Positions 1 to 64,000 of a DNA stretch of 64,000 bases are shown here, one piece after another. Position 1 is the stretch's first letter. Each line of letters starts with the position of its first letter. The position numbers were made by a program, and so were the translations under genes. This stretch comes from Ralstonia sp. A12 (GTDB lineage Bacteria > Pseudomonadota > Gammaproteobacteria > Burkholderiales > Burkholderiaceae). The stretch lies in NCBI RefSeq assembly GCF_000801955.1, contig NZ_JSZO01000002.1, positions 372,001 through 436,000 on the forward strand. Reading direction: 5' to 3'. The notes below the pieces were generated by a model. The model was not told the DNA's origin, ran no database searches, and saw nothing but the letters and a program-made list of their open reading frames with translations.

Positions 1-446
1 TGTTCGTGCGGCAACGCCGCGCCGATGGCTTCGGCGCTGAGGACACGCTCGCCGGCCTTGCCGGGCAGTTGCGCATCAAGCGGCAGGGGCAACCCGTGCA
101 CGACCACCTGCTGCGCGGGCAGCCCGTCAAAACGTGTCGGCGTGACCGTCAGCCGGACCGTGACCGGCGCATCGGACGCGCCCAGGGAAACCGCAGAAAC
201 CACCTGTGCAGCTGGCGTGACGGTTGCGTCGGGTGAATCCGCGTCCGTGCCCGCGTTGGCACTCAGCGTGACCGGCACATCCTGGAAGAAGCGCGAGAAC
301 GGCTCACCGAGCAGTTGGTCGGCCGAGAGCGCGCGCACCATGCTGATGCCTGCTGCATTGGCATACACGATGCGACCTTCGAGAACGACGTAGAGGGGAA
401 CGGGCAGACTTTGTGCCGACAGCGGGTAGGAAAGTTCGTCTTGCAT
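1..446 (-). CDS. PAS-domain protein, 3' end outside window
   Basis: Leftward reading frame that starts at an ATG at 446, preceded by GGAG, and stays open to the window edge, so only the first 148 codons are visible. Residues about 15-55 (PLYVVLEGRIVYANAAG, then a Leu-Gly-Glu-Pro-Phe segment) have the shape of a PAS sensor fold, as found at the N-terminus of diguanylate cyclases, phosphodiesterases and histidine kinases. A second segment, about residues 85-148, looks like the rest of the PAS core interrupted by a Ala/Asp/Pro/Thr-rich insert. The output domain lies outside the window, so the function cannot be named. The frame is well used throughout, with GC-rich third positions. Confidence 0.6.
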   Translation of the reverse strand, partial: MQDELSYPLSAQSLPVPLYVVLEGRIVYANAAGISMVRALSADQLLGEPFSRFFQDVPVTLSANAGTDADSPDATVTPAAQVVSAVSLGASDAPVTVRLTVTPTRFDGLPAQQVVVHGLPLPLDAQLPGKAGERVLSAEAIGAALPHE

Positions 447-1305
447 CCCACGCTCCAACCAATGGTATTGCCCGAGACACCACGCAATGAATGTGTCCGC
501 GGGCAACGCAACAGGCGCCAGCCTGCGGAGGCGGGACAACAACTTTCATGATGCGCAAAAGTCGCGTGTCGCGCAAATGATTGATTTGTGATTTATACAA
601 CACACCGTGCATTTCATTTGGTCGCACGGTGCGCGGTTGTTTGCTGCGTAGGCAGTAAAGGGGTTTCTACCGATCGGGATTCAATCGATGCAGGCAATGC
701 TGCATCTGAAGCGCGTTCCTTGTCGGTGAAATGCCGTTCGGCCTGGTGATGCGGGCGCACTGCCTACGCACTGGCATCAAGATACGAATTCGCATTGTGA
801 AGGCGAAATTGATGTTCGCTCGGACGATTGGACGTTATGGAAAGAAAAAGATTGTGTCCGTAAACAGGATGCATACTGGCATGCCAAAGTGCAAAGCCGA
901 CTGTAAAACACGGGCAAGGACGGATTCATCACCAATGCATCCGCCCACCAGCCTGCTGGGTCTGCTGCTTTGAAGCGGCTTTATCGTCTGTCACAAATGG
1001 ATCTTGGGTGTCGGCGCAATACGGTACCAATGTGAGTTGCCACGTCGTCTTGCGGCTGCGTACTGCAAGCTCCAGGCAATGTGTGTGTGGAAGTTGGCCT
1101 CGGAAATTGCGGAACCCATAAGCGCTTGCTAATGTGATGGCACTGAAATGCAGTGCATCGCAGGTTTGCGGTCTTGTCTGATCGCGTATACCAAGTAGAT
1201 GCGTCAATCTGACTTTCCGGTTGAATCCTGAGCATTCGGTATGCCTGATTTGATTCGAACCGTTTGGGTGCGCTTGCTGCGAGTAGCAGAGCGCGATCAA
1301 AACCG
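447..1305. other. AT-richer gene-free stretch
   Basis: About 860 bases between the PAS gene and the hns promoter with no convincing gene. Short frames exist on both strands, but they lack ribosome sites and recognisable protein features. The base composition is visibly richer in A+T than the flanking genes. I see no tRNA, no long inverted repeat and no insertion-sequence ends. Confidence 0.5.
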
Positions 1306-1335
1306 TTGAAATTTCATTTCAGTTATGAATACAAT
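1306..1335 (+). promoter_or_regulatory. Sigma-70-type promoter of hns
   Basis: TTGAAA at 1306-1311, an 18-nt spacer, and TACAAT at 1330-1335 (5 of 6 to TATAAT). The predicted start near 1342 leaves a leader of about 37 nt before the hns ATG. The spacer is AT-rich and contains the symmetric stretch TGAAATTTCATTTCA, the kind of curved AT-rich DNA on which H-NS proteins often autoregulate; autoregulation here is inference. Confidence 0.5.
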
Positions 1336-1378
1336 TGAACTAATATCTGACCCACAACAGGATTTATTGGGAGCGCAT

Positions 1379-1669
1379 ATGGCGACATACAAGGAATTGG
1401 TTGCACAAAAGGCCAAGCTGGAAGAGCAGATCGAAACCGCCCGCGCCAAAGAACTGGAAGCCGTTATCCAGCAAGTGCGCCAAACGGTTGCCGAATACGG
1501 CTTGACCGCTGAAGATCTGGGCCTGGCTCCGCGTCGTGGCCGACGCGCTGGTGCCAAGGCGCCCGTCCCGGCGAAGTACCGCGACCCGAAGACGGGCGCA
1601 ACGTGGTCCGGCCGTGGTCGTGCACCGGCCTGGATCGGCAAGAACCGCGATAAGTTCCTGATCGCCTGA
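1379..1669 (+). CDS. hns: H-NS family nucleoid protein
   Basis: A 96-residue H-NS-like DNA-binding protein. The N-terminal half (MATYKELVAQKAKLEEQIE) is a charged coiled coil for oligomerisation. The C-terminal half carries the family DNA-binding motif, seen here as YRDPKTGATWSGRGRAPAWI, followed by a short tail. This short form is the usual betaproteobacterial H-NS paralogue rather than the 137-residue enterobacterial one. The ATG at 1379 was chosen over an in-frame ATG at 1325 because GGGAG sits 6-10 nt upstream and because MATYKEL is the conserved family start. The gene is monocistronic, with its own promoter and terminator. It probably silences AT-rich genes; the target set cannot be read from this window. 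Confidence 0.9.
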   Translation: MATYKELVAQKAKLEEQIETARAKELEAVIQQVRQTVAEYGLTAEDLGLAPRRGRRAGAKAPVPAKYRDPKTGATWSGRGRAPAWIGKNRDKFLIA

Positions 1670-1687
1670 TTTGCCCCCTCGGGTACG

Positions 1688-1715
1688 ACGGCCCACCTGA
1701 CCGGTGGGCCGTTTT
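1688..1715 (+). terminator. Intrinsic terminator of hns
   Basis: A perfect 10-bp stem (1688-1697 with 1703-1712), a 5-nt loop and a short T run. It separates hns from the downstream GntR regulator, whose start codon follows within 15 nt. Confidence 0.8.
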
Positions 1716-1726
1716 CGTTGGAGCGC

Positions 1727-2482
1727 ATGAGCGTTCCTGACTATAACGTCGACATGACGCCCCGCCTTCCTAAATACCTCGAACTGGCCGATCGCATCCG
1801 GCTCGACATCCTGCACGGTGCCTTGCCGGCCGGCAGCGTCGCCCCCAGCGAGAACGAAGTCGCTCAGCGCTATGGCGTGTCGCGGCTGACTGCCCGCCGC
1901 ACGCTCAATGAACTGGCCGCACGCGGGTTGCTCAAGCGCTCGCGCGGACAGCGCAGCGTGGTGCTTGACCGAGTGGGGCCACATCGTCCAGTGCTGTATG
2001 CGCCGGGGCAGTCTGATGCGGCGCTGGAGTACGTGCCGGGTGCCGTCTACACCGTCAGCGCATTCCGGCTGGAGCAGGCCGATGAGACGGTGGCGGCCGC
2101 GCTCGGTCTGGAGGTCGGTGCGCAGGTGGCGTTCGTGGAGCGCCGCGCGCAGGTCGAAGGCAAGCCAATCATGCTGCTGCGCACGTGGCTGACGTCACGG
2201 CTGGCAGCCATGCTGGAGGCGCGCGATTTTGAAGACCGCCTGTTCGTGCAGGTCTTCCAGCGGGCCAATCTGACGATCGCGCGCTCGCGCGAGGCACCGC
2301 TGGCGTGTGTGGCCGATGCCCACCAAGCCAGCCAGCTTGATGTGGCGGCCGGCGTGCCGTTGGTGCGCGTACGCCGCATCGGCTACAGCGTGGCTGACGT
2401 GCCGATTTCCCTCACGTACTGCGATTTCTCGCCCGAGCGCTATACGCGTGAAGTGGACATTCGCGTTCTCCAAAACGACTGA
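1727..2482 (+). CDS. GntR-family regulator with UTRA domain
   Basis: A 251-residue transcription factor. Residues about 10-75 form the GntR winged helix: LADRIRLDILHGALPAGS, then SENEVAQRYGVSRLTARR with the recognition helix. Residues about 90-245 form a UTRA ligand-binding domain (HutC subfamily), ending in the typical ISLTYCDFSPERY strand. The ATG at 1727 has GGAG immediately upstream; an upstream TTG (1718) and an internal ATG (1754) are alternatives. HutC-type regulators usually repress a neighbouring transport or catabolic operon and release DNA on binding a sugar phosphate or amino acid derivative. No such operon lies next to it here, so its ligand and targets are unknown. The porin downstream has its own leader and is not clearly co-transcribed. 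Confidence 0.85.
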   Translation: MSVPDYNVDMTPRLPKYLELADRIRLDILHGALPAGSVAPSENEVAQRYGVSRLTARRTLNELAARGLLKRSRGQRSVVLDRVGPHRPVLYAPGQSDAALEYVPGAVYTVSAFRLEQADETVAAALGLEVGAQVAFVERRAQVEGKPIMLLRTWLTSRLAAMLEARDFEDRLFVQVFQRANLTIARSREAPLACVADAHQASQLDVAAGVPLVRVRRIGYSVADVPISLTYCDFSPERYTREVDIRVLQND

Positions 2483-2735
2483 AGCTGCACTTGGCTCCAG
2501 TACGGTGCAGAAACGGCGCCACACACCCCTGTGTTGGGACTTGTCTGGCAGGGGTATTCAAGCTAGTCTGCGCGCCTTCCCGCGAAAACGTATTCATTCG
2601 TGACACTTCAGCATGCTGACGGCGTATTGGCACGGCTGTTGCATTCACTCGCGGCGACCTCAGCGGGGCAGGCGAGCCACCTGCCGCTGCGAGCCGAATT
2701 CAACACAACGGAACCAGAAGAGGGAGAAATCAACC

Positions 2736-3800
2736 ATGCAACTCAAGCGACGTTTCAAGCTGGCCGTGCTGGCCGCTGCCGCCGGGCTGACCGCAGGTGC
2801 GGCCCAGGCCCAGTCGTCCGTCACGCTGTACGGCCAGGTGGACGCCTGGATGGGCGCACAGAAGAACCTGGGGTCGTCCGACCGCGCCTGGGTGCAGAAC
2901 GCCGGCGGTATGTCCACGTCGTACTGGGGCATGAAGGGCAGCGAAGACCTGGGCAACGGCCTGAAGGCGATCTTCACGGTGGAAGCGTTCTTCCGCCCTG
3001 ACACCGGCAAGAGCGGTCGCTTTGATGGCGACACGTTCTTTGCGCGTAATTCGTTCGTCGGCCTGCAGTCGAACACCTGGGGCTCGATCAAGCTGGGTCG
3101 CAATACGCCGCAGTACTTCGTTTCGACGATCCTGTTTAACCCGTTCGGTGATTCGTACACCTTCTCGCCGATGGTGTTCCACACCTACCTGGGCAACGGC
3201 CGCACGGGCGCTGCCGGCATCTCGGGTCTGGTGGGCGATTCGGGCTGGAACAACTCGATCCTGTACTCCACGCCGGACATGAACGGTTTCACCGGCACGC
3301 TGATGTACGGCGCGGGTGAGCAGGCCGGCCACGATGGCCAGAACAAGTTCGGCGCAGGCTTCCTGTACTTCCGCGGCAACTTTGCAGCCACCGCCGCTTT
3401 CCAGCAGGTGCGCTTCGATGCCAACCCGGGTGACCTGAACGCGCTGGTGGCAGGCTTCCAGCGTCAAACGGCAACTCAACTGGGTGCGTCGTATGACTTT
3501 GGCGTGGTCAAGCTGTACGGCCAATACCAGTACATCAAGAACACGATTGCTTCGGGCGATGCGAAGAGCAACGGCGGCCAACTGGGCGTATCGATTCCGG
3601 TCGGCCCGGGCAGCGTGCTGGCGTCGTACGCCTACACGAAGACCTCGGGCGCTGCTGACGTGAAGCGCAACACCTGGGCAATCGGCTACGACTATTCGCT
3701 GTCCAAGCGCACCGATGTGTATGCCGCGTACTTCCGCGACAAGGTGTCGGACCTGAGCTCGGCTGATACGTTCGGCGTGGGTATTCGCGCAAAGTTCTAA
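2736..3800 (+). CDS. Gram-negative outer-membrane porin
   Basis: A 354-residue beta-barrel porin of the betaproteobacterial trimeric family (OmpC-like; Pfam Porin_4 type). A classic signal peptide (MQLKRRFKLAVLAAAAGLTA, cleavage after AQA) is followed by SSVTLYGQVDAW, the hallmark first strand. It ends in a C-terminal phenylalanine (GVGIRAKF) recognised by the BAM machinery. Aromatic-rich alternating strands run throughout. The start at 2736 is fixed by the signal peptide and by the AGGGAG upstream. It gives passive entry of small hydrophilic solutes; its selectivity cannot be read from sequence. It stands alone between a 250-nt leader and an intrinsic terminator. Confidence 0.9.
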   Translation: MQLKRRFKLAVLAAAAGLTAGAAQAQSSVTLYGQVDAWMGAQKNLGSSDRAWVQNAGGMSTSYWGMKGSEDLGNGLKAIFTVEAFFRPDTGKSGRFDGDTFFARNSFVGLQSNTWGSIKLGRNTPQYFVSTILFNPFGDSYTFSPMVFHTYLGNGRTGAAGISGLVGDSGWNNSILYSTPDMNGFTGTLMYGAGEQAGHDGQNKFGAGFLYFRGNFAATAAFQQVRFDANPGDLNALVAGFQRQTATQLGASYDFGVVKLYGQYQYIKNTIASGDAKSNGGQLGVSIPVGPGSVLASYAYTKTSGAADVKRNTWAIGYDYSLSKRTDVYAAYFRDKVSDLSSADTFGVGIRAKF

Positions 3801-3856
3801 ACCTGCGCTTTCCTTGTCACCACCCGTGTGTCGACAGCGCGGGTGGGCATTTACAG

Positions 3857-3886
3857 CGGCGTCCGGGGTTCCGGGCGCCGTTTTTT
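3857..3886 (+). terminator. Intrinsic terminator of the porin gene
   Basis: A 10-bp GC-rich stem (3857-3866 with 3871-3880, one G-U pair), a 4-nt loop and six T. It lies between the porin and the convergent LuxR-type gene. Confidence 0.85.
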
Positions 3887-3915
3887 GCTTGTGGACGACG
3901 AGTGGGGTGGGGTGC

Positions 3916-4629
3916 TCAACCGGTACGCGCGATGCGTACGGGTGCCACGGACGACGTGGTCGGCTCAGCCACGAGTTGCGGCTGATTCAGCAGCATGGCG
4001 CCACGCTGGGTGGCGACGAATACGGCTTCGGTGCGGCTGCGGACTTCCAGGCGACGGTACAGCGCGTTGATGTGCGCCTTGGCCGTGGCCTCGGAGATGC
4101 TGAGCATGCGGCTGATGGTTTTGACCGGATGGCCGCGCGAGAGCAGAACCAGGATTTCGTACTGGCGTTGGGTGAGCCCCAATAATGCGCAGTCGTCGCT
4201 GCCGTTTGCGCCGCCCGTTTGCGCATCCGGGCGGGCCAGCACAATGGAGGCCGGTACATAACGGCCACCGGCCAGTACCAATTCCAATGCGGCGGCAATC
4301 AATTTGCCCGAATAGCTTTTCAGCAGATACGCAGAGATATTCAATTGCATCAGCGCACGCACATGTGCGGCTGAATCGCTTTCACCCAGTACGGCGACGT
4401 GCCTTGGGTGCGGCTGCTGCAGCAACCGAGAGAGTGCGGGCAGATCGTCGATGCCCGGCAGTGGCAGGCCGATCAGGGCCAGTTCGGCGTCCGCATGCGC
4501 CGCGAGATTTTCAAATAGGGCCTCGTCCGGGTCGACGCTGACGACTTCGGAAATGGCCGGCAAAGATTGTAAAACGTGGGTCGCACCGGCACGCACCAAG
4601 GGGTGTGCCTCAACTACGATCGATTTCAC
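3916..4629 (-). CDS. LuxR-type regulator with degenerate receiver domain
   Basis: A 237-residue NarL/FixJ-like protein. Residues 1-115 fold like a response-regulator receiver. However, the acidic pair is reduced (SIVVEAHPLVRAG), and the phosphoacceptor aspartate position reads LIGLPLPG, with Gly where LLDLxxPG would carry Asp. The conserved Lys is kept (AYLLKSYS). Residues about 160-225 are a complete LuxR helix-turn-helix (LTQRQYEILVLLSRGHPVKTISRML, then a KAHINALYRRL recognition helix). The GTG at 4629 gives the normal family start and is preceded by AGGCGG; an in-frame upstream start at 4710 is possible. Position beside flgMN suggests motility control. Phosphorylation by a histidine kinase is unlikely. 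The role is inferred, not shown. Confidence 0.75.
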   Translation of the reverse strand: MKSIVVEAHPLVRAGATHVLQSLPAISEVVSVDPDEALFENLAAHADAELALIGLPLPGIDDLPALSRLLQQPHPRHVAVLGESDSAAHVRALMQLNISAYLLKSYSGKLIAAALELVLAGGRYVPASIVLARPDAQTGGANGSDDCALLGLTQRQYEILVLLSRGHPVKTISRMLSISEATAKAHINALYRRLEVRSRTEAVFVATQRGAMLLNQPQLVAEPTTSSVAPVRIARTG

Positions 4630-5082
4630 TGCGCCGCCTGTCTGGTTATGGTTGTTTGCCCATTTCCGGAATATGGCCGGCCGTCGCCTATTCGGATCGG
4701 CGAGATCCAAATTGATACAGGCGTGGCTGGTAGAAACGCAATGACGCGCGGTTTCGGTATGTTTCCCCGTTCAGCCGGCAGTCACCGAGTGCGGTGCCGC
4801 CGGGCCGAAACCTTGGCGTGCCATTCAGGCGCGATTTCTTTCCGGTTTTCTGTTTATGTCGCCAGGCGCGGAGGATATACCCCGCCAAAATCGGCAGAAT
4901 AAATCCCCAGCTTGGTTGTTGCACCCATCAATGGGATGTAAACCTTTTTGTTTACCCCGATCGGTGGTGTGCCAGACCCCTATAGATAGCAGGATCAGGC
5001 AGGGGCAGCTAGCCCCACTTCAAACCCATTGACGTAAACGTAAACCGGCGTTCGGTCGTCTTTGACGGCCCTGCGGTTGCGT
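4630..5082. other. Intergenic region between LuxR-type gene and flgN
   Basis: About 450 bases, relatively AT-rich, between the leftward LuxR-type gene and the end of leftward flgN. It should hold the promoter of the regulator. I see direct repeats of GTAAAC around 5034-5045 and a small hairpin-like GTAAAC/GTTTAC pair around 4938-4955, but no clear consensus promoter and no gene. Confidence 0.35.
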
Positions 5083-5544
5083 TTATTGAGCGACGACCGA
5101 GAAGCGCGGCATCGACAGCGGTTGCTTGCCGTCGCGGCCGTAGGGCGTGCCGCCGCCGTTGTTGGCAGCGTGCAGGACGGACAGCGCGTTTTGCGTGGCG
5201 CGCAGGCGCAGATCGATCAGCGTGCCGTTGTCCAAGTTGCACTGGCGCAGGGTGCGGGCCAGGGCCAGGTTCTCGTCGAACAGGCGGCTGGCGGTTTCAT
5301 CCGTGCGCAGGTATTTGACCAGCCCGTACGGATCGGCGCCGCCGTGCTGCGCCCACCACAGGCGGCGCTCGCGGTCAGCTTCGCCCAGGGCGGTGAGCTG
5401 TTTCTGCTTGGTCAGGGTGACGCGCTCGAGTTCGACCATGTCGCCGTCGCGCAACGCTTGGCGCTCGGCTTCCAAGGTCAGGGTGGCGGCACGCAGCAGT
5501 TCTTGCTCGTCGGAAAGCGTGCGGATCAGCAGTGTGTTGTCCAT
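5083..5544 (-). CDS. flgN: FlgN, chaperone for hook-filament junction proteins
   Basis: A 153-residue, mostly helical protein of the FlgN family. It opens with MDNTLLIRTLSDEQELLRAA, has a long amphipathic helix (residues 20-60), and ends with the helix NALSVLHAANNGGGTPYG that in FlgN contacts FlgK and FlgL. It keeps those junction proteins unfolded in the cytoplasm and hands them to the export gate. The start at 5544 was preferred over a longer frame because family alignment begins there and AAAGG precedes it. It lies directly downstream of flgM in the same direction, so the sigma-28 promoter before flgM probably covers both genes. Confidence 0.85.
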   Translation of the reverse strand: MDNTLLIRTLSDEQELLRAATLTLEAERQALRDGDMVELERVTLTKQKQLTALGEADRERRLWWAQHGGADPYGLVKYLRTDETASRLFDENLALARTLRQCNLDNGTLIDLRLRATQNALSVLHAANNGGGTPYGRDGKQPLSMPRFSVVAQ

Positions 5545-5665
5545 GTTGGCGACCTTTAGCTTGCAAGCTTGGGCAGCCGCCGGCCGGCACACCGCCCCGC
5601 CGCGATCAGCCCACGCGGGCTGGCGGCGTCATGAGAAATGGGGGACGGACGACGGGAGGCTCCCG

Positions 5666-5986
5666 TCAGACCTTCTTGCTTTGTGCCGAGAGCAGCGAAT
5701 GCGCATCGGACAGCGCCGCATCGGCGATCTTGCCGGCGTCCATCTTGAGCGTGCCGTTCTGAATGGCGCTGCGGATCTGCTCGACGCGTGCTGCGTCGAA
5801 GTCGCCGCTGCCCACTTGGCGCGAAACTTGATGGACCGACAGCGAAGGCGAATCGTCGCTGTGGCGCGTCGTACCCGTGACCGTGGTGGCGGCCGAGGAC
5901 GAGCCGGTCGCGCGCGTCGACCCGGACGCTGCGTCCTTGGTCGGCGCAATGGCCGGCGTGTTGTTGACGATATGGTTGATTTTCAC
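5666..5986 (-). CDS. flgM: FlgM, anti-sigma-28 factor
   Basis: A 106-residue protein that binds and holds FliA (sigma-28) until the hook is finished, then is exported. It begins MKINHIVNNTP; residues 1-50 are Ser/Thr/Ala-rich and presumably disordered. The C-terminal part (VEQIRSAIQNGTLKMDAGKIADAAL) is the conserved sigma-28-binding helix pair of the FlgM family. A sigma-28-type promoter lies 36-63 nt upstream, so the gene is expected to be controlled by the factor it inhibits, the usual negative loop. flgN follows 121 nt downstream and flgA lies upstream in the same direction. Confidence 0.9.
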   Translation of the reverse strand: MKINHIVNNTPAIAPTKDAASGSTRATGSSSAATTVTGTTRHSDDSPSLSVHQVSRQVGSGDFDAARVEQIRSAIQNGTLKMDAGKIADAALSDAHSLLSAQSKKV

Positions 5987-6021
5987 GGGTGTCTCCGAAG
6001 AGCGCGTTCATCCTATCACCC

Positions 6022-6049
6022 ATATCGGCCAACCCCGGCCCAAACTTTA
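6022..6049 (-). promoter_or_regulatory. Sigma-28 (FliA) promoter of flgM
   Basis: Read on the minus strand: TAAAGTTT (6049-6042), a 12-nt spacer, GCCGATAT (6029-6022). The -35 element matches the FliA consensus TAAAGTTT in full and the -10 element matches GCCGATAA at 7 of 8. The spacer is one longer than the usual 11. Predicted start is near 6015, giving a leader of about 30 nt before flgM. Confidence 0.75.
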
Positions 6050-6108
6050 GCGGGGGGTATCGGTTACGCATCACAGTATGAAAGTGATCGATTGGTATCA
6101 AATCAATC

Positions 6109-6999
6109 TCAGAACTGGATCGCCACCACGCCGGCAGACTGCGCAATGCCGGAAACGACGTTGCCGTTGGCCGTGCGCACCTGCGCCACCTGGCCCACGG
6201 CGGCCTGGTTCATGGCCCGGCCGTCGCTTGTGACCTGGAAGCCACCGCCCTCGGCGACGAGCTTGACGGTCTGGCCTGCCTGTACGGCAATCGGCAGACG
6301 CAGGCTTTCGGCGCGCAGCGGCTGATTGGCCGCCACGCTGGTTACCAGCACGCGCCCCACCACGTCGGCGGGCTGCTGCACGACTGACGGCGGCAGGATC
6401 GAAAGGTCTCCCGTGCGCGCCTCCAGGTCGGTCATGTCGAGCGTCTTGCCCGGCGACAGCTGGTGCGAGGCGACGTAATACGTCCCCGTGATCTGGATGG
6501 TGGCCGGCACCCACGCCGCCCAGGCGTGGGGTGATTTGCAGCGCACCCCAACTTGAATGCGGCCGCGCAGGCGGTTGGCCGCCGGCAGCATCAGGTCGAT
6601 CTGGTCACAGGGCTGGTTGGCCACTCGCGGGTCGACCGGGCCGACTTCCACCGAGGCGCGCGGGGCGCCCGCGTCATTGGTGCCGCCCAGAATGTCCAGT
6701 TGCGACTGCAACTGCTGCTGGATCTGCATCTGGATGGCGTTCGGACCCTGGATGGTGGTCGCGGCGGGTTGAGCGGGCTGGGCCGGCATCGGCATGTTGG
6801 TGGCTGCCGGCGCATAGCCGACGCGCACCATGCCTTGCGCATGCGCCAGGATCGGGTGGACGAGGCTTGCCAGCACGCCCAGCGCCAGGCACAGCAGCAG
6901 CTTGCGCTGGCGGGCGACCAACGGCATTGCCACGGCGCCGTGGCGGCGGCCAACGGCAAAGCTCGGGTACTGGGCGCTGCGTACAAACCGCGTGGACAT
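6109..6999 (-). CDS. flgA: FlgA, P-ring assembly chaperone
   Basis: A 296-residue periplasmic chaperone that helps FlgI assemble the P ring. It has an extended N-terminus, a hydrophobic signal segment (residues about 34-54, KLLLCLALGVLASLVHPILA, then HAQG), a Pro/Ala-rich linker, and the C-terminal SAF and FlgA domains (VVGRVLVTSVAANQPL through a GIAQSAGVVAIQF end). The ATG at 6999 has a strong GGAGGG site; an internal ATG at 6927 would give a more ordinary signal peptide and remains possible. It is divergent from flgB, sharing the 400-base upstream region, and is followed by flgM. Confidence 0.88.
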   Translation of the reverse strand: MSTRFVRSAQYPSFAVGRRHGAVAMPLVARQRKLLLCLALGVLASLVHPILAHAQGMVRVGYAPAATNMPMPAQPAQPAATTIQGPNAIQMQIQQQLQSQLDILGGTNDAGAPRASVEVGPVDPRVANQPCDQIDLMLPAANRLRGRIQVGVRCKSPHAWAAWVPATIQITGTYYVASHQLSPGKTLDMTDLEARTGDLSILPPSVVQQPADVVGRVLVTSVAANQPLRAESLRLPIAVQAGQTVKLVAEGGGFQVTSDGRAMNQAAVGQVAQVRTANGNVVSGIAQSAGVVAIQF

Positions 7000-7398
7000 G
7001 GAAAGCCCTCCATCGAAAGTCCGGTGAAGTGTAGCCACGCGCGCGGGAGGGCCAAATGCGGAAATGTCGGCCAATCCCCCCCTTATTCGGACGAATGCTC
7101 TTGCCAGGTGGCCCCTAGACTTTGCAACGTGGTGAAGTCCCTGGTGTTGCGCGGTGCTGGTTGCCGCGTGGCCTGCCCCGGTAGGCGGTTTCCCGGCCGG
7201 CTCCCGGACCAGCAGACAAGGCCCTCTCCACTGAGGCTGCATGACGGCAACTCAGCAATACAGCGGTTCTGGAGACGGCATCGGCGGTTTTGAAGGGGCC
7301 GCCGATGTCTGCTTCTCCAACCCCACGGCATTCGGAAGACAAACCAAACCCGGCGGGTGGCGGCAACAACATGACGCCACGCGCGAGGAATGACAGAC
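7000..7398. other. Divergent flgA/flgB control region
   Basis: About 400 bases between the flgA and flgB start codons. It should carry the class II promoters of both operons. I find no sigma-28 match with a good -10 element: CCCCTAGACTTTGC near 7108 resembles the -35 part of the fliC promoter but has no GCCGATAA-like partner. No gene is evident. Confidence 0.4.
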
Positions 7399-7854
7399 AT
7401 GGTCGACAAGCTGGATCAGTTGTTCGGTTTTCAGGAGCAGGCGCTGCGGCTGCGTTCGCAGCGGCACCAGATCCTGGCCTCGAACATCGCCAACGCCGAT
7501 ACGCCCAACTTCAAGGCGCGCGACTTCGATTTCCAGTCGGCGCTGCAGAAGGCGGTCGGCCAGCAGAGCGGCAACACGCTGCCGATGACGGCCACGGCGT
7601 CCGGCCACCTGACGGTGGATGGCGCGCCTGCCGGCGATGTGACGTTGATGCAGGCGTCGCTCTCGCAGCAGACCAAGTCGCTGCAGGGCGAAGTGCAGTA
7701 CCGCACCTCGCAGCAGCCCTCGATTGACGGCAACACGGTCGACATGGACGGCGAGCGCATGCGCTTTGCCGATAACACCGTGCGTTACGAGGCCGATCTG
7801 AACATCGTGACGCAGAAGATCAAGTCGATGCTGGCCGCCATCCAGAGCAGCTAG
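7399..7854 (+). CDS. flgB: FlgB, proximal rod protein
   Basis: A 151-residue rod protein that joins the MS ring to the rest of the axial structure. It shows the axial N-terminal motif [31 protein letters not shown] and a helical C-terminus ([20 protein letters not shown]). The ATG at 7399 lies 9 nt after GAGGA; an ATG at 7390 directly abuts that site and is less likely. It is the first gene of the flgBCDEFGHIJ operon, and it is exported without a cleaved signal. Confidence 0.93.
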
Positions 7855-7944
7855 CAAGGCAAAACAGAACAGAGCAAGACAGGGTAGGACGATCGCGCCG
7901 CAGTCTCGGGCGCGACGAAAGAGGGGCGGGAGTGATGCGGCGCC

Positions 7945-7967
7945 CCGGGCCAGGCAGTCTGGCCCGG
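7945..7967 (+). other. Hairpin between flgB and flgC
   Basis: A perfect 9-bp stem (CCGGGCCAG with CTGGCCCGG) and a 5-nt loop inside the 179-nt gap between two rod genes. No T run follows, so it is more likely an mRNA processing or stability element than a terminator. The gap is the longest within this operon. Confidence 0.5.
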
Positions 7968-8033
7968 AGAGCGCCCACACAACAACGGATCCGATCCGGC
8001 AACAGCAAGCAGTATTCAGACAGCGGAATCAAC

Positions 8034-8441
8034 ATGTCGCTATTCAAGGTGATGGATGTGGCTGGCAGCGCGCTCACCGCGCAGTCCAAGCGCATGAACG
8101 TGGTGGCCTCCAACCTGGCCAACGCCGAGAGCGTGACGGGGCCCAACGGCACCGCCTACCGCGCCAAGCAGGTGGTGTTCTCGCCCGCGCAGGAGTCTGA
8201 CGACTACGCCACCGGCGTGTCGGTCGACCGCGTGGTGGAAGACACCGTCACCCCCATGAAGCGCATGCACCAGCCGGGCAACCCGCTGGCCGATGCCGAC
8301 GGCTACGTGACCATGCCGAACGTCGATGTGGTGGACGAAATGGTCAACATGATTTCTGCCTCGCGCTCGTACCAGGCCAACGTGGAAGTCGCCAACACCA
8401 CCAAGACGATGGCCGCCAAGGCCCTGACCCTGGGCCAGTAA
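8034..8441 (+). CDS. flgC: FlgC, proximal rod protein
   Basis: A 135-residue rod protein. N-terminal [20 protein letters not shown] and [18 protein letters not shown] are the axial family signature; the C-terminus ([33 protein letters not shown]) is the matching helix that packs the rod. The start at 8034 fits the family length; a longer in-frame extension to 7932 lacks family character. It forms the rod together with FlgB, FlgF, FlgG and FliE. Confidence 0.93.
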
Positions 8442-8490
8442 ACGGCGCCCGCTCCAGCCACATACGCGACGAATCTAGCGAGACACGACC

Positions 8491-9156
8491 ATGACCGTCA
8501 GCTCCACCTCCAGCACAACCGGCACCACCGGTACCACGAGCACGAATACCGGCAACAACCTGGCACTGACCAACAGCACCGATCTGCAGAGCACGTTCAT
8601 GCAGCTCCTGGTGGCGCAGTTGCAGAACCAGGATCCGTTGAACCCGATGGACAACTCGCAGATGACTTCGCAGCTTGCCCAGATCAATACGGTCAACGGC
8701 ATCCAGCAGTTGAACACCACGATGTCCAGCATGCTCACGCAGAACGCGGCCACGCAGGCTTCGTCGATGATCGGCCGGACCGTGCAGGTGCCGACGACCA
8801 ACCTGACGCTGACGTCCGGCAAGGCCAACTTTGGCGTCTCGGTGCCCAACGGCGCCGACGACGTGGTCGTCACCATCAAGAACGCCGCCGGGGTTGCCGT
8901 GCGCACCGTTGACCTGGGCCAGATGACTGCCGGTTCCGGCAACTACACCTGGAACGGTCAGGACGACAAGGGCAACCAGCTGGCAGACGGCAACTACACG
9001 ATTAGTGTGGCGGCCACGCAAGGCGGCAAGATCGCCACGGCCAACGCGCTGGGCGTCGACAAGGTGGCCGGCGTGACTATCAACAACGGCACGATGCAAT
9101 TGGTGCTGGCATCCGGCGGGACGGCCAAGCTGTCTGACGTCGCTTCTATTCAGTAA
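8491..9156 (+). CDS. flgD: FlgD, hook cap / scaffold protein
   Basis: A 221-residue hook-capping protein. After a Thr/Ser-rich start comes the conserved FlgD helix (LQSTFMQLLVAQLQNQDPLNPMD, NSQMTSQLAQINTVNGI), followed by the FLG-Ig / tudor-like region with WNGQDDKGNQLADGNYT. It caps the growing hook so that FlgE subunits can polymerise, and is replaced by FlgK at completion. Gene order flgC-flgD-flgE is canonical. Confidence 0.93.
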   Translation: MTVSSTSSTTGTTGTTSTNTGNNLALTNSTDLQSTFMQLLVAQLQNQDPLNPMDNSQMTSQLAQINTVNGIQQLNTTMSSMLTQNAATQASSMIGRTVQVPTTNLTLTSGKANFGVSVPNGADDVVVTIKNAAGVAVRTVDLGQMTAGSGNYTWNGQDDKGNQLADGNYTISVAATQGGKIATANALGVDKVAGVTINNGTMQLVLASGGTAKLSDVASIQ

Positions 9157-9192
9157 CGGGGTCGAACCCGCTTTTATTCTCGGGAGAACACT

Positions 9193-10401
9193 ATGGGATT
9201 CCAGCAAGGCCTGAGCGGTCTCGACGCCGCCTCTTCCAACCTCGACGTGATCGGCAGCAACGTTGCCAACGCCAACACGGTCGGCTATAAGAAATCGACC
9301 GCCGAGTTCGGCGACGTGTACGCACGCTCGCTGGTGGGTGCTTCCGACAACCAAGTCGGCCAGGGCGTGAGCGTGACCAAGGTGTCGCAGTCGTTCACGC
9401 AAGGCAACGTGACCATTACCGGCAACCCGCTGGACATCGCCATCAACGGCACGGGCTTCTACCGCATGGTGGACCCGTCGAGCGGCCAGGTGTCGTACAC
9501 GCGTAACGGCCAGTTCCAGACCGACAAGAACGGCTACATCATCTCCGCCACCGGCCAGAACCTGACTGGCTACGGTGTGGATGCCACCGGCAAGGTCAAC
9601 ACCGCCGTGCTGACCAACCTGCAGATTCCGGTCAACGACCTGGCGCCGCTGGCCACCACCAACACCGCATTCGGCGTGAACCTGGATGCCGCTGCCACGG
9701 TGCCGACCACCACGCCGTTCTCGGCCACCAACTCGGCCACGTTCAACCACTCCGTTTCGGAGCAGGTGTACGACGGCACGGGCACGGCCCACATGCTGAC
9801 CAACTTCTACGTGCGCACCGCCGCAGGCTGGGATGTCTACTCGCAAGTGGACGGCAACAACCCGACCGGCGGCAATCCGGTGACGTCGCTCACGTTCAAC
9901 GGCAATGGCGCGCTGACCTCTGCGCCCAGCAAGGTTGCCGTGGCCTTTGGCGGTATGAGCATCGCCAGCATGGACTTCACCGGCACCACGCAGTACGGCG
10001 GCGGCTACAACGACACGGCCCCTGGCGTGACGCAAGACGGTTACGCCACTGGCCGCCTGGCCAGCTACTCGGTCGGCACCGACGGCACCGTGACCGCGCG
10101 CTACTCCAACGGCCGCACGTCTGTGCTGGGTCAGGTGGCCATGGCCAACTTCAAGGCACCGGAAGGCCTGCAGAACATCGGCGGCAACCAGTGGGTAGAA
10201 ACGTCCAACTCTGGCGCCCCGAACCTGGGTACGCCGGGCATGGGTTCGTTCGGCCTGCTGCAGTCGTCGGCGGTGGAGCAATCCAACGTCGATCTGTCGG
10301 CCGAGCTGGTGAACATGATCATCGCCCAGCGCTCGTACCAGGCCAACGCGCAGACCATCAAGACGCAGGACACCATCCTGCAGACCTTGGTGAGCATGTA
10401 A
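9193..10401 (+). CDS. flgE: FlgE, hook protein
   Basis: A 402-residue hook subunit that forms the universal joint. N-terminal MGFQQGLSGLDAASSNLDVI and GSNVANANTVGYKKS are the axial signature; the C-terminus (NVDLSAELVNMIIAQRSYQANAQTIKTQDTILQTL) is the pairing helix. The surface-exposed middle is Thr/Gly/Asn-rich. Its length is normal. A ribosome site CGGGAG precedes the ATG. Confidence 0.95.
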   Translation: MGFQQGLSGLDAASSNLDVIGSNVANANTVGYKKSTAEFGDVYARSLVGASDNQVGQGVSVTKVSQSFTQGNVTITGNPLDIAINGTGFYRMVDPSSGQVSYTRNGQFQTDKNGYIISATGQNLTGYGVDATGKVNTAVLTNLQIPVNDLAPLATTNTAFGVNLDAAATVPTTTPFSATNSATFNHSVSEQVYDGTGTAHMLTNFYVRTAAGWDVYSQVDGNNPTGGNPVTSLTFNGNGALTSAPSKVAVAFGGMSIASMDFTGTTQYGGGYNDTAPGVTQDGYATGRLASYSVGTDGTVTARYSNGRTSVLGQVAMANFKAPEGLQNIGGNQWVETSNSGAPNLGTPGMGSFGLLQSSAVEQSNVDLSAELVNMIIAQRSYQANAQTIKTQDTILQTLVSM

Positions 10402-10442
10402 TCGCCATCGTCATAGCCTGACCGCACACCAAGGACATTCGC

Positions 10443-11180
10443 ATGGACCGCTCGATCTACGTGTCGATGACTGGCGTGAAGCACCTGTTCGACCAACAGG
10501 CTGCCAGCGCCAACAACCTCGCCAACGCCAGCACTACCGGCTTCAAGGCGCAGATCGACGCGTTCCATACGGTGGGCGTGCAAGGTGATGGCTCGCCCAC
10601 GCGTAGCTATGTGATGGCTTCGGCCATCGGCACGGACGTGACGCCGGGCCCGATCGAGACCACCGGCCGCAGTCTGGACGTGGCAGTCGACGGGCAGGGG
10701 TACTTCGCGGTGCAAGCCGCGGATGGCACCGAGGCCTATACCCGTGCAGGTACGTTTCAACTGAGTGCCGACGGCACCATCGTCACCCTGGCTGGCCAGC
10801 CGGTGATGGGCGATGGTGGCCCGATCACGCTGCCGCCCAACACGACGGTGCAGTTTGCCAAGGACGGCACGGTCAATGCCATCAGCGCGGATAACGTGAC
10901 GCCGCCGGTGTCACTGGGCCGCCTGAAGCTGGTCAGCATTGATCCGTCAAACCTGAACCGTGGCGCTGACGGTCTGTTCCGCCAGCGTGATGGGCAAGAC
11001 GCCGACACGAACGAGAACGTGCGCATCACGCCCGGCGCGCTGGAAGGCAGCAACGTCAACCTGACCGACTCGCTGGTCAGCATGATTGAGATTTCTCGCC
11101 AGCTTGAGATGCAGATGAAATCGCTGCAGACGAGCGACACGAACGCCCAGTCGGCCAATGAATTGCTGCGCCACGCTTAA
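10443..11180 (+). CDS. flgF: FlgF, proximal rod protein
   Basis: A 245-residue rod subunit. It starts MDRSIYVSMTGVKHLFDQQA with NNLANASTTGFKAQ, and has the TAGTFQLSADG-like core and the axial C-terminal helix LVSMIEISRQLEMQMKSLQ. It is distinguished from FlgG by the MDRxIYxxMTG start and by its length. Canonical position between flgE and flgG, with short spacers on either side. Confidence 0.93.
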   Translation: MDRSIYVSMTGVKHLFDQQAASANNLANASTTGFKAQIDAFHTVGVQGDGSPTRSYVMASAIGTDVTPGPIETTGRSLDVAVDGQGYFAVQAADGTEAYTRAGTFQLSADGTIVTLAGQPVMGDGGPITLPPNTTVQFAKDGTVNAISADNVTPPVSLGRLKLVSIDPSNLNRGADGLFRQRDGQDADTNENVRITPGALEGSNVNLTDSLVSMIEISRQLEMQMKSLQTSDTNAQSANELLRHA

Positions 11181-11220
11181 AGCGCCTGGCGCATGAATTG
11201 AATCAACCAAGGACTCGAAC

Positions 11221-12003
11221 ATGATTCGCTCCCTGTGGATTTCCAAGACCGGGATGGACGCCCAGCAATCGCAGCTGGATGTCATCTCGAACAACCTGGC
11301 GAACGTCAACACGACGGGCTTCAAGCGCTCGCGCGCCGTGTTCGAAGACTTGCTGTACCAAAACGTGCGTGAGCCGGGTGCGCAATCGTCGCAACAGACC
11401 ACGCTGCCTTCGGGCATGCAGATCGGTACCGGTACGCGCATCGTTGCCACCGAGCGTCTGCACACGCAGGGCAACCTGTCACAGACCGGCAACTCGACCG
11501 ACGTGGCCATCAATGGCAACGGCTTCTTCCAGGTGCAGATGCCGGACGGCACGCTGGCCTACACGCGTGACGGCAGCTTCCAGGTCAACGCGCAGGGCCA
11601 ACTGGTGACCTCCAGCGGCTACCCGATCCAGCCGGCCATCACCATTCCGCAGAACGCCACGAGCCTGACGGTCGGTAAGGACGGTGTCGTGACCGTCACC
11701 ACGCCGGGCTCGGTCAACAGCACGCAGGTGGGCACGTTCCAGCTGGCCAACTTCATCAACCCGGCCGGCCTGCGCAGCATGGGCGAGAACCTGTACGCCG
11801 AAACCGAAGCCGCCGGCACGGCCAACCTGGCCAACCCGGGCTCCAACGGCACGGGCGTGCTCAACCAGAACTACGTGGAAACGTCCAACGTGAACGTGGT
11901 GGAAGAGATGGTCAACATGATCCAGACGCAGCGCGCGTACGAGATCAACAGCAAGTCGGTGCAGACCTCCGACCAGATGCTGGAGAAGCTGTCGCAGCTC
12001 TAA
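11221..12003 (+). CDS. flgG: FlgG, distal rod protein
   Basis: A 260-residue distal rod protein, the drive shaft through the P and L rings. Signature start [20 protein letters not shown] and [19 protein letters not shown]; the core has [16 protein letters not shown]; the C-terminus is [20 protein letters not shown]. Length is as usual for the family. The gene sits 40 nt after flgF with AAGGAC in front of the ATG. Confidence 0.95.
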
Positions 12004-12036
12004 GCTGGGCAGCGCAGTCTTTAAGGACGTTTTGCG

Positions 12037-12780
12037 ATGCAAACCCCCCCGGTCTACTCGCTCCAGAATGTGCAACGCAGCGGCCGCGCTGTGCGCATCA
12101 TTCGATTGGCCGTGCTTGGCACGGCAGCTCTGCTCGCTACGGCGTGCGGCTTCCTGCCGCCGCCGGCCCCGATCGTGCAGGGTCCGACCACGGCGCGCCC
12201 GCCCATGCCTGTCATGGCGCCGCGTCAGAATGGGGCGATCTACCAAGAGGTTGCATCGGGCAGCGGTGGTTTTCGCGGCATGTTCGAAGACCGCCGCGCA
12301 CACATGGTGGGCGACACCATCACCATCGTGATTACCGAGAACACCGCAGCCAGCAAGCAGACCTCCGGCAGCGTGGACCGCAGCGGCAGCAAGACCACGT
12401 CGGTGCCCACCTTTGCCGGCATGAACCCGGGCGTGCTGTCGCTGCTGGGCATCTCTGCCAGCGACGCCAACAAGTTCGACAGCAAGGGCGCCAACGGCGC
12501 ACAGAACAACTTCACTGCAACCATTACTGTGACGGTGGTGGAAGTGCTCTCCAACGGCAACTTGGTGGTGAGCGGCGAGAAGCAGACGGCGATTGGACAA
12601 GGCTCCGAGTCGGTCAAATTCTCGGGTGTGGTCAACCCGACCACCGTCAACAACCAGAACACCGTGCTGTCCACCCAGGTGGCGGATGCACGCATGGAAT
12701 ATCGCGGCACCGGCTATGTGGCCGAAGCCCAGCAGATGGGCTGGCTGTCGCGCTTCTTCCTGACCGTGTCACCGTTCTAA
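12037..12780 (+). CDS. flgH: FlgH, L-ring lipoprotein
   Basis: A 247-residue outer-membrane L-ring subunit. Residues 20-38 are hydrophobic and end in ALLATACGF, a lipobox with the cysteine to be acylated. The mature part shows the FlgH motif [21 protein letters not shown] and the C-terminal pattern [19 protein letters not shown]. The N-terminus is somewhat long before the lipobox. It forms the bushing in the outer membrane around the rod made by FlgG. Confidence 0.93.
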
Positions 12781-12790
12781 GGAAGCGGCC

Positions 12791-13909
12791 ATGACTTTGC
12801 ATCGCATCATTGGCGCAGCCCTGGTGGCACTGAGCGCGATTACCGGGTTTGCTCCCACCGCGGCACACGCCGATCGCATCAAGGATCTGACCAGCGTTGC
12901 CGGCGTGCGTGAGAACGCGCTGATCGGCTACGGCCTGGTTGTTGGCCTGGACGGCAGCGGTGACCAGACCACGCAGACGCCGTTCACGATCCAGAGCTTC
13001 AACAACATGCTGACGCAGTTCGGCATCAACGTGCCGGCCGGCGCCAGCATCCAGCTCAAGAACACCGCCGCCGTGGTGGTGACGGCCTCGCTGCCCGCTT
13101 TTGTGCGGCCGGGGCAGACCATCGACGTGACGGTCTCCTCCATTGGTAATGCCAAGAGCCTGCGCGGCGGCACGCTGCTGCTCACGCCGCTCAAGGGCGT
13201 GGATGGCCAGCTCTATGCCCTGGCGCAGGGCAACGTGGTGATTGGCGGCGCGGGTGCGTCGGCCAATGGCAGCAAGGTGCAGATCAACCAGCTGGGCGCG
13301 GGCCGCATCGCCAACGGGGCGACGGTGGAGCGCGCGGTGCAGGCCACGGTGGGCGAAGCCGGCAACATCCAGCTCGACACCGGCTCGACCGATTTCGGCA
13401 CGGTGCAGAACATCGTCAACGCCATCAACAAGCAGTTCGGCACCGACACCGCCCAGGCCGCCGATGGCCGCACGATCAACGTGCGTGCACCGGCGCTGGC
13501 GGCGGACCGCGTCGGGTTTCTCGCCAAGCTGCAGAACATTGACGTGACGCCGGCCCTGGCCGCCGCGCGTGTGGTGATCAACGCCCGCACGGGTTCGGTG
13601 GTGATGAACCAGCTCGTCAAGCTTGAGCCCTGCGCGGTGGCGCACGGCAGCCTGTCGGTCACCATCAGCACCGAGCCGGTGGTGAGCCAGCCGGCACCGT
13701 TCTCGCAAGGCCAGACGGTGGCGGCCGCGCGCTCGAACATCGAGGTCAAGCAGGCAGGTGGCAGCCTGATCAACGTGAAGGGCGGCACCAACCTGGCAGA
13801 TGTGGTCAAGGCCATCAATGCGATCGGCGCCAACCCGCAAGACCTGATTTCGATCCTGCAGGCGATGAAGGCGGCCAACGCGCTGCGCGCCGAGTTGGAA
13901 ATCATCTAA
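12791..13909 (+). CDS. flgI: FlgI, P-ring protein
   Basis: A 372-residue periplasmic ring protein. A signal peptide ([17 protein letters not shown]) is followed by the strongly conserved [20 protein letters not shown] and [13 protein letters not shown]. The C-terminus has [20 protein letters not shown], typical of the family. It assembles around the rod in the peptidoglycan layer with help from FlgA. AAGG precedes the ATG, and the gene follows flgH by 10 nt. Confidence 0.95.
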
Positions 13910-13925
13910 AGCACGGGCCGACGCG

Positions 13926-15008
13926 ATGAACCCGACCGACCTCACCAGCCGCCTGGCGCTCGACTCCACAGGATTCGAGTCACTCAAGCAGGCCGCGCGC
14001 ACCGACCCGACCAGCGCCGCCAAGACCGTCGCCAAGCAGTTCGACGCGATCTTCGTGAACATGATGCTCAAGCAGATGCGCGATGCATCGCCGCAGAACG
14101 GGCCGTTCGATTCGTCGTCGACCAAGATGTATACGTCGATGCTCGACCAGCAGCTCTCGCAGACGATGGCGTCACGCGGGGTGGGCGTGGCGGACCAGTT
14201 GCTCAAGCAGATGCTGCGCCAGGCCAACCACGTGAACCCCGATGCTGGAGGCCCGGTGAACACCGCGCTGTCCAGCACGACGGCAACGAATACCGCTTTG
14301 CCCGGCGCCGCGGGCTCCACGTCCGACGCCGCCCGCGCCATCGCCCGTTCGTCGCTCAACAGCATGGCCGCGGCGGTTGCCCCCGGCACGGAAGATGACG
14401 GCTCGGGCATCAGCACCGTGCCGCGCCCGGGTCTGGAAGAACGTGTGCAGCGTGCCCTGGCTGCCTTGCGCAAGCAGGCCGACGCTGGGCAGTCCACCAG
14501 TGCGCCGCCGGATGTGGATCTGTCGACCGTGGCTTCCGAGCCCCGTGGCGAGCGCATGGCCAGCTTCTACAACAAGCTGATCGGCCACGCCTCGCAGGCT
14601 GCGCAGGAAACGGGCATTCCTGCCAACTTCATGATCGGCCACGCCGCGCTGGAGTCCGGCTGGGGCCGCCGCGAAATCAAGGCCAAAGACGGCACCAACA
14701 CGCACAACCTGTTCGGCATCAAGGCCGGCGGCTCGTGGACGGGCAAGACCGCAACGGTGACCACCACCGAATACGTGGGCGGTGTCGCCCACAAGGTCCA
14801 GGAGAAGTTCCGCGCCTACGGCTCGTACGCCGAAGCGTTCAAGGACTACGCCAACCTGCTGGCCAACAACCCGCGCTACAGCAACGTTGTGGCGGCCGGC
14901 AACGGGAACGATGCGGCCTCGTTTGCCAAGGGCCTGCAACGTGCTGGTTACGCCACAGACCCAAACTACGCCAACAAGATCATGGCGGTGCTCAAACAGA
15001 TCGTTTGA
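13926..15008 (+). CDS. flgJ: FlgJ, rod cap and peptidoglycan hydrolase
   Basis: A 360-residue two-domain protein. Residues 1-105 are the rod-scaffold part (KQFDAIFVNMMLKQMRDASP, STKMYTSMLDQQLSQ). A long Ala/Ser/Thr linker follows. Residues about 215-355 are a glucosaminidase-type hydrolase with the catalytic Glu in HAALESGWGRREI (near residue 243), plus NLFGIKAGGSWTGK and KFRAYGSYAEAFKDYANLL. It opens the cell wall for the rod. Fusion of both activities in one protein is usual in beta- and gammaproteobacteria. It is the last gene of the operon, followed by a strong terminator. Confidence 0.93.
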   Translation: MNPTDLTSRLALDSTGFESLKQAARTDPTSAAKTVAKQFDAIFVNMMLKQMRDASPQNGPFDSSSTKMYTSMLDQQLSQTMASRGVGVADQLLKQMLRQANHVNPDAGGPVNTALSSTTATNTALPGAAGSTSDAARAIARSSLNSMAAAVAPGTEDDGSGISTVPRPGLEERVQRALAALRKQADAGQSTSAPPDVDLSTVASEPRGERMASFYNKLIGHASQAAQETGIPANFMIGHAALESGWGRREIKAKDGTNTHNLFGIKAGGSWTGKTATVTTTEYVGGVAHKVQEKFRAYGSYAEAFKDYANLLANNPRYSNVVAAGNGNDAASFAKGLQRAGYATDPNYANKIMAVLKQIV

Positions 15009-15037
15009 CGTTCGCTATCAGTAAGAAAAATCAATAG

Positions 15038-15082
15038 CATCGGCCGGCTCAAGTTTGATCAGAGCCGGCCGATGTTGTTTGT
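15038..15082 (+). terminator. Intrinsic terminator after flgJ
   Basis: A perfect 13-bp stem (15038-15050 with 15062-15074), an 11-nt loop and TTGTTTG. It ends the flgB-J transcript. The loop and right arm also contain the elements of the next promoter. Confidence 0.8.
15049..15075 (+). promoter_or_regulatory. Sigma-28 promoter of flgKL, inside the terminator
   Basis: TCAAGTTT (15049-15056), an 11-nt spacer and GCCGATGT (15068-15075), against the consensus TAAAGTTT-N11-GCCGATAA: 7 of 8 and 6 of 8 with exact spacing. The elements lie in the loop and right arm of the flgJ terminator hairpin. The predicted start near 15082 leaves about 45 nt to flgK. Confidence 0.65.
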
Positions 15083-15126
15083 AGGGTCCATCCTGGCGGC
15101 GCTGTGCCGCCTGCACCGAGACAACT

Positions 15127-17064
15127 ATGAGCAGCTCCCTTCTGAATATTGGTGCGACCGGCCTGCAGGTCGCCAATATCAACCTACAGGTGACTGGCAA
15201 CAACATCGCCAACGCCAATACGCCCGGCTATTCCCGCCAGGAAGCCGTGCAGACGGAGAACATTCCGCTGTACGCCGGCGTCGGCTATCTGGGGCAGGGT
15301 GCCAACGTGACCACCGTCAAGCGTATCTACGACCAGTTCCTGACGGCCCAGGTGCAGAACGGCCAGGCCGCTACCAGTTCCGCTGACCAGCTCAACAGCC
15401 TGGTTTCCGGCCTGAGCCAGTACATGTCGGACAGCAACAGCGGCCTGAGCTCGGCGCTGACCAGTTTCTTCAACTCCGCAGACAGCCTGACGTCCAACCC
15501 GTCGAGCACCACCGCGCGCCAGGTGTTCCTGAACGCCGCGGCCGGTCTGCAGAGCCGTTTCAATTCGATTGCCGGGCAGTTGAACTCGCTCTCCGGCCAG
15601 GTCAACACGCAGGTACAAACGCAGATCAGCTCCGTTAACAGCGTGGCGCAGCAGATTGCCGGCCTGAACGACCAGATCACCAAGGCAGAAGCCTCTACCG
15701 GCCAGCCTGCCAATGACTTGCGTGACCAGCGCGACCAGCTCGTGCAGACGCTCAACAAGTCGATCAAGGCCAGCGTGGTGCAGACCAGCGACGGCCAGTA
15801 CAACGTCTACGTGGGCAATGGTCAGGCGCTGGTGCAGGGCAACCAGAGCTACCAGCTGACAGCCGTGCCGTCGCAGTACGACCCGACGCAGCTGTCGGTG
15901 GGCTACAAGAGTTCGGCCGGTACCGTCACCATTGACGATAGCCAACTGGGCGGCGGCGCCCTGGGCGGGCTGATGGATTTCCGCCGCAACACGCTCATCC
16001 CGGCGCAGAACAGCCTGGGCAAACTGGCAGCGGCCGTGTCGGCCGACGTGAACGCGCAGAACAGCCTGGGGATGGACGCCAACGGCAAGATGGGGACGAA
16101 CCTCTTCTCCGTGGCCGGCCCCACCGTTGCTGCCAGCAGCAACAACACCGGCAGCGCCACGGTCACGGCCAGCATCACCAACGCCAACGCGGGCCAGGGT
16201 TACGACTACCAGATCAAGTACCAGGGCGGCGCCTACACCGTCTCGCACTACCCGGACGGCTCCGCCTCCGTAACGGTGACGAGTTGGCCGACCACCATTG
16301 ACGGCATCACGATGAACGTGTCGGGCTCGATGGCCAGCGGGGATTCGTTCCTGGTGCGCCCGACCGCCAACGCCGCATCGAGCATGCAGACGCTCACCAC
16401 CGACTATCACAACGTGGCCGCCGCCACGCCGGTGGTGCTCAACCAGGGCAGCAACAACACGGGCAGCGCCACGGTGTCGTCCATTGGCGTGGACAGCACG
16501 TACGCCGGTTCGCCGCTCACGTCGCCGGTCAACCTGACGTACAGCTCGGCCGTGGGCGGCTCGCTCTCGGGCTTCCCGGGCAGCGTGACGGTTAACGTGA
16601 ACGGCACCAACACCACATACACAGGTGGTACGGCGCCGTACACGCAGGGCGCGACGTACTCGTTCAACGGCGTGCAACTGACGCTCTCGGGCACGCCGGC
16701 CAACAACGACACGTTCGCCATCTCGGCCAACACCGCCAACAGCACCGACGGCGGCAATGCCAGCGCGCTGGCCAAGCTGCGCAATGCCACGCTGCTCGAT
16801 GGCGGCACCACCTCGATCGGCTCGTCGTGGAACAACCTCGTCACCCAGGTGGGTGTGCAGGCCAATACGGCCAGCAGCAACCTGACGTCGCAGAAGGCGC
16901 TGCTGGCAAGCTCCACGCAGCAGCAGCAATCGGTGTCGGGCGTGAGCCTGGATGACGAAGCGATGAACCTGATGAAGTACCAGCAGGCCTACCAGGCATC
17001 GGCCAAGGTGATGCAGACGGCGAATACGCTGTTCGATTCGCTGCTGTCGATTGCAGGCAGCTAA
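15127..17064 (+). CDS. flgK: FlgK, hook-filament junction protein 1
   Basis: A 645-residue junction protein. N-terminal SSLLNIGATGLQVANINLQ and NNIANANTPGYSRQ are the axial signature; the C-terminus is LDDEAMNLMKYQQAYQASAKV followed by MQTANTLFDSLLSI. The large middle region (residues about 330-580) is rich in Thr, Asn, Gly and Ser and is presumably surface-exposed. The family ranges from about 540 residues upward, so this is a long member. The chaperone is FlgN, encoded at 5083. It is transcribed with flgL from the sigma-28-type promoter overlapping the upstream terminator. Confidence 0.95.
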   Translation: MSSSLLNIGATGLQVANINLQVTGNNIANANTPGYSRQEAVQTENIPLYAGVGYLGQGANVTTVKRIYDQFLTAQVQNGQAATSSADQLNSLVSGLSQYMSDSNSGLSSALTSFFNSADSLTSNPSSTTARQVFLNAAAGLQSRFNSIAGQLNSLSGQVNTQVQTQISSVNSVAQQIAGLNDQITKAEASTGQPANDLRDQRDQLVQTLNKSIKASVVQTSDGQYNVYVGNGQALVQGNQSYQLTAVPSQYDPTQLSVGYKSSAGTVTIDDSQLGGGALGGLMDFRRNTLIPAQNSLGKLAAAVSADVNAQNSLGMDANGKMGTNLFSVAGPTVAASSNNTGSATVTASITNANAGQGYDYQIKYQGGAYTVSHYPDGSASVTVTSWPTTIDGITMNVSGSMASGDSFLVRPTANAASSMQTLTTDYHNVAAATPVVLNQGSNNTGSATVSSIGVDSTYAGSPLTSPVNLTYSSAVGGSLSGFPGSVTVNVNGTNTTYTGGTAPYTQGATYSFNGVQLTLSGTPANNDTFAISANTANSTDGGNASALAKLRNATLLDGGTTSIGSSWNNLVTQVGVQANTASSNLTSQKALLASSTQQQQSVSGVSLDDEAMNLMKYQQAYQASAKVMQTANTLFDSLLSIAGS

Positions 17065-17130
17065 CGCAACCGATTGAAGAATCGCGCCAACGTGCCGATA
17101 ACGTCCTAAAGCCCTTCGTCCGGACCGATC

Positions 17131-18090
17131 ATGCGAGTCAGTACCGCCCAATTCTTTGCCGCGTCTTCTGCTTCGATGCAGAACACGCAGTCGAACCTGC
17201 TCACGCTGCAGCAGCAGATTGCCAGCGGTATTGCGCTCACCAGCGCCGGTGACAACCCGAGCGCGTTTGGGCAGATGACGCAACTGCAGCAAACGCAAGA
17301 CGCGAACGACCAATACCAGGTCAACCGCGACGCCACCGATGCGCGCCTGACCAACGTGTCTTCGGCGCTCACCAACCTGGTGACCACGCTGCAACAGGGC
17401 AAGCAGTCGCTGGTGTCGGCCAACACCACGCTGATGACGGATTCGCAGCGCATTGGCGTGCTGGCGCAGGTCAAGCAGCAGTATCAGCAACTGTTGTCGA
17501 CGGCCAACCAGCGTGACGCCTCGGGTGTGGCCCTGTTTGGCGGTGCCAACGGTACGACCGACCCGTTCGTCAGCACGAGCGGCAGCGTGCAGTATGTCGG
17601 CAGCGGTCAGCCGCCCACGGTGCAGGTCTCGCAAAATGTATCGATGCCGAATTCGGTGTCGGGTGACTCGGTGTTCGTGCGCATTGCCAATACCGACCCG
17701 TCAAACCCGAGCGCCAACCAGAGCATTTTCAAGACGTACGAAAACCTGATTACGGCGCTGTCCACCCCGATCAATCCGGCCACGCAGGCTACTGACGTTG
17801 CCAACCTGCAGAAGGCCGTGCAAACGGCGCAGGGCAACCTGGACAATGCCTACCAAGTCGCCCTGCAGGCGCAGGTGACGGTGGGCACGCAGCAGGCGCA
17901 GATCACCACGCTCAACAGCAGCGGTTCGAACTACGGCGAGCAGTTGAAGGAGCAGATCTCCAAGCTGCAGTCGGTGGACTACACCACGGCCATTTCGCAG
18001 TTTGCCCAGCAGCAGGTGTCGCTGCAGGCCGCGCAGAAAACCTTCACGGCCATGCAGGGCATGTCGCTGTTCCAGTACTTCAATCCTTGA
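17131..18090 (+). CDS. flgL: FlgL, hook-filament junction protein 3
   Basis: A 319-residue flagellin-like adaptor between FlgK and the filament. It starts MRVSTAQFFAASSASMQNTQ, with LLTLQQQIASGIALTSAGDN and PSAFGQMTQLQQ, the FlgL counterpart of the flagellin D0/D1 helices. The C-terminus (LQAAQKTFTAMQGMSLFQYFNP) is the typical FlgL end. It follows flgK by 66 nt. Confidence 0.94.
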   Translation: MRVSTAQFFAASSASMQNTQSNLLTLQQQIASGIALTSAGDNPSAFGQMTQLQQTQDANDQYQVNRDATDARLTNVSSALTNLVTTLQQGKQSLVSANTTLMTDSQRIGVLAQVKQQYQQLLSTANQRDASGVALFGGANGTTDPFVSTSGSVQYVGSGQPPTVQVSQNVSMPNSVSGDSVFVRIANTDPSNPSANQSIFKTYENLITALSTPINPATQATDVANLQKAVQTAQGNLDNAYQVALQAQVTVGTQQAQITTLNSSGSNYGEQLKEQISKLQSVDYTTAISQFAQQQVSLQAAQKTFTAMQGMSLFQYFNP

Positions 18091-18157
18091 TCGGCTGACC
18101 AGGGGCGGTCAGGGGGCGCGGCGTATCATGTCGGCTCGCCTACCGTCAGGACTGGTC

Positions 18158-18901
18158 ATGCCCATTCAATATCTCCGCCGCCTGACCAGCCCAGAGCGTA
18201 CCGAAGACGCCAACCGCCGGCTGGGCCAATCGCTGGCTTTCGTGGCCGGTGCCGCCAACGCAGGCGGTTTTCTCGCCGTCAAACAGTACACGTCGCACAT
18301 GTCCGGCATTGTCTCGGCGATGGCCGACGACCTCGTGCTGGGGGATTTCCTATTCGTGCTGGCGGGCTTCGCCTCGTTGTTGGCGTTCCTGTGCGGGGCG
18401 GCCTGTACGGCTGTGCTGGTCAACTGGGGGCGCCGGCGCAGCACGCAGAGTGAATTTGCATTGCCGCTCATGCTCGAGGCGGGGCTGCTGTTGCTCTTTG
18501 GTTTGATGGGCTCGTCGCTTGGGCAATACCGCCTCGTGTTCGTGCCGGCAACCGTGGCGCTGCTGTGCTTTCTGATGGGGTTGCAGAACGCCATCATCAC
18601 CAAGATTTCTAGGGCGGAAATCCGCACGACGCACGTGACCGGCTTGGCCACCGACATCGGCATCGAGGTCGGCAAGGCGCTGTATTGGAACCACGGGCAC
18701 CGCAATCTGCCGGCCGTGGTCGCCAATCGGCCCAAGCTGCGCTTGCTGGTCTCCCTGCTGGGGATGTTTTTCGTGGGCGGTGTCGCAGGCGCGCTGGGTT
18801 TCAAGCACGTGGGGTATGCCACCACCATCCCACTCGCATCAATTCTGATGCTGCTGGCCGTTGTGCCGGTGGTGGACGATCTGGTGGCACGCCGGAGGTA
18901 G
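18158..18901 (+). CDS. DUF1275 (YoaK-type) inner-membrane protein
   Basis: A 247-residue integral membrane protein of the DUF1275 family. Motifs seen: LAFVAGAANAGGFLAVKQYTSHMSGIVSAMADDL near the N-terminus, FLMGLQNAIITKISRAEIRTTHVTGLATDIG in the middle, then several hydrophobic helices (about six in total). The ATG at 18158 has AGGA at a good distance; an in-frame ATG at 18128 is possible. Biochemical function of the family is not established. It is oriented with flgKL but shows no flagellar feature, so its place may be incidental. Confidence 0.8.
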   Translation: MPIQYLRRLTSPERTEDANRRLGQSLAFVAGAANAGGFLAVKQYTSHMSGIVSAMADDLVLGDFLFVLAGFASLLAFLCGAACTAVLVNWGRRRSTQSEFALPLMLEAGLLLLFGLMGSSLGQYRLVFVPATVALLCFLMGLQNAIITKISRAEIRTTHVTGLATDIGIEVGKALYWNHGHRNLPAVVANRPKLRLLVSLLGMFFVGGVAGALGFKHVGYATTIPLASILMLLAVVPVVDDLVARRR

Positions 18902-18926
18902 CGTTTTGCTCAGCGCGGTAGCTGCA

Positions 18927-19655
18927 TCAGATCATGCCGCCGTTGACGCCAATGACCTGTCGCGTGACATACGATGCCGCATCCGACATCAGAAAGCCCA
19001 CCACGGCAGCCACCTCTGCCGGTTGCCCGACGCGGTTCATCGGTACCGCTTCCAGCGCCTGGTCCAGGTGCTCCATGTGCGCCAGCATCTCGGTCTCGAT
19101 CAGCCCCGGTGCCACGCAGTTGACGGTGATGCGACGCGAGGCCAGCTCCACCGCCAGCGCCTTGGACGCGCCAATCAACCCTGCCTTGGCTGCGCTGTAG
19201 TTGACCTGCCCGCGGTTGCCCATCACGCCTGAGACGGACGCAATGGTGACAATGCGCCCGCCCTGGCGCGCTCGCACCATCGGCATGGTGAGCGGGTGCA
19301 CGACGTTGTAGAAACCGTCCAGGCCAGTCTCCAGCACGATGTCCCAGTCTTCGTCTGTCAGGGCAGGGAAAGCTGCGTCGCGGGTGACGCCTGCACACAA
19401 GACGATGCCGTAGTAGGCGCCGTGTGCTTCCACGTCGGCTTCGAGCTGTGTGCGGCAGGCAGTGCGGTCGCGCACGTCGAACTGCAGGACGCGGGCCTTG
19501 CCGCCCTGCGTTTGGATGTCAGCCACGACGGCCTCGGCCTCTTTGCGGCCGCTGCGGCAATGGACCGAGACGTCGAACCCGTCAGACGCCAGTTGGTAGG
19601 CGATTGCGCGGCCGATGCCACGGCTTGCGCCCGTCACAAGAACACGGCGGCTCAT
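18927..19655 (-). CDS. fabG: FabG-like short-chain reductase
   Basis: A 242-residue NADPH-dependent short-chain dehydrogenase, closest in pattern to 3-oxoacyl-ACP reductase. The Rossmann motif is VLVTGASRGIGRAIA; NAG is replaced by LCAGVTRD; the catalytic set appears as Ser in IASVSGVMGNRGQ and as Tyr/Lys in VNYSAAKAGL. The C-terminus ends in the usual GVNGGMI. It lies downstream of fliR in the same direction with an 80-nt gap, so it may be the last gene of the fliLMNOPQR transcript. Whether it serves primary fatty acid synthesis, an aryl-polyene-like pathway or an acyl modification is not visible here. Confidence 0.82.
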   Translation of the reverse strand: MSRRVLVTGASRGIGRAIAYQLASDGFDVSVHCRSGRKEAEAVVADIQTQGGKARVLQFDVRDRTACRTQLEADVEAHGAYYGIVLCAGVTRDAAFPALTDEDWDIVLETGLDGFYNVVHPLTMPMVRARQGGRIVTIASVSGVMGNRGQVNYSAAKAGLIGASKALAVELASRRITVNCVAPGLIETEMLAHMEHLDQALEAVPMNRVGQPAEVAAVVGFLMSDAASYVTRQVIGVNGGMI

Positions 19656-19734
19656 GTGGTGAGACTCCCTGAAGTAGATGCTTGAATGTGTGCAAGCCTA
19701 ACAGCAGAGGAAGGGGCAGAGGCGCAATGCCGTT

Positions 19735-20529
19735 CTAGCGGGGCAACGTTCCGAATTGAGTGAACGCCCGCCCGCTGAGATCCAGCGCATCCATCACCGA
19801 GCGCTCCACCACCGGCGCAAGCGAGGTCATCATCACCATGAGGAGCATCAGCCCCACCACTAGCGTGGCGGAGATCCCCACGGCAAATGGGTTGAGCGCC
19901 TGTGCGGTGCGTGCGAGCACGGCAAAGCCCAGGTTGACGATCATCATGATGGCGATGATCGGCAGGGCGATGCGTATGGCCAGCGCGAAGGCGATGGCAC
20001 CGCCTTGGGCCAAGGTCTGCCAGCCGGGATTGGCCAGCGGCGTGGCCGCGATGGGCAGTGCGGTAAAGCTGTCGAACAGGGCGTGCAGCAGCACGAGATG
20101 CCCGTCTCCGGCAATGAAGGCGGTGATGGCCGTGAGGTTGAGGAAGCGGCCGAGCAACATGCTGCTTTCGGTCTGTTGCGGGTCGACCAGCGTGGCAAAG
20201 CCCAGGCCGATCTGTATCGACATCAGCTCGCCTGCGCCGCTGATGGCGCTGAAAACGAGCTGCACACAAAACCCGAGCGACAGCCCGATCGCCACTTGCA
20301 GCAGGGTGATCCACAGCCCCTCGTAGGAGCCGACCGACACCTCCGGCGGCACCGGCAGCATGGGCGCCAGCGCCACCGTGATGATGACGCCGAACGCCAC
20401 CTTGACCGACATCGGCACTTCGGTGTTGGCAAACGGCGGCGCAATGGCGATGAACGCCAGCACGCGCACGAGCGGCCACCAGTACATGGCGATCCAGCCG
20501 TTGAGCTGAGTGGCGGTGAACTGGATCAT
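19735..20529 (-). CDS. fliR: FliR, export-gate protein
   Basis: A 264-residue polytopic inner-membrane protein of the flagellar type III export gate. Motifs: RVLAFIAIAPPFANTEVP, VKVAFGVIITVALAPML, SIQIGLGFATLVDP and LPIIAIMMIVNLGFAVLARTAQ. It forms the gate core with FliP and FliQ. It lies downstream of fliQ by 31 nt on the minus strand. Confidence 0.93.
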   Translation of the reverse strand: MIQFTATQLNGWIAMYWWPLVRVLAFIAIAPPFANTEVPMSVKVAFGVIITVALAPMLPVPPEVSVGSYEGLWITLLQVAIGLSLGFCVQLVFSAISGAGELMSIQIGLGFATLVDPQQTESSMLLGRFLNLTAITAFIAGDGHLVLLHALFDSFTALPIAATPLANPGWQTLAQGGAIAFALAIRIALPIIAIMMIVNLGFAVLARTAQALNPFAVGISATLVVGLMLLMVMMTSLAPVVERSVMDALDLSGRAFTQFGTLPR

Positions 20530-20560
20530 GGTGGATGGCGGCTAGGTCAGCTCGGTGACG

Positions 20561-20830
20561 TCAATTCACGTAGTTGGGGATGTTGGTGAGCAGATCGCGC
20601 GTGTAGTCGACGATCACGCTCACGAGCCATGGGCCGGCCAGGATCATGGTGGCGGCCACGGCCACCAGCTTGGGAATGAACGACAGCGATTGCTCGTTCA
20701 GCTGCGTGGCAGCCTGGAACACCGCCATCAGGAGGCCGACCACCAGCGACACCAACAGCATGGGCGCACCCACCATCATGGCGACTTGCATCGCCTGGCG
20801 CGCCATATCCAATACGTACTCGGGTGTCAT
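20561..20830 (-). CDS. fliQ: FliQ, export-gate protein
   Basis: An 89-residue, two-helix inner-membrane protein. The sequence MTPEYVLDMARQAMQVAMMV and LVVGLLMAVFQAATQLNEQS is typical of FliQ, with the cytoplasmic loop FIPKLVAVAATMILAGPWL between and after the helices. It is part of the FliPQR core complex. It starts 9 nt after fliP ends. Confidence 0.94.
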   Translation of the reverse strand: MTPEYVLDMARQAMQVAMMVGAPMLLVSLVVGLLMAVFQAATQLNEQSLSFIPKLVAVAATMILAGPWLVSVIVDYTRDLLTNIPNYVN

Positions 20831-20839
20831 GACGGCTCC

Positions 20840-21589
20840 TTATTGCACAAAGCTCTGGGCCAGCGAGCCCAGCAGCAGGTGCCAGCCATCCACCAGCACA
20901 AACAGCATGATCTTGAACGGTAGCGAGAAGATGGATGGCGTGACCATCATCATCCCCATCGACATCAGCACGGCCGCCACCACAATGTCGATCACCAGGA
21001 ACGGGATGAAGATGGCAAACCCGATCTGGAACGCGCTCTTCAATTCACTGGTGACAAAGGCGGGAATGAGCGCGCGCATGGGCGTCTGCTCAGGGCTGGC
21101 GATGGGCGGCATGTTGCCCATCTTCACGAACAGGGCGAGGTCCGGCTCGCGCGTCTGCTTGAGCATGAACTGGCGCAGCGGCGTGGCGGCCGTGTCCATG
21201 GCCTGTTCCACGGTGATCTTGCTGTCGCGCAGCGGCACGTAGGCGTCGGTATAGACCTTGTCGAGCACCGGCGACATGACGAAGAACGTGAGGAACAGCG
21301 CCAGCCCGATCAGCACCTGGTTGGGTGGGGTGGTTTGCGTGCCCAGCGCATGGCGCAGCAACGACAGCACGATGATGATGCGGGTGAAGCTGCTCATCAT
21401 CAGGATGATGGCCGGCAGGAAACCGAGCGACGTGAGGAAGATCAGCGTCTGCACCGGCAGCGTATAGCTCTGCCCGCCGGCGCTGCCCGAGAGCAGCGGC
21501 AGACCGGGTTGTGCCTGAGCAAACACGGCAGGCGCCGCGCACAGCAGCGCCAGTGCCATCAAGCAACGGAAGACAGCACGCATGTTCAT
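20840..21589 (-). CDS. fliP: FliP, export-gate protein
   Basis: A 249-residue export-gate protein with a cleavable signal peptide ([16 protein letters not shown]), as usual for FliP. Family motifs: [60 protein letters not shown], and the C-terminal [20 protein letters not shown]. The start at 21589 overlaps the fliO stop as ATGA, indicating translational coupling. Confidence 0.94.
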
Positions 21590-21984
21590 TCCGACTTCCC
21601 TGTGTTGCCTGTGAAGCGGCGCTTGAGTTCGCTGGCCAGTGCATCGGCAAAGGCGGGCGGCTTGCTGCCGGGTGTGGTGTTGTTGTCGGTGTGCGGCGTG
21701 GTTGCCGTGGCGGCATCTGCCGGGCGCGGCAGCGTGTGCAGCGTCTGCACGTGCTGCTGCGTAACGCCCAGCACCAGCCATGTGTCTTCCACTTCCACCA
21801 CTACGACTTTCTCGCGGGCGCCCAGCATCTGCTGCGCCACCACCGAGATGACCTGGCTCCGGCGCCCGGGGCCCATGCCCGCGCGGTGCTGCAGCCTGCG
21901 CAGCAGCCAGCCGGCTGCCACGATCATGGCCAACACTACAAACAGCCCGCCAAGCGTGCGGGCCCAATCAACTGCATGGTTCAT
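21586..21984 (-). CDS. fliO: FliO, export-gate assembly protein
   Basis: A 132-residue protein with one N-terminal membrane helix ([21 protein letters not shown]) and a cytoplasmic part ([39 protein letters not shown]) typical of FliO. It helps assemble the FliP ring. The C-terminal tail is low-complexity. Its upstream neighbour is fliN, but a 167-nt gap carrying an 89-bp repeat separates them. Confidence 0.88.
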
Positions 21985-22047
21985 TTCAACACCTTGCCCG
22001 GGGGGAGCATTGGTTGCTGTCAGGGTGCGTCGAACCGGCTCCCGATC

Positions 22048-22136
22048 CTACTGCGCGGCCCGATCTTGGCCCTGTGATGCTCACCGTACCCATGTACGGT
22101 TGCGCTTCTCGAGCCAACCTCGGGCCGCTCGCTACG
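22048..22136. repeat. 89-bp dispersed repeat, copy A
   Basis: Matches the reverse complement of 26378-26466 over 89 bases without gaps, with about nine mismatches. It has the partly symmetric core CCGTACCCATGTACGG. It sits between fliN and fliO inside an operon and codes for nothing evident. Resembles dispersed intergenic repeats of the REP/MITE kind. Confidence 0.75.
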
Positions 22137-22151
22137 GATCGTGACCGGTTC

Positions 22152-22604
22152 TTAGCGATTCAACTTACGGATACGTTCAGACGGCGTGATGATGTCGGTC
22201 AGGCGGATACCGAACTTCTCGTTCACGACCACCACTTCGCCCTGGGCGATCAGGTAACCGTTCACCAGCACGTCCATCGGCTCACCGGCCAGTGCGTCCA
22301 GCTCCACCACCGAGCCCTGTGCCAACTGCAGCAGGTTCTTGATGGGCACCTTGGTGCGGCCCAGTTCCACCGTCAACTGCACGGGGATGTCCAGGATCAT
22401 GTCGATGTCGTTACGCGAGTTGCCGGTCGCACTGGGGCTATCGACAACCAGCGGCTTGAACACCGAATCGGCGGCCGGCGTGGCGGCCGGCGGATTGGAG
22501 GCTGCACGTTGCGCCGCCTCCAGGGCCATGGCCTCTTCCATCGTCATCTCGACGTCAATGTCGTCGGCGCCGGTCTCGGGGTTCATGGTCGGTTCAGTTG
22601 TCAT
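22152..22604 (-). CDS. fliN: FliN, C-ring switch protein
   Basis: A 150-residue switch protein. The acidic, Ala/Met-rich N-terminus (EMTMEEAMALEAAQRAA) is followed by the SpoA domain: DMILDIPVQLTVELGRTKVPI, KNLLQLAQGSVVELD, GEPMDVLVNGYLIAQGEVVVV and NEKFGIRLTDIITPSERI. The ATG at 22604 lies within the last codons of fliM, an 11-nt overlap, which points to translational coupling. It forms the bottom of the C ring and docks export substrates. Confidence 0.94.
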   Translation of the reverse strand: MTTEPTMNPETGADDIDVEMTMEEAMALEAAQRAASNPPAATPAADSVFKPLVVDSPSATGNSRNDIDMILDIPVQLTVELGRTKVPIKNLLQLAQGSVVELDALAGEPMDVLVNGYLIAQGEVVVVNEKFGIRLTDIITPSERIRKLNR

Positions 22605-23601
22605 CGTCAGACTCCATGGCAGATTCACTGCCGCTCATATTCAGCATGCGGTTAACCCGCAGGGCGTATTGACCGTTGAAGGTGCCGTAGTTGCATTCCA
22701 TGACGGGCACGCCGTCTACCTTGGCCGTCACGGAATCGTCCAGCTCCACCGGCAAGACATCGCCCACCTTCATGTTCAGAAGGTCGGAAAACTGCACGCG
22801 GGCGGTGGTCAGGTCGGCAACCAGTTCCACCTCGGCGGTTTGCACCTGTTGTGAGAGCAGCCGCACCCAGCGCTTGTCCACTTCCAGCGCCTCGCCCTGA
22901 ATGGCGGAGGTCAGCCGGTCGCGGATCGGTTCGATCATCGTGTAGGGCATGCAGATGTGCACATCGCCGCCGTTGCTGCCCAGCTCCACGCTGAAGCTGG
23001 TCGTGACCACCACCTCGTTGGGCGTGGCCACGTTGGCGAATTCGGTGTGCATTTCCATGCGCAGTTGTTCGAACTCGATCGGGTAGATCGGCTGCCACGC
23101 CTTGGCGTAGTGATCGAACATGAGCTGCAGCATGCGCTGGATGATGCGCTGCTCGACGTCGGTAAAGTCGCGGCCTTCCACGCGCATGTGGAAGCGCCCA
23201 TCACCACCGAACAGGTTGTCGACCACCAGGAAGATCAGGTTGGGATCGAACACGAACAGCGCCGTGCCGCGTAGCGGCTTGACGTGCACGAGGTTGATGG
23301 CGGCCGGCACGACCAGGTTGCGGATGAACTCGCTGTACTTCTGGACCTTTACCGGCCCAACGGAGATCTCCGCATTGCGACGCATGAAGTTGAACAACCC
23401 CAGACGCCAGTTGCGCGCAAACCGCTCGTTGATGATTTCCAGCGTGGGCATGCGCCCACGGACGATGCGCTCCTGAGAGCCCAGGTTATAGGTGCGTACA
23501 CCAGACGGGTCGGCCGCGACAGGTTCCTCGTCGACCTCGTTGGTGACGCCCTTGAGGAGCGCATCGATCTCCTCCTGGGAAAGAAACTCTTCCTTGAGCA
23601 T
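22594..23601 (-). CDS. fliM: FliM, C-ring switch protein
   Basis: A 335-residue switch protein. The N-terminal LSQEEIDALLKGV is the CheY-phosphate binding segment, followed by the CheC-like middle domain (LEIINERFARNWRLGLFNFM, GTALFVFDPNLIFLVVDNLF, GGDGR) and a C-terminal SpoA domain. The presence of the EIDALL motif implies classical CheY control of rotation, though che genes lie elsewhere. It starts one base after the fliL stop. Confidence 0.95.
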   Translation of the reverse strand: MLKEEFLSQEEIDALLKGVTNEVDEEPVAADPSGVRTYNLGSQERIVRGRMPTLEIINERFARNWRLGLFNFMRRNAEISVGPVKVQKYSEFIRNLVVPAAINLVHVKPLRGTALFVFDPNLIFLVVDNLFGGDGRFHMRVEGRDFTDVEQRIIQRMLQLMFDHYAKAWQPIYPIEFEQLRMEMHTEFANVATPNEVVVTTSFSVELGSNGGDVHICMPYTMIEPIRDRLTSAIQGEALEVDKRWVRLLSQQVQTAEVELVADLTTARVQFSDLLNMKVGDVLPVELDDSVTAKVDGVPVMECNYGTFNGQYALRVNRMLNMSGSESAMESDDDN

Positions 23602-23602
23602 G

Positions 23603-24097
23603 TCACTGGATCACGAAGTTGGTGAACAGGACGTCTGCCACCGGCGATTCCTTGCCGACAGCCTTGAACACCTGCTCGCATTGTTCGACGATTTCCTTGG
23701 CCAGCGCGGCCTTGCCCTCTGCCGGATACAGCTCGGTGGGCGACTTGCTGGCCAGCAGCGTCAGGATCCGGCTGCGTAACTCGGGCGTGTAGGTCTTGAT
23801 GCCCTCTTCAGCGTGCTTGTCGAAGCTTTTGAAGGTGATGCCGATCTGCAGATAGCGATCGCTGCCTTCCTCGGGCTTCAGGTTGACGGTGAGGGTGTCC
23901 ATCGCCACGAAGACCGGCTCTTTGGGCTTGGCCGGGGCAGCAGGGGATGCAGCGTGATTGCCGCCTCCCAGGAAGAACCAGGCAGCGGCGCCGCCCATGC
24001 CGACGAGCACGAGCACGATCAGGATGATCAGCAGCAGCTTGGTGGAGCCGCCCTTTGCGGGGGCGGGGGCGGTAGTGGCGGCAGCAGCTTCGGCCAT
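23603..24097 (-). CDS. fliL: FliL, stator-associated basal-body protein
   Basis: A 164-residue single-pass membrane protein. After a short Ala/Thr-rich cytoplasmic tail comes a membrane helix (KLLLIILIVLVLVGMGGAAAW), and then a periplasmic stomatin-like FliL domain (FVAMDTLTVNLKPEEGSDRYLQIGI, ending VADVLFTNFVIQ). It supports torque or swarming by acting on stators. It is the first gene of fliLMNOPQR and is divergent from the GGDEF-EAL gene. The ribosome site is weak. Confidence 0.9.
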   Translation of the reverse strand: MAEAAAATTAPAPAKGGSTKLLLIILIVLVLVGMGGAAAWFFLGGGNHAASPAAPAKPKEPVFVAMDTLTVNLKPEEGSDRYLQIGITFKSFDKHAEEGIKTYTPELRSRILTLLASKSPTELYPAEGKAALAKEIVEQCEQVFKAVGKESPVADVLFTNFVIQ

Positions 24098-24385
24098 GGG
24101 GATCACTCGGAGGCTATGGGGGGGTGGGCCTTCCCAGCTCGAAATCCGTAAATTCCAGAGTCGGGTTCTCGGATGGCATTCTTCCCCACCTCTGTCCAGC
24201 TCATTCCGGCAAGAAACGCGGTCAATCCCGTCTATCTCGGGGGTTTGCGGCAAAGCGAGGTGGCCGTTGAGTGACTTAAAAGTAATTAATAGAGCACTTT
24301 TTTTGAGGCGTGACCCGCTTTCAGGCGCCTTGCGCATCTCCCGGCAAGCAAACCTCCGCGTAAAAGTGATGTCCGCCCGAAAGAT

Positions 24386-26347
24386 TTGCCTGTGCGTGCC
24401 GTTGTAGTTCTGCAAAGGGCGTCGGACGGGTTTCCGGCGCCGCATACATGTGTTGCCGTCCTGCCGGAAGCTGTCTTGAATTCCTTGCCCTTTCCCACCC
24501 ACGCTGCTCTTGCACCTGTCGATGCCGACAGGCTGCCGGCCGACTGTCCGGCACGCGGCGAGCCGCCGGGCTTCTGCCCGAAGCTCGACCTGCTGTCGAT
24601 GGTCAACGCGTTGACCGAGGGCATTCTGGTGTGCGACGGGCAGCGCCGGGTGACGTACGCCAACCCCAGCGCCGCACGCTTGCTGGGTGTGCCGGTGGCC
24701 GAGTTGATCGGCCGCACGCTGGCACAGGTGGTGTTGTCGGCCGTTGACGAGTTCGAGACGACCATCCACGACACCGACTGGCCCGACCGCGACGTGATGG
24801 CCGAGGGCCTGCCGCAGTTGAACCAGATTTTCGGGCTGCACTGTCAGGATGGCCGCACCGTGTGGGTGTCGAGCAACTGGACACCGCTGTACGCCGAGGG
24901 CGGCCACGCGATGACCGCCGTGCCAGCGGCCGGGTCCAATGCGGCCTTGCCGCCGTACTCCGTGCTGGTGTCGCTGGTCGACATTACGCAGATCCGCGAG
25001 GCGCAGCAGCGCATCCGCCATCTGGCCACGCACGACACGCTCACCGGTTTGCTGAACCGCTCCGCGCTGGAAGACCGCCTGGAGCACGCACTGGCCATCG
25101 CGCGACGCAACCGCACGCGCGTCTCGGTCATGTTCCTGGATCTGGATCGTTTCAAGAACGTCAACGACACGCTGGGCCACCAGTTTGGCGACATGCTGCT
25201 GCGTGAAGTGGCAGCCCGCCTGCAGGCTTGTGCGCGCGAGGCCGACACGGTGGCGCGCCTGGGCGGCGACGAATTTGTCGTCATGCTCGAATCGCTCGAC
25301 GGCCTGGGCACGCGCCGCGTGGCCGAGCGCATTCTCTCGGCCATCAGCGCGCCGTTCTATATCGAAGGGCAGGAGCTGTTCCTGGGCGTGTCGATCGGTA
25401 TTGCCGTGGCACCGCACGACGGCGACGACCCCAACACCTTGCTGCGCAAGGCTGACGCGGCCATGTACCTGGCCAAGGAGCGCGGCCGCAACAACTTCCA
25501 GACCTTCACCAGCGACCTGGACGACCGCGTTTCGCGCCGCTTCCGCATTGAATCGGGTCTGCGCCGCGCCAGCGACCGCAACGAGTTCTATGCCGACTAC
25601 CAGCCGCGCGTGGACGTGAAGAGTGGCCGCATTGTCAGCGTCGAGGCGCTCATCCGCTGGAACTCGGCAGACTTCGGCCGCATGATGCCCGGCCAGTTCA
25701 TTCAAGACGCGGAAGAGACCGGCCTGATCGTCGAGATCGACCGCTGGATCTTGCGCGCCGCTTGCGATCAGCTTGCGCGCTGGCGCCGCATCGGGCTGCC
25801 GCAACTGCGCATGTCGATCAACCTGTCGGGGCAGGCCTTCAGCTCGGGGCAGCTCAGTGCCATGGTGCGCGGGGCGTTGTCCACCAGCGGTTTGCCGGGT
25901 GATGCGGTTGAACTGGAGATGACCGAGGGCATCCTGATCCGCGATGATCCTTCGCTGCATGCGTTGCTGACCGAGCTGCGCGCGATGGGCGTGTCGCTGG
26001 CGCTGGATGATTTCGGCACCGGATATTCATCGCTGTCGTATCTGCACCGGTTCCCGATCGATACGCTCAAGATCGACCGCTCCTTCGTGCAGGATTTGCC
26101 GCACGTAGCCGAGCGCGCCGCCATCACGCGGGCCATCATCATGATGGCGCAGGCGATGGGCATGAAGACCGTGGCCGAAGGCGTGGAAACCACCGGGCAG
26201 CTCGATTTCCTGCGCGAGGTCGGCTGCGACGAGTATCAGGGGTATCTGCTCACGCGGCCGCTGGAGCCCTCCGCCGTGCAGGACCTGGTGCGCGAGAACG
26301 TGCGCCAGTACGGTATGCGCCTACCGCGCGAGCCGCGTCTTCTGTGA
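24386..26347 (+). CDS. PAS-GGDEF-EAL cyclic-di-GMP enzyme
   Basis: A protein of up to 653 residues with PAS (about 65-190), GGDEF (about 215-375) and EAL (about 395-640) domains. The GGDEF motif is intact (RLGGDEFVVML, near residue 293). The EAL domain has VSVEALIRWNS near residue 420, NLSGQAFSSGQL, EMTEGILIRDD, LDDFGTGYSSLSYL and KTVAEGVET, so both cyclase and phosphodiesterase activities look possible. The start is uncertain: the frame opens with TTG at 24386, and the first ATG is at 24599, just before the PAS core. It lies between fliL and fliC and probably links cyclic-di-GMP to motility; direction of the effect is not visible. Confidence 0.88.
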   Translation: MPVRAVVVLQRASDGFPAPHTCVAVLPEAVLNSLPFPTHAALAPVDADRLPADCPARGEPPGFCPKLDLLSMVNALTEGILVCDGQRRVTYANPSAARLLGVPVAELIGRTLAQVVLSAVDEFETTIHDTDWPDRDVMAEGLPQLNQIFGLHCQDGRTVWVSSNWTPLYAEGGHAMTAVPAAGSNAALPPYSVLVSLVDITQIREAQQRIRHLATHDTLTGLLNRSALEDRLEHALAIARRNRTRVSVMFLDLDRFKNVNDTLGHQFGDMLLREVAARLQACAREADTVARLGGDEFVVMLESLDGLGTRRVAERILSAISAPFYIEGQELFLGVSIGIAVAPHDGDDPNTLLRKADAAMYLAKERGRNNFQTFTSDLDDRVSRRFRIESGLRRASDRNEFYADYQPRVDVKSGRIVSVEALIRWNSADFGRMMPGQFIQDAEETGLIVEIDRWILRAACDQLARWRRIGLPQLRMSINLSGQAFSSGQLSAMVRGALSTSGLPGDAVELEMTEGILIRDDPSLHALLTELRAMGVSLALDDFGTGYSSLSYLHRFPIDTLKIDRSFVQDLPHVAERAAITRAIIMMAQAMGMKTVAEGVETTGQLDFLREVGCDEYQGYLLTRPLEPSAVQDLVRENVRQYGMRLPREPRLL

Positions 26348-26355
26348 TTTCGAGT

Positions 26356-26377
26356 CTTTTCGGGGTGTCCCGAAAAG
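26356..26377. other. Hairpin downstream of the GGDEF-EAL gene
   Basis: A perfect 9-bp stem (CTTTTCGGG with CCCGAAAAG) and a 4-nt loop directly after the stop codon, ending where the 89-bp repeat begins. There is no T run beyond the stem on either strand, so termination is uncertain. It lies between two convergent genes. Confidence 0.45.
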
Positions 26378-26466
26378 CGTAGCGAGCCGCCCGAGGTTGG
26401 CGCGAGAAGCGCAGCCGTACACGTGTACGGCGAGCATCGCAGGGCCAAGATCGGGTGGCGCAGTAG
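26378..26466. repeat. 89-bp dispersed repeat, copy B
   Basis: Inverted relative to copy A at 22048-22136, about 90% identical. Its centre is the perfect 16-bp palindrome CCGTACACGTGTACGG. It is flanked by GGGTGTCC (26364-26371 region) and GGACACCC (just before 26481), which form an outer inverted repeat not seen at copy A. It lies between convergent genes. Confidence 0.75.
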
Positions 26467-26480
26467 CTTTGCAGGACACC

Positions 26481-27116
26481 CTATAACTGCAACCCGTTGC
26501 TGACCACGTACATGGTCACCTCGGCGTTGTTGCGCAGCTTCATCTTTGAGAGCACCCGCCCCCGATACACACTGACTGTCTTGGCACTGATCTGCAGTGC
26601 CTCGGCAATCTCGCTCAGCGTGCGGCCGGAGCCGAGCATGCGCAGGGTCTGGAATTCTCGGTCAGACAGGATGTCGTGGCGGGGCTTGTCCCAGTCGACG
26701 TTCAGGTTGTCGGCCAACACCTCCACCATGTCGGAAGGCAGGTATTTCTTGCCTTTGGAGATGGCGTTGACGGCGGCCAGCAACTGCGGCTGGCTGGCAT
26801 CCATGGGCAGATAGCCGGACGCCCCGGCCTTGAGCGCGCGCACCGCAAGCAGCGCCTCGGGGTGGCGGCCGAGTGCCAGCACGGCCAGGCGCGCGTGCTG
26901 CTGGCGCACGGTCTTGATGGTCTGGAATTCATCGCCGGTGGCCGATTCCACCGAGAACAGCATGACGTCCCACTCGCGCTGTTCGAGCAGGTCGTTGTTG
27001 GCGTCGCGCAGGTCGGGCACAGCCTCGATCTGCCGGGCCAGGCGTGAATCCTTGAGGATCTGGCGCAGGCCGACACGGGCAATATCGTGCGGTTCGACAA
27101 TCAGAACGTTAAGCAT
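26481..27116 (-). CDS. LuxR-type regulator with pseudo-receiver domain
   Basis: A 211-residue NarL/FixJ-like protein. The receiver domain (residues 1-120) lacks the chemistry for phosphorylation. The acidic pocket reads LIVEPHD, the Asp position reads VMLFSVESATG (Ser instead of Asp), and the usual Lys position reads SGYLPMDAS (Met instead of Lys). The LuxR helix-turn-helix is complete: LSDREFQTLRMLGSGRTLSEIAEAL, then ISAKTVSVYRGRVLSKM. It is divergent from fliC, with 418 nt between, and so may regulate flagellin or itself. It is more like VpsT- or FlrC-context orphan regulators than a kinase partner, but I cannot name an orthologue. Confidence 0.78.
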   Translation of the reverse strand: MLNVLIVEPHDIARVGLRQILKDSRLARQIEAVPDLRDANNDLLEQREWDVMLFSVESATGDEFQTIKTVRQQHARLAVLALGRHPEALLAVRALKAGASGYLPMDASQPQLLAAVNAISKGKKYLPSDMVEVLADNLNVDWDKPRHDILSDREFQTLRMLGSGRTLSEIAEALQISAKTVSVYRGRVLSKMKLRNNAEVTMYVVSNGLQL

Positions 27117-27534
27117 GGGCGTTGCGGGTCAAGCGGGCTCACTTCAGAGCTCTTCTAACCGCCAGCGGGTCATGGACCTGTGGATCAGGCTGGCGGGCCG
27201 TGCAACTCCCCATCTGTGCGGCGGCGCTCTGTGCTCTCTATATATAGGGGCGGGCGCCTTTGAACGGATCGATCGAGTATAGCCGAGGGCCTGCCGGCCA
27301 AGAAGGAGGCCCGGCGCCTCTTTTGGTGGGGGATGAAAGTAGGGGGTGCCGCCAGGCCAAACCGCCGCTCGCGCACAAATTTGTCAAGTTGCCCCTAAAC
27401 TTTCTGCCGCGGCCACCGATAACCTGAGTACAACGCAGACCTGATCCCCTTCAAGTTGCAGGTCACGTTGCCCGGCCTAGCCGGAATGAGCAATCAAACG
27501 GGCAACAACGCCATCGGGAAACTTAGGAGCCGTC
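27117..27534. other. Divergent region upstream of fliC
   Basis: About 418 bases containing the fliC sigma-28 promoter (27396-27422), a long fliC leader (about 105 nt from the predicted start) and the promoter region of the leftward regulator. An AT stretch, CTATATATAGGGG at about 27238-27250, could be a -10 element for either direction. No gene is evident. Confidence 0.4.
27396..27422 (+). promoter_or_regulatory. Sigma-28 promoter of fliC
   Basis: TAAACTTT (27396-27403), an 11-nt spacer, and ACCGATAA (27415-27422): 7 of 8 in each element with exact spacing. The predicted start near 27429 gives a leader of about 105 nt before the fliC ATG at 27535. Confidence 0.85.
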
Positions 27535-28356
27535 ATGTCCCTCAGCCTTAATACCAACATCTCGTCCCTGCAAACGCAGCAAGCACTGAATCAATCGCAG
27601 TCCGCTCTGCAAACGTCGCTGCAACGTCTGTCGACCGGCCTGCGCGTGAACAGCGCCAAGGACGATGCCGCTGCTTACGCTGTGGCCTCCAGCCTGACGA
27701 CCACGCTGAACGCCCAAACCCAAGGTATCCAGAACGCCAACAACGCGCAGTCGTACCTGCAAACGGCCGACTCGTACCTGGGTCAGGTTGAAAACAACCT
27801 GCAGCGTATGAACCAGCTGGCGGTGGAAGCCAACAACGGCGGTCTGTCGACCACCGACCAGGCTAACCTGGACAAGGAATACCAACAGCTGGCCTCGGCC
27901 AACAAGAGCATCGAGACCAACGCCAACTACAACGGCGCCAAGCTGTTCGACGGCTCGGTGACGTCGACGTCGTTCCAGTACGGCCAAAGCGCAGCAACCG
28001 ACGTGGCCAACGTCACCAACGCCAACCTGGCAAGCTTCGGCACGCTGACCGGTACGAGCGTAACCTCGACCGCCAACGCAACCGCAGCCCAGGCCGCGAT
28101 CGCCACCGACCTGACCAGCCTGAAGGCCGCCCGCGCAAGCCTGGGTGCCCAGCAAAGCGGTCTGACCTCGACCATCAACACGTTGACCTCGTCGAACACC
28201 GCTCTGTCGGCCGCCAAGTCCACCATGATCGACACCGACTACGCTGCTGAAACGTCGAACATGACCCGCCAGAACATCCTGCAGCAAGCGGGTACGGCCA
28301 TGCTGGCGCAAGCCAACTCGGCACCGAACAGCATCCTGAACCTGCTGAAGGGCTAA
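27535..28356 (+). CDS. fliC: FliC, flagellin
   Basis: A 273-residue flagellin. The N-terminal D0/D1 region (SLNTNISSLQTQQALNQSQ, SLQRLSTGLRVNSAKDDAAA) and C-terminal region (MTRQNILQQAGTAMLAQAN, SAPNSILNLLKG) are conserved. The variable middle is very short (about residues 140-190), giving a small filament subunit. That segment is rich in Ser and Thr, which could be O-glycosylation sites given the sugar genes nearby. Strong AGGAG site before the ATG. It has its own sigma-28 promoter and terminator, so it is monocistronic. Confidence 0.96.
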   Translation: MSLSLNTNISSLQTQQALNQSQSALQTSLQRLSTGLRVNSAKDDAAAYAVASSLTTTLNAQTQGIQNANNAQSYLQTADSYLGQVENNLQRMNQLAVEANNGGLSTTDQANLDKEYQQLASANKSIETNANYNGAKLFDGSVTSTSFQYGQSAATDVANVTNANLASFGTLTGTSVTSTANATAAQAAIATDLTSLKAARASLGAQQSGLTSTINTLTSSNTALSAAKSTMIDTDYAAETSNMTRQNILQQAGTAMLAQANSAPNSILNLLKG

Positions 28357-28411
28357 TAGCAGACTGATGCGGGCTCGGCCGCCTGGCGGCTGGCTGCAAG
28401 AGTCGGTAGGG

Positions 28412-28444
28412 GCCGGCGCTCTTCGGGGCGCCGGCTTTTTTTTT
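28412..28444 (+). terminator. Intrinsic terminator of fliC
   Basis: An 8-bp GC stem (GCCGGCGC with GCGCCGGC), extendable by two pairs over a TTCG loop, and a run of nine T. It separates fliC from fliDST. Confidence 0.9.
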
Positions 28445-28504
28445 GCTGAACGACGGTTGAACGACACCCCACTTCATCAGGGGTGGCGTATGGGCGCCAT
28501 GCCC

Positions 28505-28531
28505 TAAAGAAGTGGCAGGCGCTGCCGTTGA
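28505..28531 (+). promoter_or_regulatory. Sigma-28 promoter of fliDST
   Basis: TAAAGAAG (28505-28512), an 11-nt spacer, GCCGTTGA (28524-28531): 6 of 8 in each element, exact spacing. It lies after the fliC terminator and about 37 nt of leader before the fliD ATG. Confidence 0.6.
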
Positions 28532-28574
28532 CAAGAGAGACTTCCGTCGGCGAAGACGTTCACCAGATTCGATC

Positions 28575-30620
28575 ATGGCGACCACCACGACCTCTTCCAC
28601 CACCAGCAACTACGTTCCGCCGATCTCCATCCCCGGTATTGGGACGAGCATCGACGTCAACTCGCTGGTCTCCAGCCTGATGAGCGTGGAAAGCCAGCCG
28701 CTGACACAGTTGCAGACTCAGCAGAGCTCGTACCAGACGCAGCTCTCGGCTGTGGGTACGCTCAAGAGTGCGCTGTCGACCTTCCAGACTGCACTGTCGA
28801 ACCTGACCACCGCGTCGAACTACAGCGCCATGAAGGCGAGCGGCTATGACTCGTCGGTGCTGAGCGCATCGGTTACCGGCTCTGCCCCGGCCAGCTCGTA
28901 TGCCGTCAATGTGACGCAGCTGGCGCAATCACAGGTGCTGGCCGCGCAGGGGCAGACGTCAACCACGGCAGCCATTGGCAGCGGGTCGTCCACCACGATT
29001 TCTTTCTCGTTCGGCTCGGTGTCGGGCGGTACGCTTTCGGGCGGCAAGTACACCGGCGCCACGTTCACGCAGAACGGCAGCCTGGCGGGTGGTTCGATCA
29101 CGATCAACTCGTCCAACAACACGCTGGCCGGTATTCGTGATGCGATCAACTCGGCCAACCTGGGCGTCTCGGCCAGCATCGTGGATGACGGCAGCGGCAA
29201 TCCGTACCGTCTGGTGCTGACCTCCACGGCGGGCGGTTCCAACTCGGAGATGAAGATCTCCGTGTCGGGCGACTCAACGCTGCAATCGCTGCTCTCGCAA
29301 GATCCGGCCGGCACGCAGAACCTGAACGAGGTGACCACGGGCCAGAACGCCCTGGCCACCGTCAACGGCATTGCCGTGCAAAGCCCGACCAACACGTTGT
29401 CGAACGTGGTGGATGGCACGTCGTTCACGCTGGCCAAGACGGGCAGCACCACCGTGACGGTGGCCAACGACCCGACCGCCACCACCAACGCCATCACCAG
29501 TTTCGTGAATGGCTACAACGCGCTGCGCACGCAACTGAACAACCTGACCAACATCGACACCAGCAACAGCGCCAACAACGGCCCGCTGGCAGGCGATGTG
29601 AGCACCAAGACGCTCATCAACCAGATTACCGATGTGCTGGGCCAGGCCATCGGCAGCGGCCAGTATCAGTCGCTGGGCAGCGTGGGCGTGACGATGAATT
29701 CGGACGGCACGCTGGCGGTCGACAACACCAAGCTGTCGGCGGCGATTGCCGCATCGCCCAGCCAGGTGGCTGGCCTGTTTGCCGGCACGGGCACGGCCAC
29801 GGATGCGCTGGTCAACGTGCCGACGTTTTCGAGCACCACGCAGTCGGGCAGCTACGCCGTCAGCGTTTCGCAACTGGCCACGCAGGGCTCGCTCTCCGGC
29901 TCGGCCGCGGCCAACACGACCATCACGGCAGGTTCCAACGACACGCTGGCGTTCAACGTCAGCGGTATCGCCGTCAACGTGACGATTCCGGCCGGCAGCT
30001 ACAGCGCTGCGGGCCTGGCCGCACAGGTCCAGAGCCAGATCAACGCATCGTCGAGCCTGCAGAGCGCCAAGATCACCGCATCGGTGTCGGCCAATGCTGG
30101 CGGCGTGCTGAGCATTACCGACAGCCAGTTCGGTTCGATCTCGTCGGTATCGGTGTCGGGCAATGGTGCTGCGTCCCTGATGGGCGGCAGCCCCACCGCA
30201 GTGATTGGCCAGGACGTGCAGGGCACCATCAACGGGGTGGCGGCCACGGGTTCGGGTCAGAACCTGTATGGCGCGACGGGCACGGCCGTCGATGGACTGA
30301 CCGTGCAGGTGACCGGCGGTGCGCTGGGCAGCCGCGGCACGGTGACAGTGCAGCGTGGTTATGCCGCGCAACTCAACACAGTCATGACCAACCTGCTGTC
30401 GACCACCGGCATGGTGCAGAACGAGACGGACTCGATCAACAGTTCGCTCACTTCGCTCGCCAGCCAGATCAGCAGCATGCAACTGCAGTTGAGCAACAAG
30501 CAGGCCCTGTACTACACGCAGTTCAATGCGTTGTCTGCAGCGGTGGCCAGCATGACGAATACCAGCACCTACCTGACCACGCAGCTCGCGGCCATTGCGA
30601 ACCAGACCAAGAGCAGCTAA
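28575..30620 (+). CDS. fliD: FliD, filament cap protein
   Basis: A 681-residue filament cap and capping chaperone. It opens with a Thr/Ser-rich tail, then PPISIPGIGTSIDVNSLVSS and LMSVESQPLTQLQTQQSSYQ, the FliD N-terminal helix. The C-terminus has the long coiled helix (NSSLTSLASQISSMQLQLSN). It is much longer than the enterobacterial protein of about 470 residues because of extended Ser/Thr/Gly-rich surface domains (about 170-560). The ATG at 28575 has a weak ribosome site. It is the first gene of fliDST. Confidence 0.93.
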   Translation: MATTTTSSTTSNYVPPISIPGIGTSIDVNSLVSSLMSVESQPLTQLQTQQSSYQTQLSAVGTLKSALSTFQTALSNLTTASNYSAMKASGYDSSVLSASVTGSAPASSYAVNVTQLAQSQVLAAQGQTSTTAAIGSGSSTTISFSFGSVSGGTLSGGKYTGATFTQNGSLAGGSITINSSNNTLAGIRDAINSANLGVSASIVDDGSGNPYRLVLTSTAGGSNSEMKISVSGDSTLQSLLSQDPAGTQNLNEVTTGQNALATVNGIAVQSPTNTLSNVVDGTSFTLAKTGSTTVTVANDPTATTNAITSFVNGYNALRTQLNNLTNIDTSNSANNGPLAGDVSTKTLINQITDVLGQAIGSGQYQSLGSVGVTMNSDGTLAVDNTKLSAAIAASPSQVAGLFAGTGTATDALVNVPTFSSTTQSGSYAVSVSQLATQGSLSGSAAANTTITAGSNDTLAFNVSGIAVNVTIPAGSYSAAGLAAQVQSQINASSSLQSAKITASVSANAGGVLSITDSQFGSISSVSVSGNGAASLMGGSPTAVIGQDVQGTINGVAATGSGQNLYGATGTAVDGLTVQVTGGALGSRGTVTVQRGYAAQLNTVMTNLLSTTGMVQNETDSINSSLTSLASQISSMQLQLSNKQALYYTQFNALSAAVASMTNTSTYLTTQLAAIANQTKSS

Positions 30621-30672
30621 GTCAGGATTGAAGCAACACCCATAACAAGATCACACAGCGAGGACCTTTTCC

Positions 30673-31101
30673 ATGTACGCAGCACGCCGCGCCATCGGTG
30701 CCTACGCGCAAGTCGGTATCGAGACGTCTGTGGTTGACGCCAACCCGCATCGATTGATCGCCATGCTGTTTGACGGTGCACGCGCGGCCGTCAAGCTGGC
30801 TGCCGCCTCCATCGAGCGCGGCGACCTGCCCACCAAGCTGCGTGCGTTTGACAAGGCCATCTCGATCATCGGCCAGGGTTTGCAGGCTAGTCTCGACCAC
30901 CAGCGTGGTGGCGAGATCGCCGTGCAGCTCAATGGCCTGTACGACTACATGCTGCGCCGCCTGCTGGTGGCCAACGGCACCAATGACGTGTCAATGCTTG
31001 CCGAGGTTGACGGTTTGCTGGCTTCGCTGCAGGATGCTTGGCTTGCCATTGGCCAGCCGGGTGCGGCGGCCCCCAGCAACCACCTGAGTGTTGTGAGCTG
31101 A
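30673..31101 (+). CDS. fliS: FliS, flagellin export chaperone
   Basis: A 142-residue helical chaperone that caps the C-terminus of flagellin before export. It shows AYAQVGIETSVVDANPHRLI and MLFDGARAAVKLAAASIERG, the family signature, then the third and fourth helices (GEIAVQLNGLYDYMLRRLL). GAGGA precedes the ATG. It follows fliD by 52 nt. Confidence 0.93.
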   Translation: MYAARRAIGAYAQVGIETSVVDANPHRLIAMLFDGARAAVKLAAASIERGDLPTKLRAFDKAISIIGQGLQASLDHQRGGEIAVQLNGLYDYMLRRLLVANGTNDVSMLAEVDGLLASLQDAWLAIGQPGAAAPSNHLSVVS

Positions 31102-31171
31102 CGCCGTTTGCTGCACACCAGCCGCGCAGCAAAGCGATTTCTTTATCGAATTCGGCCCACCTGGAGCCAAC

Positions 31172-31528
31172 ATGCACCGCCATATCCCGATCAAGGACAG
31201 CGAAAGTCTGTTCGCCTGCTACGAAGCCATCGCACGCCTGACTGCTGAAATGGTCAACGCGGCCGAAGTGGGTAACTGGGAAATCGTCAGTACGCTTGAG
31301 AGCGAAAGCGCCGCCTATGTGGATGCGCTGCGCCGTTCCGAGCCGCATCCCACGCTGTCACGCGACGACATCGAGCGCAAGCGCACGCTGCTCGTGCGCA
31401 TTCTTGAAGACGACGCCCGCGTGCGCGCGATGGTGTATCCGCGCCTGGACCGTCTGCAGAAGCGCATTGACACGGCGCGCCGTGCCAACACCGCCAGCCA
31501 CGCTTACGGCAGCATGGCGCGCTACTGA
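31172..31528 (+). CDS. fliT: FliT, cap-protein chaperone
   Basis: A 118-residue helical protein in the fliDST position. Features are YEAIARLTAEMVNAAEVGNW and EIVSTLESESAAYVDALR, matching the FliT helix pattern. It binds FliD before export and, in enterobacteria, also FlhDC. It converges with the glycosyltransferase gene on the other strand, with 12 nt between the stop codons. Family sequences are weakly conserved, so the call rests partly on position. Confidence 0.85.
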   Translation: MHRHIPIKDSESLFACYEAIARLTAEMVNAAEVGNWEIVSTLESESAAYVDALRRSEPHPTLSRDDIERKRTLLVRILEDDARVRAMVYPRLDRLQKRIDTARRANTASHAYGSMARY

Positions 31529-31540
31529 TTTCTTACGGGG

Positions 31541-32638
31541 TTACCCAACTTCGCGAGGCGCAGGCGCGCCTTGCATCTCCTGCGACAGTGCCAGGTATTG
31601 ATCGGATTTGCGGGCAAGTACGTTGGCCTGCATCTGATACACGGTGGCGAGCTGTTGGGCAGCCAGGAAGCTGCCTCGCCCGACTACGCTGCCATCCATC
31701 CCCGCCTGATCGCCAATCTCCAGGCAACGGCAGAACGCCTGCTCCGCCAGCGGCAGCCACTGCGTGCTGGCATGCTCCGGGTGCTTGACCGCCGCATCCA
31801 CCAACACCAAACCCAGCGCGAAACACAGATCCGGAAAGTCCGGCCATGCATGGATGCTGGCATCCGCGTGCGCCATTGCTTCATCCAGGCGATCAGATTT
31901 ACCCAGGCTGTACAGATAGCGTAGCGCCAGGTTGCGGCGGTAGGGCGCGTCTTGCGGCGCGCGGGCGAAAGCGCGGGCGTAGTAGTCCGCGGCCCTGGCG
32001 TAGTCCTCCTGATGCAGTTCGATTTCCTTGCCGAGCTGGAACAGCACGTAAGGATCTTCCGGCCGATGCTTGAGTTCATCGAGCAGGAGCTGCGTGTTGC
32101 GATCACCTTTCTTCTGCATCTTGGCGGTGGTGTAGCCGTCATGCCGCAGCACGATGGGCAGGCGTTCCGCCTGCAACGATGACACCGGCTGTTCATGGAT
32201 CCGTCCCACGTAGCGCACGCCGCGCGGCAACAATCGGGGGAGCCACGCGATCAGTTGGCTGGCATCTTCGGTCGCATCGGTATCGTTCTTGATGCAGAGG
32301 ATGCCCAGCATCGGGTTGGCGTTGCCCAGAGCGCGCAGGTGCTCACCACCGGACTCCAGCCACTCATCCGCATCCAGGATGAGGTTCCAGTCCGCATTGG
32401 CGGCTTCCAGTGCGGCGTTGCGGGCGGCAGAAAAATCATTCTGCCAAGTCATCTGGCTGACATGCGCACCACATGCCTGGGCAAGGGGGATGGTGTCGTC
32501 AGTGGAGCCGGTATCCAACACCACCATGCGATCGACAAACGGTTTGGCGCTCAGCAGGCAGCGCTCAATGCAGGCGGCCTCGTTGCGCGCGATCACAACA
32601 AGCGCGACCCGCGCCGGGTTGGTGGGAGTGGATTGCAC
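31541..32638 (-). CDS. GT2 glycosyltransferase with C-terminal TPR-like region (copy A)
   Basis: A 365-residue GT-A glycosyltransferase of the WaaE/KdtX-like type. N-terminal ALVVIARNEAACIERCLLSA and VVLDTGSTDDT bind the nucleotide sugar; LILDADEWLESG holds the DxD-type metal site. Residues about 195-345 are helical repeats resembling TPR (AADYYARAFARAPQDAPYRR). It is a paralogue of 41841-42971 with long identical N-terminal stretches. Such GT2-TPR proteins are common beside flagellin genes and often glycosylate flagellin; that role is inference. It lies right after fliT on the opposite strand. Confidence 0.82.
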   Translation of the reverse strand: MQSTPTNPARVALVVIARNEAACIERCLLSAKPFVDRMVVLDTGSTDDTIPLAQACGAHVSQMTWQNDFSAARNAALEAANADWNLILDADEWLESGGEHLRALGNANPMLGILCIKNDTDATEDASQLIAWLPRLLPRGVRYVGRIHEQPVSSLQAERLPIVLRHDGYTTAKMQKKGDRNTQLLLDELKHRPEDPYVLFQLGKEIELHQEDYARAADYYARAFARAPQDAPYRRNLALRYLYSLGKSDRLDEAMAHADASIHAWPDFPDLCFALGLVLVDAAVKHPEHASTQWLPLAEQAFCRCLEIGDQAGMDGSVVGRGSFLAAQQLATVYQMQANVLARKSDQYLALSQEMQGAPAPREVG

Positions 32639-32725
32639 GGTGTGTCGGGGAGATGAAAATTCGGGATGCAGCCCGGCACGTCAATCCGGCCCGGCTGTGT
32701 GAAGGGTGATGGGGTGGTGGGGCGG

Positions 32726-33169
32726 TTAACCTCGGTCATCTGCTGCAGCAAGCGCATCCAGCAGCGTGCGCAGCACCTCGCGCGTGGCGCCAATCTCGTC
32801 GAGTTCGAGCGGGATCTTGCATGCAAGCGCCTGCGGCACCTTGGTGGCGCGCTCCTTCAGCGTGCGGCCGGTCTCGGTCAGCTCGATGACGACGCGGCGC
32901 TGGTCGTCACGATCGCGTGTGCGCGTCAGCAGCCCCTGTTCTTCCAGGCGCTTGAGCAACGGCGTGAGCGTGCCGGTATCCAGATACAACGTGCGGCCCA
33001 GGTCGCCCACGGCACACGGCGCCTGCTGCCAGCAGGCCAGCATCACGAGGTACTGCGGATAGGTCAGCCCCAGTTCGTCGAGCAGCGGACGGTACAGGCG
33101 CGTCAGCAGATGGCCCGCGGCGTACAGAGGAAAACAGAGCTGCTGATCGAGTGCCAGCACGTCGTTCAC
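32726..33169 (-). CDS. ohrR: OhrR-like MarR-family peroxide sensor
   Basis: A 147-residue MarR winged-helix repressor. The N-terminal LDQQLCFPLYAAG places a cysteine at residue 12, the redox-sensing Cys of OhrR proteins. LGLTYPQYLVMLACW and a wing with DRDDQRRVVIELTETG follow. OhrR represses the organic hydroperoxide reductase gene ohr until its Cys is oxidised by an organic peroxide. No ohr gene is next to it here, which is unusual. It is placed between fliE copy A and glycosyltransferase copy A, same strand. Confidence 0.82.
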   Translation of the reverse strand: MNDVLALDQQLCFPLYAAGHLLTRLYRPLLDELGLTYPQYLVMLACWQQAPCAVGDLGRTLYLDTGTLTPLLKRLEEQGLLTRTRDRDDQRRVVIELTETGRTLKERATKVPQALACKIPLELDEIGATREVLRTLLDALAAADDRG

Positions 33170-33374
33170 GGCAAGACTCCCGGGGACGGTCCTGGCGCCT
33201 GTGCGGCGCGTGCCGCAGTGGCCTGGGCAAGCGGTTTGCGCGTGACCGTGTTCAATGGGACGTCAATATTGCCACGGACGGCACGCGAATTGGGGCGCGC
33301 GCCTGGCGGCAGTTGTAAGCGCGCTTGCCGTCGCTCGATGCTGGCGAGGAGAACCAAGCGACGGCAGGGTCACG

Positions 33375-33704
33375 TCAGATCGACATACTCATGATGCTCT
33401 GGTACGCCGAGACAAACTTGTTGCGCACCTGTACGGCGGTCTGGAGGTCGATGTTGGCCTTCTGCAGCGAGAGCATTACGTCGTGCAGGTCGACGTCGCT
33501 GTTGCCCATCTCAAAGCTGCGCGAGATGGCGTCAGCCTTCTGTTGCGAGGCATCGACCTTGTCCAGCGATGACTTGAGCACTGCACCGAAGTCGACGCTG
33601 GGCTTGGCAGCATCACCGCTGGCGGTGCTGGCACCGACGGCGGAGGACGGCGCCAGCACGCTGTTCATCAGCGAGACCACGGAGTTGGCGTTGGAGAAAT
33701 CCAT
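33375..33704 (-). CDS. fliE: FliE, rod/MS-ring adaptor, copy A
   Basis: A 109-residue FliE protein. It begins MDFSNANSVVSLMNSVLAPS, has a variable Ala/Ser linker (residues 20-35), and ends with the conserved helix pair. From SRSFEMGNSDVDLHDVMLSL to the final MSMSI it is identical to copy B at 43048-43389. FliE joins the MS ring to the rod and is normally single-copy next to fliF. This copy is separated from fliF by the 9-kb sugar island. Its Glu/Asp pattern and C-terminus look fully functional. Confidence 0.93.
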   Translation of the reverse strand: MDFSNANSVVSLMNSVLAPSSAVGASTASGDAAKPSVDFGAVLKSSLDKVDASQQKADAISRSFEMGNSDVDLHDVMLSLQKANIDLQTAVQVRNKFVSAYQSIMSMSI

Positions 33705-33716
33705 GTTGCGTTCGGC

Positions 33717-34991
33717 TTAGGGAAATTTGGCGAGCGTTTCGAGTTCCGACACGAAGTGGACTTCGCGGCCGGCCGGCACCGGAATGTCCATCGGAATCGG
33801 CGTCACGACGACGGTGTGGTGTGGAATGGCGGCATCGTCGTCGAGCACCAGGAACTCCGCCCCAGCAAAACCCTGCGCGTGCGGGAAGACCTGCAGCGGT
33901 GCGCGACGCAGGGTGGCGTACTTGGGCGGCTCGGGCTTGAACGGGTCGAGCTTGGTCAGGTATTCAAATGCGGCGTTGACGCGGTACAGGTCGTACGGCG
34001 CGGGCAGATCGGCCACTTCACCTAGCGCGCGGACGCGGTTGGCGATGTAGTAGTTGTTGATCCAGTCGCCGCCCTCCTGGGTGCGCAGGCGCAGTGCCAC
34101 CTTCATGCGCACCAGGATGAACTGGTTGATCGCGTTCAACCACTCCGGCCGCTCAGCCGCCGGCAGCGTGTGCGAGAACTTGCCGAACAGATATTCCAGG
34201 CCGCCGCGATAGCGGTCCCACGCAAACTTCACTTGTTCGTTGCCGGCCTGGGCGCGGGTCTCGTCCGCAAAGTAGCGCGAGACCGAGCGGTAGAACGGTG
34301 TCTTGCTGAAGTACACCGCGCTGGTGCCCAGCATTTCCGCCGCATGCACGAAGGCGTAGAACGCATGCTCCGGCGCGCTGAAATAGAGCCGGTTCATCAC
34401 CTCGCGACGCGCCAGGTAGATCTCTGGGAACAGGTGGTGCGACAGGACCAGCGCCAGCAGCTTGGGATAGTCGTGCTGCTCGATCAGGTAGTCGTCGTCC
34501 TGGCGATAGAAGGCGGTCAAGTCCTGCCGGGTCGGCAGGTCATGGATGAGCCACGGCGCGAAGATGACATCCACGCCAGGGTTGCGCTCGAAGATGTCGA
34601 TGTTGTTGTTGATCTCCGCCAGGATCGGCAGGTCGTCGTCGGCGTGGTAGAGCACGTACTTGCCCTGCGCGCTACGGTACAGCTCACTCAGGTTCCGGTC
34701 GGAGCCCAGGTTGGACGGGCGCCGGAAATACCGGATGTTCAGTTTGTCCTGATACCGGGCCACGACTTCCTCGGTGGCATCGGTGGAGCAGTTGTCGCCA
34801 ATCAGCAGTTCGTAGCTGAACTTCAGCTCGCCAATCTGCGTGACCAGTTCGGTAAGCAGGTTGTCGAGGTAGCGGGCGCGGTTGTAGGTCGGAATACAGA
34901 CGCTGAGTGCGACCTGCTGGACCACCTCATCCGGCTTCTGAGGCGCCAAGGCTGCCCCGGCTTCGGTTTGGATTGCTGCAATCTCACTCAT
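33717..34991 (-). CDS. GT2 glycosyltransferase
   Basis: A 424-residue protein with an N-terminal GT-A fold: LSVCIPTYNRARYLDNLLTE, ELLIGDNCSTDATEEVVARY, and VLYHADDDLPI as the metal-binding DxD region. The C-terminal half (about 250-424) is not a recognised domain. It has no membrane helices and is presumably cytoplasmic. It ends 13 nt before fliE copy A and begins 4 nt into the WbqC-like gene, so it is the last gene of the island operon. It probably transfers the sugar built by the upstream genes. Acceptor unknown. Confidence 0.83.
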   Translation of the reverse strand: MSEIAAIQTEAGAALAPQKPDEVVQQVALSVCIPTYNRARYLDNLLTELVTQIGELKFSYELLIGDNCSTDATEEVVARYQDKLNIRYFRRPSNLGSDRNLSELYRSAQGKYVLYHADDDLPILAEINNNIDIFERNPGVDVIFAPWLIHDLPTRQDLTAFYRQDDDYLIEQHDYPKLLALVLSHHLFPEIYLARREVMNRLYFSAPEHAFYAFVHAAEMLGTSAVYFSKTPFYRSVSRYFADETRAQAGNEQVKFAWDRYRGGLEYLFGKFSHTLPAAERPEWLNAINQFILVRMKVALRLRTQEGGDWINNYYIANRVRALGEVADLPAPYDLYRVNAAFEYLTKLDPFKPEPPKYATLRRAPLQVFPHAQGFAGAEFLVLDDDAAIPHHTVVVTPIPMDIPVPAGREVHFVSELETLAKFP

Positions 34992-35701
34992 TGGATGAAC
35001 TCGCGCCAGTTGAGGGTCTGAGGGCTCAGGTACGGTTTGCTTGCCGGCCCATGATTGGCAATCAGGTCCAGGCTGCTGACAAAGGGGGTGAACGCGCCGT
35101 GCAACTGTGTATACGGCCGCATCGCGTAATTCATGTAGGCCACGGTGATGCCGTGCTGCTCGAACTCGGCATGGGCCAGGTAGTTCTTGGCACCGTGTCC
35201 GGTGATGTAGGTGTCGCCTTGCAGCTTCTGCACGATGGCCAGCACGCGGTCGGTATTGCGGCCGGGGATGTCCAGCTCAGGCGAATCGACAAACTTGCGG
35301 TCCAGCTCGATGCCCAGATAGCGGCAGACCGCGCGCATCGACGCCAGCGCCAGTGCGCCCATGTTGGCGTAGTCCGCTTCGTACACCGAGCGCACCAGCG
35401 CCAGCATGTCGCCTGCATGGGGTGCGGCCTCGTAGGCCTGCTCCAGCATGCGCAGATGCTGCGCGCGCCAGTCGACATGGGTTGCCGGTTTGACCTCGTC
35501 AATGCGGGCGCCGAGGTGGAATTTCTCCAGCGGCACCGTCATCCAGCGCGTGCCGGTGGGCTCCTTGATCTGCACGCGGTTGGTGAAGCTGCCCTTGGAG
35601 AACTGCACGTCGGCGTAGTTGACGAGCACGTCCGCCAGCATGATCTGCTCAAGCAGCCCGACCCAGGGGAACAGCATCGGTTGTGTGATGACGACGTTCA
35701 T
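34988..35701 (-). CDS. WbqC-like family protein
   Basis: A 237-residue protein of the WbqC family. Motifs: VVITQPMLFPWVGLLEQIML, DVQFSKGSFTNRVQIKEPTG, HLRMLEQAYEAAPHAG, and late GITVAYMNYAMRPYTQLHG. WbqC-like proteins occur in O-antigen and flagellin-glycosylation clusters; their chemistry is not established for most members. Start (ATGA overlap with the GNAT stop) and stop (4-nt overlap with the next gene) both indicate tight coupling inside one operon. Confidence 0.8.
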   Translation of the reverse strand: MNVVITQPMLFPWVGLLEQIMLADVLVNYADVQFSKGSFTNRVQIKEPTGTRWMTVPLEKFHLGARIDEVKPATHVDWRAQHLRMLEQAYEAAPHAGDMLALVRSVYEADYANMGALALASMRAVCRYLGIELDRKFVDSPELDIPGRNTDRVLAIVQKLQGDTYITGHGAKNYLAHAEFEQHGITVAYMNYAMRPYTQLHGAFTPFVSSLDLIANHGPASKPYLSPQTLNWREFIQ

Positions 35702-36213
35702 GGCGCCAGCATCCGCTCCATGAGGACAACGTCGTGCCAGCGGTTGTCTTGCAGGTAGTGCGCGTTCAACGTGCCGATCTGCCGGAAGTCGAGCTTTCGG
35801 TACAACTCGATCGCGCGTGTGTTCTCGGCCAGCACTTCCAGCGTGATCTTGCGCAGGCACAGCGTTTCACTGGCGTAGGAAAACGCGGCTTCGCACGCGG
35901 CACGCCCGTGACCGTGGCCCTGGGCGGACGACACCAGGCAGATGCCCAGCGAGGCGTGCCGGTTGACCGCATCAATGTGGTTCAACTGCAGGTAACCCAG
36001 CACGCTGTCATCTGCCTGGCTGGCGATGATGAACAGCACCACCTCGCTCTGCTTGGATTTACCAATCAACCAGTCGCGCACGCTGGCGGCAGAGTTGGGC
36101 CGTGGGCGTGTCATCAACTGCAGCTGCGTCGGCACATCGTTGCGCAGCGGTACCAGTTGCGGGATATCGCTCTCGCGCCATTCCCGAAGAATGAGTTTGC
36201 CGCGCGCAATCAT
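35698..36213 (-). CDS. GNAT N-acyltransferase
   Basis: A 171-residue GNAT protein of the RimJ/RimL-like type: LILREWRESDIPQLVPLRND, the acetyl-CoA loop SSAQGHGHGRAACEAAFSYA (an altered Q-x-x-G-x-G/A loop), and ENTRAIELYRKLDFRQIG. Beside a sugar aminotransferase, the natural expectation is N-acylation of the 4-amino-sugar, as in the PseH and VioB routes. It overlaps both neighbours by 4 nt (36210-36213 with the methyltransferase; 35698-35701 with WbqC). Confidence 0.82.
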   Translation of the reverse strand: MIARGKLILREWRESDIPQLVPLRNDVPTQLQLMTRPRPNSAASVRDWLIGKSKQSEVVLFIIASQADDSVLGYLQLNHIDAVNRHASLGICLVSSAQGHGHGRAACEAAFSYASETLCLRKITLEVLAENTRAIELYRKLDFRQIGTLNAHYLQDNRWHDVVLMERMLAP

Positions 36214-37382
36214 GGCTGGAAGCGGAAGTAGCGGAAGCGGTTCGGATACGCGGCTTCCACGGTGTGCCGTACTTCGTCGGCAATGACCGGGTTGACGGCC
36301 AGGTACACGACTTCGACTTCGTCCGGAATGCTGTCCAGCGCCACCACCGGTTTGCCGGCCAGCGACGACCCCTGCAGGTACGGGTTCTGGTCGACAAACG
36401 CGCGCAGGGCATGCGGCTGTTGCAGGTTGCTGGCGGTGTAGGCGCCGTAGAAACCGGCGCCGTAGATCACGGCAGGCGCGCCGCCGTGCTGTGTTTCAAA
36501 GTCCGTCAGATGGCTGGAGGCTTGTTGCCAGAAGCGAGCGAGCCGGTTGGCGGCGCTCTGCGTGTCGGCCAGTTCCTGCGCATCCAGCACCGGTGCGACT
36601 TTGCTATCGCCGGGCCGGCGCACGGCCGTGACGACGAACGCGCCACGATGGCTTTGCGCATCCGCTTCGAGCAGATCAAACCCGTGGTTGGCCAGCAGCG
36701 TCTGCAGCGACGTGCGTGTGAAGTGATTGACGTGATCCGCCACCAGAAAATCCACCGAGTTGGTGAACGTGTTCGGCACGATGGCGTACAGCCGGCCACC
36801 GTCACGCAGCAGGCCATGGATGTTGCGCAGGGCAGTCGTCAGGTCGGGGATGTGCTCAAGCGAGAAGAACGAGCTGACCACATCGAACGAGCGTTGCCAT
36901 GCCGGTGGGATCGTGTACGTAGCCCACTGTTCGGGGCTGAGGAATTTTTCCCAGAAGCCGATGTAGCGGTCGCTGATGTCGAACAGGTGGACGTTCACGT
37001 CCGGGCGCTGTTGCTTCAGCAGGCGCATGGTCGCGCTCTTGGCGCAGCCGAAGTCGACCACGCGCGCGCCTTCGGGCAGTTGCAGCTTTTTCTGGAAGAG
37101 GGCGACCTGGTGGTCGGCGCGGAAGATTTTCTGGCCGTTCTCGACGGCGTAGATCTGGTCTTCTTCCTCGCTATTGACGAGGATGTCGTACTCGGTGTCG
37201 TAGAAGCTGCCGTTGTCACACAGCTCGACGGTCTGGATGTGGCCGCACGCGGCGCAGCAGAACACCTCCAGCGTGCCTTCCATGGCCCGGCGCAGTGACG
37301 ACAGTGCGCTTTGCGGGGCGCGGTAGATCGGCTCTGCCAGCGGTTGCTGGCAGACATTGCATGGCAGTGCACCCTGGGTCAT
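36210..37382 (-). CDS. Zinc-ribbon SAM-dependent sugar methyltransferase
   Basis: A 390-residue protein. Residues about 8-50 hold a zinc-ribbon-like set (PCNVCQQP then FCCAACGHIQ). Residues about 80-260 are a class I methyltransferase (ARVVDFGCAKSATMRLLKQQ, then VVSSFFSLEHIPD). The C-terminal 130 residues form a Rossmann-like domain (AVIYGAGFYGAYTASNLQQ). This architecture is that of NDP-sugar C-methyltransferases (TylC3-like) and related flagellin-island methyltransferases. The start at 37382 leaves 2 nt to the upstream stop. Target carbon unknown. Confidence 0.82.
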   Translation of the reverse strand: MTQGALPCNVCQQPLAEPIYRAPQSALSSLRRAMEGTLEVFCCAACGHIQTVELCDNGSFYDTEYDILVNSEEEDQIYAVENGQKIFRADHQVALFQKKLQLPEGARVVDFGCAKSATMRLLKQQRPDVNVHLFDISDRYIGFWEKFLSPEQWATYTIPPAWQRSFDVVSSFFSLEHIPDLTTALRNIHGLLRDGGRLYAIVPNTFTNSVDFLVADHVNHFTRTSLQTLLANHGFDLLEADAQSHRGAFVVTAVRRPGDSKVAPVLDAQELADTQSAANRLARFWQQASSHLTDFETQHGGAPAVIYGAGFYGAYTASNLQQPHALRAFVDQNPYLQGSSLAGKPVVALDSIPDEVEVVYLAVNPVIADEVRHTVEAAYPNRFRYFRFQP

Positions 37383-37384
37383 GG

Positions 37385-38227
37385 TCAGGCTTCCACAGAA
37401 AGTTCGGGATGGACGGTGCGGAAGTCGACGCCGTTGGCGTACGAGCCCTTCCAACCGTGCGAGCGCCCGGTCGGCTCGCAGAAATTGAAGTAGCGGAACT
37501 GCATCGACCAGCGTGAACGCTGGCTCGTGTTGTGCCCCGATGCGTGCAGCACCAGAAAGTCCACCATCACCAGATCACGCGGCTTGGTCAACGGCTGCAC
37601 GTGCGGGTAGCGCGCGAGATAGCTTGCTTCGTCCTTGATCAGCAAGGCATAGGCGCCTTGCTTGCCGGCGTTGTCGGGGTCCGCGCTGAACACGGGCAGC
37701 GGCCCTTCCACGTGGGAACCAGGGCAGAACTCAACCGGCCCGATCTCGGGCGTGATTTCCACCAGCGGGCTCCAGAACACCACACCGTCCAGGCTGCGCA
37801 ACTGGGCAGGATATTCCTGATGCCAGTTGGCCCGAAATTTCTCTTCACGCGGGTTGTCGATGCGGATGCCCGAGCCGGCGTGTGCAATGCCCGGCAGCGA
37901 GCCGGGGCGCACTTCGGTCACGAGCTGTTCGTGCCGCTCGTCGCCCAGCAGGCGCACGAATGCCGGGATCTGCTTGACCGCGTCGTACACCTCGGCGCCG
38001 TATTTGCGATTGGCTTTGATGACCGCCTGATAACCGTCGTCGAAGCGTTCTGGTGCAAACGGCGTACGCACGATGTCGAGGCGGTACTTGTCGATCACCA
38101 GCCCGATGATGTCGTAGATCGCGCGCTGGATCGGCTCGACCTGCGATGGCGCGTAGAAGTCGCGCAGGATCAGCAGGCCGTCGCGCTGAAACGTCTCGAT
38201 TTGATCGGGGCTCAGGATGCCAGGCAT
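37385..38227 (-). CDS. PhyH-type Fe(II)/2-oxoglutarate dioxygenase
   Basis: A 280-residue protein of the phytanoyl-CoA dioxygenase superfamily: LSPDQIETFQRDGLLILRDF, then ANWHQEYPAQLRSLDGVVFW with the H-x-E/D-like metal pair, EIGPVEFCPGSHVEG, and a late His in MVDFLVLHASGHNTS before QRSRWSMQFRYFN. It probably hydroxylates the sugar or its acyl group. It overlaps the aminotransferase gene by 16 nt. PhyH proteins are seen in other flagellin modification islands, but no exact function can be read. Confidence 0.8.
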   Translation of the reverse strand: MPGILSPDQIETFQRDGLLILRDFYAPSQVEPIQRAIYDIIGLVIDKYRLDIVRTPFAPERFDDGYQAVIKANRKYGAEVYDAVKQIPAFVRLLGDERHEQLVTEVRPGSLPGIAHAGSGIRIDNPREEKFRANWHQEYPAQLRSLDGVVFWSPLVEITPEIGPVEFCPGSHVEGPLPVFSADPDNAGKQGAYALLIKDEASYLARYPHVQPLTKPRDLVMVDFLVLHASGHNTSQRSRWSMQFRYFNFCEPTGRSHGWKGSYANGVDFRTVHPELSVEA

Positions 38228-39363
38228 GTCAGCTTCTCCTGGTGTTCGCGCACGAGATCGAGCACCACGTTGGACACCGTCTCGATGTTCTCGCTCGACA
38301 TATCGTGATACGACGGCAGGTTGATCGCGCGCTCGGCAATCGCATAGCTGTTGGGCGCCTTGTTGCGCGCACTGTCTGCCGATGTGCCGAACAGCTCCGT
38401 CTGGCTCAGCGGATAGAAGAACACGCGCGCATCGATGCCGCGGCGCGAGAACGCCGCCAGCAGCCCATCGCGCGTGATGCCCAGGGCTTCGTCAAACACG
38501 ACGGTCGGCATCCAGTAGCTGTTCAGCGTGCCCGGCGCCTCGGGGTTGAGCGCGAGGCCGGCAACGTCACCGAGATGCCGTTGATACTCAGCGAAGATCT
38601 CGCGCTTGCGTGTAACCAGTGCATCTACACGCTCAAGCTGCGCGCAGCCGATCGCGGCCTGGATATTTGAGATCCGGTACTTGAAGCCGATGAAGTCCGA
38701 CCAGAACTGTTTGCCGCCAGGCACGCGGCCGTGGTTGTTCAGCGTCATCACGCGGTCGTACAGTGCGCGGTCGTTGGTGACGAACATGCCGCCTTCGCCC
38801 GTCGTCATGGTCTTGGTGCCGTGGAACGAGAACGTGCCAAAGATGCCCTGCGAGCCCGCAGCGTGCCCATGCCAGCGCGAGCCGAGCGCCTCGGCCGCGT
38901 CTTCGATGACGGGAATGCCGTGGCGCTGGCCGATCTCCAGCAACTGGTCCATCTCGCACAGGTTGCCGTAGAGGTGCGTGGCGACGATGGCTTTCGTGCG
39001 CGGCGTGATGGCGGCTTCCACCAGCGCCGGGTCTACGCACCATGTGTCGGGCAGGATGTCGACAAATACCGGCGTGGCGCCCACGTAGGTGATGGGCGAG
39101 GCGGTGGCGATCCAGTTGGTGTCGGCCAGGATCACCTCGTCGCCCGCGCCGATGCCCAGCGCTGCGAGCCCCATGTGCATGGCACCGGTGCAGCTCGATG
39201 TGGCGATGGCGTATTGCGTGCCGACAAACGCGGCAAACTGCTTTTCAAAGCGGTTGATATAGGCGTAGCACTGGTCGCCCCAGCCGTTGCGGGCGGCGTC
39301 GGTGGCGTATTCGACTTCCAGCTCGGTGATCGACGGCTTGGAGTACAGAATCTTCTGGGTCAT
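38212..39363 (-). CDS. DegT/DnrJ/EryC1-type sugar aminotransferase
   Basis: A 383-residue PLP enzyme of the sugar aminotransferase family (PseC, VioA, PerA). The PLP lysine is present at Lys184 in FSFHGTKTMTTGEGG; ATSSCTGAMHMGLAALG binds PLP phosphate, and VIEDAAEALGS holds the Asp for the pyridine nitrogen. The lysine separates it from the histidine-type dehydrases (ColD, RfbH) that give 3,6-dideoxy sugars. Given rfbF and rfbG next door, the likely substrate is CDP-4-keto-6-deoxy-glucose (or its epimer), giving a 4-amino-4,6-dideoxy-sugar. A separate dTDP pathway is the alternative. Confidence 0.85.
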   Translation of the reverse strand: MTQKILYSKPSITELEVEYATDAARNGWGDQCYAYINRFEKQFAAFVGTQYAIATSSCTGAMHMGLAALGIGAGDEVILADTNWIATASPITYVGATPVFVDILPDTWCVDPALVEAAITPRTKAIVATHLYGNLCEMDQLLEIGQRHGIPVIEDAAEALGSRWHGHAAGSQGIFGTFSFHGTKTMTTGEGGMFVTNDRALYDRVMTLNNHGRVPGGKQFWSDFIGFKYRISNIQAAIGCAQLERVDALVTRKREIFAEYQRHLGDVAGLALNPEAPGTLNSYWMPTVVFDEALGITRDGLLAAFSRRGIDARVFFYPLSQTELFGTSADSARNKAPNSYAIAERAINLPSYHDMSSENIETVSNVVLDLVREHQEKLTCLAS

Positions 39364-39365
39364 GG

Positions 39366-39953
39366 CTATGCCTGTGGTTCAGGATTCAGGGCCAGCAAGT
39401 CGATCCCCGTGAACGCGTGGGTCAGCGGCGGATGGTTGCGGTCCCGGTCGGAGCATTCGGTCATGGCGAGCGGCCAGGCAATGCCCAGCCGGCCGTCGTT
39501 CGGGTTGAGGCCGTCTTCCGCGGCCTGCGCATACGGTGTCGAGGTCAGGTACAGCAGCTCACAATCGTCTTCCAGCGCCTGGAAACCATGCGCGAAGCCT
39601 TTGGGCACCAGCAGGCTGTTGTGCCGCTCGGCAGACAGCTCAACCGCGTGCCATTGCAGAAAGGTCGGCGAGCCCGCGCGCAGGTCGACAGCGACGTCGA
39701 ATACGCGGCCGCGCACGCAGCTCACCAGCTTGATCTCGGCATGCGGCGGGTATTGGAAGTGCAGCCCGCGCACGGTGCCGCGCTTGGCGGAATAGGAGTG
39801 GTTGATCTGCGCGACCGGGGTGTCAAACCCAGCGGCGGCAAGTTCCTCTGCGCAGAAGAAGCGCGAGAAGAAACCGCGGTGGTCACCGATGACTTTACGG
39901 GTGATTTCAACCACGCCAGCCAGCGGTGTCGGCGCGATGGTGAAGCGGCTCAT
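39366..39953 (-). CDS. RfbC-like sugar 3,5-epimerase
   Basis: A 195-residue cupin of the dTDP-4-dehydrorhamnose 3,5-epimerase family. It keeps RKVIGDHRGFFSRFF, the catalytic His in VRGLHFQYPP, FDVAVDLRAGSP, and VPKGFAHGFQAL. No rmlA, rmlB or rmlD is present, so the substrate here is probably a CDP-4-keto-6-deoxyhexose from RfbG, and the enzyme may epimerise one or two centres. It overlaps rfbG by 4 nt and lies 2 nt before the aminotransferase. Confidence 0.83.
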   Translation of the reverse strand: MSRFTIAPTPLAGVVEITRKVIGDHRGFFSRFFCAEELAAAGFDTPVAQINHSYSAKRGTVRGLHFQYPPHAEIKLVSCVRGRVFDVAVDLRAGSPTFLQWHAVELSAERHNSLLVPKGFAHGFQALEDDCELLYLTSTPYAQAAEDGLNPNDGRLGIAWPLAMTECSDRDRNHPPLTHAFTGIDLLALNPEPQA

Positions 39954-41068
39954 GCGGCGCTCCTGGATGTGGAGGCAGATGCGGCGGCGGTAAATTGGTC
40001 GATCTGCTTGTCGCAGAGCGCACGCGCGTCTGCTGTCTTGTCATGCAGTTGGCGATACCAGGCGGCTGTGTGTTCCAGCGCGGTCTCGAACGGCCAGGCT
40101 GTTTGCCAGCCTAGTTGCTGGCGCGCCCGGCTGGCGTCGAGATGCAGCATGCCCGCCTCATGGCGGCCGGTGGTGGCATTGGCGTCCAGTTGCCAGATCA
40201 GATCCGGCCAGTGTTGTTGCAGACCTTGCAGCACCTGTTCAACCGTGCGCGTAGCGGCGCTGTCCGGGCCGAAATTCCAGGCCGTTGCGCAGGAGGCGTC
40301 ACCGGCCAGCAGGCGCTGCGCGAGCACCAGGTAGCCATGCAGGCAATCCAGCACGTGTTGCCACGGCCGCGTGGCGTGCGGCGAACGGATGACCAACGGT
40401 GTACCGGCACGCATCGCGCGCTCGGCATCGGGGATGAGCCGGTCTTCCGACCAGTCACCGCCGCCAATCACATTGCCAGCACGGCCAGTGGCCAACAGCG
40501 GGCCGTTGGCAAAGAACGCGCGCCGGTAGCTTGCGGCCACCAGTTCTGCGCACGCCTTGGAGGCGCTGTAGGGGTCATGGCCGCCGAGTGCATCGGTTTC
40601 GCGGTAGCCCCAGGCCCATTCGCGGTTGTCGTAGCACTTGTCGGTGGTGGCCACCACGATGGCCGACAGGTTCGTGCAGCCGCGCGCGGCTTCCAGCACG
40701 TTCACCGTGCCCATTACGTTGGTGGCGTAGGTGGCAGCGGGGTCCTTGTACGACGCGCGCACCAGCGGCTGTGCCGCGAGGTGAAAGACGACGTCGGGCT
40801 GTGCCGCAGTCATGGCTTCATGTACGCAACCCGGCAAGCCATCCGCATCACGGATATCGCCCAGCGTATGACCGGCCAACGCGGATTCCACGTTGGCAGA
40901 CGTGAAAAGATTCGGAGTCGTTTCCGGCGCCAGGCTGTAACCGTAGACTTGCGCGCCAAGTTGATGCAGCCACAGCGCCAGCCAGCTTCCCTTGAAGCCA
41001 GTATGCCCAGTCAGGAAGACGCGCTTGCCGGCCCAGGCGGCGGGATGGAGCGTCACCACTTTTTCCAC
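39950..41068 (-). CDS. rfbG: CDP-glucose 4,6-dehydratase
   Basis: A 372-residue extended short-chain dehydrogenase. [20 protein letters not shown] is the RfbG-type NAD motif; the catalytic YxxxK is in [27 protein letters not shown] is at the end. It converts CDP-glucose to CDP-4-keto-6-deoxy-glucose. The GTG at 41068 with GGGAG upstream was preferred; another GTG at 41089 is in frame. It overlaps rfbF by 16 nt, showing translational coupling. Confidence 0.9.
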
Positions 41069-41826
41069 GGAGCACTCCCCGATTGCCACAGGGCTTCCAG
41101 GCTGTTCTTGTCGCGCAGCGTGTCCATCGGCTGCCAGAAGCCGTGGTGCTCAAACGTATTCAGTTCGCCCATCTCGGCCAGGCGCGTCATCGGTGCGCCT
41201 TCCCAGGGGGTGTCTTCGCTTGCGATGTATTCGATCACGGACGGATTCAGCACGAAGAAGCCGCCGTTGATCCAGGTGCCGCCGTCGCCCGGCGGCTTTT
41301 CCGTGAAGCCGGTCACGCGCGTGCCGTCGCGCTGGAGCAAGCCGTAGCGCCCCGGTGGCTGCACGGCCGTCACCGTGGCCATCTTGCCGTGCGCGCGGTG
41401 GAAGGCGATCTTGCTGGTGATGTCGATGTCGGACACGCCGTCGCCGTAGGTGAAGCAGAACGGCTCGTTCGGGTCGAGGTAGGCTGCCACGCGCTTCAGG
41501 CGCCCGCCGGTCTGCGATTGCTCGCCGGTGTCGACCAGCGTGATGCGCCAGGGCTCGGCGTGGCGCTCGTGCACGGTCACTTCGTTCTTCGACATGTCGA
41601 ACGTCACGTCCGACATGTGCAGGAAGTAGTTGGCGAAGTATTCCTTGATGACGTAGCCCTTGTAACCCAGGCAGATGATGAAGTCGTTGATGCCGTGGGC
41701 GGCGTAGATCTTCATGATGTGCCACAGGATCGGACGGCCGCCAATCTCGATCATCGGTTTGGGCTTGAGGTGCGACTCCTCGCTGATGCGCGTGCCGAGG
41801 CCCCCGGCCAGGATGACTGTCTTCAT
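41053..41826 (-). CDS. rfbF: Glucose-1-phosphate cytidylyltransferase
   Basis: A 257-residue nucleotidyltransferase. Signature [20 protein letters not shown] and [20 protein letters not shown], then [14 protein letters not shown], and [20 protein letters not shown]. It makes CDP-glucose from CTP and glucose-1-phosphate, the first committed step of the CDP-sugar pathway encoded here. It is the first biosynthetic gene of the island, 14 nt after glycosyltransferase copy B. Confidence 0.92.
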
Positions 41827-41840
41827 GGTTCAGTGCTCGC

Positions 41841-42971
41841 TCATGCGGCGACCGGTGCGGCCGAAGCGGCGGTGCGTTCCTGCATCTGCCGCGCGAGGTT
41901 GGAAAAATGATTGGCCTTGATAGCCAGGGTGTCGGCTTGGGCGCGGTAGGTCAGCGCCAGGTACTTTGCGGCGGCAAAGCTGCCGCGCCCGAACACGGCG
42001 GCGTCCAGCTTGGGCTGCTCACCAATCTCCAGGCATTTCAGGAAGGCGGACTCCGCCATCGGCAGCCACTGTTTTTCGGCCTGCGCGGCGTCCTGGGCGG
42101 CGGCCTCAAACATCAGGTGGCCGAGCATGTAGAAGTAGTCGGGCGAGCCGGACCATTCCTCCATCCACTCGCCGGCCAGGGTGATGGCCGCATCCAGTTG
42201 CTTGGATTTGGACAGGCACGCCAGCAGGCAGATGCACAGGTCATGCCGATACGGCGCCGTCTTGGGCGCCGTTGTCAGCGCACGCTGGTAGTGCGCAGCG
42301 GCCTGGGCCGGGTCTTTCTGGTTGATCTCAAAGTCTTTGCCGAGCTGGTAGAGCACGTACGGATCATCCGGATGCGCGGCCAGCTCCAGTTGCAGCAGGG
42401 TGTGGTTGCGCCCGCGCTTCTGGTCCAGCTTGGCGTTCATGTAGCCGTCGTGGCCGATTACCAGCGGCAGGCGCACGCGCTGCAGGTTGGCCGCAGTGGG
42501 CGTACTGGCGACGGGCTGCTCGTGGATGCGGCCCTTGTAGCGCACGCCGCGCGGCAGCAGGCGGGCGATCCAGCTGTTGGAGTGCTCGACGTGGCCCGAG
42601 ATGTCGTATTCGCTGCGGATGCACACCACGCCCAGCAGCGGGCCGAAGGTGCACGCGTCGCGCAGCTCTGCGGTACCGCCTTCGATCCACTCGTCGGCGT
42701 CCAGCACAAGGTTCCAGTCGGCATTGGCGGCGGCCAGTGCGGCATTGCGGGCGGCCGAGAAGTCATCGACCCACGTGAAGTGGTGGACTTGCGCGCCGCA
42801 TGCCTGGGCAATCGCCACGGTGTCGTCGGTGGAGCCGGTGTCGAGCACGATCATGCGGTCGACATGCGGCTTGGCGCTCAGCAGGCAGCGCTCGATGCAG
42901 GCGGCCTCATTGCGGGCGATGACCACCAGCGCAATGTCGGATTTGGCGCGGTGCTTGGCGTGTTTGGACAT
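41841..42971 (-). CDS. GT2 glycosyltransferase with C-terminal TPR-like region (copy B)
   Basis: A 376-residue paralogue of 31541-32638. The start of the fold is the same (ALVVIARNEAACIERCLLSA KP); VLDTGSTDDT and LVLDADEWIEGG form the nucleotide and metal sites; a C-terminal helical-repeat region follows. It differs in the acceptor-side region (about 125-165) and has a longer basic N-terminus. The ATG at 42971 has GGGAG upstream; an in-frame start at 42992 is possible. It is 76 nt downstream of fliE copy B and may start the island operon. Confidence 0.83.
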   Translation of the reverse strand: MSKHAKHRAKSDIALVVIARNEAACIERCLLSAKPHVDRMIVLDTGSTDDTVAIAQACGAQVHHFTWVDDFSAARNAALAAANADWNLVLDADEWIEGGTAELRDACTFGPLLGVVCIRSEYDISGHVEHSNSWIARLLPRGVRYKGRIHEQPVASTPTAANLQRVRLPLVIGHDGYMNAKLDQKRGRNHTLLQLELAAHPDDPYVLYQLGKDFEINQKDPAQAAAHYQRALTTAPKTAPYRHDLCICLLACLSKSKQLDAAITLAGEWMEEWSGSPDYFYMLGHLMFEAAAQDAAQAEKQWLPMAESAFLKCLEIGEQPKLDAAVFGRGSFAAAKYLALTYRAQADTLAIKANHFSNLARQMQERTAASAAPVAA

Positions 42972-43047
42972 ACGGACTCCCGGACTCACCAACTGCAGCA
43001 GCAGCCAGTTGGCGCGGACAAAAAATAAAAACCCGGAGCGTGTGGCG

Positions 43048-43389
43048 TCAGATCGACATGCTCATGATGCTTTGGTACGCCGAGACGAACTTGTTACGCA
43101 CCTGCACGGCGGTCTGGAGGTCGATGTTGGCCTTCTGCAGAGAGAGCATCACGTCGTGCAGATCCACGTCGCTATTGCCCATTTCGAAACTGCGCGAGAC
43201 GGATTCGGCCTTTTGTTGCGATGCATCAACCCTATCCAGCGACGACTTGAGCACCGCACCGAAGTCGACACTGACTTTGGCGCCGTCGCCGTCTGCGCCA
43301 CTGGCGCCGCCAAGCCCGCTGACCTTGCCCGACGGTGCCAGCACGCTGTTCATCAGCGACACCACCGAGTTGGCGTTCGTAATATCCAT
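43048..43389 (-). CDS. fliE: FliE, rod/MS-ring adaptor, copy B
   Basis: A 113-residue FliE. It starts MDITNANSVVSLMNSVLAPS, has a Gly/Ala/Asp-rich linker about 4 residues longer than in copy A, and then an identical C-terminal 49 residues. It is divergent from fliF, the usual neighbour, with 272 nt between, so it is the likely ancestral copy. AGAGGA lies upstream. Because both copies are intact, the flagellum could be built with either or a mixture. Confidence 0.94.
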   Translation of the reverse strand: MDITNANSVVSLMNSVLAPSGKVSGLGGASGADGDGAKVSVDFGAVLKSSLDRVDASQQKAESVSRSFEMGNSDVDLHDVMLSLQKANIDLQTAVQVRNKFVSAYQSIMSMSI

Positions 43390-43562
43390 GTGAAGAGGAC
43401 TCCTCTTTTCTGTGCGTCTCTTGCGTGTGGCGCCGGCTGTTGGCCGGTTTCTGGCCGCTATGGCGCCACGGTGATGCAAAGGTAGCCGCCGGGCAGGCGT
43501 TCCCAAGCGCCCAAAAGAGCGGGAAAAGGCCCTCTTCTTGCCAATTTGCTTGTGCACCCCCT

Positions 43563-43570
43563 GCCGATAA
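43563..43570 (+). promoter_or_regulatory. Possible sigma-28 -10 element before fliF
   Basis: An exact GCCGATAA lies in the fliE/fliF divergent region. At 11-nt spacing the -35 position reads ATTTGCTT, only 3 of 8 to consensus. It may be a weak or activator-dependent promoter, or chance. No better promoter is visible for fliFGHIJK. Confidence 0.25.
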
Positions 43571-43661
43571 TGGCAACCACGGAGCTTTGCCCGTTATTTG
43601 GATTTCTCGGGGTTTAGTTGCTCCCGTTATGTAGTTAGCGCAGTCAGTCAGGAGATTTGGG

Positions 43662-45500
43662 ATGCCAACGACAGCCGATTCGGTTGCTGTCGCCGACACG
43701 CTCGGTACGGTCGATATGCCGGCGGTGGGCCAAGGCGCGATGACGCGCCAGAACGGGGGAGCACTGGGCTCTCTGGGCCCGCTCGGCCGTCTGTCGCCGC
43801 GTTTGCTCATGATGATCGGCGGGGCCGCGCTCGTGGCCGTGATTGCTGCCGCCATGCTGTGGAGCCGCGCCCCTGACTACCGCGTGCTGTTCAGCAACGT
43901 CAGCGACAGCGACGGCGGCGCCATCATTGCCGCCCTGCAGCAGATGAACGTGCCGTACCGTTTTGCCAACGGCGGCACCGCCATCATGGTGCCCGAGGCC
44001 AACGTGCACGAGACACGCCTGAAGCTGGCGTCGCAAGGGCTGCCCAAGGGCGGCCTGGCTGGCTTTGAGCTGATGGAAAACCAGAAATTCGGCACCAGCC
44101 AGTTTGCCGAGCAGGTCAACTACCAGCGCGCCCTGGAAGGCGAACTGGCCCGCACCATCCAGGCCATGCAAGAGGTGCAGTCCGCCCGCGTGCACCTGGC
44201 ACTGTCCAAGCCGTCCGTCTTCGTGCGCGAGCAGGCCAAACCCAGCGCCTCGGTGCTGCTGACGCTGTATCCGGGCCGCATGCTCGACCGCTCGCAGGTG
44301 CAGGCCATCGGCCACCTGGTGTCGAGCAGCGTGCCGAACCTGCCGCTGGCCAACGTGACGGTGGTCGACCAGTCCGGCCGCCTGCTGTCGACCGCGTTTC
44401 AGGACAACGCCTCGGGCCTGGACCCGACGCAACTGAACTACGTGCGCGAGATCGAGCAGGGCTACATCAAGCGCATTGAAGCCATCCTCGGCCCGGTGGT
44501 GGGCGACGACAACGTGCGTGCCCAGGTGACGGCCGACGTCGATCTGGACAACACCGAGCAGATGGCCGAGACGTACCGTCCGAACCAGGACCCGGCCAAC
44601 GCCGCCGTGCGCAGCACGCATACGGCGGAAGCGACGCAGAACAAGGCCGACGCCCAGGGCGGCGTGCCGGGCGCGCTGTCCAACCAGCCGCCGACCGCGC
44701 CGCGCATGCTGCCGACCGCACCAGCGCCGGCCTCGGCTTCGCAACCGGCTGCCAATGGCCCGAACGGTCAGCCGCAACAACCGGCTGCTGCAGCCAACAC
44801 GAGCGGCACCGCGTCCAGCGGCAACTCGTCGAGCACCCGCGACACCACAACCAACTACGAAGTCGACAAGACCGTGCGCCGCACCCGCGCTGCAGTGGGC
44901 ACCGTGCGCCGCCTGTCGGTGGCCGTGGTGGTCAACTACCGCGCCGACGGCAAGACCTGGAAGCCGCTGTCCGACGCCGACATGACCAAGCTCAACGCGC
45001 TGGTCAAGGATGCCGTGGGCTTTGACGCCAAGCGTGGCGACTCCGTGAACGTGGTCAACAGCCAGTTCTCGGGCACGCTGCCGGTACCGAAGGACGACCT
45101 GCCGCTGTGGAAGCAGCCGGACATGATCCAGTACGCCATTCAAGGGGCCAAGTACCTGGCGCTGGCAATTGGCTTCCTGATCCTGGTGTTTGCGGTGATC
45201 CGCCCGCTGATCCGCTCGATGGGCAGGAAGGACGAGCTCCAAGCGGCCAACGGCGCCACCTTCGTGGGCCGCGAAGGCGAAGACCCGAACGCCCCGATCA
45301 TCACCGGCGCTGCGGCCTCGGCCGGGCCGGAGCTGGAAGGCCCGTCGTCGGCCACCGGCGTTGAGGGCGAAATGCCCGACAGCCTGCCGCAGCTCAAGAA
45401 CAACGACTTCGAGAAGAAGCTGGAGACGATGCGTCGTGTCGCCCAGCAGAACCCGCGTGCCGTCGCGGCCGTCATCAAGCAATGGGTGAGTAACGAATGA
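43662..45500 (+). CDS. fliF: FliF, MS-ring protein
   Basis: A 612-residue MS-ring protein. Two membrane helices are visible (LLMMIGGAALVAVIAAAMLW near residue 50 and YLALAIGFLILVFAVI near residue 505), with the periplasmic ring-building domains between: YRVLFSNVSDSDGGAIIAAL, YQRALEGELARTIQAMQEV, SARVHLALSKPSVF. A long Ala/Pro/Gln-rich insert (about 330-400) is normal for this group. The C-terminus binds FliG. It overlaps fliG by 4 nt and heads fliFGHIJK. Confidence 0.95.
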   Translation: MPTTADSVAVADTLGTVDMPAVGQGAMTRQNGGALGSLGPLGRLSPRLLMMIGGAALVAVIAAAMLWSRAPDYRVLFSNVSDSDGGAIIAALQQMNVPYRFANGGTAIMVPEANVHETRLKLASQGLPKGGLAGFELMENQKFGTSQFAEQVNYQRALEGELARTIQAMQEVQSARVHLALSKPSVFVREQAKPSASVLLTLYPGRMLDRSQVQAIGHLVSSSVPNLPLANVTVVDQSGRLLSTAFQDNASGLDPTQLNYVREIEQGYIKRIEAILGPVVGDDNVRAQVTADVDLDNTEQMAETYRPNQDPANAAVRSTHTAEATQNKADAQGGVPGALSNQPPTAPRMLPTAPAPASASQPAANGPNGQPQQPAAAANTSGTASSGNSSSTRDTTTNYEVDKTVRRTRAAVGTVRRLSVAVVVNYRADGKTWKPLSDADMTKLNALVKDAVGFDAKRGDSVNVVNSQFSGTLPVPKDDLPLWKQPDMIQYAIQGAKYLALAIGFLILVFAVIRPLIRSMGRKDELQAANGATFVGREGEDPNAPIITGAAASAGPELEGPSSATGVEGEMPDSLPQLKNNDFEKKLETMRRVAQQNPRAVAAVIKQWVSNE

Positions 45501-46489
45501 GCGCCGAAGGACTCCAACGCAGCGCCATCCTCATGATGTCGCTGGGCGAAAGCGAAGCCGCCGAAGTGCTCAAGCACCTGGGCCCGCGTGAAGTGCAGAA
45601 GCTGGGTGCCACCATGGCGGCGCTCAAGAACGTCTCGCGCGAGCGCGTGCTCGACGCGTTCGACGCCTTCTTCGTGGAAGCCGAAGACCTGCCGCTGGAC
45701 GTGGACTCCAACGAGTACATCCGCACCGTCTTCCGCAAGGCACTGGGCGACGACCGCGCCGCGAACATCATCGACAGGATCCTCTCGGGCGGCGACACCA
45801 GCGGCATTGAAGGCCTCAAGTGGATGGATGCATCGTCGGTGGCGGAACTGATCCGCAACGAGCACCCGCAGATCATCGCCACCATCCTCGTGCACCTGGA
45901 CCGCGACCAGGCGTCGGAAATCCTGACCTACTTCACCGAGCGCCTGCGCAACGACACCATCTTGCGCATTGCCACGCTCGACGGCATTCAGCCTAGCGCC
46001 CTGCGCGAGCTGAACGACGTGCTGACCAAGCTGCTGCAGGGTAACGACCATCGCAAGAAGAACGCGATGGGCGGCGTGCTCACGGCGGCCGAAATTCTCA
46101 ACCTGGTGCCGAGCGCCGTGGAGTCCGCCGTCATTGAAGGCGTGCGTTCGCGCGATCCGGAACTGGCCGACGCCATCGTCGAGAAGATGTTCGTCTTCGA
46201 CAACCTGATCGACCTGGATGGCCGCGCGCTGCAGACGCTGCTGCGCGAAGTCAGCCAGGAAGTGCTGGTGGTGGCGCTCAAGGGTGCCAAGCAGGAGTTC
46301 CGCGACAAGGTGTTTGCCAATATGTCGCAGCGTGCCGGCACGATGCTCAAGGAAGAGCTGGAAGTGCTGGGCCCGGTCAAGGTGTCGGAAGTCGAAGCGC
46401 AGCAGAAGGAAATCCTGATGATCGCGCGCCGTCTGGCCGACGAGGGCGAGATCAGCATCGGCCGCAAGGCAGAGGACGCATATGTCTGA
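45497..46489 (+). CDS. fliG: FliG, rotor switch protein
   Basis: A 330-residue switch protein with the three FliG domains. The EHPQ motif is seen as IRNEHPQIIATILVHLD (residues about 120-135), and the C-terminal torque helix has LDGRALQTLLREV. Charged residues that face the stator are retained in that region. It links FliF to FliM. AGGAC-like ribosome site absent; coupling to fliF by ATGA overlap is likely. Confidence 0.95.
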   Translation: MSAEGLQRSAILMMSLGESEAAEVLKHLGPREVQKLGATMAALKNVSRERVLDAFDAFFVEAEDLPLDVDSNEYIRTVFRKALGDDRAANIIDRILSGGDTSGIEGLKWMDASSVAELIRNEHPQIIATILVHLDRDQASEILTYFTERLRNDTILRIATLDGIQPSALRELNDVLTKLLQGNDHRKKNAMGGVLTAAEILNLVPSAVESAVIEGVRSRDPELADAIVEKMFVFDNLIDLDGRALQTLLREVSQEVLVVALKGAKQEFRDKVFANMSQRAGTMLKEELEVLGPVKVSEVEAQQKEILMIARRLADEGEISIGRKAEDAYV

Positions 46490-46530
46490 TCGCGCGCGCC
46501 TGCCTCACGTGTTGATGATGGAGCGCTGAG

Positions 46531-47274
46531 ATGCCGCGCCCGCCGATCATTCCGCGCGATACGCTGGTCGAGTACCAGCCGTGGGAACCGACCGACTTCG
46601 AGCGCCAGGCCGAGCAGGCGGCTGCCGAAGCTGCGCCGCCACCCCCGCCGCCGGAAGCCGAGCCTGCAGAGCCCCCGATTTCCGAAGAGGAATGGCAGGC
46701 GATGCTGGATGCCGAACTGGCCACCGCCCGCGACGAAGGCCGTCGCGATGGCTTTGCCCAAGGCTTCCAGGATGGTTTCGAGCAAGGTCGTCGCCAGGGC
46801 GAGGAAGATTCCAAGCAGATTGCCGCGCTCATGCAATCGGTGCGTGAAGCGATCGATCAACTGAACGGCAACGTTGCTGACGAGCTGGTGGATCTGGCGC
46901 TGCAGCTTGCGCAGCAGTTCCTGCGCGGCGCGCTGCATGCGCAGCCCGAGCGCGTGCTGCCGCTCATTCGCGAAGTCCTAGGCGATGCACCCACCGCACC
47001 GGCGCCCGCCATGCTGCGCGTGCATGCCGAGGATGCGGAGCTGATCCGCCAGATGCTGGGCGCCGAGCTGGCCGCCGCCGGCTGGACCATCATCGTTGAC
47101 GCCGCCATCGAACGCGGCGGTTGCCGTGTACAAACCCGCTTTGGCGAGACCGATGCCACGCTGCAAACCCGCTGGGCAGAACTGACCCGCGCGCTGGGCC
47201 GCGATACCGCATGGATCGCCAGCGAGCGCTCGGAGGCCGAACGCGTGGCCGGAGGGGCACTCCATGTCGCCTGA
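46531..47274 (+). CDS. fliH: FliH, export ATPase regulator
   Basis: A 247-residue protein. The N-terminal [19 protein letters not shown] is the conserved FliH entry motif (Trp residues that contact FlhA/FliN), followed by a Pro/Ala/Glu stretch, a Gly-x-x-x-Gly repeat segment ([19 protein letters not shown]), and the C-terminal V1/FoF1-like stator domain. It holds FliI at the gate. It overlaps fliI by 11 nt. Confidence 0.92.
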
Positions 47275-48703
47275 GACCGTGCACTCCACCGCGCAGGCAG
47301 CCGCCAACAATCCCAACGTGCGCATGTGGCAAGCGCATCTGCGCCAGACCGCGCAGCGTGCTCGCCTGGCCCGCCCGGTGGTGACGTGCGGCAAGCTCAC
47401 GCGCGTGGCCGGTCTGGTCATGGAAGCGGTTGGCCTGAAGCTGCCGGTGGGCAGCGCCTGCCGCGTGGAACTGCCGCACGGCCGTCACGTGCTGGCCGAG
47501 GTGGTGGGCTTTGCCGAAGAGCGTGCCTTCCTGATGCCGCAGACGGATTTGGTGGGCGTGGTGCCCGGTGCGCGCGTGTTCCCGCTGGAGCCGCAACGCC
47601 TGCCGGCAGATGCAGCCGACCCGACCATCTCGCACAGCAAGTTCCTACCCGTGGGCCCGCGCCTGCTGGGCCGCGTGGTGGATGCGAACGGCGAGCCGCT
47701 GGATGGCAAGGGGCCGCTTGGCACGCATGACGAACTCGCCTGGGGCACGCTGGCCCCGGCACCGCTGAACCCGCTCAAGCGCAAGCCGATCGAGAACGTG
47801 CTCGACGTGGGCGTGCGTGCCATCAACGGCCTGCTGACGGTTGGCCAAGGCCAGCGCCTGGGCCTGTTCGCCGGCTCCGGCGTTGGTAAGAGTGTGCTGC
47901 TGGGCATGATGGCCCGCTACACGCAGGCCGACGTGGTGGTGGTGGGCCTGATCGGCGAGCGTGGCCGCGAAGTGAAGGAATTCATTGACGAAATCCTCGG
48001 TGAGGAAGGGCTCGCACGCTCGGCCGTGGTGGCCGCGCCGGCCGACAACTCGCCGCTCATGCGCCTGCAGGGCGCCGCTTACGCACACACCATTGCCGAG
48101 TACTTCCGTGACCGCGGCTGCAATGTGCTGCTGATCGTCGATTCGCTCACGCGTTACGCGATGGCCCAGCGCGAGATCGCCCTGGCGATCGGCGAACCGC
48201 CGGCCACCAAGGGCTATCCGCCCTCGGCGTTTGCCAAGCTGCCGGCGCTGGTGGAGCGTGCCGGCAACGGCATGGTGGATGCCAGCGGCCGTGGTGGTTC
48301 GATCACCGCGTTCTACACCGTGCTGGCCGAAGGCGATGACCAGCAGGACCCGATTGCCGATGCCGCGCGCGCCATTCTGGATGGCCACTTCGTGCTCTCG
48401 CGCAAGCTGGCAGAGCAGGGGCACTACCCGGCCATCGATATCGAACAGTCGATCAGCCGCGTGATGTCGGCCATCGTGCCGCGCGAGCAGCTCGACACCG
48501 CCCGCCGCTTCAAGCAGCTCTATGCCCGCTACCAGCGCAATCGTGACCTGATTGCGGTGGGCGCCTATGCACGCGGCAGCGACCCGATGACCGACCAGGC
48601 CATCGCCCGCTATCCCGACATGGAAGCGTTCCTGCAGCAGGGCATGTTTGAGAACGAGAGCCGCGAGCACACGTTGGACAAGATGAACGCAGTGCTTGCT
48701 TGA
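47264..48703 (+). CDS. fliI: FliI, flagellar export ATPase
   Basis: A 479-residue F1-beta-like ATPase. Walker A is [15 protein letters not shown] (near residue 204), Walker B is [15 protein letters not shown], and the type III ATPase signature [20 protein letters not shown] is present. [17 protein letters not shown] holds the catalytic Glu region. It unfolds and delivers substrates with FliH and FliJ. Length is slightly above the usual 440-460 because of the N-terminus. Confidence 0.96.
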
Positions 48704-48797
48704 CAGTGTGAAGTGTTAAGCGCGGCAAAAGCTTCGGGCTCAAGCCGCACAGTTTGAAACCGATTGGTAGATGGTGTGGAAATCCGGAGGTTCGACC

Positions 48798-49268
48798 ATG
48801 ACCACCATGAGCAAGCCGTTCCGCCTGAGTACGGTGCTGGAACTGGCCCAGAAGGACACCGAAAAAGCCACGCAGGAAGTCGGCCGCCTGATGAACACGC
48901 GCGAGGCCGCCACGCAAAAGCTGGCCCTGCTGTCCGACTACCGCAACAACTATCACCAGCAGATGCTGACCACGGCCAACGCCGAGGGCGGCATCGACAT
49001 CACGCGCCTGCGCAACTACGCCGCGTTCATTGACCGGCTGGGTGCCGCAGTGGACCAGCAGAAGGGCACGATCAACGCGCTGGAAAACCAGCTCGAAGCG
49101 AGCCGCGCCAACTGGCTGGAGAAGCAGCGCCGCGAGCAATCGTTCGACATCCTGCGCCAGCGCCATATTGAAGAGCAGCGTCTGGACCAGGAGCGCCGCG
49201 ACCAGCGCGAGAATGACGAACACGCCGCCAAGGTGATCCGCATGCGTGCGGCCCAAGGTGGCAACTGA
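48798..49268 (+). CDS. fliJ: FliJ, export ATPase stalk protein
   Basis: A 156-residue all-helical coiled-coil protein: FRLSTVLELAQKDTEKATQE, AATQKLALLSDYRNNY, and a C-terminal charged helix rich in Glu, Arg and Gln. It resembles the gamma stalk of F1 and links FliI to FlhA. The ATG at 48798 has GGAGG at a good distance. Canonical place between fliI and fliK. Confidence 0.9.
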   Translation: MTTMSKPFRLSTVLELAQKDTEKATQEVGRLMNTREAATQKLALLSDYRNNYHQQMLTTANAEGGIDITRLRNYAAFIDRLGAAVDQQKGTINALENQLEASRANWLEKQRREQSFDILRQRHIEEQRLDQERRDQRENDEHAAKVIRMRAAQGGN

Positions 49269-49306
49269 ACACGCGTACACGTACGCAGACGGAAGACGGA
49301 GTCAAC

Positions 49307-50920
49307 GTGGGTTTGAGTGCCACCCCCAATACTGCCGCGCAAGATCTGACCGGCATGCTGTCCGCCAGCAACAACGCTGCCGCAGACAAGTCGCAAAGCG
49401 CGTCGTCGTCCAACGGCGACACCTTCGGCAACCTGCTCTCGGATCGCCTGGCCCAGGATGCCGCGCGCCGTCGCGCCGATGCACAGTCTGCTGCTGACGA
49501 CGCGGCCAGCCGCCGTGCAGACGTCGCCCGCAAGGACGCCGCAAACGCCAACGCTGCGCGCAACAACCAGGACATCAAACCCGCTGCCACGGCCCTTGCG
49601 CAGACCGTGCCGGCAACCAGCACGCAGGACGCTGCCAGCACCAAGCCGGCGCAACCTGCCGATGCCAAGGACCTGGATGCGGCTGCGGCGCAGGCTGTCA
49701 TTGATCCGGCTGCCCAATTGGCCGCCCAGATCGAGGCTGCACGCCAGGCCGCTCAGCAGGCAGCTCAACAAGTTGCGCAGCAGACCGCCGGTGCATCGAC
49801 AGCAACGCTGCCGGCCACGCAGTCCGGCACGCAGTCGAATACAACGACCACTGTGGCGCAGAGCACGAGCAACTCGACTACGACCGATGCCGACGCCGCG
49901 ACGCTGGCCGCGCTGAACGCTGCGGCCAATGGTTCGCAAGGTGGTACCGATGCAGCCGCCGATGCGGCAGCATCCACGCCGGCCGCACAGGCCGCGCTGC
50001 AAGCCGCCAAGAGTGCCAAGACCGCAAGCACCGCTGCGAACGGCAACACGCCGACGCAGCCCGCCACGCCGCTGCCCGATGGCAATGCGCTCACCCAGAC
50101 CCTGGCGCGCACGCGTGCCGTGTCTGACAACACGCCGGCTGCCGTACGCCAGCTTGGCAGTGCCTCGTCAGCGCAGAACGCTAACGGCGAGCATGGCCTG
50201 CCGAAGCGCGCGGAATCGAGCACGCAGAGCAACATCTCGCAAACCGCCGCTGCAGCCGTGGCCGATGCCAACAGCCGCGCGAGCAATGGCGGCAATACCG
50301 GTGCACAGACTGATGCACAGGGCAGTGGTACGCAGTTCCAAGGTATCTTCGCGCGCGCCGAAGGCAATGCCATCGCTGCTGCACCGACCTTCGCCGTCGG
50401 CACAGCAGGTGCAGCGGGCAATGTTGCTGGCGCCACGATCACGCCCGCGCAGGTTCATACGCTCCCCACCTTCGGCGATGCCGCCTGGCCGCAAAGCATG
50501 GCCAGTCAGCTTGCCTTCATGCAGGTGCGCCGCCAGTCTTCTGCCGAGCTGCAGCTGAATCCTGCCGAACTGGGCGGCCTGCACGTCAAGCTGGATGTCG
50601 ACAACGGTGCCGTCAATGCCAGCTTTGTTTGCCAGCACCAGGCCGTGGCCGAACTCGTGCAGGATTCCATGCCGCGCTTGCGTGATGCCATGCAGCAAGG
50701 CGGTATGCAGCTTGCGCAAACGACCGTCAGCACGGGCGATTTCAGCCAGCAGCAGGGTGCCTGGCAGGGTGCATCGGCACAAGGCAACGGCTCGGGCAAT
50801 GGTGGCAGCGGCAGCCGCTTTGGGGGCAACGCGCAAGGCCGTGCCGATGCCACCAGCGCCGTGGCCGCTGCACCGCAGCGCGTTTCCAGCCACGACGGCG
50901 CCATCGATACCTTTGCGTGA
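49307..50920 (+). CDS. fliK: FliK, hook-length control protein
   Basis: A 537-residue protein. The long N-terminal region (1-390) is Ala/Thr/Gln/Asp-rich, the flexible ruler. The C-terminal Flg_hook domain is recognisable: QLAFMQVRRQSSAELQLNPA, ELGGLHVKLDVDNGAVNASF, and HQAVAELVQDSMPRLRDAM. A Gly/Ser-rich tail follows. It starts with GTG after GGAG. It switches export from hook to filament substrates via FlhB. Longer than the 405-residue enterobacterial protein. It is the last gene of fliFGHIJK. Confidence 0.93.
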   Translation: MGLSATPNTAAQDLTGMLSASNNAAADKSQSASSSNGDTFGNLLSDRLAQDAARRRADAQSAADDAASRRADVARKDAANANAARNNQDIKPAATALAQTVPATSTQDAASTKPAQPADAKDLDAAAAQAVIDPAAQLAAQIEAARQAAQQAAQQVAQQTAGASTATLPATQSGTQSNTTTTVAQSTSNSTTTDADAATLAALNAAANGSQGGTDAAADAAASTPAAQAALQAAKSAKTASTAANGNTPTQPATPLPDGNALTQTLARTRAVSDNTPAAVRQLGSASSAQNANGEHGLPKRAESSTQSNISQTAAAAVADANSRASNGGNTGAQTDAQGSGTQFQGIFARAEGNAIAAAPTFAVGTAGAAGNVAGATITPAQVHTLPTFGDAAWPQSMASQLAFMQVRRQSSAELQLNPAELGGLHVKLDVDNGAVNASFVCQHQAVAELVQDSMPRLRDAMQQGGMQLAQTTVSTGDFSQQQGAWQGASAQGNGSGNGGSGSRFGGNAQGRADATSAVAAAPQRVSSHDGAIDTFA

Positions 50921-50937
50921 CGGCTGGGGGCAATTCC

Positions 50938-50964
50938 TAAAGTTTTATTAAGACCGGCCGTTAC
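50938..50964 (+). promoter_or_regulatory. Sigma-28 promoter downstream of fliK
   Basis: TAAAGTTT (50938-50945, 8 of 8), an 11-nt spacer, and GCCGTTAC (50957-50964, 6 of 8). It starts 17 nt after the fliK stop codon and points into a 300-nt stretch without a gene, ending at a terminator. Confidence 0.75.
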
Positions 50965-50970
50965 TCCTCA

Positions 50971-51246
50971 CGAGTGCCATATCAATGGCCAGCCGTAAGG
51001 CGACGAAAGTAGAGAAGGACGGGAAATAACAACGCGAATGCCCCAGCAGCGACGGTGGCTTTGCGATGAATAACAAGGGGGTCAAGTCCGACCGGCGAAG
51101 ACGGGATCAAACGGGGATCACTTCGCCACATCCACCTTCGGGTGGATGCCACGGACCGATGCGGCGTGTCCGAGCCGGGGGGCTGGCGCACCGCATGTTT
51201 GCCGTACTTACGGGAGAGCGCACCGCGAGGTGCGCTTTTTGTTTTT
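50971..51246 (+). ncRNA. Candidate FliA-dependent small RNA
   Basis: A stretch of about 275 nt bounded by a sigma-28-type promoter (50938-50964) and an intrinsic terminator (51217-51246), with no convincing gene. It contains strong local structure: a 7-bp stem pairing 51095-51101 with 51122-51128, an 8-bp hairpin with a UUCG loop at 51130-51149, and the terminator hairpin with a GCGA loop. A 14-codon frame (50985-51029, MASRKATKVEKDGK) could be translated, so a dual-function RNA is possible. Expected to be made only when FliA is active. The terminator lies 20 nt from the 3' end of the convergent DedA-rhodanese gene. Function unknown. Confidence 0.55.
51217..51246 (+). terminator. Intrinsic terminator of the candidate small RNA
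   Basis: A perfect 8-bp stem (AGCGCACC with GGTGCGCT), a GCGA tetraloop, and TTTTTGTTTTT. The T run is on the plus strand only, so it serves rightward transcription from the fliK side. Confidence 0.85.
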
Positions 51247-51269
51247 GTGGCGGCCGAAAAGACGCGGGC

Positions 51270-52247
51270 TCAGGCGCGCGCTTCGGCCGCAGTCAGCGTG
51301 TCTGGCGATACCGAGACCACGTGTTCCACGCCATAGCCGCGCTCCACCCACGCATCGATACCGCCGTGCAGCGGCCGCACGCGCTTGAAGCCGCGGCCCA
51401 TCAGCGTGCGTGCCACCACCACCGCAGACGCCTCGTTCGGGCAGGCGCAGTAGATGATGATCTCGCGGTCGGGGCCGTCGATCTCGATGGCGTTGTGCTG
51501 GCTCGACATGTCGTACAGCATCGCACCCGGAATGCGCTGTGGCTGCGACATCCGCGAGCTGTCGCTGCGCACGTCGATGATCACCGGGGCTGAACCTGAT
51601 TCGATCAGCGCGTGCAGCTCGTCAGGCGAGATGCGCACCATCTCCAGCATCTTGCGAAAACGCCAGCGTTGCAGCCAGCGGCCGGCCACGTAGAGCGCCG
51701 CTAGCACGACGATCAGCACGACGGCCTGCGTGCCGAGCTTGTCGAGCAGCCGCAGCGCCTGGTCGATGCTGTCATGCGCCATGCGCCCGAACAGCAGCCA
51801 GATTGCCGCCCAGAGCGCCGAGCCGGCCAGGTTGTACAACACGAACACGCTGAACGGCGTGCGCATCGTGCCCAACAGTGCTGAAGACACGGTCGACAGC
51901 CCCGGCACAAACTTCGAGATCAGCAGCAGCGGCGCACCCCAGCGCTCGAACTGTGTGCGCGTGCGCCGCACGCAGGAATCGGGCGACAGCGAAACGCGGC
52001 ACAGGAGCGCCATCACGTGCCGGCCGTAGCGCTTGCCGGCGAAGTACCACAGGGCATCGCCGATCAGGGCGCCGGTGATCGCGGCCGGCAGCAACTCCAT
52101 GAAGTGCAGCGGGCCGATCGTGGTGAGTGCTCCCCCCACCAACAGCGTTGGCACGGCGGGCAGCGGCGCGCCGGCCTGCGTGAGCAGCACGTTCAGGAAC
52201 ACGGCAAATGCACCGTATTCGGCAAGGAGGGGGAACAGGTCGTGCAT
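51270..52247 (-). CDS. DedA-family membrane protein fused to a rhodanese domain
   Basis: A 325-residue protein. Residues 1-200 are a DedA/SNARE-associated family membrane domain (ALIGDALWYFAGKRYGRHVM, RWGAPLLLISKFVPGLSTV, SSALLGTMRTPFSVFVLYNL). Residues about 215-315 are a rhodanese: LIESGSAPVIIDVRSDSSRM, then the Cys-containing loop IIIYCACPNEASA. The active Cys is kept but the loop is short, so sulfur transfer is uncertain. DedA proteins act in lipid scrambling, envelope integrity and proton-linked processes. The ATG at 52247 has no good ribosome site. Gene converges with the small RNA. Confidence 0.85.
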   Translation of the reverse strand: MHDLFPLLAEYGAFAVFLNVLLTQAGAPLPAVPTLLVGGALTTIGPLHFMELLPAAITGALIGDALWYFAGKRYGRHVMALLCRVSLSPDSCVRRTRTQFERWGAPLLLISKFVPGLSTVSSALLGTMRTPFSVFVLYNLAGSALWAAIWLLFGRMAHDSIDQALRLLDKLGTQAVVLIVVLAALYVAGRWLQRWRFRKMLEMVRISPDELHALIESGSAPVIIDVRSDSSRMSQPQRIPGAMLYDMSSQHNAIEIDGPDREIIIYCACPNEASAVVVARTLMGRGFKRVRPLHGGIDAWVERGYGVEHVVSVSPDTLTAAEARA

Positions 52248-52402
52248 AGGAGGAAAACGGGAGGCGCGGCGTAGCAAATGCGTTTGCCAAGTTACCGCAT
52301 TCCGGCGTCGTCCGATAGGCATACCTGTATGGACTGTTAGGCGACGTGTCCGCCACGTGAAATTGGCATGACAATGATGCTTTCGCGCACGCATTTGTCG
52401 CC

Positions 52403-52951
52403 ATGTCCTCTGCATTGCCCACGAACGCTTCTGCCGTTGTCTCCGGCGCTGACGCCGTCAGCATCCGCCCAGCCACGCCGGCTGACTTACCGGTCATCGT
52501 CACCATCTATACGCAGCACGTGCTGTTCGGCTCGGCCAGCTTCGAGATCGACCCGCCCGACCTGACAGAGATGACGCGCCGCTTCCAGGCGCTGCAGGAC
52601 GTTGGCATGCCCTATATCGTTGCCGAGGCCGCTGGAAAACTGCTCGGCTATGCCTACGCTGGCCCGCACCGCGCGCGGCCCGCGTATCGCAATACGGTGG
52701 AAGACTCGATCTACCTGGATGCGGCTGCGCAAGGGCGGGGCGTTGGTACGTTGCTGCTGCAGGCGCTCATTGCGCAATGCCAGGCACGCGGGTTCAAGCA
52801 GATGGTGGCCGTGGTGGGCGGTGGGTATGAGAACCCGGGGTCTGCCAAGCTGCACGCGCGCTGCGGGTTCCGCGAGGTGGGCGTGCTGGAGAAGGTGGGC
52901 TACAAGTTCGGGCGCTGGCTGGATTGCTTGCTCATGCAGCGCGCGTTGTAA
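52403..52951 (+). CDS. GNAT acetyltransferase, phosphinothricin acetyltransferase-like
   Basis: A 182-residue GNAT enzyme of the PAT/Bar-like group: SIRPATPADLPVIVTIYTQH, SFEIDPPDLTEMTRRFQALQ, YAYAGPHRARPAYRNTVEDS, the acetyl-CoA loop AAAQGRGVGTLLLQALI, and NPGSAKLHARCGFREVGVLE. Related enzymes N-acetylate methionine sulfoximine, phosphinothricin or simple amino acids. It stands alone, rightward, before the phage-derived locus, and may mark the chromosomal edge of that locus. Confidence 0.87.
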   Translation: MSSALPTNASAVVSGADAVSIRPATPADLPVIVTIYTQHVLFGSASFEIDPPDLTEMTRRFQALQDVGMPYIVAEAAGKLLGYAYAGPHRARPAYRNTVEDSIYLDAAAQGRGVGTLLLQALIAQCQARGFKQMVAVVGGGYENPGSAKLHARCGFREVGVLEKVGYKFGRWLDCLLMQRAL

Positions 52952-53078
52952 GGCGGGTTGGGCGGCGCGCTGCGTGGCGCGGCAGTCAAGCCCCATGCGT
53001 TGCGGGTCGTGCGAAGAATGCGGATCAGTGCTTCGTTCATTCAGTTCAGAAACGTGTGTTGTGTGTGAGTCAGGGCGC

Positions 53079-53219
53079 TCAGCCGCTCGTACGCAGGACG
53101 ACGGCCAGATACATCACTGCCCCGGCCAGTGAGCCCACGCCGATCACGAGCAGCCAATCGACGAGGGCGGCGTGTTCATCCACCCATTGCGGTAGGTCTC
53201 GCCTCATGCCGTGCTTCAT
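53079..53219 (-). CDS. Small single-pass membrane protein (46 aa)
   Basis: A 46-residue protein. A charged start (MKHGMRRDLPQWVDEHAALV) is followed by one membrane helix (DWLLVIGVGSLAGAVMYLAVV). GGAG precedes the ATG at 53219. It is the third gene of a leftward three-gene set and follows the 35-residue protein by 13 nt. I do not recognise it. Its membrane helix and phage-controlled promoter would fit a holin-like or spanin-like role, but nothing shows this. Confidence 0.55.
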   Translation of the reverse strand: MKHGMRRDLPQWVDEHAALVDWLLVIGVGSLAGAVMYLAVVLRTSG

Positions 53220-53232
53220 GGGGATCTCCGTG

Positions 53233-53340
53233 TCAGAGCAGGTGCGCGAGCGCGCGTAGCGCAACACCAAACAGGGCGATGACGATCAACAGATCGATGC
53301 GCCGGCGGCCCAGCCAGCCGCGACGGTCGCGATGCAGCAT
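53233..53340 (-). CDS. Tiny basic membrane protein (35 aa)
   Basis: A 35-residue frame starting MLHRDRRGWLGRRRIDLL, then a short hydrophobic segment (IVIALFGVALRALAHLL). The start codon overlaps the stop of the upstream gene as TGATG, so translation is probably coupled. Six arginines precede the hydrophobic part, giving a positive-inside single-pass topology. It is unrecognised, and is called because of the overlap, the position in a tight operon and the clean basic-then-hydrophobic layout. Confidence 0.45.
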   Translation of the reverse strand: MLHRDRRGWLGRRRIDLLIVIALFGVALRALAHLL

Positions 53341-53648
53341 CACGCTGCCAGCGCCAAAGCGCCGTTGCGGTACCACGTACGCTCGCCGATGTCGGCCGTG
53401 TCGATGGCAGCATCGGCCAGTGCCGCTTCTTCTGCGACCGCCTGCTTGATGTCGCGCAGGAACTGGCCCAGCAGCTCACGCCCCAGCGAGGCCATGGCCG
53501 GGTCGCCCAGGTCGTTACGCAGCAGGGTGGCGGCGATGGGTGCCATGTAAATGTGTGTGTCATCCAGGCCGCGGTCAGCGCAATACATGTCGTCGGCAAT
53601 CAGGGCCTGGCAGACCAGGCGCTCCATCGGCGTGCTCGCGTTGACCAT
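53340..53648 (-). CDS. Hypothetical protein (102 aa) under phage-type promoter
   Basis: A 102-residue, mainly helical, soluble protein: MERLVCQALIADDMYCADRG, then ATLLRNDLGDPAMASLGREL and LGQFLRDIKQAVAEEAAL. GGGGAG precedes the ATG. I do not recognise the family. It is the first gene of a leftward set with the 35- and 46-residue proteins. Its promoter carries the same TTAGA-N4-TCTAA site as the repressor region, so it belongs to the phage-derived locus. Confidence 0.6.
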   Translation of the reverse strand: MVNASTPMERLVCQALIADDMYCADRGLDDTHIYMAPIAATLLRNDLGDPAMASLGRELLGQFLRDIKQAVAEEAALADAAIDTADIGERTWYRNGALALAA

Positions 53649-53676
53649 TGTGCTCCCCTCGCGCTGTTGGTCTCGA

Positions 53677-53705
53677 TATTTTAGATGTTTCTAATAAAAT
53701 GTCAA
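53677..53705 (-). promoter_or_regulatory. Promoter and operator of the small leftward operon
   Basis: Read on the minus strand: TTGACA (53705-53700), a 16-nt spacer, TAAAAT (53683-53678; 5 of 6 to TATAAT). The operator-like TTAGA-TGTT-TCTAA (53681-53694) covers the -10 region and spacer. Upstream is a further TCTAA and TTAGA pair (53711-53731). The arrangement closely matches the rightward early promoter at 54622. Confidence 0.65.
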
Positions 53706-53746
53706 GATACTTCTAAATGTTTGTGTTTAGAACGTTGCGAGCACCC

Positions 53747-53772
53747 AAAAGAAAACCCGCCGAAGCGGGTTT
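53747..53772 (-). terminator. Intrinsic terminator of the repressor gene
   Basis: On the minus strand: an 8-bp stem (AAACCCGC with GCGGGTTT, 53765-53772 and 53753-53760), a TTCG loop, followed by a T-rich run. It lies between the repressor stop and the promoter of the small leftward operon. Confidence 0.75.
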
Positions 53773-53803
53773 GCATGTGTTGGGGAAGCGGGTACGGGTG
53801 CGC

Positions 53804-54583
53804 TCAGAAATCGCCCATGCCCGACCGGTATTTGACCCGGCCAACGATGTCGATGTGCTCGAGCTGCTCAGGAGCAACCATGAACGGATCGTGTTTCTCC
53901 TTGTTGTCGCTGACCACGCGGATCGATCCGTCGGGCAGGCGGAACAGGCGCTTGACCAGCATCTCGCCACAGTAGACCAGGGCAAACACGCCGCCCCCGG
54001 TGGGGATGCGGCGGTCGGCCTTGTCGACTACGACCGTGTCGTCGTCAAACAGGCGCGGCTCCATGCTGTCGCCGCGCACCTTGACTGCCACCAGGTTCTT
54101 GGGGCTCGCATCCAGCCGGCGGATGTAGTCGGCCTGGAACGGCAGCGGCTCTTTCTCTTCAACGTGCCAGGTCTCACGGCCGTTGCCGGCGGACAGTGTC
54201 ACATCCACATGTGTGATCAGGATGGTCGACTCCGTTGGCAGTTCATCCAGGCTGTCATACGTGGTGATGGGGCGGGCAGGAAAGCCCTTGCTGTGCGCCG
54301 ATACGGGGGCGCCATCATCCACGCCGCCCACGGCGTCTGCGGCCGCCTCGGAGAACGGCGCGTCCATCGTGCGGTCTGGAAATCCCAGCTTCTTCTCCAG
54401 CCGGCGCGCAGCGATATCACCAATGCTGCGGCCGTCCTGATAGGTGCGCGACAGGAACTGGGCCACCTGTGAACGCGAGTACCCGTACTGGCGCTCGAAC
54501 TCGGCGCGATCGCCATTGACGAGGGTTTGGATCCAGTGGGCAAGCCACTGGCGGCGGTTGTCGTAGATGTCCATGGGGCGCAT
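53804..54583 (-). CDS. S24-type phage repressor
   Basis: A 259-residue repressor with a HTH-like N-terminus (RQWLAHWIQTLVNGDRAEFE, YGYSRSQVAQFLSR) and a C-terminal LexA/CI-type S24 domain. The self-cleavage Ser is in VRGDSMEPRLFDDD (Ser173) and the Lys in CGEMLVKRLFR (Lys211). This implies inactivation through RecA during DNA damage, as in lambda CI. The start is at 54583 or an in-frame ATG at 54574; neither has a clear ribosome site. It is divergent from the early genes. Confidence 0.88.
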   Translation of the reverse strand: MRPMDIYDNRRQWLAHWIQTLVNGDRAEFERQYGYSRSQVAQFLSRTYQDGRSIGDIAARRLEKKLGFPDRTMDAPFSEAAADAVGGVDDGAPVSAHSKGFPARPITTYDSLDELPTESTILITHVDVTLSAGNGRETWHVEEKEPLPFQADYIRRLDASPKNLVAVKVRGDSMEPRLFDDDTVVVDKADRRIPTGGGVFALVYCGEMLVKRLFRLPDGSIRVVSDNKEKHDPFMVAPEQLEHIDIVGRVKYRSGMGDF

Positions 54584-54621
54584 TAGAGCAAGAAATTTCT
54601 AATCCGTGGGTTAGAAGTGTC

Positions 54622-54655
54622 TTGACATCGTAGTTTAGAATAATCTAAATTACAA
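54622..54655. promoter_or_regulatory. Divergent repressor/early promoters with operator
   Basis: Rightward: TTGACA (54622-54627), an 18-nt spacer, TAAATT (54646-54651). Leftward: TTGTAA (54655-54650), a 17-nt spacer, TACGAT (54632-54627). Both overlap the palindrome TTTAGA-ATAA-TCTAAA (54634-54649). More TTAGA/TCTAA half sites flank it (54584-54614). This is the layout of a phage immunity switch in which one repressor controls both directions. Confidence 0.7.
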
Positions 54656-54752
54656 CCCATCGACCCGCCTCCAACCCGCTTCCTGGGCTGCCGGGCCGAA
54701 CCGAATCTCGTTCAATCCGCGCAGCGATGTGCGCCGACAGGAGCCTCTTCCC

Positions 54753-55040
54753 ATGACCGTCACCGAAACTTCAATGGATGCCTTTCGACGTGGCCGTACG
54801 ACGTCGACCGCCAAGCTGCAGTGCGATCGCATTGCCGACTACGTGGCCCGCGCCGGCACCGCCACGATTGCTGAGATTGCGCTGGCGCTGCGCATTGAGA
54901 AGTCCAGCGTCTCTGCCCGCCGCAGCGAGCTGATCGCGGCCAAGCGGCTGGAACTGGCCGAGGAGCGCAAGTGCAGCGCCACGGGCCGCTGGGTGCAATC
55001 CGTGCGCGTGGCGCCCGTGCAAGTGCGCCTGTTTCAGTAG
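54753..55040 (+). CDS. Small winged-helix-like phage protein (95 aa)
   Basis: A 95-residue basic protein. Residues 25-80 look like a winged helix: DRIADYVARAGTATIAEIAL, then RIEKSSVSARRSELIAAKRL as the recognition region. AGGA precedes the ATG at 54753. It is the first rightward gene after the immunity region, so it is an early regulator candidate (Cro-like in position, not in sequence). The family is unrecognised. Confidence 0.65.
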   Translation: MTVTETSMDAFRRGRTTSTAKLQCDRIADYVARAGTATIAEIALALRIEKSSVSARRSELIAAKRLELAEERKCSATGRWVQSVRVAPVQVRLFQ

Positions 55041-55177
55041 GCGCGCGTCACGTCCTTGCGTCGCTGGCAGTGAGCACAGCGACAGCCAGGGCACGACGTT
55101 CAACGATATCTACCGCTGTGATGGGCGCTGCCATCTCACGGCAATCAACAAGCACTGAACCAACGAGGAAATGGGAT

Positions 55178-55603
55178 ATGGGAATTGAAGACCGTCTGGA
55201 CAACTGGGGCCGCGTGGTGCGTGACCCGAGCTGGCAACCGCAGTACTGCGCATCGTGGGCACGCCTGGCGGTTGCCATGCGCGATGCCGATAGTGGCGCC
55301 CCACAAGCCATCGTCACCATCGACGTGAATGATGGCTGGCTGGTGGAGCGCGCGTGGCAGAAGATTGCCGACCCGGTTGCGAAGCGTCTGCTGCAGTATC
55401 ACTACGTGCATCGCATGCCTGCGGAGATGGTGTGCCGCATCCTCGTGCGCAAGTACGGCGCATCGCCGCACACGCTCAAGCACTGGAAGGTGCGTCTTGC
55501 GAAGGCGCAGTCGATCATGTCGCACGTCATTGATTCAGAGGTTGCACGCGTGCAGATGATGAAGGCCGTGCGCGCCGCTGCGGCAGTGCCGATGGTTGCC
55601 TGA
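55178..55603 (+). CDS. Q-like antitermination protein candidate
   Basis: A 141-residue protein similar in layout to phage antiterminator Q (PF06530-like): RLDNWGRVVRDPSWQP at the start, a middle core DPVAKRLLQYHYVHRMPAEM, then VCRILVRKYGASPHTLKHWK with an HTH appearance and a C-terminal helix. GAGGA lies 8 nt before the ATG. Similar proteins are encoded just before the late promoter in lambdoid phages, as here. ArpU-like sigma-region proteins are the alternative. The call is inferred from pattern and position. Confidence 0.55.
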   Translation: MGIEDRLDNWGRVVRDPSWQPQYCASWARLAVAMRDADSGAPQAIVTIDVNDGWLVERAWQKIADPVAKRLLQYHYVHRMPAEMVCRILVRKYGASPHTLKHWKVRLAKAQSIMSHVIDSEVARVQMMKAVRAAAAVPMVA

Positions 55604-55623
55604 AAATTTTTTTCGCAGACCCC

Positions 55624-55652
55624 TTGCACGGTTTATATCCCCTTCGTATTCT
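55624..55652 (+). promoter_or_regulatory. Candidate late promoter of the tail module
   Basis: TTGCAC (55624-55629), a 17-nt spacer, TATTCT (55647-55652). The match is weak at -35. Position after the Q-like gene and before terminator-like hairpins is what supports it. Confidence 0.35.
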
Positions 55653-55762
55653 GTTTCCCAGATGTTCGATTGCCCTCGCGGCGTAACCGGTTCAGACCGA
55701 GACATGCACCCCACTGGGGTGCATTGACTTACCCAGACGAAGCGAAGATGCGCTGAAGAAAT

Positions 55763-55786
55763 GCCCGCCACTGAGCGGGCTTTTTT
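55763..55786 (+). terminator. Terminator-like hairpin in the late leader
   Basis: A 6-bp stem (GCCCGC with GCGGGC), a 6-nt loop and six T. It lies upstream of the first tail gene, in the tR' position of a lambda-type late leader. Confidence 0.65.
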
Positions 55787-55930
55787 GTTTCTCCGCGTCG
55801 CTTACGTACATGCAACACCTGCCTCGATGTCACTGCACGGTGACGACCTGATCGAGGTGATCTCACTTCTTGATGCAACTCACTCGATCGATCGCGCCTC
55901 GCCGCGCGCATTGATGAAGGCGCTTGTCTT

Positions 55931-56767
55931 ATGGCAGACCTCTCTGATGTTTCCAACGCACTCGTCGCGCTCGTCACGGGTGTGGTCTATCCGAACGGCA
56001 CCAGCCAACCGTCGATCACGGGCAACCCCGTACTGGTGTATAGCGGCTGGCCCAACATGACGCAGTTGAAGACAGACCTGCAGGCCAACAAGGCGCACGT
56101 GTCGGTCTTCCCGACCAAGAGCCACCAGCGGCACAAGAGCACGGCGTTCTCTGACTGGACGGTGTCTGCACCGCCGGCCAACACGCTGGCACTGAGCCTG
56201 GCCGGGCAGACCGTCATGGTGAACGGCACCGTCAGCATGCCGCAGAACGTCGTGTTGCTCGTGGATGGGCGCGTGTATGTCTACGCCGTGCAGGCCAGCG
56301 ATACACCCGCGAGCATTGCAACGGCGGTTGCCGCACTGGTGGCGGTAGACCAGCCGGCGAGCGCGACGGGCGCGTCGATCACGATTCCGGGCGCGACCTA
56401 CATCTCGCCGCGTGTAGGGGGGATCGGCACTGTGCAGCGCGAGACGCGCCGGCAGGAGCGCACGTTCCTCATCTCCACATGGGCGAATGGCGCTGCGCCG
56501 CGCGACCTCATCACTGGCAAGGTCGATGCGGTGCTGTCGGGCCTCGTGCGCCTGACGCTGCCCGACCAGGGGGCCGCGCTGCGCTACAAGCTTGGGCTGC
56601 AGCACGATGACTCGACCAACCTGATCTACCGGCGGGACCTGCGCTATGCCGTTGAGTACGCGACCATCGTGACCGAAACGGCCTACCAGATCGCCACCGG
56701 TGTGGAGAACGTGACGGCCGGTGCGTCGATGGGCGCGCAGTTTCCCGTCCGCACGCTGGTGGAGTAA
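55931..56767 (+). CDS. Mu gp37-like tail protein
   Basis: A 278-residue protein directly before the sheath gene. It starts MADLSDVSNALVALVTGVVY, has GNPVLVYSGWPNMTQLKTDL, VSVFPTKSHQRHKSTAFSDW, and a late RRDLRYAVEYATIVTETAYQ. The order before sheath and tube matches Mu gp37, so it may be a tail-completion or terminator component. In that position Mu-like tailocins carry a similar gene. I do not recognise a named domain with certainty. Confidence 0.55.
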   Translation: MADLSDVSNALVALVTGVVYPNGTSQPSITGNPVLVYSGWPNMTQLKTDLQANKAHVSVFPTKSHQRHKSTAFSDWTVSAPPANTLALSLAGQTVMVNGTVSMPQNVVLLVDGRVYVYAVQASDTPASIATAVAALVAVDQPASATGASITIPGATYISPRVGGIGTVQRETRRQERTFLISTWANGAAPRDLITGKVDAVLSGLVRLTLPDQGAALRYKLGLQHDDSTNLIYRRDLRYAVEYATIVTETAYQIATGVENVTAGASMGAQFPVRTLVE

Positions 56768-56818
56768 GTGATGGGCTGAACAGCCCAGCGTATTTGCAGT
56801 AGCAGTTCACCAACCCGT

Positions 56819-56840
56819 GCCGCCCTCTGGGCGGCTTTTT
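56819..56840 (+). terminator. Terminator-like hairpin before the sheath gene (1)
   Basis: A 7-bp stem (GCCGCCC with GGGCGGC), a 3-nt loop and five T, followed within 10 nt by a second such hairpin. The preceding sequence GCAGTTCACCAACC recurs before the hub-gene hairpin. Confidence 0.65.
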
Positions 56841-56848
56841 CATGTGTG

Positions 56849-56871
56849 GCCGCCTTCGCGCGGCTTTTTTT
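56849..56871 (+). terminator. Terminator-like hairpin before the sheath gene (2)
   Basis: A stem GCCGC with GCGGC, a 6-nt loop and seven T, 20 nt upstream of the sheath start codon. Confidence 0.6.
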
Positions 56872-56890
56872 GTTTTCCTTGGAGGCAAGC

Positions 56891-58423
56891 ATGCCGATCG
56901 TTCAGCAGGGCAGCATCAATACCACTGCTCTCATCGTTCCGGACCTGTACGTCCAGATTGTTCCGCCGCAGGTCACCCTGCTCAATGGTGTGCCGACCAA
57001 CGTGCTCGGCGTGGTCGGTACCGCCACGTGGGGCCCAGTCAACTCGCCGACCATCATCGGCAACATGGCCATGTATGCCCAGGCATTCGGCGCGATCCAG
57101 AATCGCACGTATGACATGGGCACCGCCGTGGCCGTGGCTGTCCAGCAAGGCGCCAACAACTTCCGCTGCGTGCGCGTGACCGACGGCACCGACACCGCGG
57201 CCACCGTGATCGCACAGACCAACGGCATCACGTTCACCGCCAAGTACACGGGTTCGCTGGGCAACACCGTCACGGTGGCGCTGTCTGCAGGCTCTGCAGC
57301 CAACACGTGGAAGGTGACCGTGGCCGCGCCCGCATTGGCACCGGAAGTGTTCGACAACATTGGCGCGGGCCAGACCGGCAATGCGCTGTGGGTGGCCATC
57401 GCCAACGCCATCAACAACGGCGTGAGCGTCATGCGCGGCGCCTCGCAGATCATCACCGCTAGCGCAGGCGCCGGCACGACCGCACCGACGGCTGCCACGC
57501 TCACCCTGACGGGCGGCACCGACGGTGCGGCCACCATCAACGGTGCCGTGCTGCTCGGCCAGGACGCTGTGCCGCGCAAGGGCATGTATGCGCTGCGCAA
57601 CCAGGGCGTGTCGATCGCCATGCTGGCCGACTGCGCTGATGCCACCACGTGGCCGACGCAGGTTGCCTTCGGTCTGTCGGAAGGCATCTACATGATCGGC
57701 GTGAGCCCGAGCGGCGACACCATCGCCAACGCCGTGACCGCCAAGAGCACCGGCGGCATCGATTCGTATGCCTTCAAGCTGCTCTTCGGCGACTGGGTGT
57801 ACTGGCTCGATACCGTGAACGGCGTGACGCGCCTGGTCTCGCCGCAAGGTTTCGTGGCGGGTCTGCTGGCCAACCTGTCGCCGCAGAACAGCAGCCTGAA
57901 CAAGCAGATCTATGGTGTGGTCGGCACGCAGAAGACGTTTGCCAACCAGAGCTACAGCTCGGCCGAACTGCAGACGCTGATCCAGGCCGGCATTGATGTG
58001 GTCACCAACCCGGTGCCGGGCGGTGCCTACTTCGGTTGCCGCGCGGGTCACAACACCAGCTCGAACGCGCTCACGCAGGGTGACAACTACACGCGCATGA
58101 CCAACTACATCGCCAGCACCATCAATGCGGGCATGGGCAAGTACGTTGGCCAGTTGCAGTCGGCCACGGTGCGCGCGCAGGCCGCGGCCACGTTGTCGAA
58201 CTTCCTGAGCTCGATGGAGCAGCAGGGCATGATCGGCGCGGTCAACGGCGGTCCGGCGTACTCGGTACAGATCGATGCGAACAACAACCCGATGAACCGC
58301 GTCGCGCTGGGCTACATGCAGGCCGACGTGAAGGTGGTCTACCTGTCGGTTATCGAGAAGTTCCTGGTGAACGTGGAAGGCTCGCAAGCCACCGTGATCC
58401 GGACCTCGACCAACAACCAGTAA
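56891..58423 (+). CDS. Contractile tail sheath protein
   Basis: A 510-residue sheath subunit of the Mu gpL / P2 FI superfamily. It starts MPIVQQGSINTTALIVPDLY, has GVPTNVLGVVGTATWGPVNS and GTAVAVAVQQGANNFRCVRV in the N-terminal domain, and a C-terminal domain around NPMNRVALGYMQADVKVVYL with the end strand LVNVEGSQATVIRTS. Polymerises around the tube and contracts to drive it through the target envelope. GGAGG before the ATG at 56891. Identity as sheath is the best-supported call of the locus. Confidence 0.88.
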   Translation: MPIVQQGSINTTALIVPDLYVQIVPPQVTLLNGVPTNVLGVVGTATWGPVNSPTIIGNMAMYAQAFGAIQNRTYDMGTAVAVAVQQGANNFRCVRVTDGTDTAATVIAQTNGITFTAKYTGSLGNTVTVALSAGSAANTWKVTVAAPALAPEVFDNIGAGQTGNALWVAIANAINNGVSVMRGASQIITASAGAGTTAPTAATLTLTGGTDGAATINGAVLLGQDAVPRKGMYALRNQGVSIAMLADCADATTWPTQVAFGLSEGIYMIGVSPSGDTIANAVTAKSTGGIDSYAFKLLFGDWVYWLDTVNGVTRLVSPQGFVAGLLANLSPQNSSLNKQIYGVVGTQKTFANQSYSSAELQTLIQAGIDVVTNPVPGGAYFGCRAGHNTSSNALTQGDNYTRMTNYIASTINAGMGKYVGQLQSATVRAQAAATLSNFLSSMEQQGMIGAVNGGPAYSVQIDANNNPMNRVALGYMQADVKVVYLSVIEKFLVNVEGSQATVIRTSTNNQ

Positions 58424-58446
58424 CACGCTACTCAATCAACCCTTCG

Positions 58447-58475
58447 GCTCCGCAATGCGCGGGGCTTTTTTTTTT
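58447..58475 (+). terminator. Terminator-like hairpin between sheath and tube genes
   Basis: A 7-bp stem (GCTCCGC with GCGGGGC, one G-U pair), a 5-nt loop and ten T, ending 10 nt before the tube start codon. Confidence 0.7.
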
Positions 58476-58485
58476 GGAGAACACT

Positions 58486-58917
58486 ATGCCGATTCAAGGC
58501 TATACCGTCGGCCGCGACTACGCGCTGGTCATCCAGACTGCAGGCGGCACGCTGCAACCGAGCAAGATCACCGCTTTCAAGAGCAAGCAGGATGTGACCG
58601 ACGTGCGCGTCAAGCGCCTGGACGGCATCACCGACCACGTGCGCTTCTTCGATGGCTGGTCGGGTTCGTTTGACGTGGAGCGCCAGGATGCCACGCTCGA
58701 CAACTATTTCGCGCAACTCGAAGCGGGCTACTACGCCGGCTTCAACGAGCTGGGCGCGCAGATCTACGAAACGATCCAGGAAGCCAACGGCTCGGTCTCG
58801 CAGTTCCGCTACGACGGGGTGATGATGACGCTGGCTGACGCCGGCAACCGCGCGGGCGACGCCACTATCAAGCAATCCGTCAACTTCGTGGCCTCGCGCC
58901 GCGTCAAGGTGTCCTGA
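58486..58917 (+). CDS. Contractile tail tube protein
   Basis: A 143-residue tube subunit in Mu gpM position: MPIQGYTVGRDYALVIQTAG, then ITAFKSKQDVTDVRVKRLDG, HVRFFDGWSGSFDVERQDAT and SQFRYDGVMMTLADAGNRAG. Forms the inner tube that sheath contraction drives forward. GGAG precedes the ATG. The stop overlaps the next start by 1 nt (TGATG). Confidence 0.82.
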   Translation: MPIQGYTVGRDYALVIQTAGGTLQPSKITAFKSKQDVTDVRVKRLDGITDHVRFFDGWSGSFDVERQDATLDNYFAQLEAGYYAGFNELGAQIYETIQEANGSVSQFRYDGVMMTLADAGNRAGDATIKQSVNFVASRRVKVS

Positions 58918-59276
58918 TGACCAACGTGACCATCACTCCCTCTGAACAGATCATCAAGGCCGCCGCGAAAGAGGTGGTGGTTGATGACGCGCTCGGCCGC
59001 AAGATCACGCTGCGCAAGCCAAGTCCGCTGGGCAACCTGGACTTTGCGAAGGCCGCCGGCAGCAGCGAACTCAACATGCTGTATCTGGCGGAGGTGGCGC
59101 ACCTCAAGTTCGTCTCGGCCATCGATGGCGAACCGGTGCTCACGCCTTCCACTGAGGCACAACTGCGTGCCCTGTATCAGCGCTTGGGCGAAGAGGGTAA
59201 CGAAGCCGCGCAGCGCGGCGTGGCGGCCAGCTTCATCCAGACGGCCGAGCCGGAGTCCGAGCTAAAAAACTCCTGA
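58917..59276 (+). CDS. Tail assembly chaperone, zero-frame product
   Basis: A 119-residue protein in the position of Mu gp41: TNVTITPSEQIIKAAAKEVV, then RKITLRKPSPLGNLDFAKAA and LNMLYLAEVAHLKFVSAIDG. It binds the tape-measure protein to organise tail assembly. Its stop lies 4 nt after the slippery site A-AAA-AAC (59264-59270), allowing a -1 shifted longer form ending at 59443. Overlaps the tube gene by 1 nt. Confidence 0.82.
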   Translation: MTNVTITPSEQIIKAAAKEVVVDDALGRKITLRKPSPLGNLDFAKAAGSSELNMLYLAEVAHLKFVSAIDGEPVLTPSTEAQLRALYQRLGEEGNEAAQRGVAASFIQTAEPESELKNS

Positions 59277-59443
59277 CGAACGGCCCGTTTCACGAGGCAA
59301 TGTGGCTCGTGCATAACGGTGTGCCGTTCGACGTGGCGTTTTCTCTGGACGACACCATGCGCCAGGCGATGGCCATCAAATGCAGCGAATTTCATGGCGC
59401 GGAGTTTGACTTGAAGACGATGTCTTTCAAGGAGCGCGAATGA
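59264..59443 (+). CDS. Tail assembly chaperone, -1 frameshift extension
   Basis: From the slippery heptamer A-AAA-AAC in zero-frame register at 59264-59270, a -1 shift moves reading into a frame that is open to the TGA at 59441-59443, adding 57 codons (LLTNGPFHEAMWLVHNGVPF and so on) to give about 175 residues. This matches the programmed shift of Mu gp41 and P2 E/E' chaperones: the extension has no start codon of its own and sits right before the tape-measure region. Frequency of shifting is unknown. Confidence 0.75.
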   Translation, partial: KKLLTNGPFHEAMWLVHNGVPFDVAFSLDDTMRQAMAIKCSEFHGAEFDLKTMSFKERE

Positions 59444-59550
59444 ATCTTTCGCTTGCGGAGATGGTGCATCGCTTGGGCGGGCTGGTGGCTGCCATCGGCA
59501 CCACCCCCAGCCAAGCGGTCGTCCTGGGATTGGGCACTGGCGCGCGCTGA
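59440..59550 (+). CDS. Small tail-region ORF, frame possibly disrupted
   Basis: A 36-codon frame (MNLSLAEMVHRLGGLVAAIG, ending GLGTGAR) whose ATG overlaps the frameshift-product stop as ATGA. A second frame, one base ahead, is open from 59444 to 59626 and has coding-like composition in its second half (SSWDWALARADGVQKRVGDA). The two frames could be joined by a +1 shift at the CCCCC run (59504-59508), giving about 61 residues. So this is a real small gene, a sequencing or natural frameshift, or a second recoding site. Family unrecognised. Confidence 0.35.
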   Translation: MNLSLAEMVHRLGGLVAAIGTTPSQAVVLGLGTGAR

Positions 59551-59660
59551 CGGCGTGCAGAAGAGGGTGGGCGATGCGGTGGCGGCGGCGCTGGCGGGCC
59601 GCCCTATCGCACACGCCCACACGTGAGATCGGTGGCCTCAACAGATGAACAAGGATTCCT

Positions 59661-61994
59661 ATGAGCCTCGATGCTTACAAGATCGGGATACGGATTGCGC
59701 TGGTGGATAGCGCCTCGCGCGGGTTGATGGAGATCGCCACGCGGCTCGAGGCAATCGACAAGAACGCAGAGAAAGTCGAGACCCGACTACAGAAGATCAA
59801 GAAGCTGGCCGATACCGGCGATGCCCTGGCCAAGGCTGGCAAAGAAACTGCCTTGATGTGGAAGGACGAACTGGATGCGGCGTCGAAGTATCACACCGTG
59901 CTTGAGCGCATCAGCTTGCTTCAGCCCGGTTCGCTTGCAGCCAATGACAGGTTCATCAAGAGCCTGGAGGTCAAGGGCCAGTCCTATACCGACCTTGCCA
60001 GCCTCTATGGTGGCGCGCAGACCATTCTGCAGGATTCAACCCAGGCGCAGCAGGTTACCGAGATGCTGGCGCAGATGAAATCGGGGCTGATGGCCGCAAC
60101 GGGCTCGAAGGATGGGGCGAAGTTTGAGGAACTGGTGCTCTCTGCGTTGAAGGTGGCGCAGATGCGTGACGGGGTGATCGACCCCAACACCGGCAAGATC
60201 GACACGCAGAAAGTGCGAGAGACGCTGGATGCGGTAACGAATAGCTACCTGGTCAGCAACGGCAAGGTCGAGCCGAAGGACTACCAGGAGGCGGTGCAGT
60301 CCGGCAAGCTCTCGACGAAGTTCACACAAACCGAGGCCGCATTCTTCGGGCTGAAGCAGTTCATGCAGAGCGCGGGTGCTTCCAACACCAGCGTCGCCGC
60401 GATGACCACGCTCCAGGGCTGGACCTCGGGGAAGATGTCGCCGACCGCGGTGCGTGAGCTGGAGCGGGTCAAGCTGCTGGACCACAAGGCCGTGCATCGT
60501 GACAAGTCCGGTCACATTGTCGGCGTGGACGCGACTGGCATGGCGCGTTCGCAAGAGTTTGCGGCCAACCCGTTCAAGTATGTGGCCGACGTGATTGTGC
60601 CCGCGCTGCAGAAGCAGGGGTACACGGGGGATCGTCTCAACACGAAGCTGGAAGCCATTCTGGGGGCGAAAGACGCCAGCCTCGCGAACGTGCTGCTTCA
60701 CGAGCAGGACCGTGCCGGCAAGTACCTTCAGAACCGCAGTCAGGCGGGTGGCGTTTCCCAGACCTATGAAAAGGCAAACGAGGGACATGACGCCAAGTTG
60801 AAGGACTATGAAGCCAAGGTCACCAATCTGAAGATCACGCTCGGCGAGAATATCTTGCCGTTGGCGATTGCCGGCTTGGAGAAGTTCAGTCACCTTATCG
60901 AGAAAATCACGAAGCTTGCGCAGGAGCATCCTGAGGTAGCGAAGGGGGTCATGCTCGCAGTCACGGGATTGACGCTCTTCAAGAAGCTGTTGCCAGTATT
61001 GGTGCCTCCTGCGGGCGGTGGTGGCTCGGGCAAGGGCTCACCGTGCGATTGCCTGAAGCTGGGTGAGTCGATCGCGCGCAAGCCGCTTCGCAAGCTGGGC
61101 GGGGCGCTCGGCTCGCGCGTGAAGCGGATGAGTAAAGCGGGGATGTCGGCACTCCGCAAGGGGGCGGAGTGGGGCAGGAGATTGGTCCGCAACGTGGCGA
61201 ACCGTGGTCGCTCGCTCGCAAATGGGGTGCGATCGGTGGGGCGCCGCGCAGGCACCATGGCGAAGTCGCTGGGGAAAAGTACGGTGTCAGCGCTCCGTAC
61301 CGGTGCAGGCTGGGGCAGGACGCTGGTTCGCAACATGGCCAGCAGAGGCCGTTCGCTTGCAACAGGGGTGCGGTTGGTTGGGCGCAATGCCGGCACGATG
61401 GTGAAGGCGCTGGGGGCAACCGGCGTGTCGGTGCTTCGCAAGGGCGCTGGCTTGGGGCGGGGGCTCTTGAGTACCGCGGGGGCTTTGGCCAAGTCGCCGT
61501 TGAAAGGCGTACTGGGCGCTGTGGGCGCCCTGGTCAAGTCACCCGTGGCGCGTACAGCGTTACGGTTTGCCGGACCGGTTGGTTTGGCGGTCAACGCGAT
61601 CGACACAGCTTGGCAAGTCGGCAAGACCGCCTATCAGGTCGGCAGTTGGGCAAACACCAACCTCATCAACCCGCTGGCGGAGCGTATGAGCGGTGTCAAA
61701 GGTGCAACGCTCGGCACCTATCTGTACGACCTGCTGCACCCGGGTGAAGGCAAGAAGCTCACGAGTCCTCCCACCACACCCTACTCGAACGAAGGTCACA
61801 ACCGCAGCCCGGTGGTCGGCAGCTCCGTCAAGATCGCAGATCAGAAGCCCGTCATCCTCAAGGGTGACGTGACGATGGACGGCCGCTCGGTCGGGCAAGT
61901 GGTGTGGAAGCAGATCAACGGCAACCTCGCACGGCCGCAAACCGGTTCCAGCAGTTTCAACACCGGCATGCAACTGATGCCTTCTGGACTTTGA
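59661..61994 (+). CDS. Tail tape-measure protein
   Basis: A 777-residue tape-measure protein: MSLDAYKIGIRIALVDSASR, a long N-terminal helical region, a middle hydrophobic segment (residues about 425-450), and a basic repeat region (495-610) of 47-residue units. The C-terminal part has helices PVARTALRFAGPVGLAVNAI and a tail. It fixes tube length; 777 residues at about 0.15 nm each would predict a tail of roughly 115 nm (estimate only). AAGGA precedes the ATG. Follows the chaperone in Mu order. Confidence 0.82.
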   Translation: MSLDAYKIGIRIALVDSASRGLMEIATRLEAIDKNAEKVETRLQKIKKLADTGDALAKAGKETALMWKDELDAASKYHTVLERISLLQPGSLAANDRFIKSLEVKGQSYTDLASLYGGAQTILQDSTQAQQVTEMLAQMKSGLMAATGSKDGAKFEELVLSALKVAQMRDGVIDPNTGKIDTQKVRETLDAVTNSYLVSNGKVEPKDYQEAVQSGKLSTKFTQTEAAFFGLKQFMQSAGASNTSVAAMTTLQGWTSGKMSPTAVRELERVKLLDHKAVHRDKSGHIVGVDATGMARSQEFAANPFKYVADVIVPALQKQGYTGDRLNTKLEAILGAKDASLANVLLHEQDRAGKYLQNRSQAGGVSQTYEKANEGHDAKLKDYEAKVTNLKITLGENILPLAIAGLEKFSHLIEKITKLAQEHPEVAKGVMLAVTGLTLFKKLLPVLVPPAGGGGSGKGSPCDCLKLGESIARKPLRKLGGALGSRVKRMSKAGMSALRKGAEWGRRLVRNVANRGRSLANGVRSVGRRAGTMAKSLGKSTVSALRTGAGWGRTLVRNMASRGRSLATGVRLVGRNAGTMVKALGATGVSVLRKGAGLGRGLLSTAGALAKSPLKGVLGAVGALVKSPVARTALRFAGPVGLAVNAIDTAWQVGKTAYQVGSWANTNLINPLAERMSGVKGATLGTYLYDLLHPGEGKKLTSPPTTPYSNEGHNRSPVVGSSVKIADQKPVILKGDVTMDGRSVGQVVWKQINGNLARPQTGSSSFNTGMQLMPSGL
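61143..61490 (+). repeat. Tandem 47-codon repeats within the tape-measure gene
   Basis: Two full units and a partial third: residues 495-541 (MSALRKGAEWGRRLVRN...), 542-588 (VSALRTGAGWGRTLVRN...), and from 589 (VSVLRKGAGLGRGLLS...). Each is Arg/Gly-rich and the period is exactly 141 bases. DNA identity between units is clear but imperfect, suggesting old duplication. Confidence 0.8.
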
Positions 61995-62000
61995 CCAACC

Positions 62001-62963
62001 ATGTCTGATTTTGCTCTCAAGCTTGGGAGGTTCCAGTTCAAGGATCTGGAGATTCCCGAAAGCCTCTCGTTTGGCGGTACGCAAAAGCTGGCCATGCATG
62101 ACCTGGTGGGCGGCACGCGCGTGATCGACTCAATGGGGGCGTTCTGCGCGCCCGTCGAGTGGTCTGGCTGGCTGCTCGGTGAGGATGCATTGGCTCGCGC
62201 GCGTGACTTGGATGACCTGCGCGTGCGCGGCTCATCGCTACTACTGCAATGGTCCGAGATCTACTACGCCGTGGTGATTCGCGAGTTCCGGGCGGATTTC
62301 CAGCGCTTCTACAAGATCCCCTACAAGATCGCGTGCGAGGTGACCAGTGACCTGTCGAAATTCGCAGGCAAGGATGAAGACCAGAGTATCGACAACCAGA
62401 TCAAGAGCGATGCCGCAGCCGTCACCGATATGGTCGCCTCCATTGGCGACAGCGCGCTGTCGGGCCTGATGGACTCGGCCAACGCGGCGATCGACAACGT
62501 TGCCAGCTTTGCCAACGCAGCGCAGTCGACGCTCAGCAACGTGCTGCAACAGGTCACCGCGGTCCGCAATCGTGCGCAGACGCTGGTCGCGTCCGCAAAC
62601 AATGCACTGACGACGGTGACGACGCTGGGCGGCATCCTGCCGAACAACCCGGTCTCGCAACAGGTGGCCAAGCTCAATGGGCAGATCAGCTCAGCACTGA
62701 GCTTGCCTGTTCTGGTTCAGCTCGATCGCGTTGCCGGCCGAATGCAAGCGAACATCACCTCGACCTACACGAGCGCCAAGCAAGTCGTGGTTGCCGGCGG
62801 CAACCTGATGCAGTTGGCCGTCAAGGAATACAACGATGCGATGGCGTGGACTGGCCTGGCAAAGGCCAATCCGCAACTCATGGGTGACCCGCAGGTGCAG
62901 GGCATCCAGACGCTGACGATTCCGCCTAACAAGGACAACGTGGGCGGCCTGATGAACCCTTAG
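62001..62963 (+). CDS. Mu gpN-like DNA-circularisation / baseplate protein
   Basis: A 320-residue protein with an N-terminal region like the DNA_circ_N domain (LKLGRFQFKDLEIPESLSFG, GTQKLAMHDLVGGTRVIDSM, GAFCAPVEWSGWLLGEDALA). The rest is helical (QSTLSNVLQQVTAVRNRAQT). Position after the tape measure matches Mu gpN (gp43). In tailocins this gene is retained as a baseplate or tail-end component although there is no DNA to package. The ribosome site is weak. Confidence 0.65.
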   Translation: MSDFALKLGRFQFKDLEIPESLSFGGTQKLAMHDLVGGTRVIDSMGAFCAPVEWSGWLLGEDALARARDLDDLRVRGSSLLLQWSEIYYAVVIREFRADFQRFYKIPYKIACEVTSDLSKFAGKDEDQSIDNQIKSDAAAVTDMVASIGDSALSGLMDSANAAIDNVASFANAAQSTLSNVLQQVTAVRNRAQTLVASANNALTTVTTLGGILPNNPVSQQVAKLNGQISSALSLPVLVQLDRVAGRMQANITSTYTSAKQVVVAGGNLMQLAVKEYNDAMAWTGLAKANPQLMGDPQVQGIQTLTIPPNKDNVGGLMNP

Positions 62964-62986
62964 CTCCGCAGTTTCACCAACTGGAC

Positions 62987-63010
62987 GGCCCCGCACTGCG
63001 GGGCCTTTTT
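62987..63010 (+). terminator. Terminator-like hairpin before the hub gene
   Basis: An 8-bp stem (GGCCCCGC with GCGGGGCC), a 3-nt loop and five T, only 5 nt before the next ATG. Preceded by GCAGTTTCACCAAC, nearly the same as before the sheath hairpins. Confidence 0.7.
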
Positions 63011-63015
63011 CTTCT

Positions 63016-64000
63016 ATGAGCCTGAACAAACTACCCGTGGTGCCGCAGGTGAGGCAACCACGCACGATCGTGAGGGTCAACGGCGAGCGTGTGCCGGCCT
63101 GTGTGAGCTGGTCGGTGCAGAACAACTCGTATGCGCAGGCCGATACGTTTCAGCTCACGCTGGCCATGGGTGGCCTGCCACCCGACCGCGACGCGAACTG
63201 GTTCTCCAGCCAGCGGGAGCTGCTGGTCGAGATCTTTGCCGGCTTTCCGCAGGATCCGCTGCAGTACGACGAGACCAATCTGCTAACGCTGATCTACGGC
63301 CGCGTTGATAGCGTCGAGTGCGATCCGGTTGTGGCGCAACTGACACTGAGCGGCCGGGACCTGACCGCACTGTTCATCGATGCGAAGGTGACCGTGCAGT
63401 TCCAGAACCAGACCGCATCGGAAGTGGCTGAAACGCTGGCAACGGGACATGGCTTAGAGATCGCCGGTAGCGCGACGAAGAACCCGGTGGGCAAGCTGTA
63501 TGCGCGTGATCAGGTCAGCATGACGGACCAGCGCAGTGAATGGGACCTGCTTGCTGCGATGGCCCTTGCTGAAGGGTTCGTCTGCTATGTCACTGGCAAG
63601 ACGCTGTACTTCGGCCCGCGTGCACCCGCGTCGGCTGAGCCCTATGAGTTGCGCTGGGGGCGTGATGACAAGGGCAACCCGGCGGCCAATGTGGCCAGTC
63701 TGCAGTTGTCGCGTGACCTGACGGTTGCAAAAGGCGTAACGGTCGAGGCGCGCTCGTGGCACCAGAAGCAGAGCAAGCCGTTTGTTGCCCGGTATAGCAA
63801 CGAGGCCGATGGCGGTAAGGGCCGCAAGCCCACCCACACCGTTGAGCGCAACGGCCTCGACCAGGCTGGCGTCAAGCGCCTGGCCAAGCAGAAGCACGAC
63901 GAGGTGGCGCAGCACGAGATGAAACTGCATGCGCGTCTGCCCGCCGATCACGTCCTCACGCAAACCGACACCATCCGCCTGACCGGCACCGGCACGAAGT
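63016..64000 (+). CDS. Mu gpP-like baseplate hub protein, 3' end outside window
   Basis: A 328-codon partial frame: MSLNKLPVVPQVRQPRTIVR, RVPACVSWSVQNNSYAQADT, VDSVECDPVVAQLTLSGRDL, ALFIDAKVTVQFQNQTASEV, and GNPAANVASLQLSRDLTVAK. This is the gp44/GpD-like hub family, the start of the spike complex. There is no ribosome site: the ATG follows the terminator-like hairpin by 5 nt. Remaining baseplate, fibre and lysis genes should lie beyond the window. Confidence 0.75.
   Translation, partial: MSLNKLPVVPQVRQPRTIVRVNGERVPACVSWSVQNNSYAQADTFQLTLAMGGLPPDRDANWFSSQRELLVEIFAGFPQDPLQYDETNLLTLIYGRVDSVECDPVVAQLTLSGRDLTALFIDAKVTVQFQNQTASEVAETLATGHGLEIAGSATKNPVGKLYARDQVSMTDQRSEWDLLAAMALAEGFVCYVTGKTLYFGPRAPASAEPYELRWGRDDKGNPAANVASLQLSRDLTVAKGVTVEARSWHQKQSKPFVARYSNEADGGKGRKPTHTVERNGLDQAGVKRLAKQKHDEVAQHEMKLHARLPADHVLTQTDTIRLTGTGTK

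Follow-up and report, generated by a model that had tools for sequence, protein, structure and literature searches.

The window, as we call the whole stretch of 64,000 nucleotides that was analysed, contains a flagellar gene cluster. Its flagellar genes were named from sequence and gene order, except FliK, FliJ and the FliI-type ATPase, which were confirmed by Pfam. The feature of interest lies directly behind fliK (Table 1). A first-pass annotation had placed a sigma-28 -35 element, with 11-nt spacing to a -10 element, 17 nt past the fliK stop, and we found the promoter there as claimed. That annotation also held that the promoter points at no gene, and indeed no plausible gene on the + strand was seen ahead of the terminator; the next gene is convergent. 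The strong rightward terminator said to close the stretch was recovered as well.

Table 1. Positions of fliK, the sigma-28 promoter, the predicted RNA with its parts, and the convergent gene (window coordinates).
Feature	Position	Strand	Remarks
fliK	49307..50920	+	Pfam Flg_hook, E 1.4e-19
Sigma-28 -35 element TAAAGTTT	50938..50945	+	TAAAG[GT]T[TC] kept in 16/16 genus genomes
Sigma-28 -10 element GCCGTTAC	50957..50964	+	GCCGT and spacing 11 kept in 16/16 genus genomes
Predicted non-coding RNA	50972..51246	+	Start inferred from promoter; end is the terminator
Helix 1, GCCA/TGGC	50976..50989	+	One compensatory change
Long-range helix (predicted), 5' strand AAGGACGGGAAAT	51015..51027	+	Partner 51197-51209; 11 pairs
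Nearly invariant core with terminator	51070..51246	+	154/179 alignment columns invariant
Small hairpin GGTC-AAGTCC-GACC	51080..51093	+	Consensus structure
Hairpin GGCGAAG...CTTCGCC, large loop with invariant GGGATCAAACGGGGATCA	51094..51127	+	Consensus structure
UUCG-capped hairpin	51129..51148	+	Compensatory changes at two pairs
Long imperfect hairpin, 15 pairs	51159..51196	+	No pair varies across 16 genomes
Long-range helix (predicted), 3' strand GTTTGCCGTACTT	51197..51209	+	Partner 51015-51027
Intrinsic terminator	51213..51246	+	Stem 51213-51240, 4-nt loop, T-tracts up to 51246
Convergent gene, VTT and rhodanese domains	51270..52415	-	Domain matches; outside the promoter's service

Two other parts of the window deserve mention. 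The flagellar cluster adjoins a block with repressor-like and phage tail-like genes that runs from 53804 to 64000 and on, past the window, to about 71600; one of its genes (56846–58423) appeared by eye to encode a tail sheath-like protein. Because the listed genes of this block had matches in only one of six relatives, it appears to be a prophage or an island encoding a tail-like particle. Between fliD and fliF (31541–43557), several genes resembled glycosyltransferase or sugar-modification genes by eye, which suggests flagellin glycosylation.

The -10 consensus of sigma-28 in E. coli is GCCGATAA, and the element behind fliK, GCCGTTAC, matches it at 6 of 8 letters. The pattern TAAAGTTTN{10,12}GCCGWWA had two occurrences in the window and no occurrence in 100 shuffles, and three window sites carried at least 14 of the 16 consensus letters, compared with a mean of 0.05 in 20 Markov-1 sequences. 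At a threshold of at least 13 letters there were five sites, namely the promoter of the predicted RNA and those before flgM, flgK, flgL and fliC. The first-pass annotation had seen the same pattern before flgM, flgK, fliC and fliD; the first three stand and flgL joins them, but the window scan found no site of at least 13 letters upstream of fliD. The promoter lay directly upstream of the RNA interval in all 16 genus genomes, with a spacing of 11 in every one. Mean identity among these genomes was 89% for the 16 promoter letters and 54% for the 11 letters of the spacer. Because the promoter letters and their spacing stayed constant while the spacer letters diverged, the promoter appears to be under selection. 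We concluded from these comparisons that the sigma-28 promoter behind fliK is a real site, beyond a chance match. By this promoter the predicted RNA belongs with the sigma-28-dependent regulatory RNAs, and it would be transcribed by FliA.

The RNA interval occurred once in the source genome and was present in all 16 genus genomes searched, where its length varied from 275 to 291 nt. The terminator, with its U-tract, was kept in all 16, and we counted it as real because of this conservation; a terminator scan, taken alone, stood at shuffle level (two terminator-like sites versus 2.7 from shuffles). No terminator-like site was seen between the fliK stop and the promoter in a scan of 49500–53000, so that fliK mRNA may read into the RNA.

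Core and terminator together (177–179 nt) showed a mean pairwise identity of 96.5% across the 16 genomes. RNase P RNA reached 97.3% in the same 16 genomes and 6S RNA 98.2% in 15 of them (one gave no match). Identity was 84% over the final 600 nt of fliK, 76% in the 5' part of the RNA, and 57% in the 100 nt beyond the terminator. On these figures the RNA itself looks to be under selection. Core distances followed fliK distances closely (Mantel r = 0.85, a value unmatched in 2000 permutations), consistent with vertical inheritance at the locus and not with recent spread; the correlation with RNase P RNA distances was non-significant (r = 0.28, p = 0.095). The first-pass annotation had named a lack of promoter and hairpins in related species as a finding that would refute it, and within the genus the RNA passed this test: promoter, spacing, core and terminator were found in all 16 genomes, so that the comparison establishes conservation of promoter, core, terminator and position. 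Its proposal to look for the RNA in Cupriavidus had a different outcome. At the one named locus examined, in C. metallidurans, a hairpin and other genes lie behind the fliK-like gene, and the RNA model gave no match there.

Folding energies favoured a structured RNA. The energy of the RNA at 50972–51246 was equalled by 1 of 200 shuffles (z = −3.5), and the 16 homologues had a mean z of −3.1 (range −4.1 to −1.8). Without the terminator the mean z of the homologues was −1.8 (range −2.6 to −0.6), mildly better than shuffles. A consensus structure of 76 pairs in 11 helices had 99.2% of its pair cells paired and four pairs with a double change; none of 500 shuffles reached its percentage paired, its number of double changes or its covariation score, where structure and covariation test derive from the same alignment. 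Further pair types were unexceptional (83 of 500 shuffles), and a slide control in which the 3' partners were moved by +3 columns gave three pairs with a double change versus four in the structure. Because the core hardly varies, covariation leaves most pairs without a test.

The hairpins claimed between promoter and terminator were predicted here too, including one with a UUCG loop at 51137–51140, but that loop sequence is kept in only 5 of the 16 genomes, the others having CUCG (7), CUUG (3) or CACG (1) when counted by eye. In the hairpin at 51094–51127 the innermost pair was G-U in 12 genomes and G-C in 4. Two loci (L002 and L003, in genomes G005 and G013) carry 13 extra nt in the small second hairpin, an insertion that resembles a tandem copy of nearby letters. 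The predicted long-range helix would enclose the core in a single multi-branched domain; its cells were 98.9% paired, with no double change, and the lowest-energy fold of the window's own RNA gave these strands other pairing. Invariant columns made up 77 of 87 paired and 50 of 58 unpaired core positions. Since paired and unpaired columns are about equally invariant, the core sequence itself seems to matter, beyond its stems.

The RNA was also sought in databases and in more distant genomes. Rfam 15 gave no match in the window at the gathering cut-off, and a relaxed search gave a single match (E 4.7; 9.6 bits versus a cut-off of 38); no riboswitch family of Rfam matched the RNA. A DNA search of 45 genomes of other genera was also negative. 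When the RNA model was run on 299 genomes of the family, 18 had a match, comprising the 16 genus members and two weak cases (28.1 and 26.6 bits) that proved to be terminator-bearing gene ends, at the 3' end of an rplS-like gene. Among 300 genomes of the order, the model matched its own genome and one weak site (25.8 bits) at which a malate dehydrogenase-like gene ends, with terminator stem letters identical to those of the RNA. A second weak match in G014 (22.7 bits) was likewise located where a gene ends, at a hairpin followed by a T-run. In the family and order runs the top nine first-look candidates were scored per genome, so weak relatives may escape. On 28 further loci (26 fliK loci, the C. 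metallidurans stretch and L143), the model matched only L143, once more, and an 8.1-bit fragment in L071. Taken together, the 45, 299 and 300 genomes of other genera, family and order gave no convincing copy of the RNA outside the genus. A 20-letter piece of the core, searched against genome contigs, was found in 11 stretches, nine of Ralstonia and two labelled 'Burkholderiaceae bacterium' that are probably genus genomes. Plasmid and phage records and viral contigs gave no match to the RNA; in a plasmid control with flagellar genes, none of the 25 records listed among 214 matching ones was of Ralstonia. Among the papers listed from the open-licence PMC literature, titles and the beginnings of abstracts held no apparent description of it.

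We consider it somewhat better than an even bet that the interval encodes a FliA-timed, structured non-coding RNA that acts in trans and probably involves Hfq or ProQ. FliA (sigma-28) would start the RNA just 3' of fliK, and the RNA would then be present while the late flagellar genes are expressed; fliK mRNA, too, probably has this sequence as its 3' end, and some copies may come from there. The transcript, of about 275–290 nt, would end at the strong intrinsic terminator and fold into several hairpins, with a nearly invariant core of ~145 nt plus the terminator. It would most likely act in trans, bound by Hfq or ProQ, tuning mRNAs while the filament is built; the fliA, hfq and proQ genes were all found in the source genome. 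This reading is favoured by the single copy, by a core identity near that of RNase P RNA and by the constant promoter spacing. Against it stand flagellar pairing at chance level, a fold that, without the terminator, is mildly above shuffles, a pattern of constraint unlike a short seed, the non-significant correlation of core with RNase P RNA distances, and sense and antisense reading frames that are open over the core in most genomes.

Target prediction against flagellar mRNAs, a check proposed in the first-pass annotation, yielded nothing above chance. We compared the RNA by gapless pairing with the starts of 61 flagellar-region genes, in 5–7 genomes each, and none was significant. The best candidate was flgH (named from sequence and gene order; start 12037), where CCCCCCGG just inside the gene would pair with CCGGGGGG in the 51159–51196 hairpin. 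All of the 7 genomes compared kept this pairing, but scores equally good came from 39 of 160 shuffled RNAs. Averaged over the top five targets, the score was also at chance level (79 of 160 shuffles), and RNase P RNA itself scored −9.67 versus −9.60 for the best target of the RNA.

In a simple pairing sRNA, constraint is expected in a short seed. The evenly spread constraint observed here makes binding of a protein or ligand likelier than for a usual sRNA, and it is possible, though less likely than not, that a FliA-timed structured RNA acts through a bound protein or small ligand, as part of an RNP, a decoy or a sponge, and not by base pairing. Constraint on the core is about that on RNase P RNA and affects loops as much as stems, the 15 pairs of the 51159–51196 hairpin never vary, and the failure of any flagellar pairing target to reach significance points the same way. 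The lack of an Rfam family match speaks against such a mode of action, and the target prediction behind it covered 61 genes with gapless pairing.

A quite different account would see in the interval only a long 3' UTR of fliK mRNA, with a relic of a fliL promoter and an RNA without function of its own. Its appeal comes from other genera. Of 30 loci listed, 26 were non-Ralstonia fliK loci, and 25 remained after L048, whose contig ends 51 nt past fliK, was left out. A sigma-28-like site lay between fliK and a fliL-like gene in 7 of these 25 listed loci, with 11–14 of the 16 letters, and it was found in all listed loci of the genera concerned (g17, 3 of 3; g11, 2 of 2; g18, 2 of 2); the remaining 18 had at most 10 of 16 letters in a strict scan. 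The seven loci (L047, L049, L054, L050, L062, L051 and L052) thus represent three other Burkholderiaceae genera. A 12-letter site that a looser scan gave in L068 (g12) was rejected, as it lies inside a convergent reading frame and not upstream of fliL. In the window, the gene recognized by eye as fliL begins at 24097 on the opposite strand, and its best upstream sigma-28 site has 10 of 16 letters. Because a sigma-28-like site precedes fliL in those seven listed loci while fliL is elsewhere in Ralstonia, the promoter may have been left behind. In a relic, however, the promoter letters and their spacing would not stay fixed across 16 of 16 genomes beside a drifting spacer, nor would the core remain at 96.5% identity, and we regard a functionless UTR as improbable. 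The simplest story would be that fliL moved away, that its promoter stayed, and that an RNA gene behind the promoter was kept. Joined to binding of a protein or ligand, this history would give a genus-specific RNA of late flagellar assembly, nearly as fixed as RNase P RNA and controlled by FliA from a promoter that stayed behind as the fliL operon moved, a combined proposal that we put forward tentatively.

That the interval encodes a small protein is similarly improbable. Three frames could be considered: the possible 14-residue peptide of the first-pass annotation, a sense frame from 51066, and an antisense frame over the core. The 14-codon frame (50985–51029) exists in the window, but in relatives it has other lengths or lies in other frames, and its ATG is lost in L005, so the peptide is not conserved among the 16 genomes. 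The longer frames fare better at first sight, since in 14 of 16 genomes the sense frame shows no shift across the core, its ATG is present in 14 of 16, and 14 of 16 have the antisense frame uninterrupted over most of the core. In the window genome (G000) and in G001, however, both are shifted. Moreover, followed from its phase at the start of the core, the sense frame stays open to the end of the terminator tail in 14 of 16 genomes and meets a stop inside the terminator in G005 and G013; the antisense frame would need its start codon within the terminator. Because they enter or begin in the terminator, we hold both frames to be by-products of a GC-rich conserved RNA. No reading frame of the interval is intact across all 16 genomes, no ribosome-binding site was seen in it by eye, and it is probably not a protein gene, although the two longer frames make the case less clear-cut.

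Titration of CsrA by a CsrB/RsmZ-like RNA is very improbable: some GGA motifs fall in predicted loops and ANGGA reached 4 versus 1.8 expected in G001 (P = 0.10), but in the five genomes tested, out of 16, GGA counts matched chance expectation (7 versus 7.2 expected in G000; lowest P = 0.27), and no match to CsrA (PF02599) was found in the RNA's own genome, which is 99.98% complete. The missing CsrA match is noteworthy in a genome that carries a flagellar cluster.

The favoured trans-acting, FliA-timed RNA has several relatives in kind, likened here through published descriptions. In E. coli, the sigma-28-dependent sRNAs UhpU, MotR, FliX and FlgO are described as UTR-derived and conserved among some Enterobacteriaceae (PMC10578931). 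The Ralstonia RNA would share with them sigma-28 control, a tie to a flagellar gene and a possible origin at a flagellar mRNA 3' end; it differs from these UTR-derived RNAs in having a promoter of its own behind a gene and a constrained stretch of ~178 nt. Campylobacter jejuni has the FliA-dependent CJnc170 (FlmR) and the RpoN-dependent CJnc230 (FlmE) (PMC11187230). The Ralstonia RNA would resemble FlmR as a FliA-dependent transcript of its own and FlmE in its place behind a flagellar structural gene; it is set apart from them by the demonstrated targets of FlmE and the demonstrated effect of FlmR on flagella (PMC11187230). Bdellovibrio has merRNA and further attack-phase sRNAs, three of which are listed with a FliA promoter; they are described as long motile-phase RNAs with no gene behind them and not found outside their lineage (PMC3627812), as the Ralstonia RNA would be. 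merRNA, however, carries a c-di-GMP riboswitch, with no FliA promoter marked in the table of that study (PMC3627812), while the Ralstonia RNA matches no riboswitch family. The sRNA S17, part of which is conserved across Betaproteobacteria, lies in Bordetella between a glycosyltransferase gene and coq7, and is set apart from the Ralstonia RNA by this location (PMC11722255).

Sigma-28-dependent RNAs have thus been described, in the accounts cited here, from E. coli, Campylobacter and Bdellovibrio, and the Ralstonia RNA would be a case from the Betaproteobacteria. Its locus suggests a route by which an RNA gene may be born, when a flagellar promoter stays in place as its operon leaves. With a promoter of its own and a core as conserved as a housekeeping RNA, it is open to simple deletion, which could show whether flagellar assembly in this group includes a layer of RNA control.
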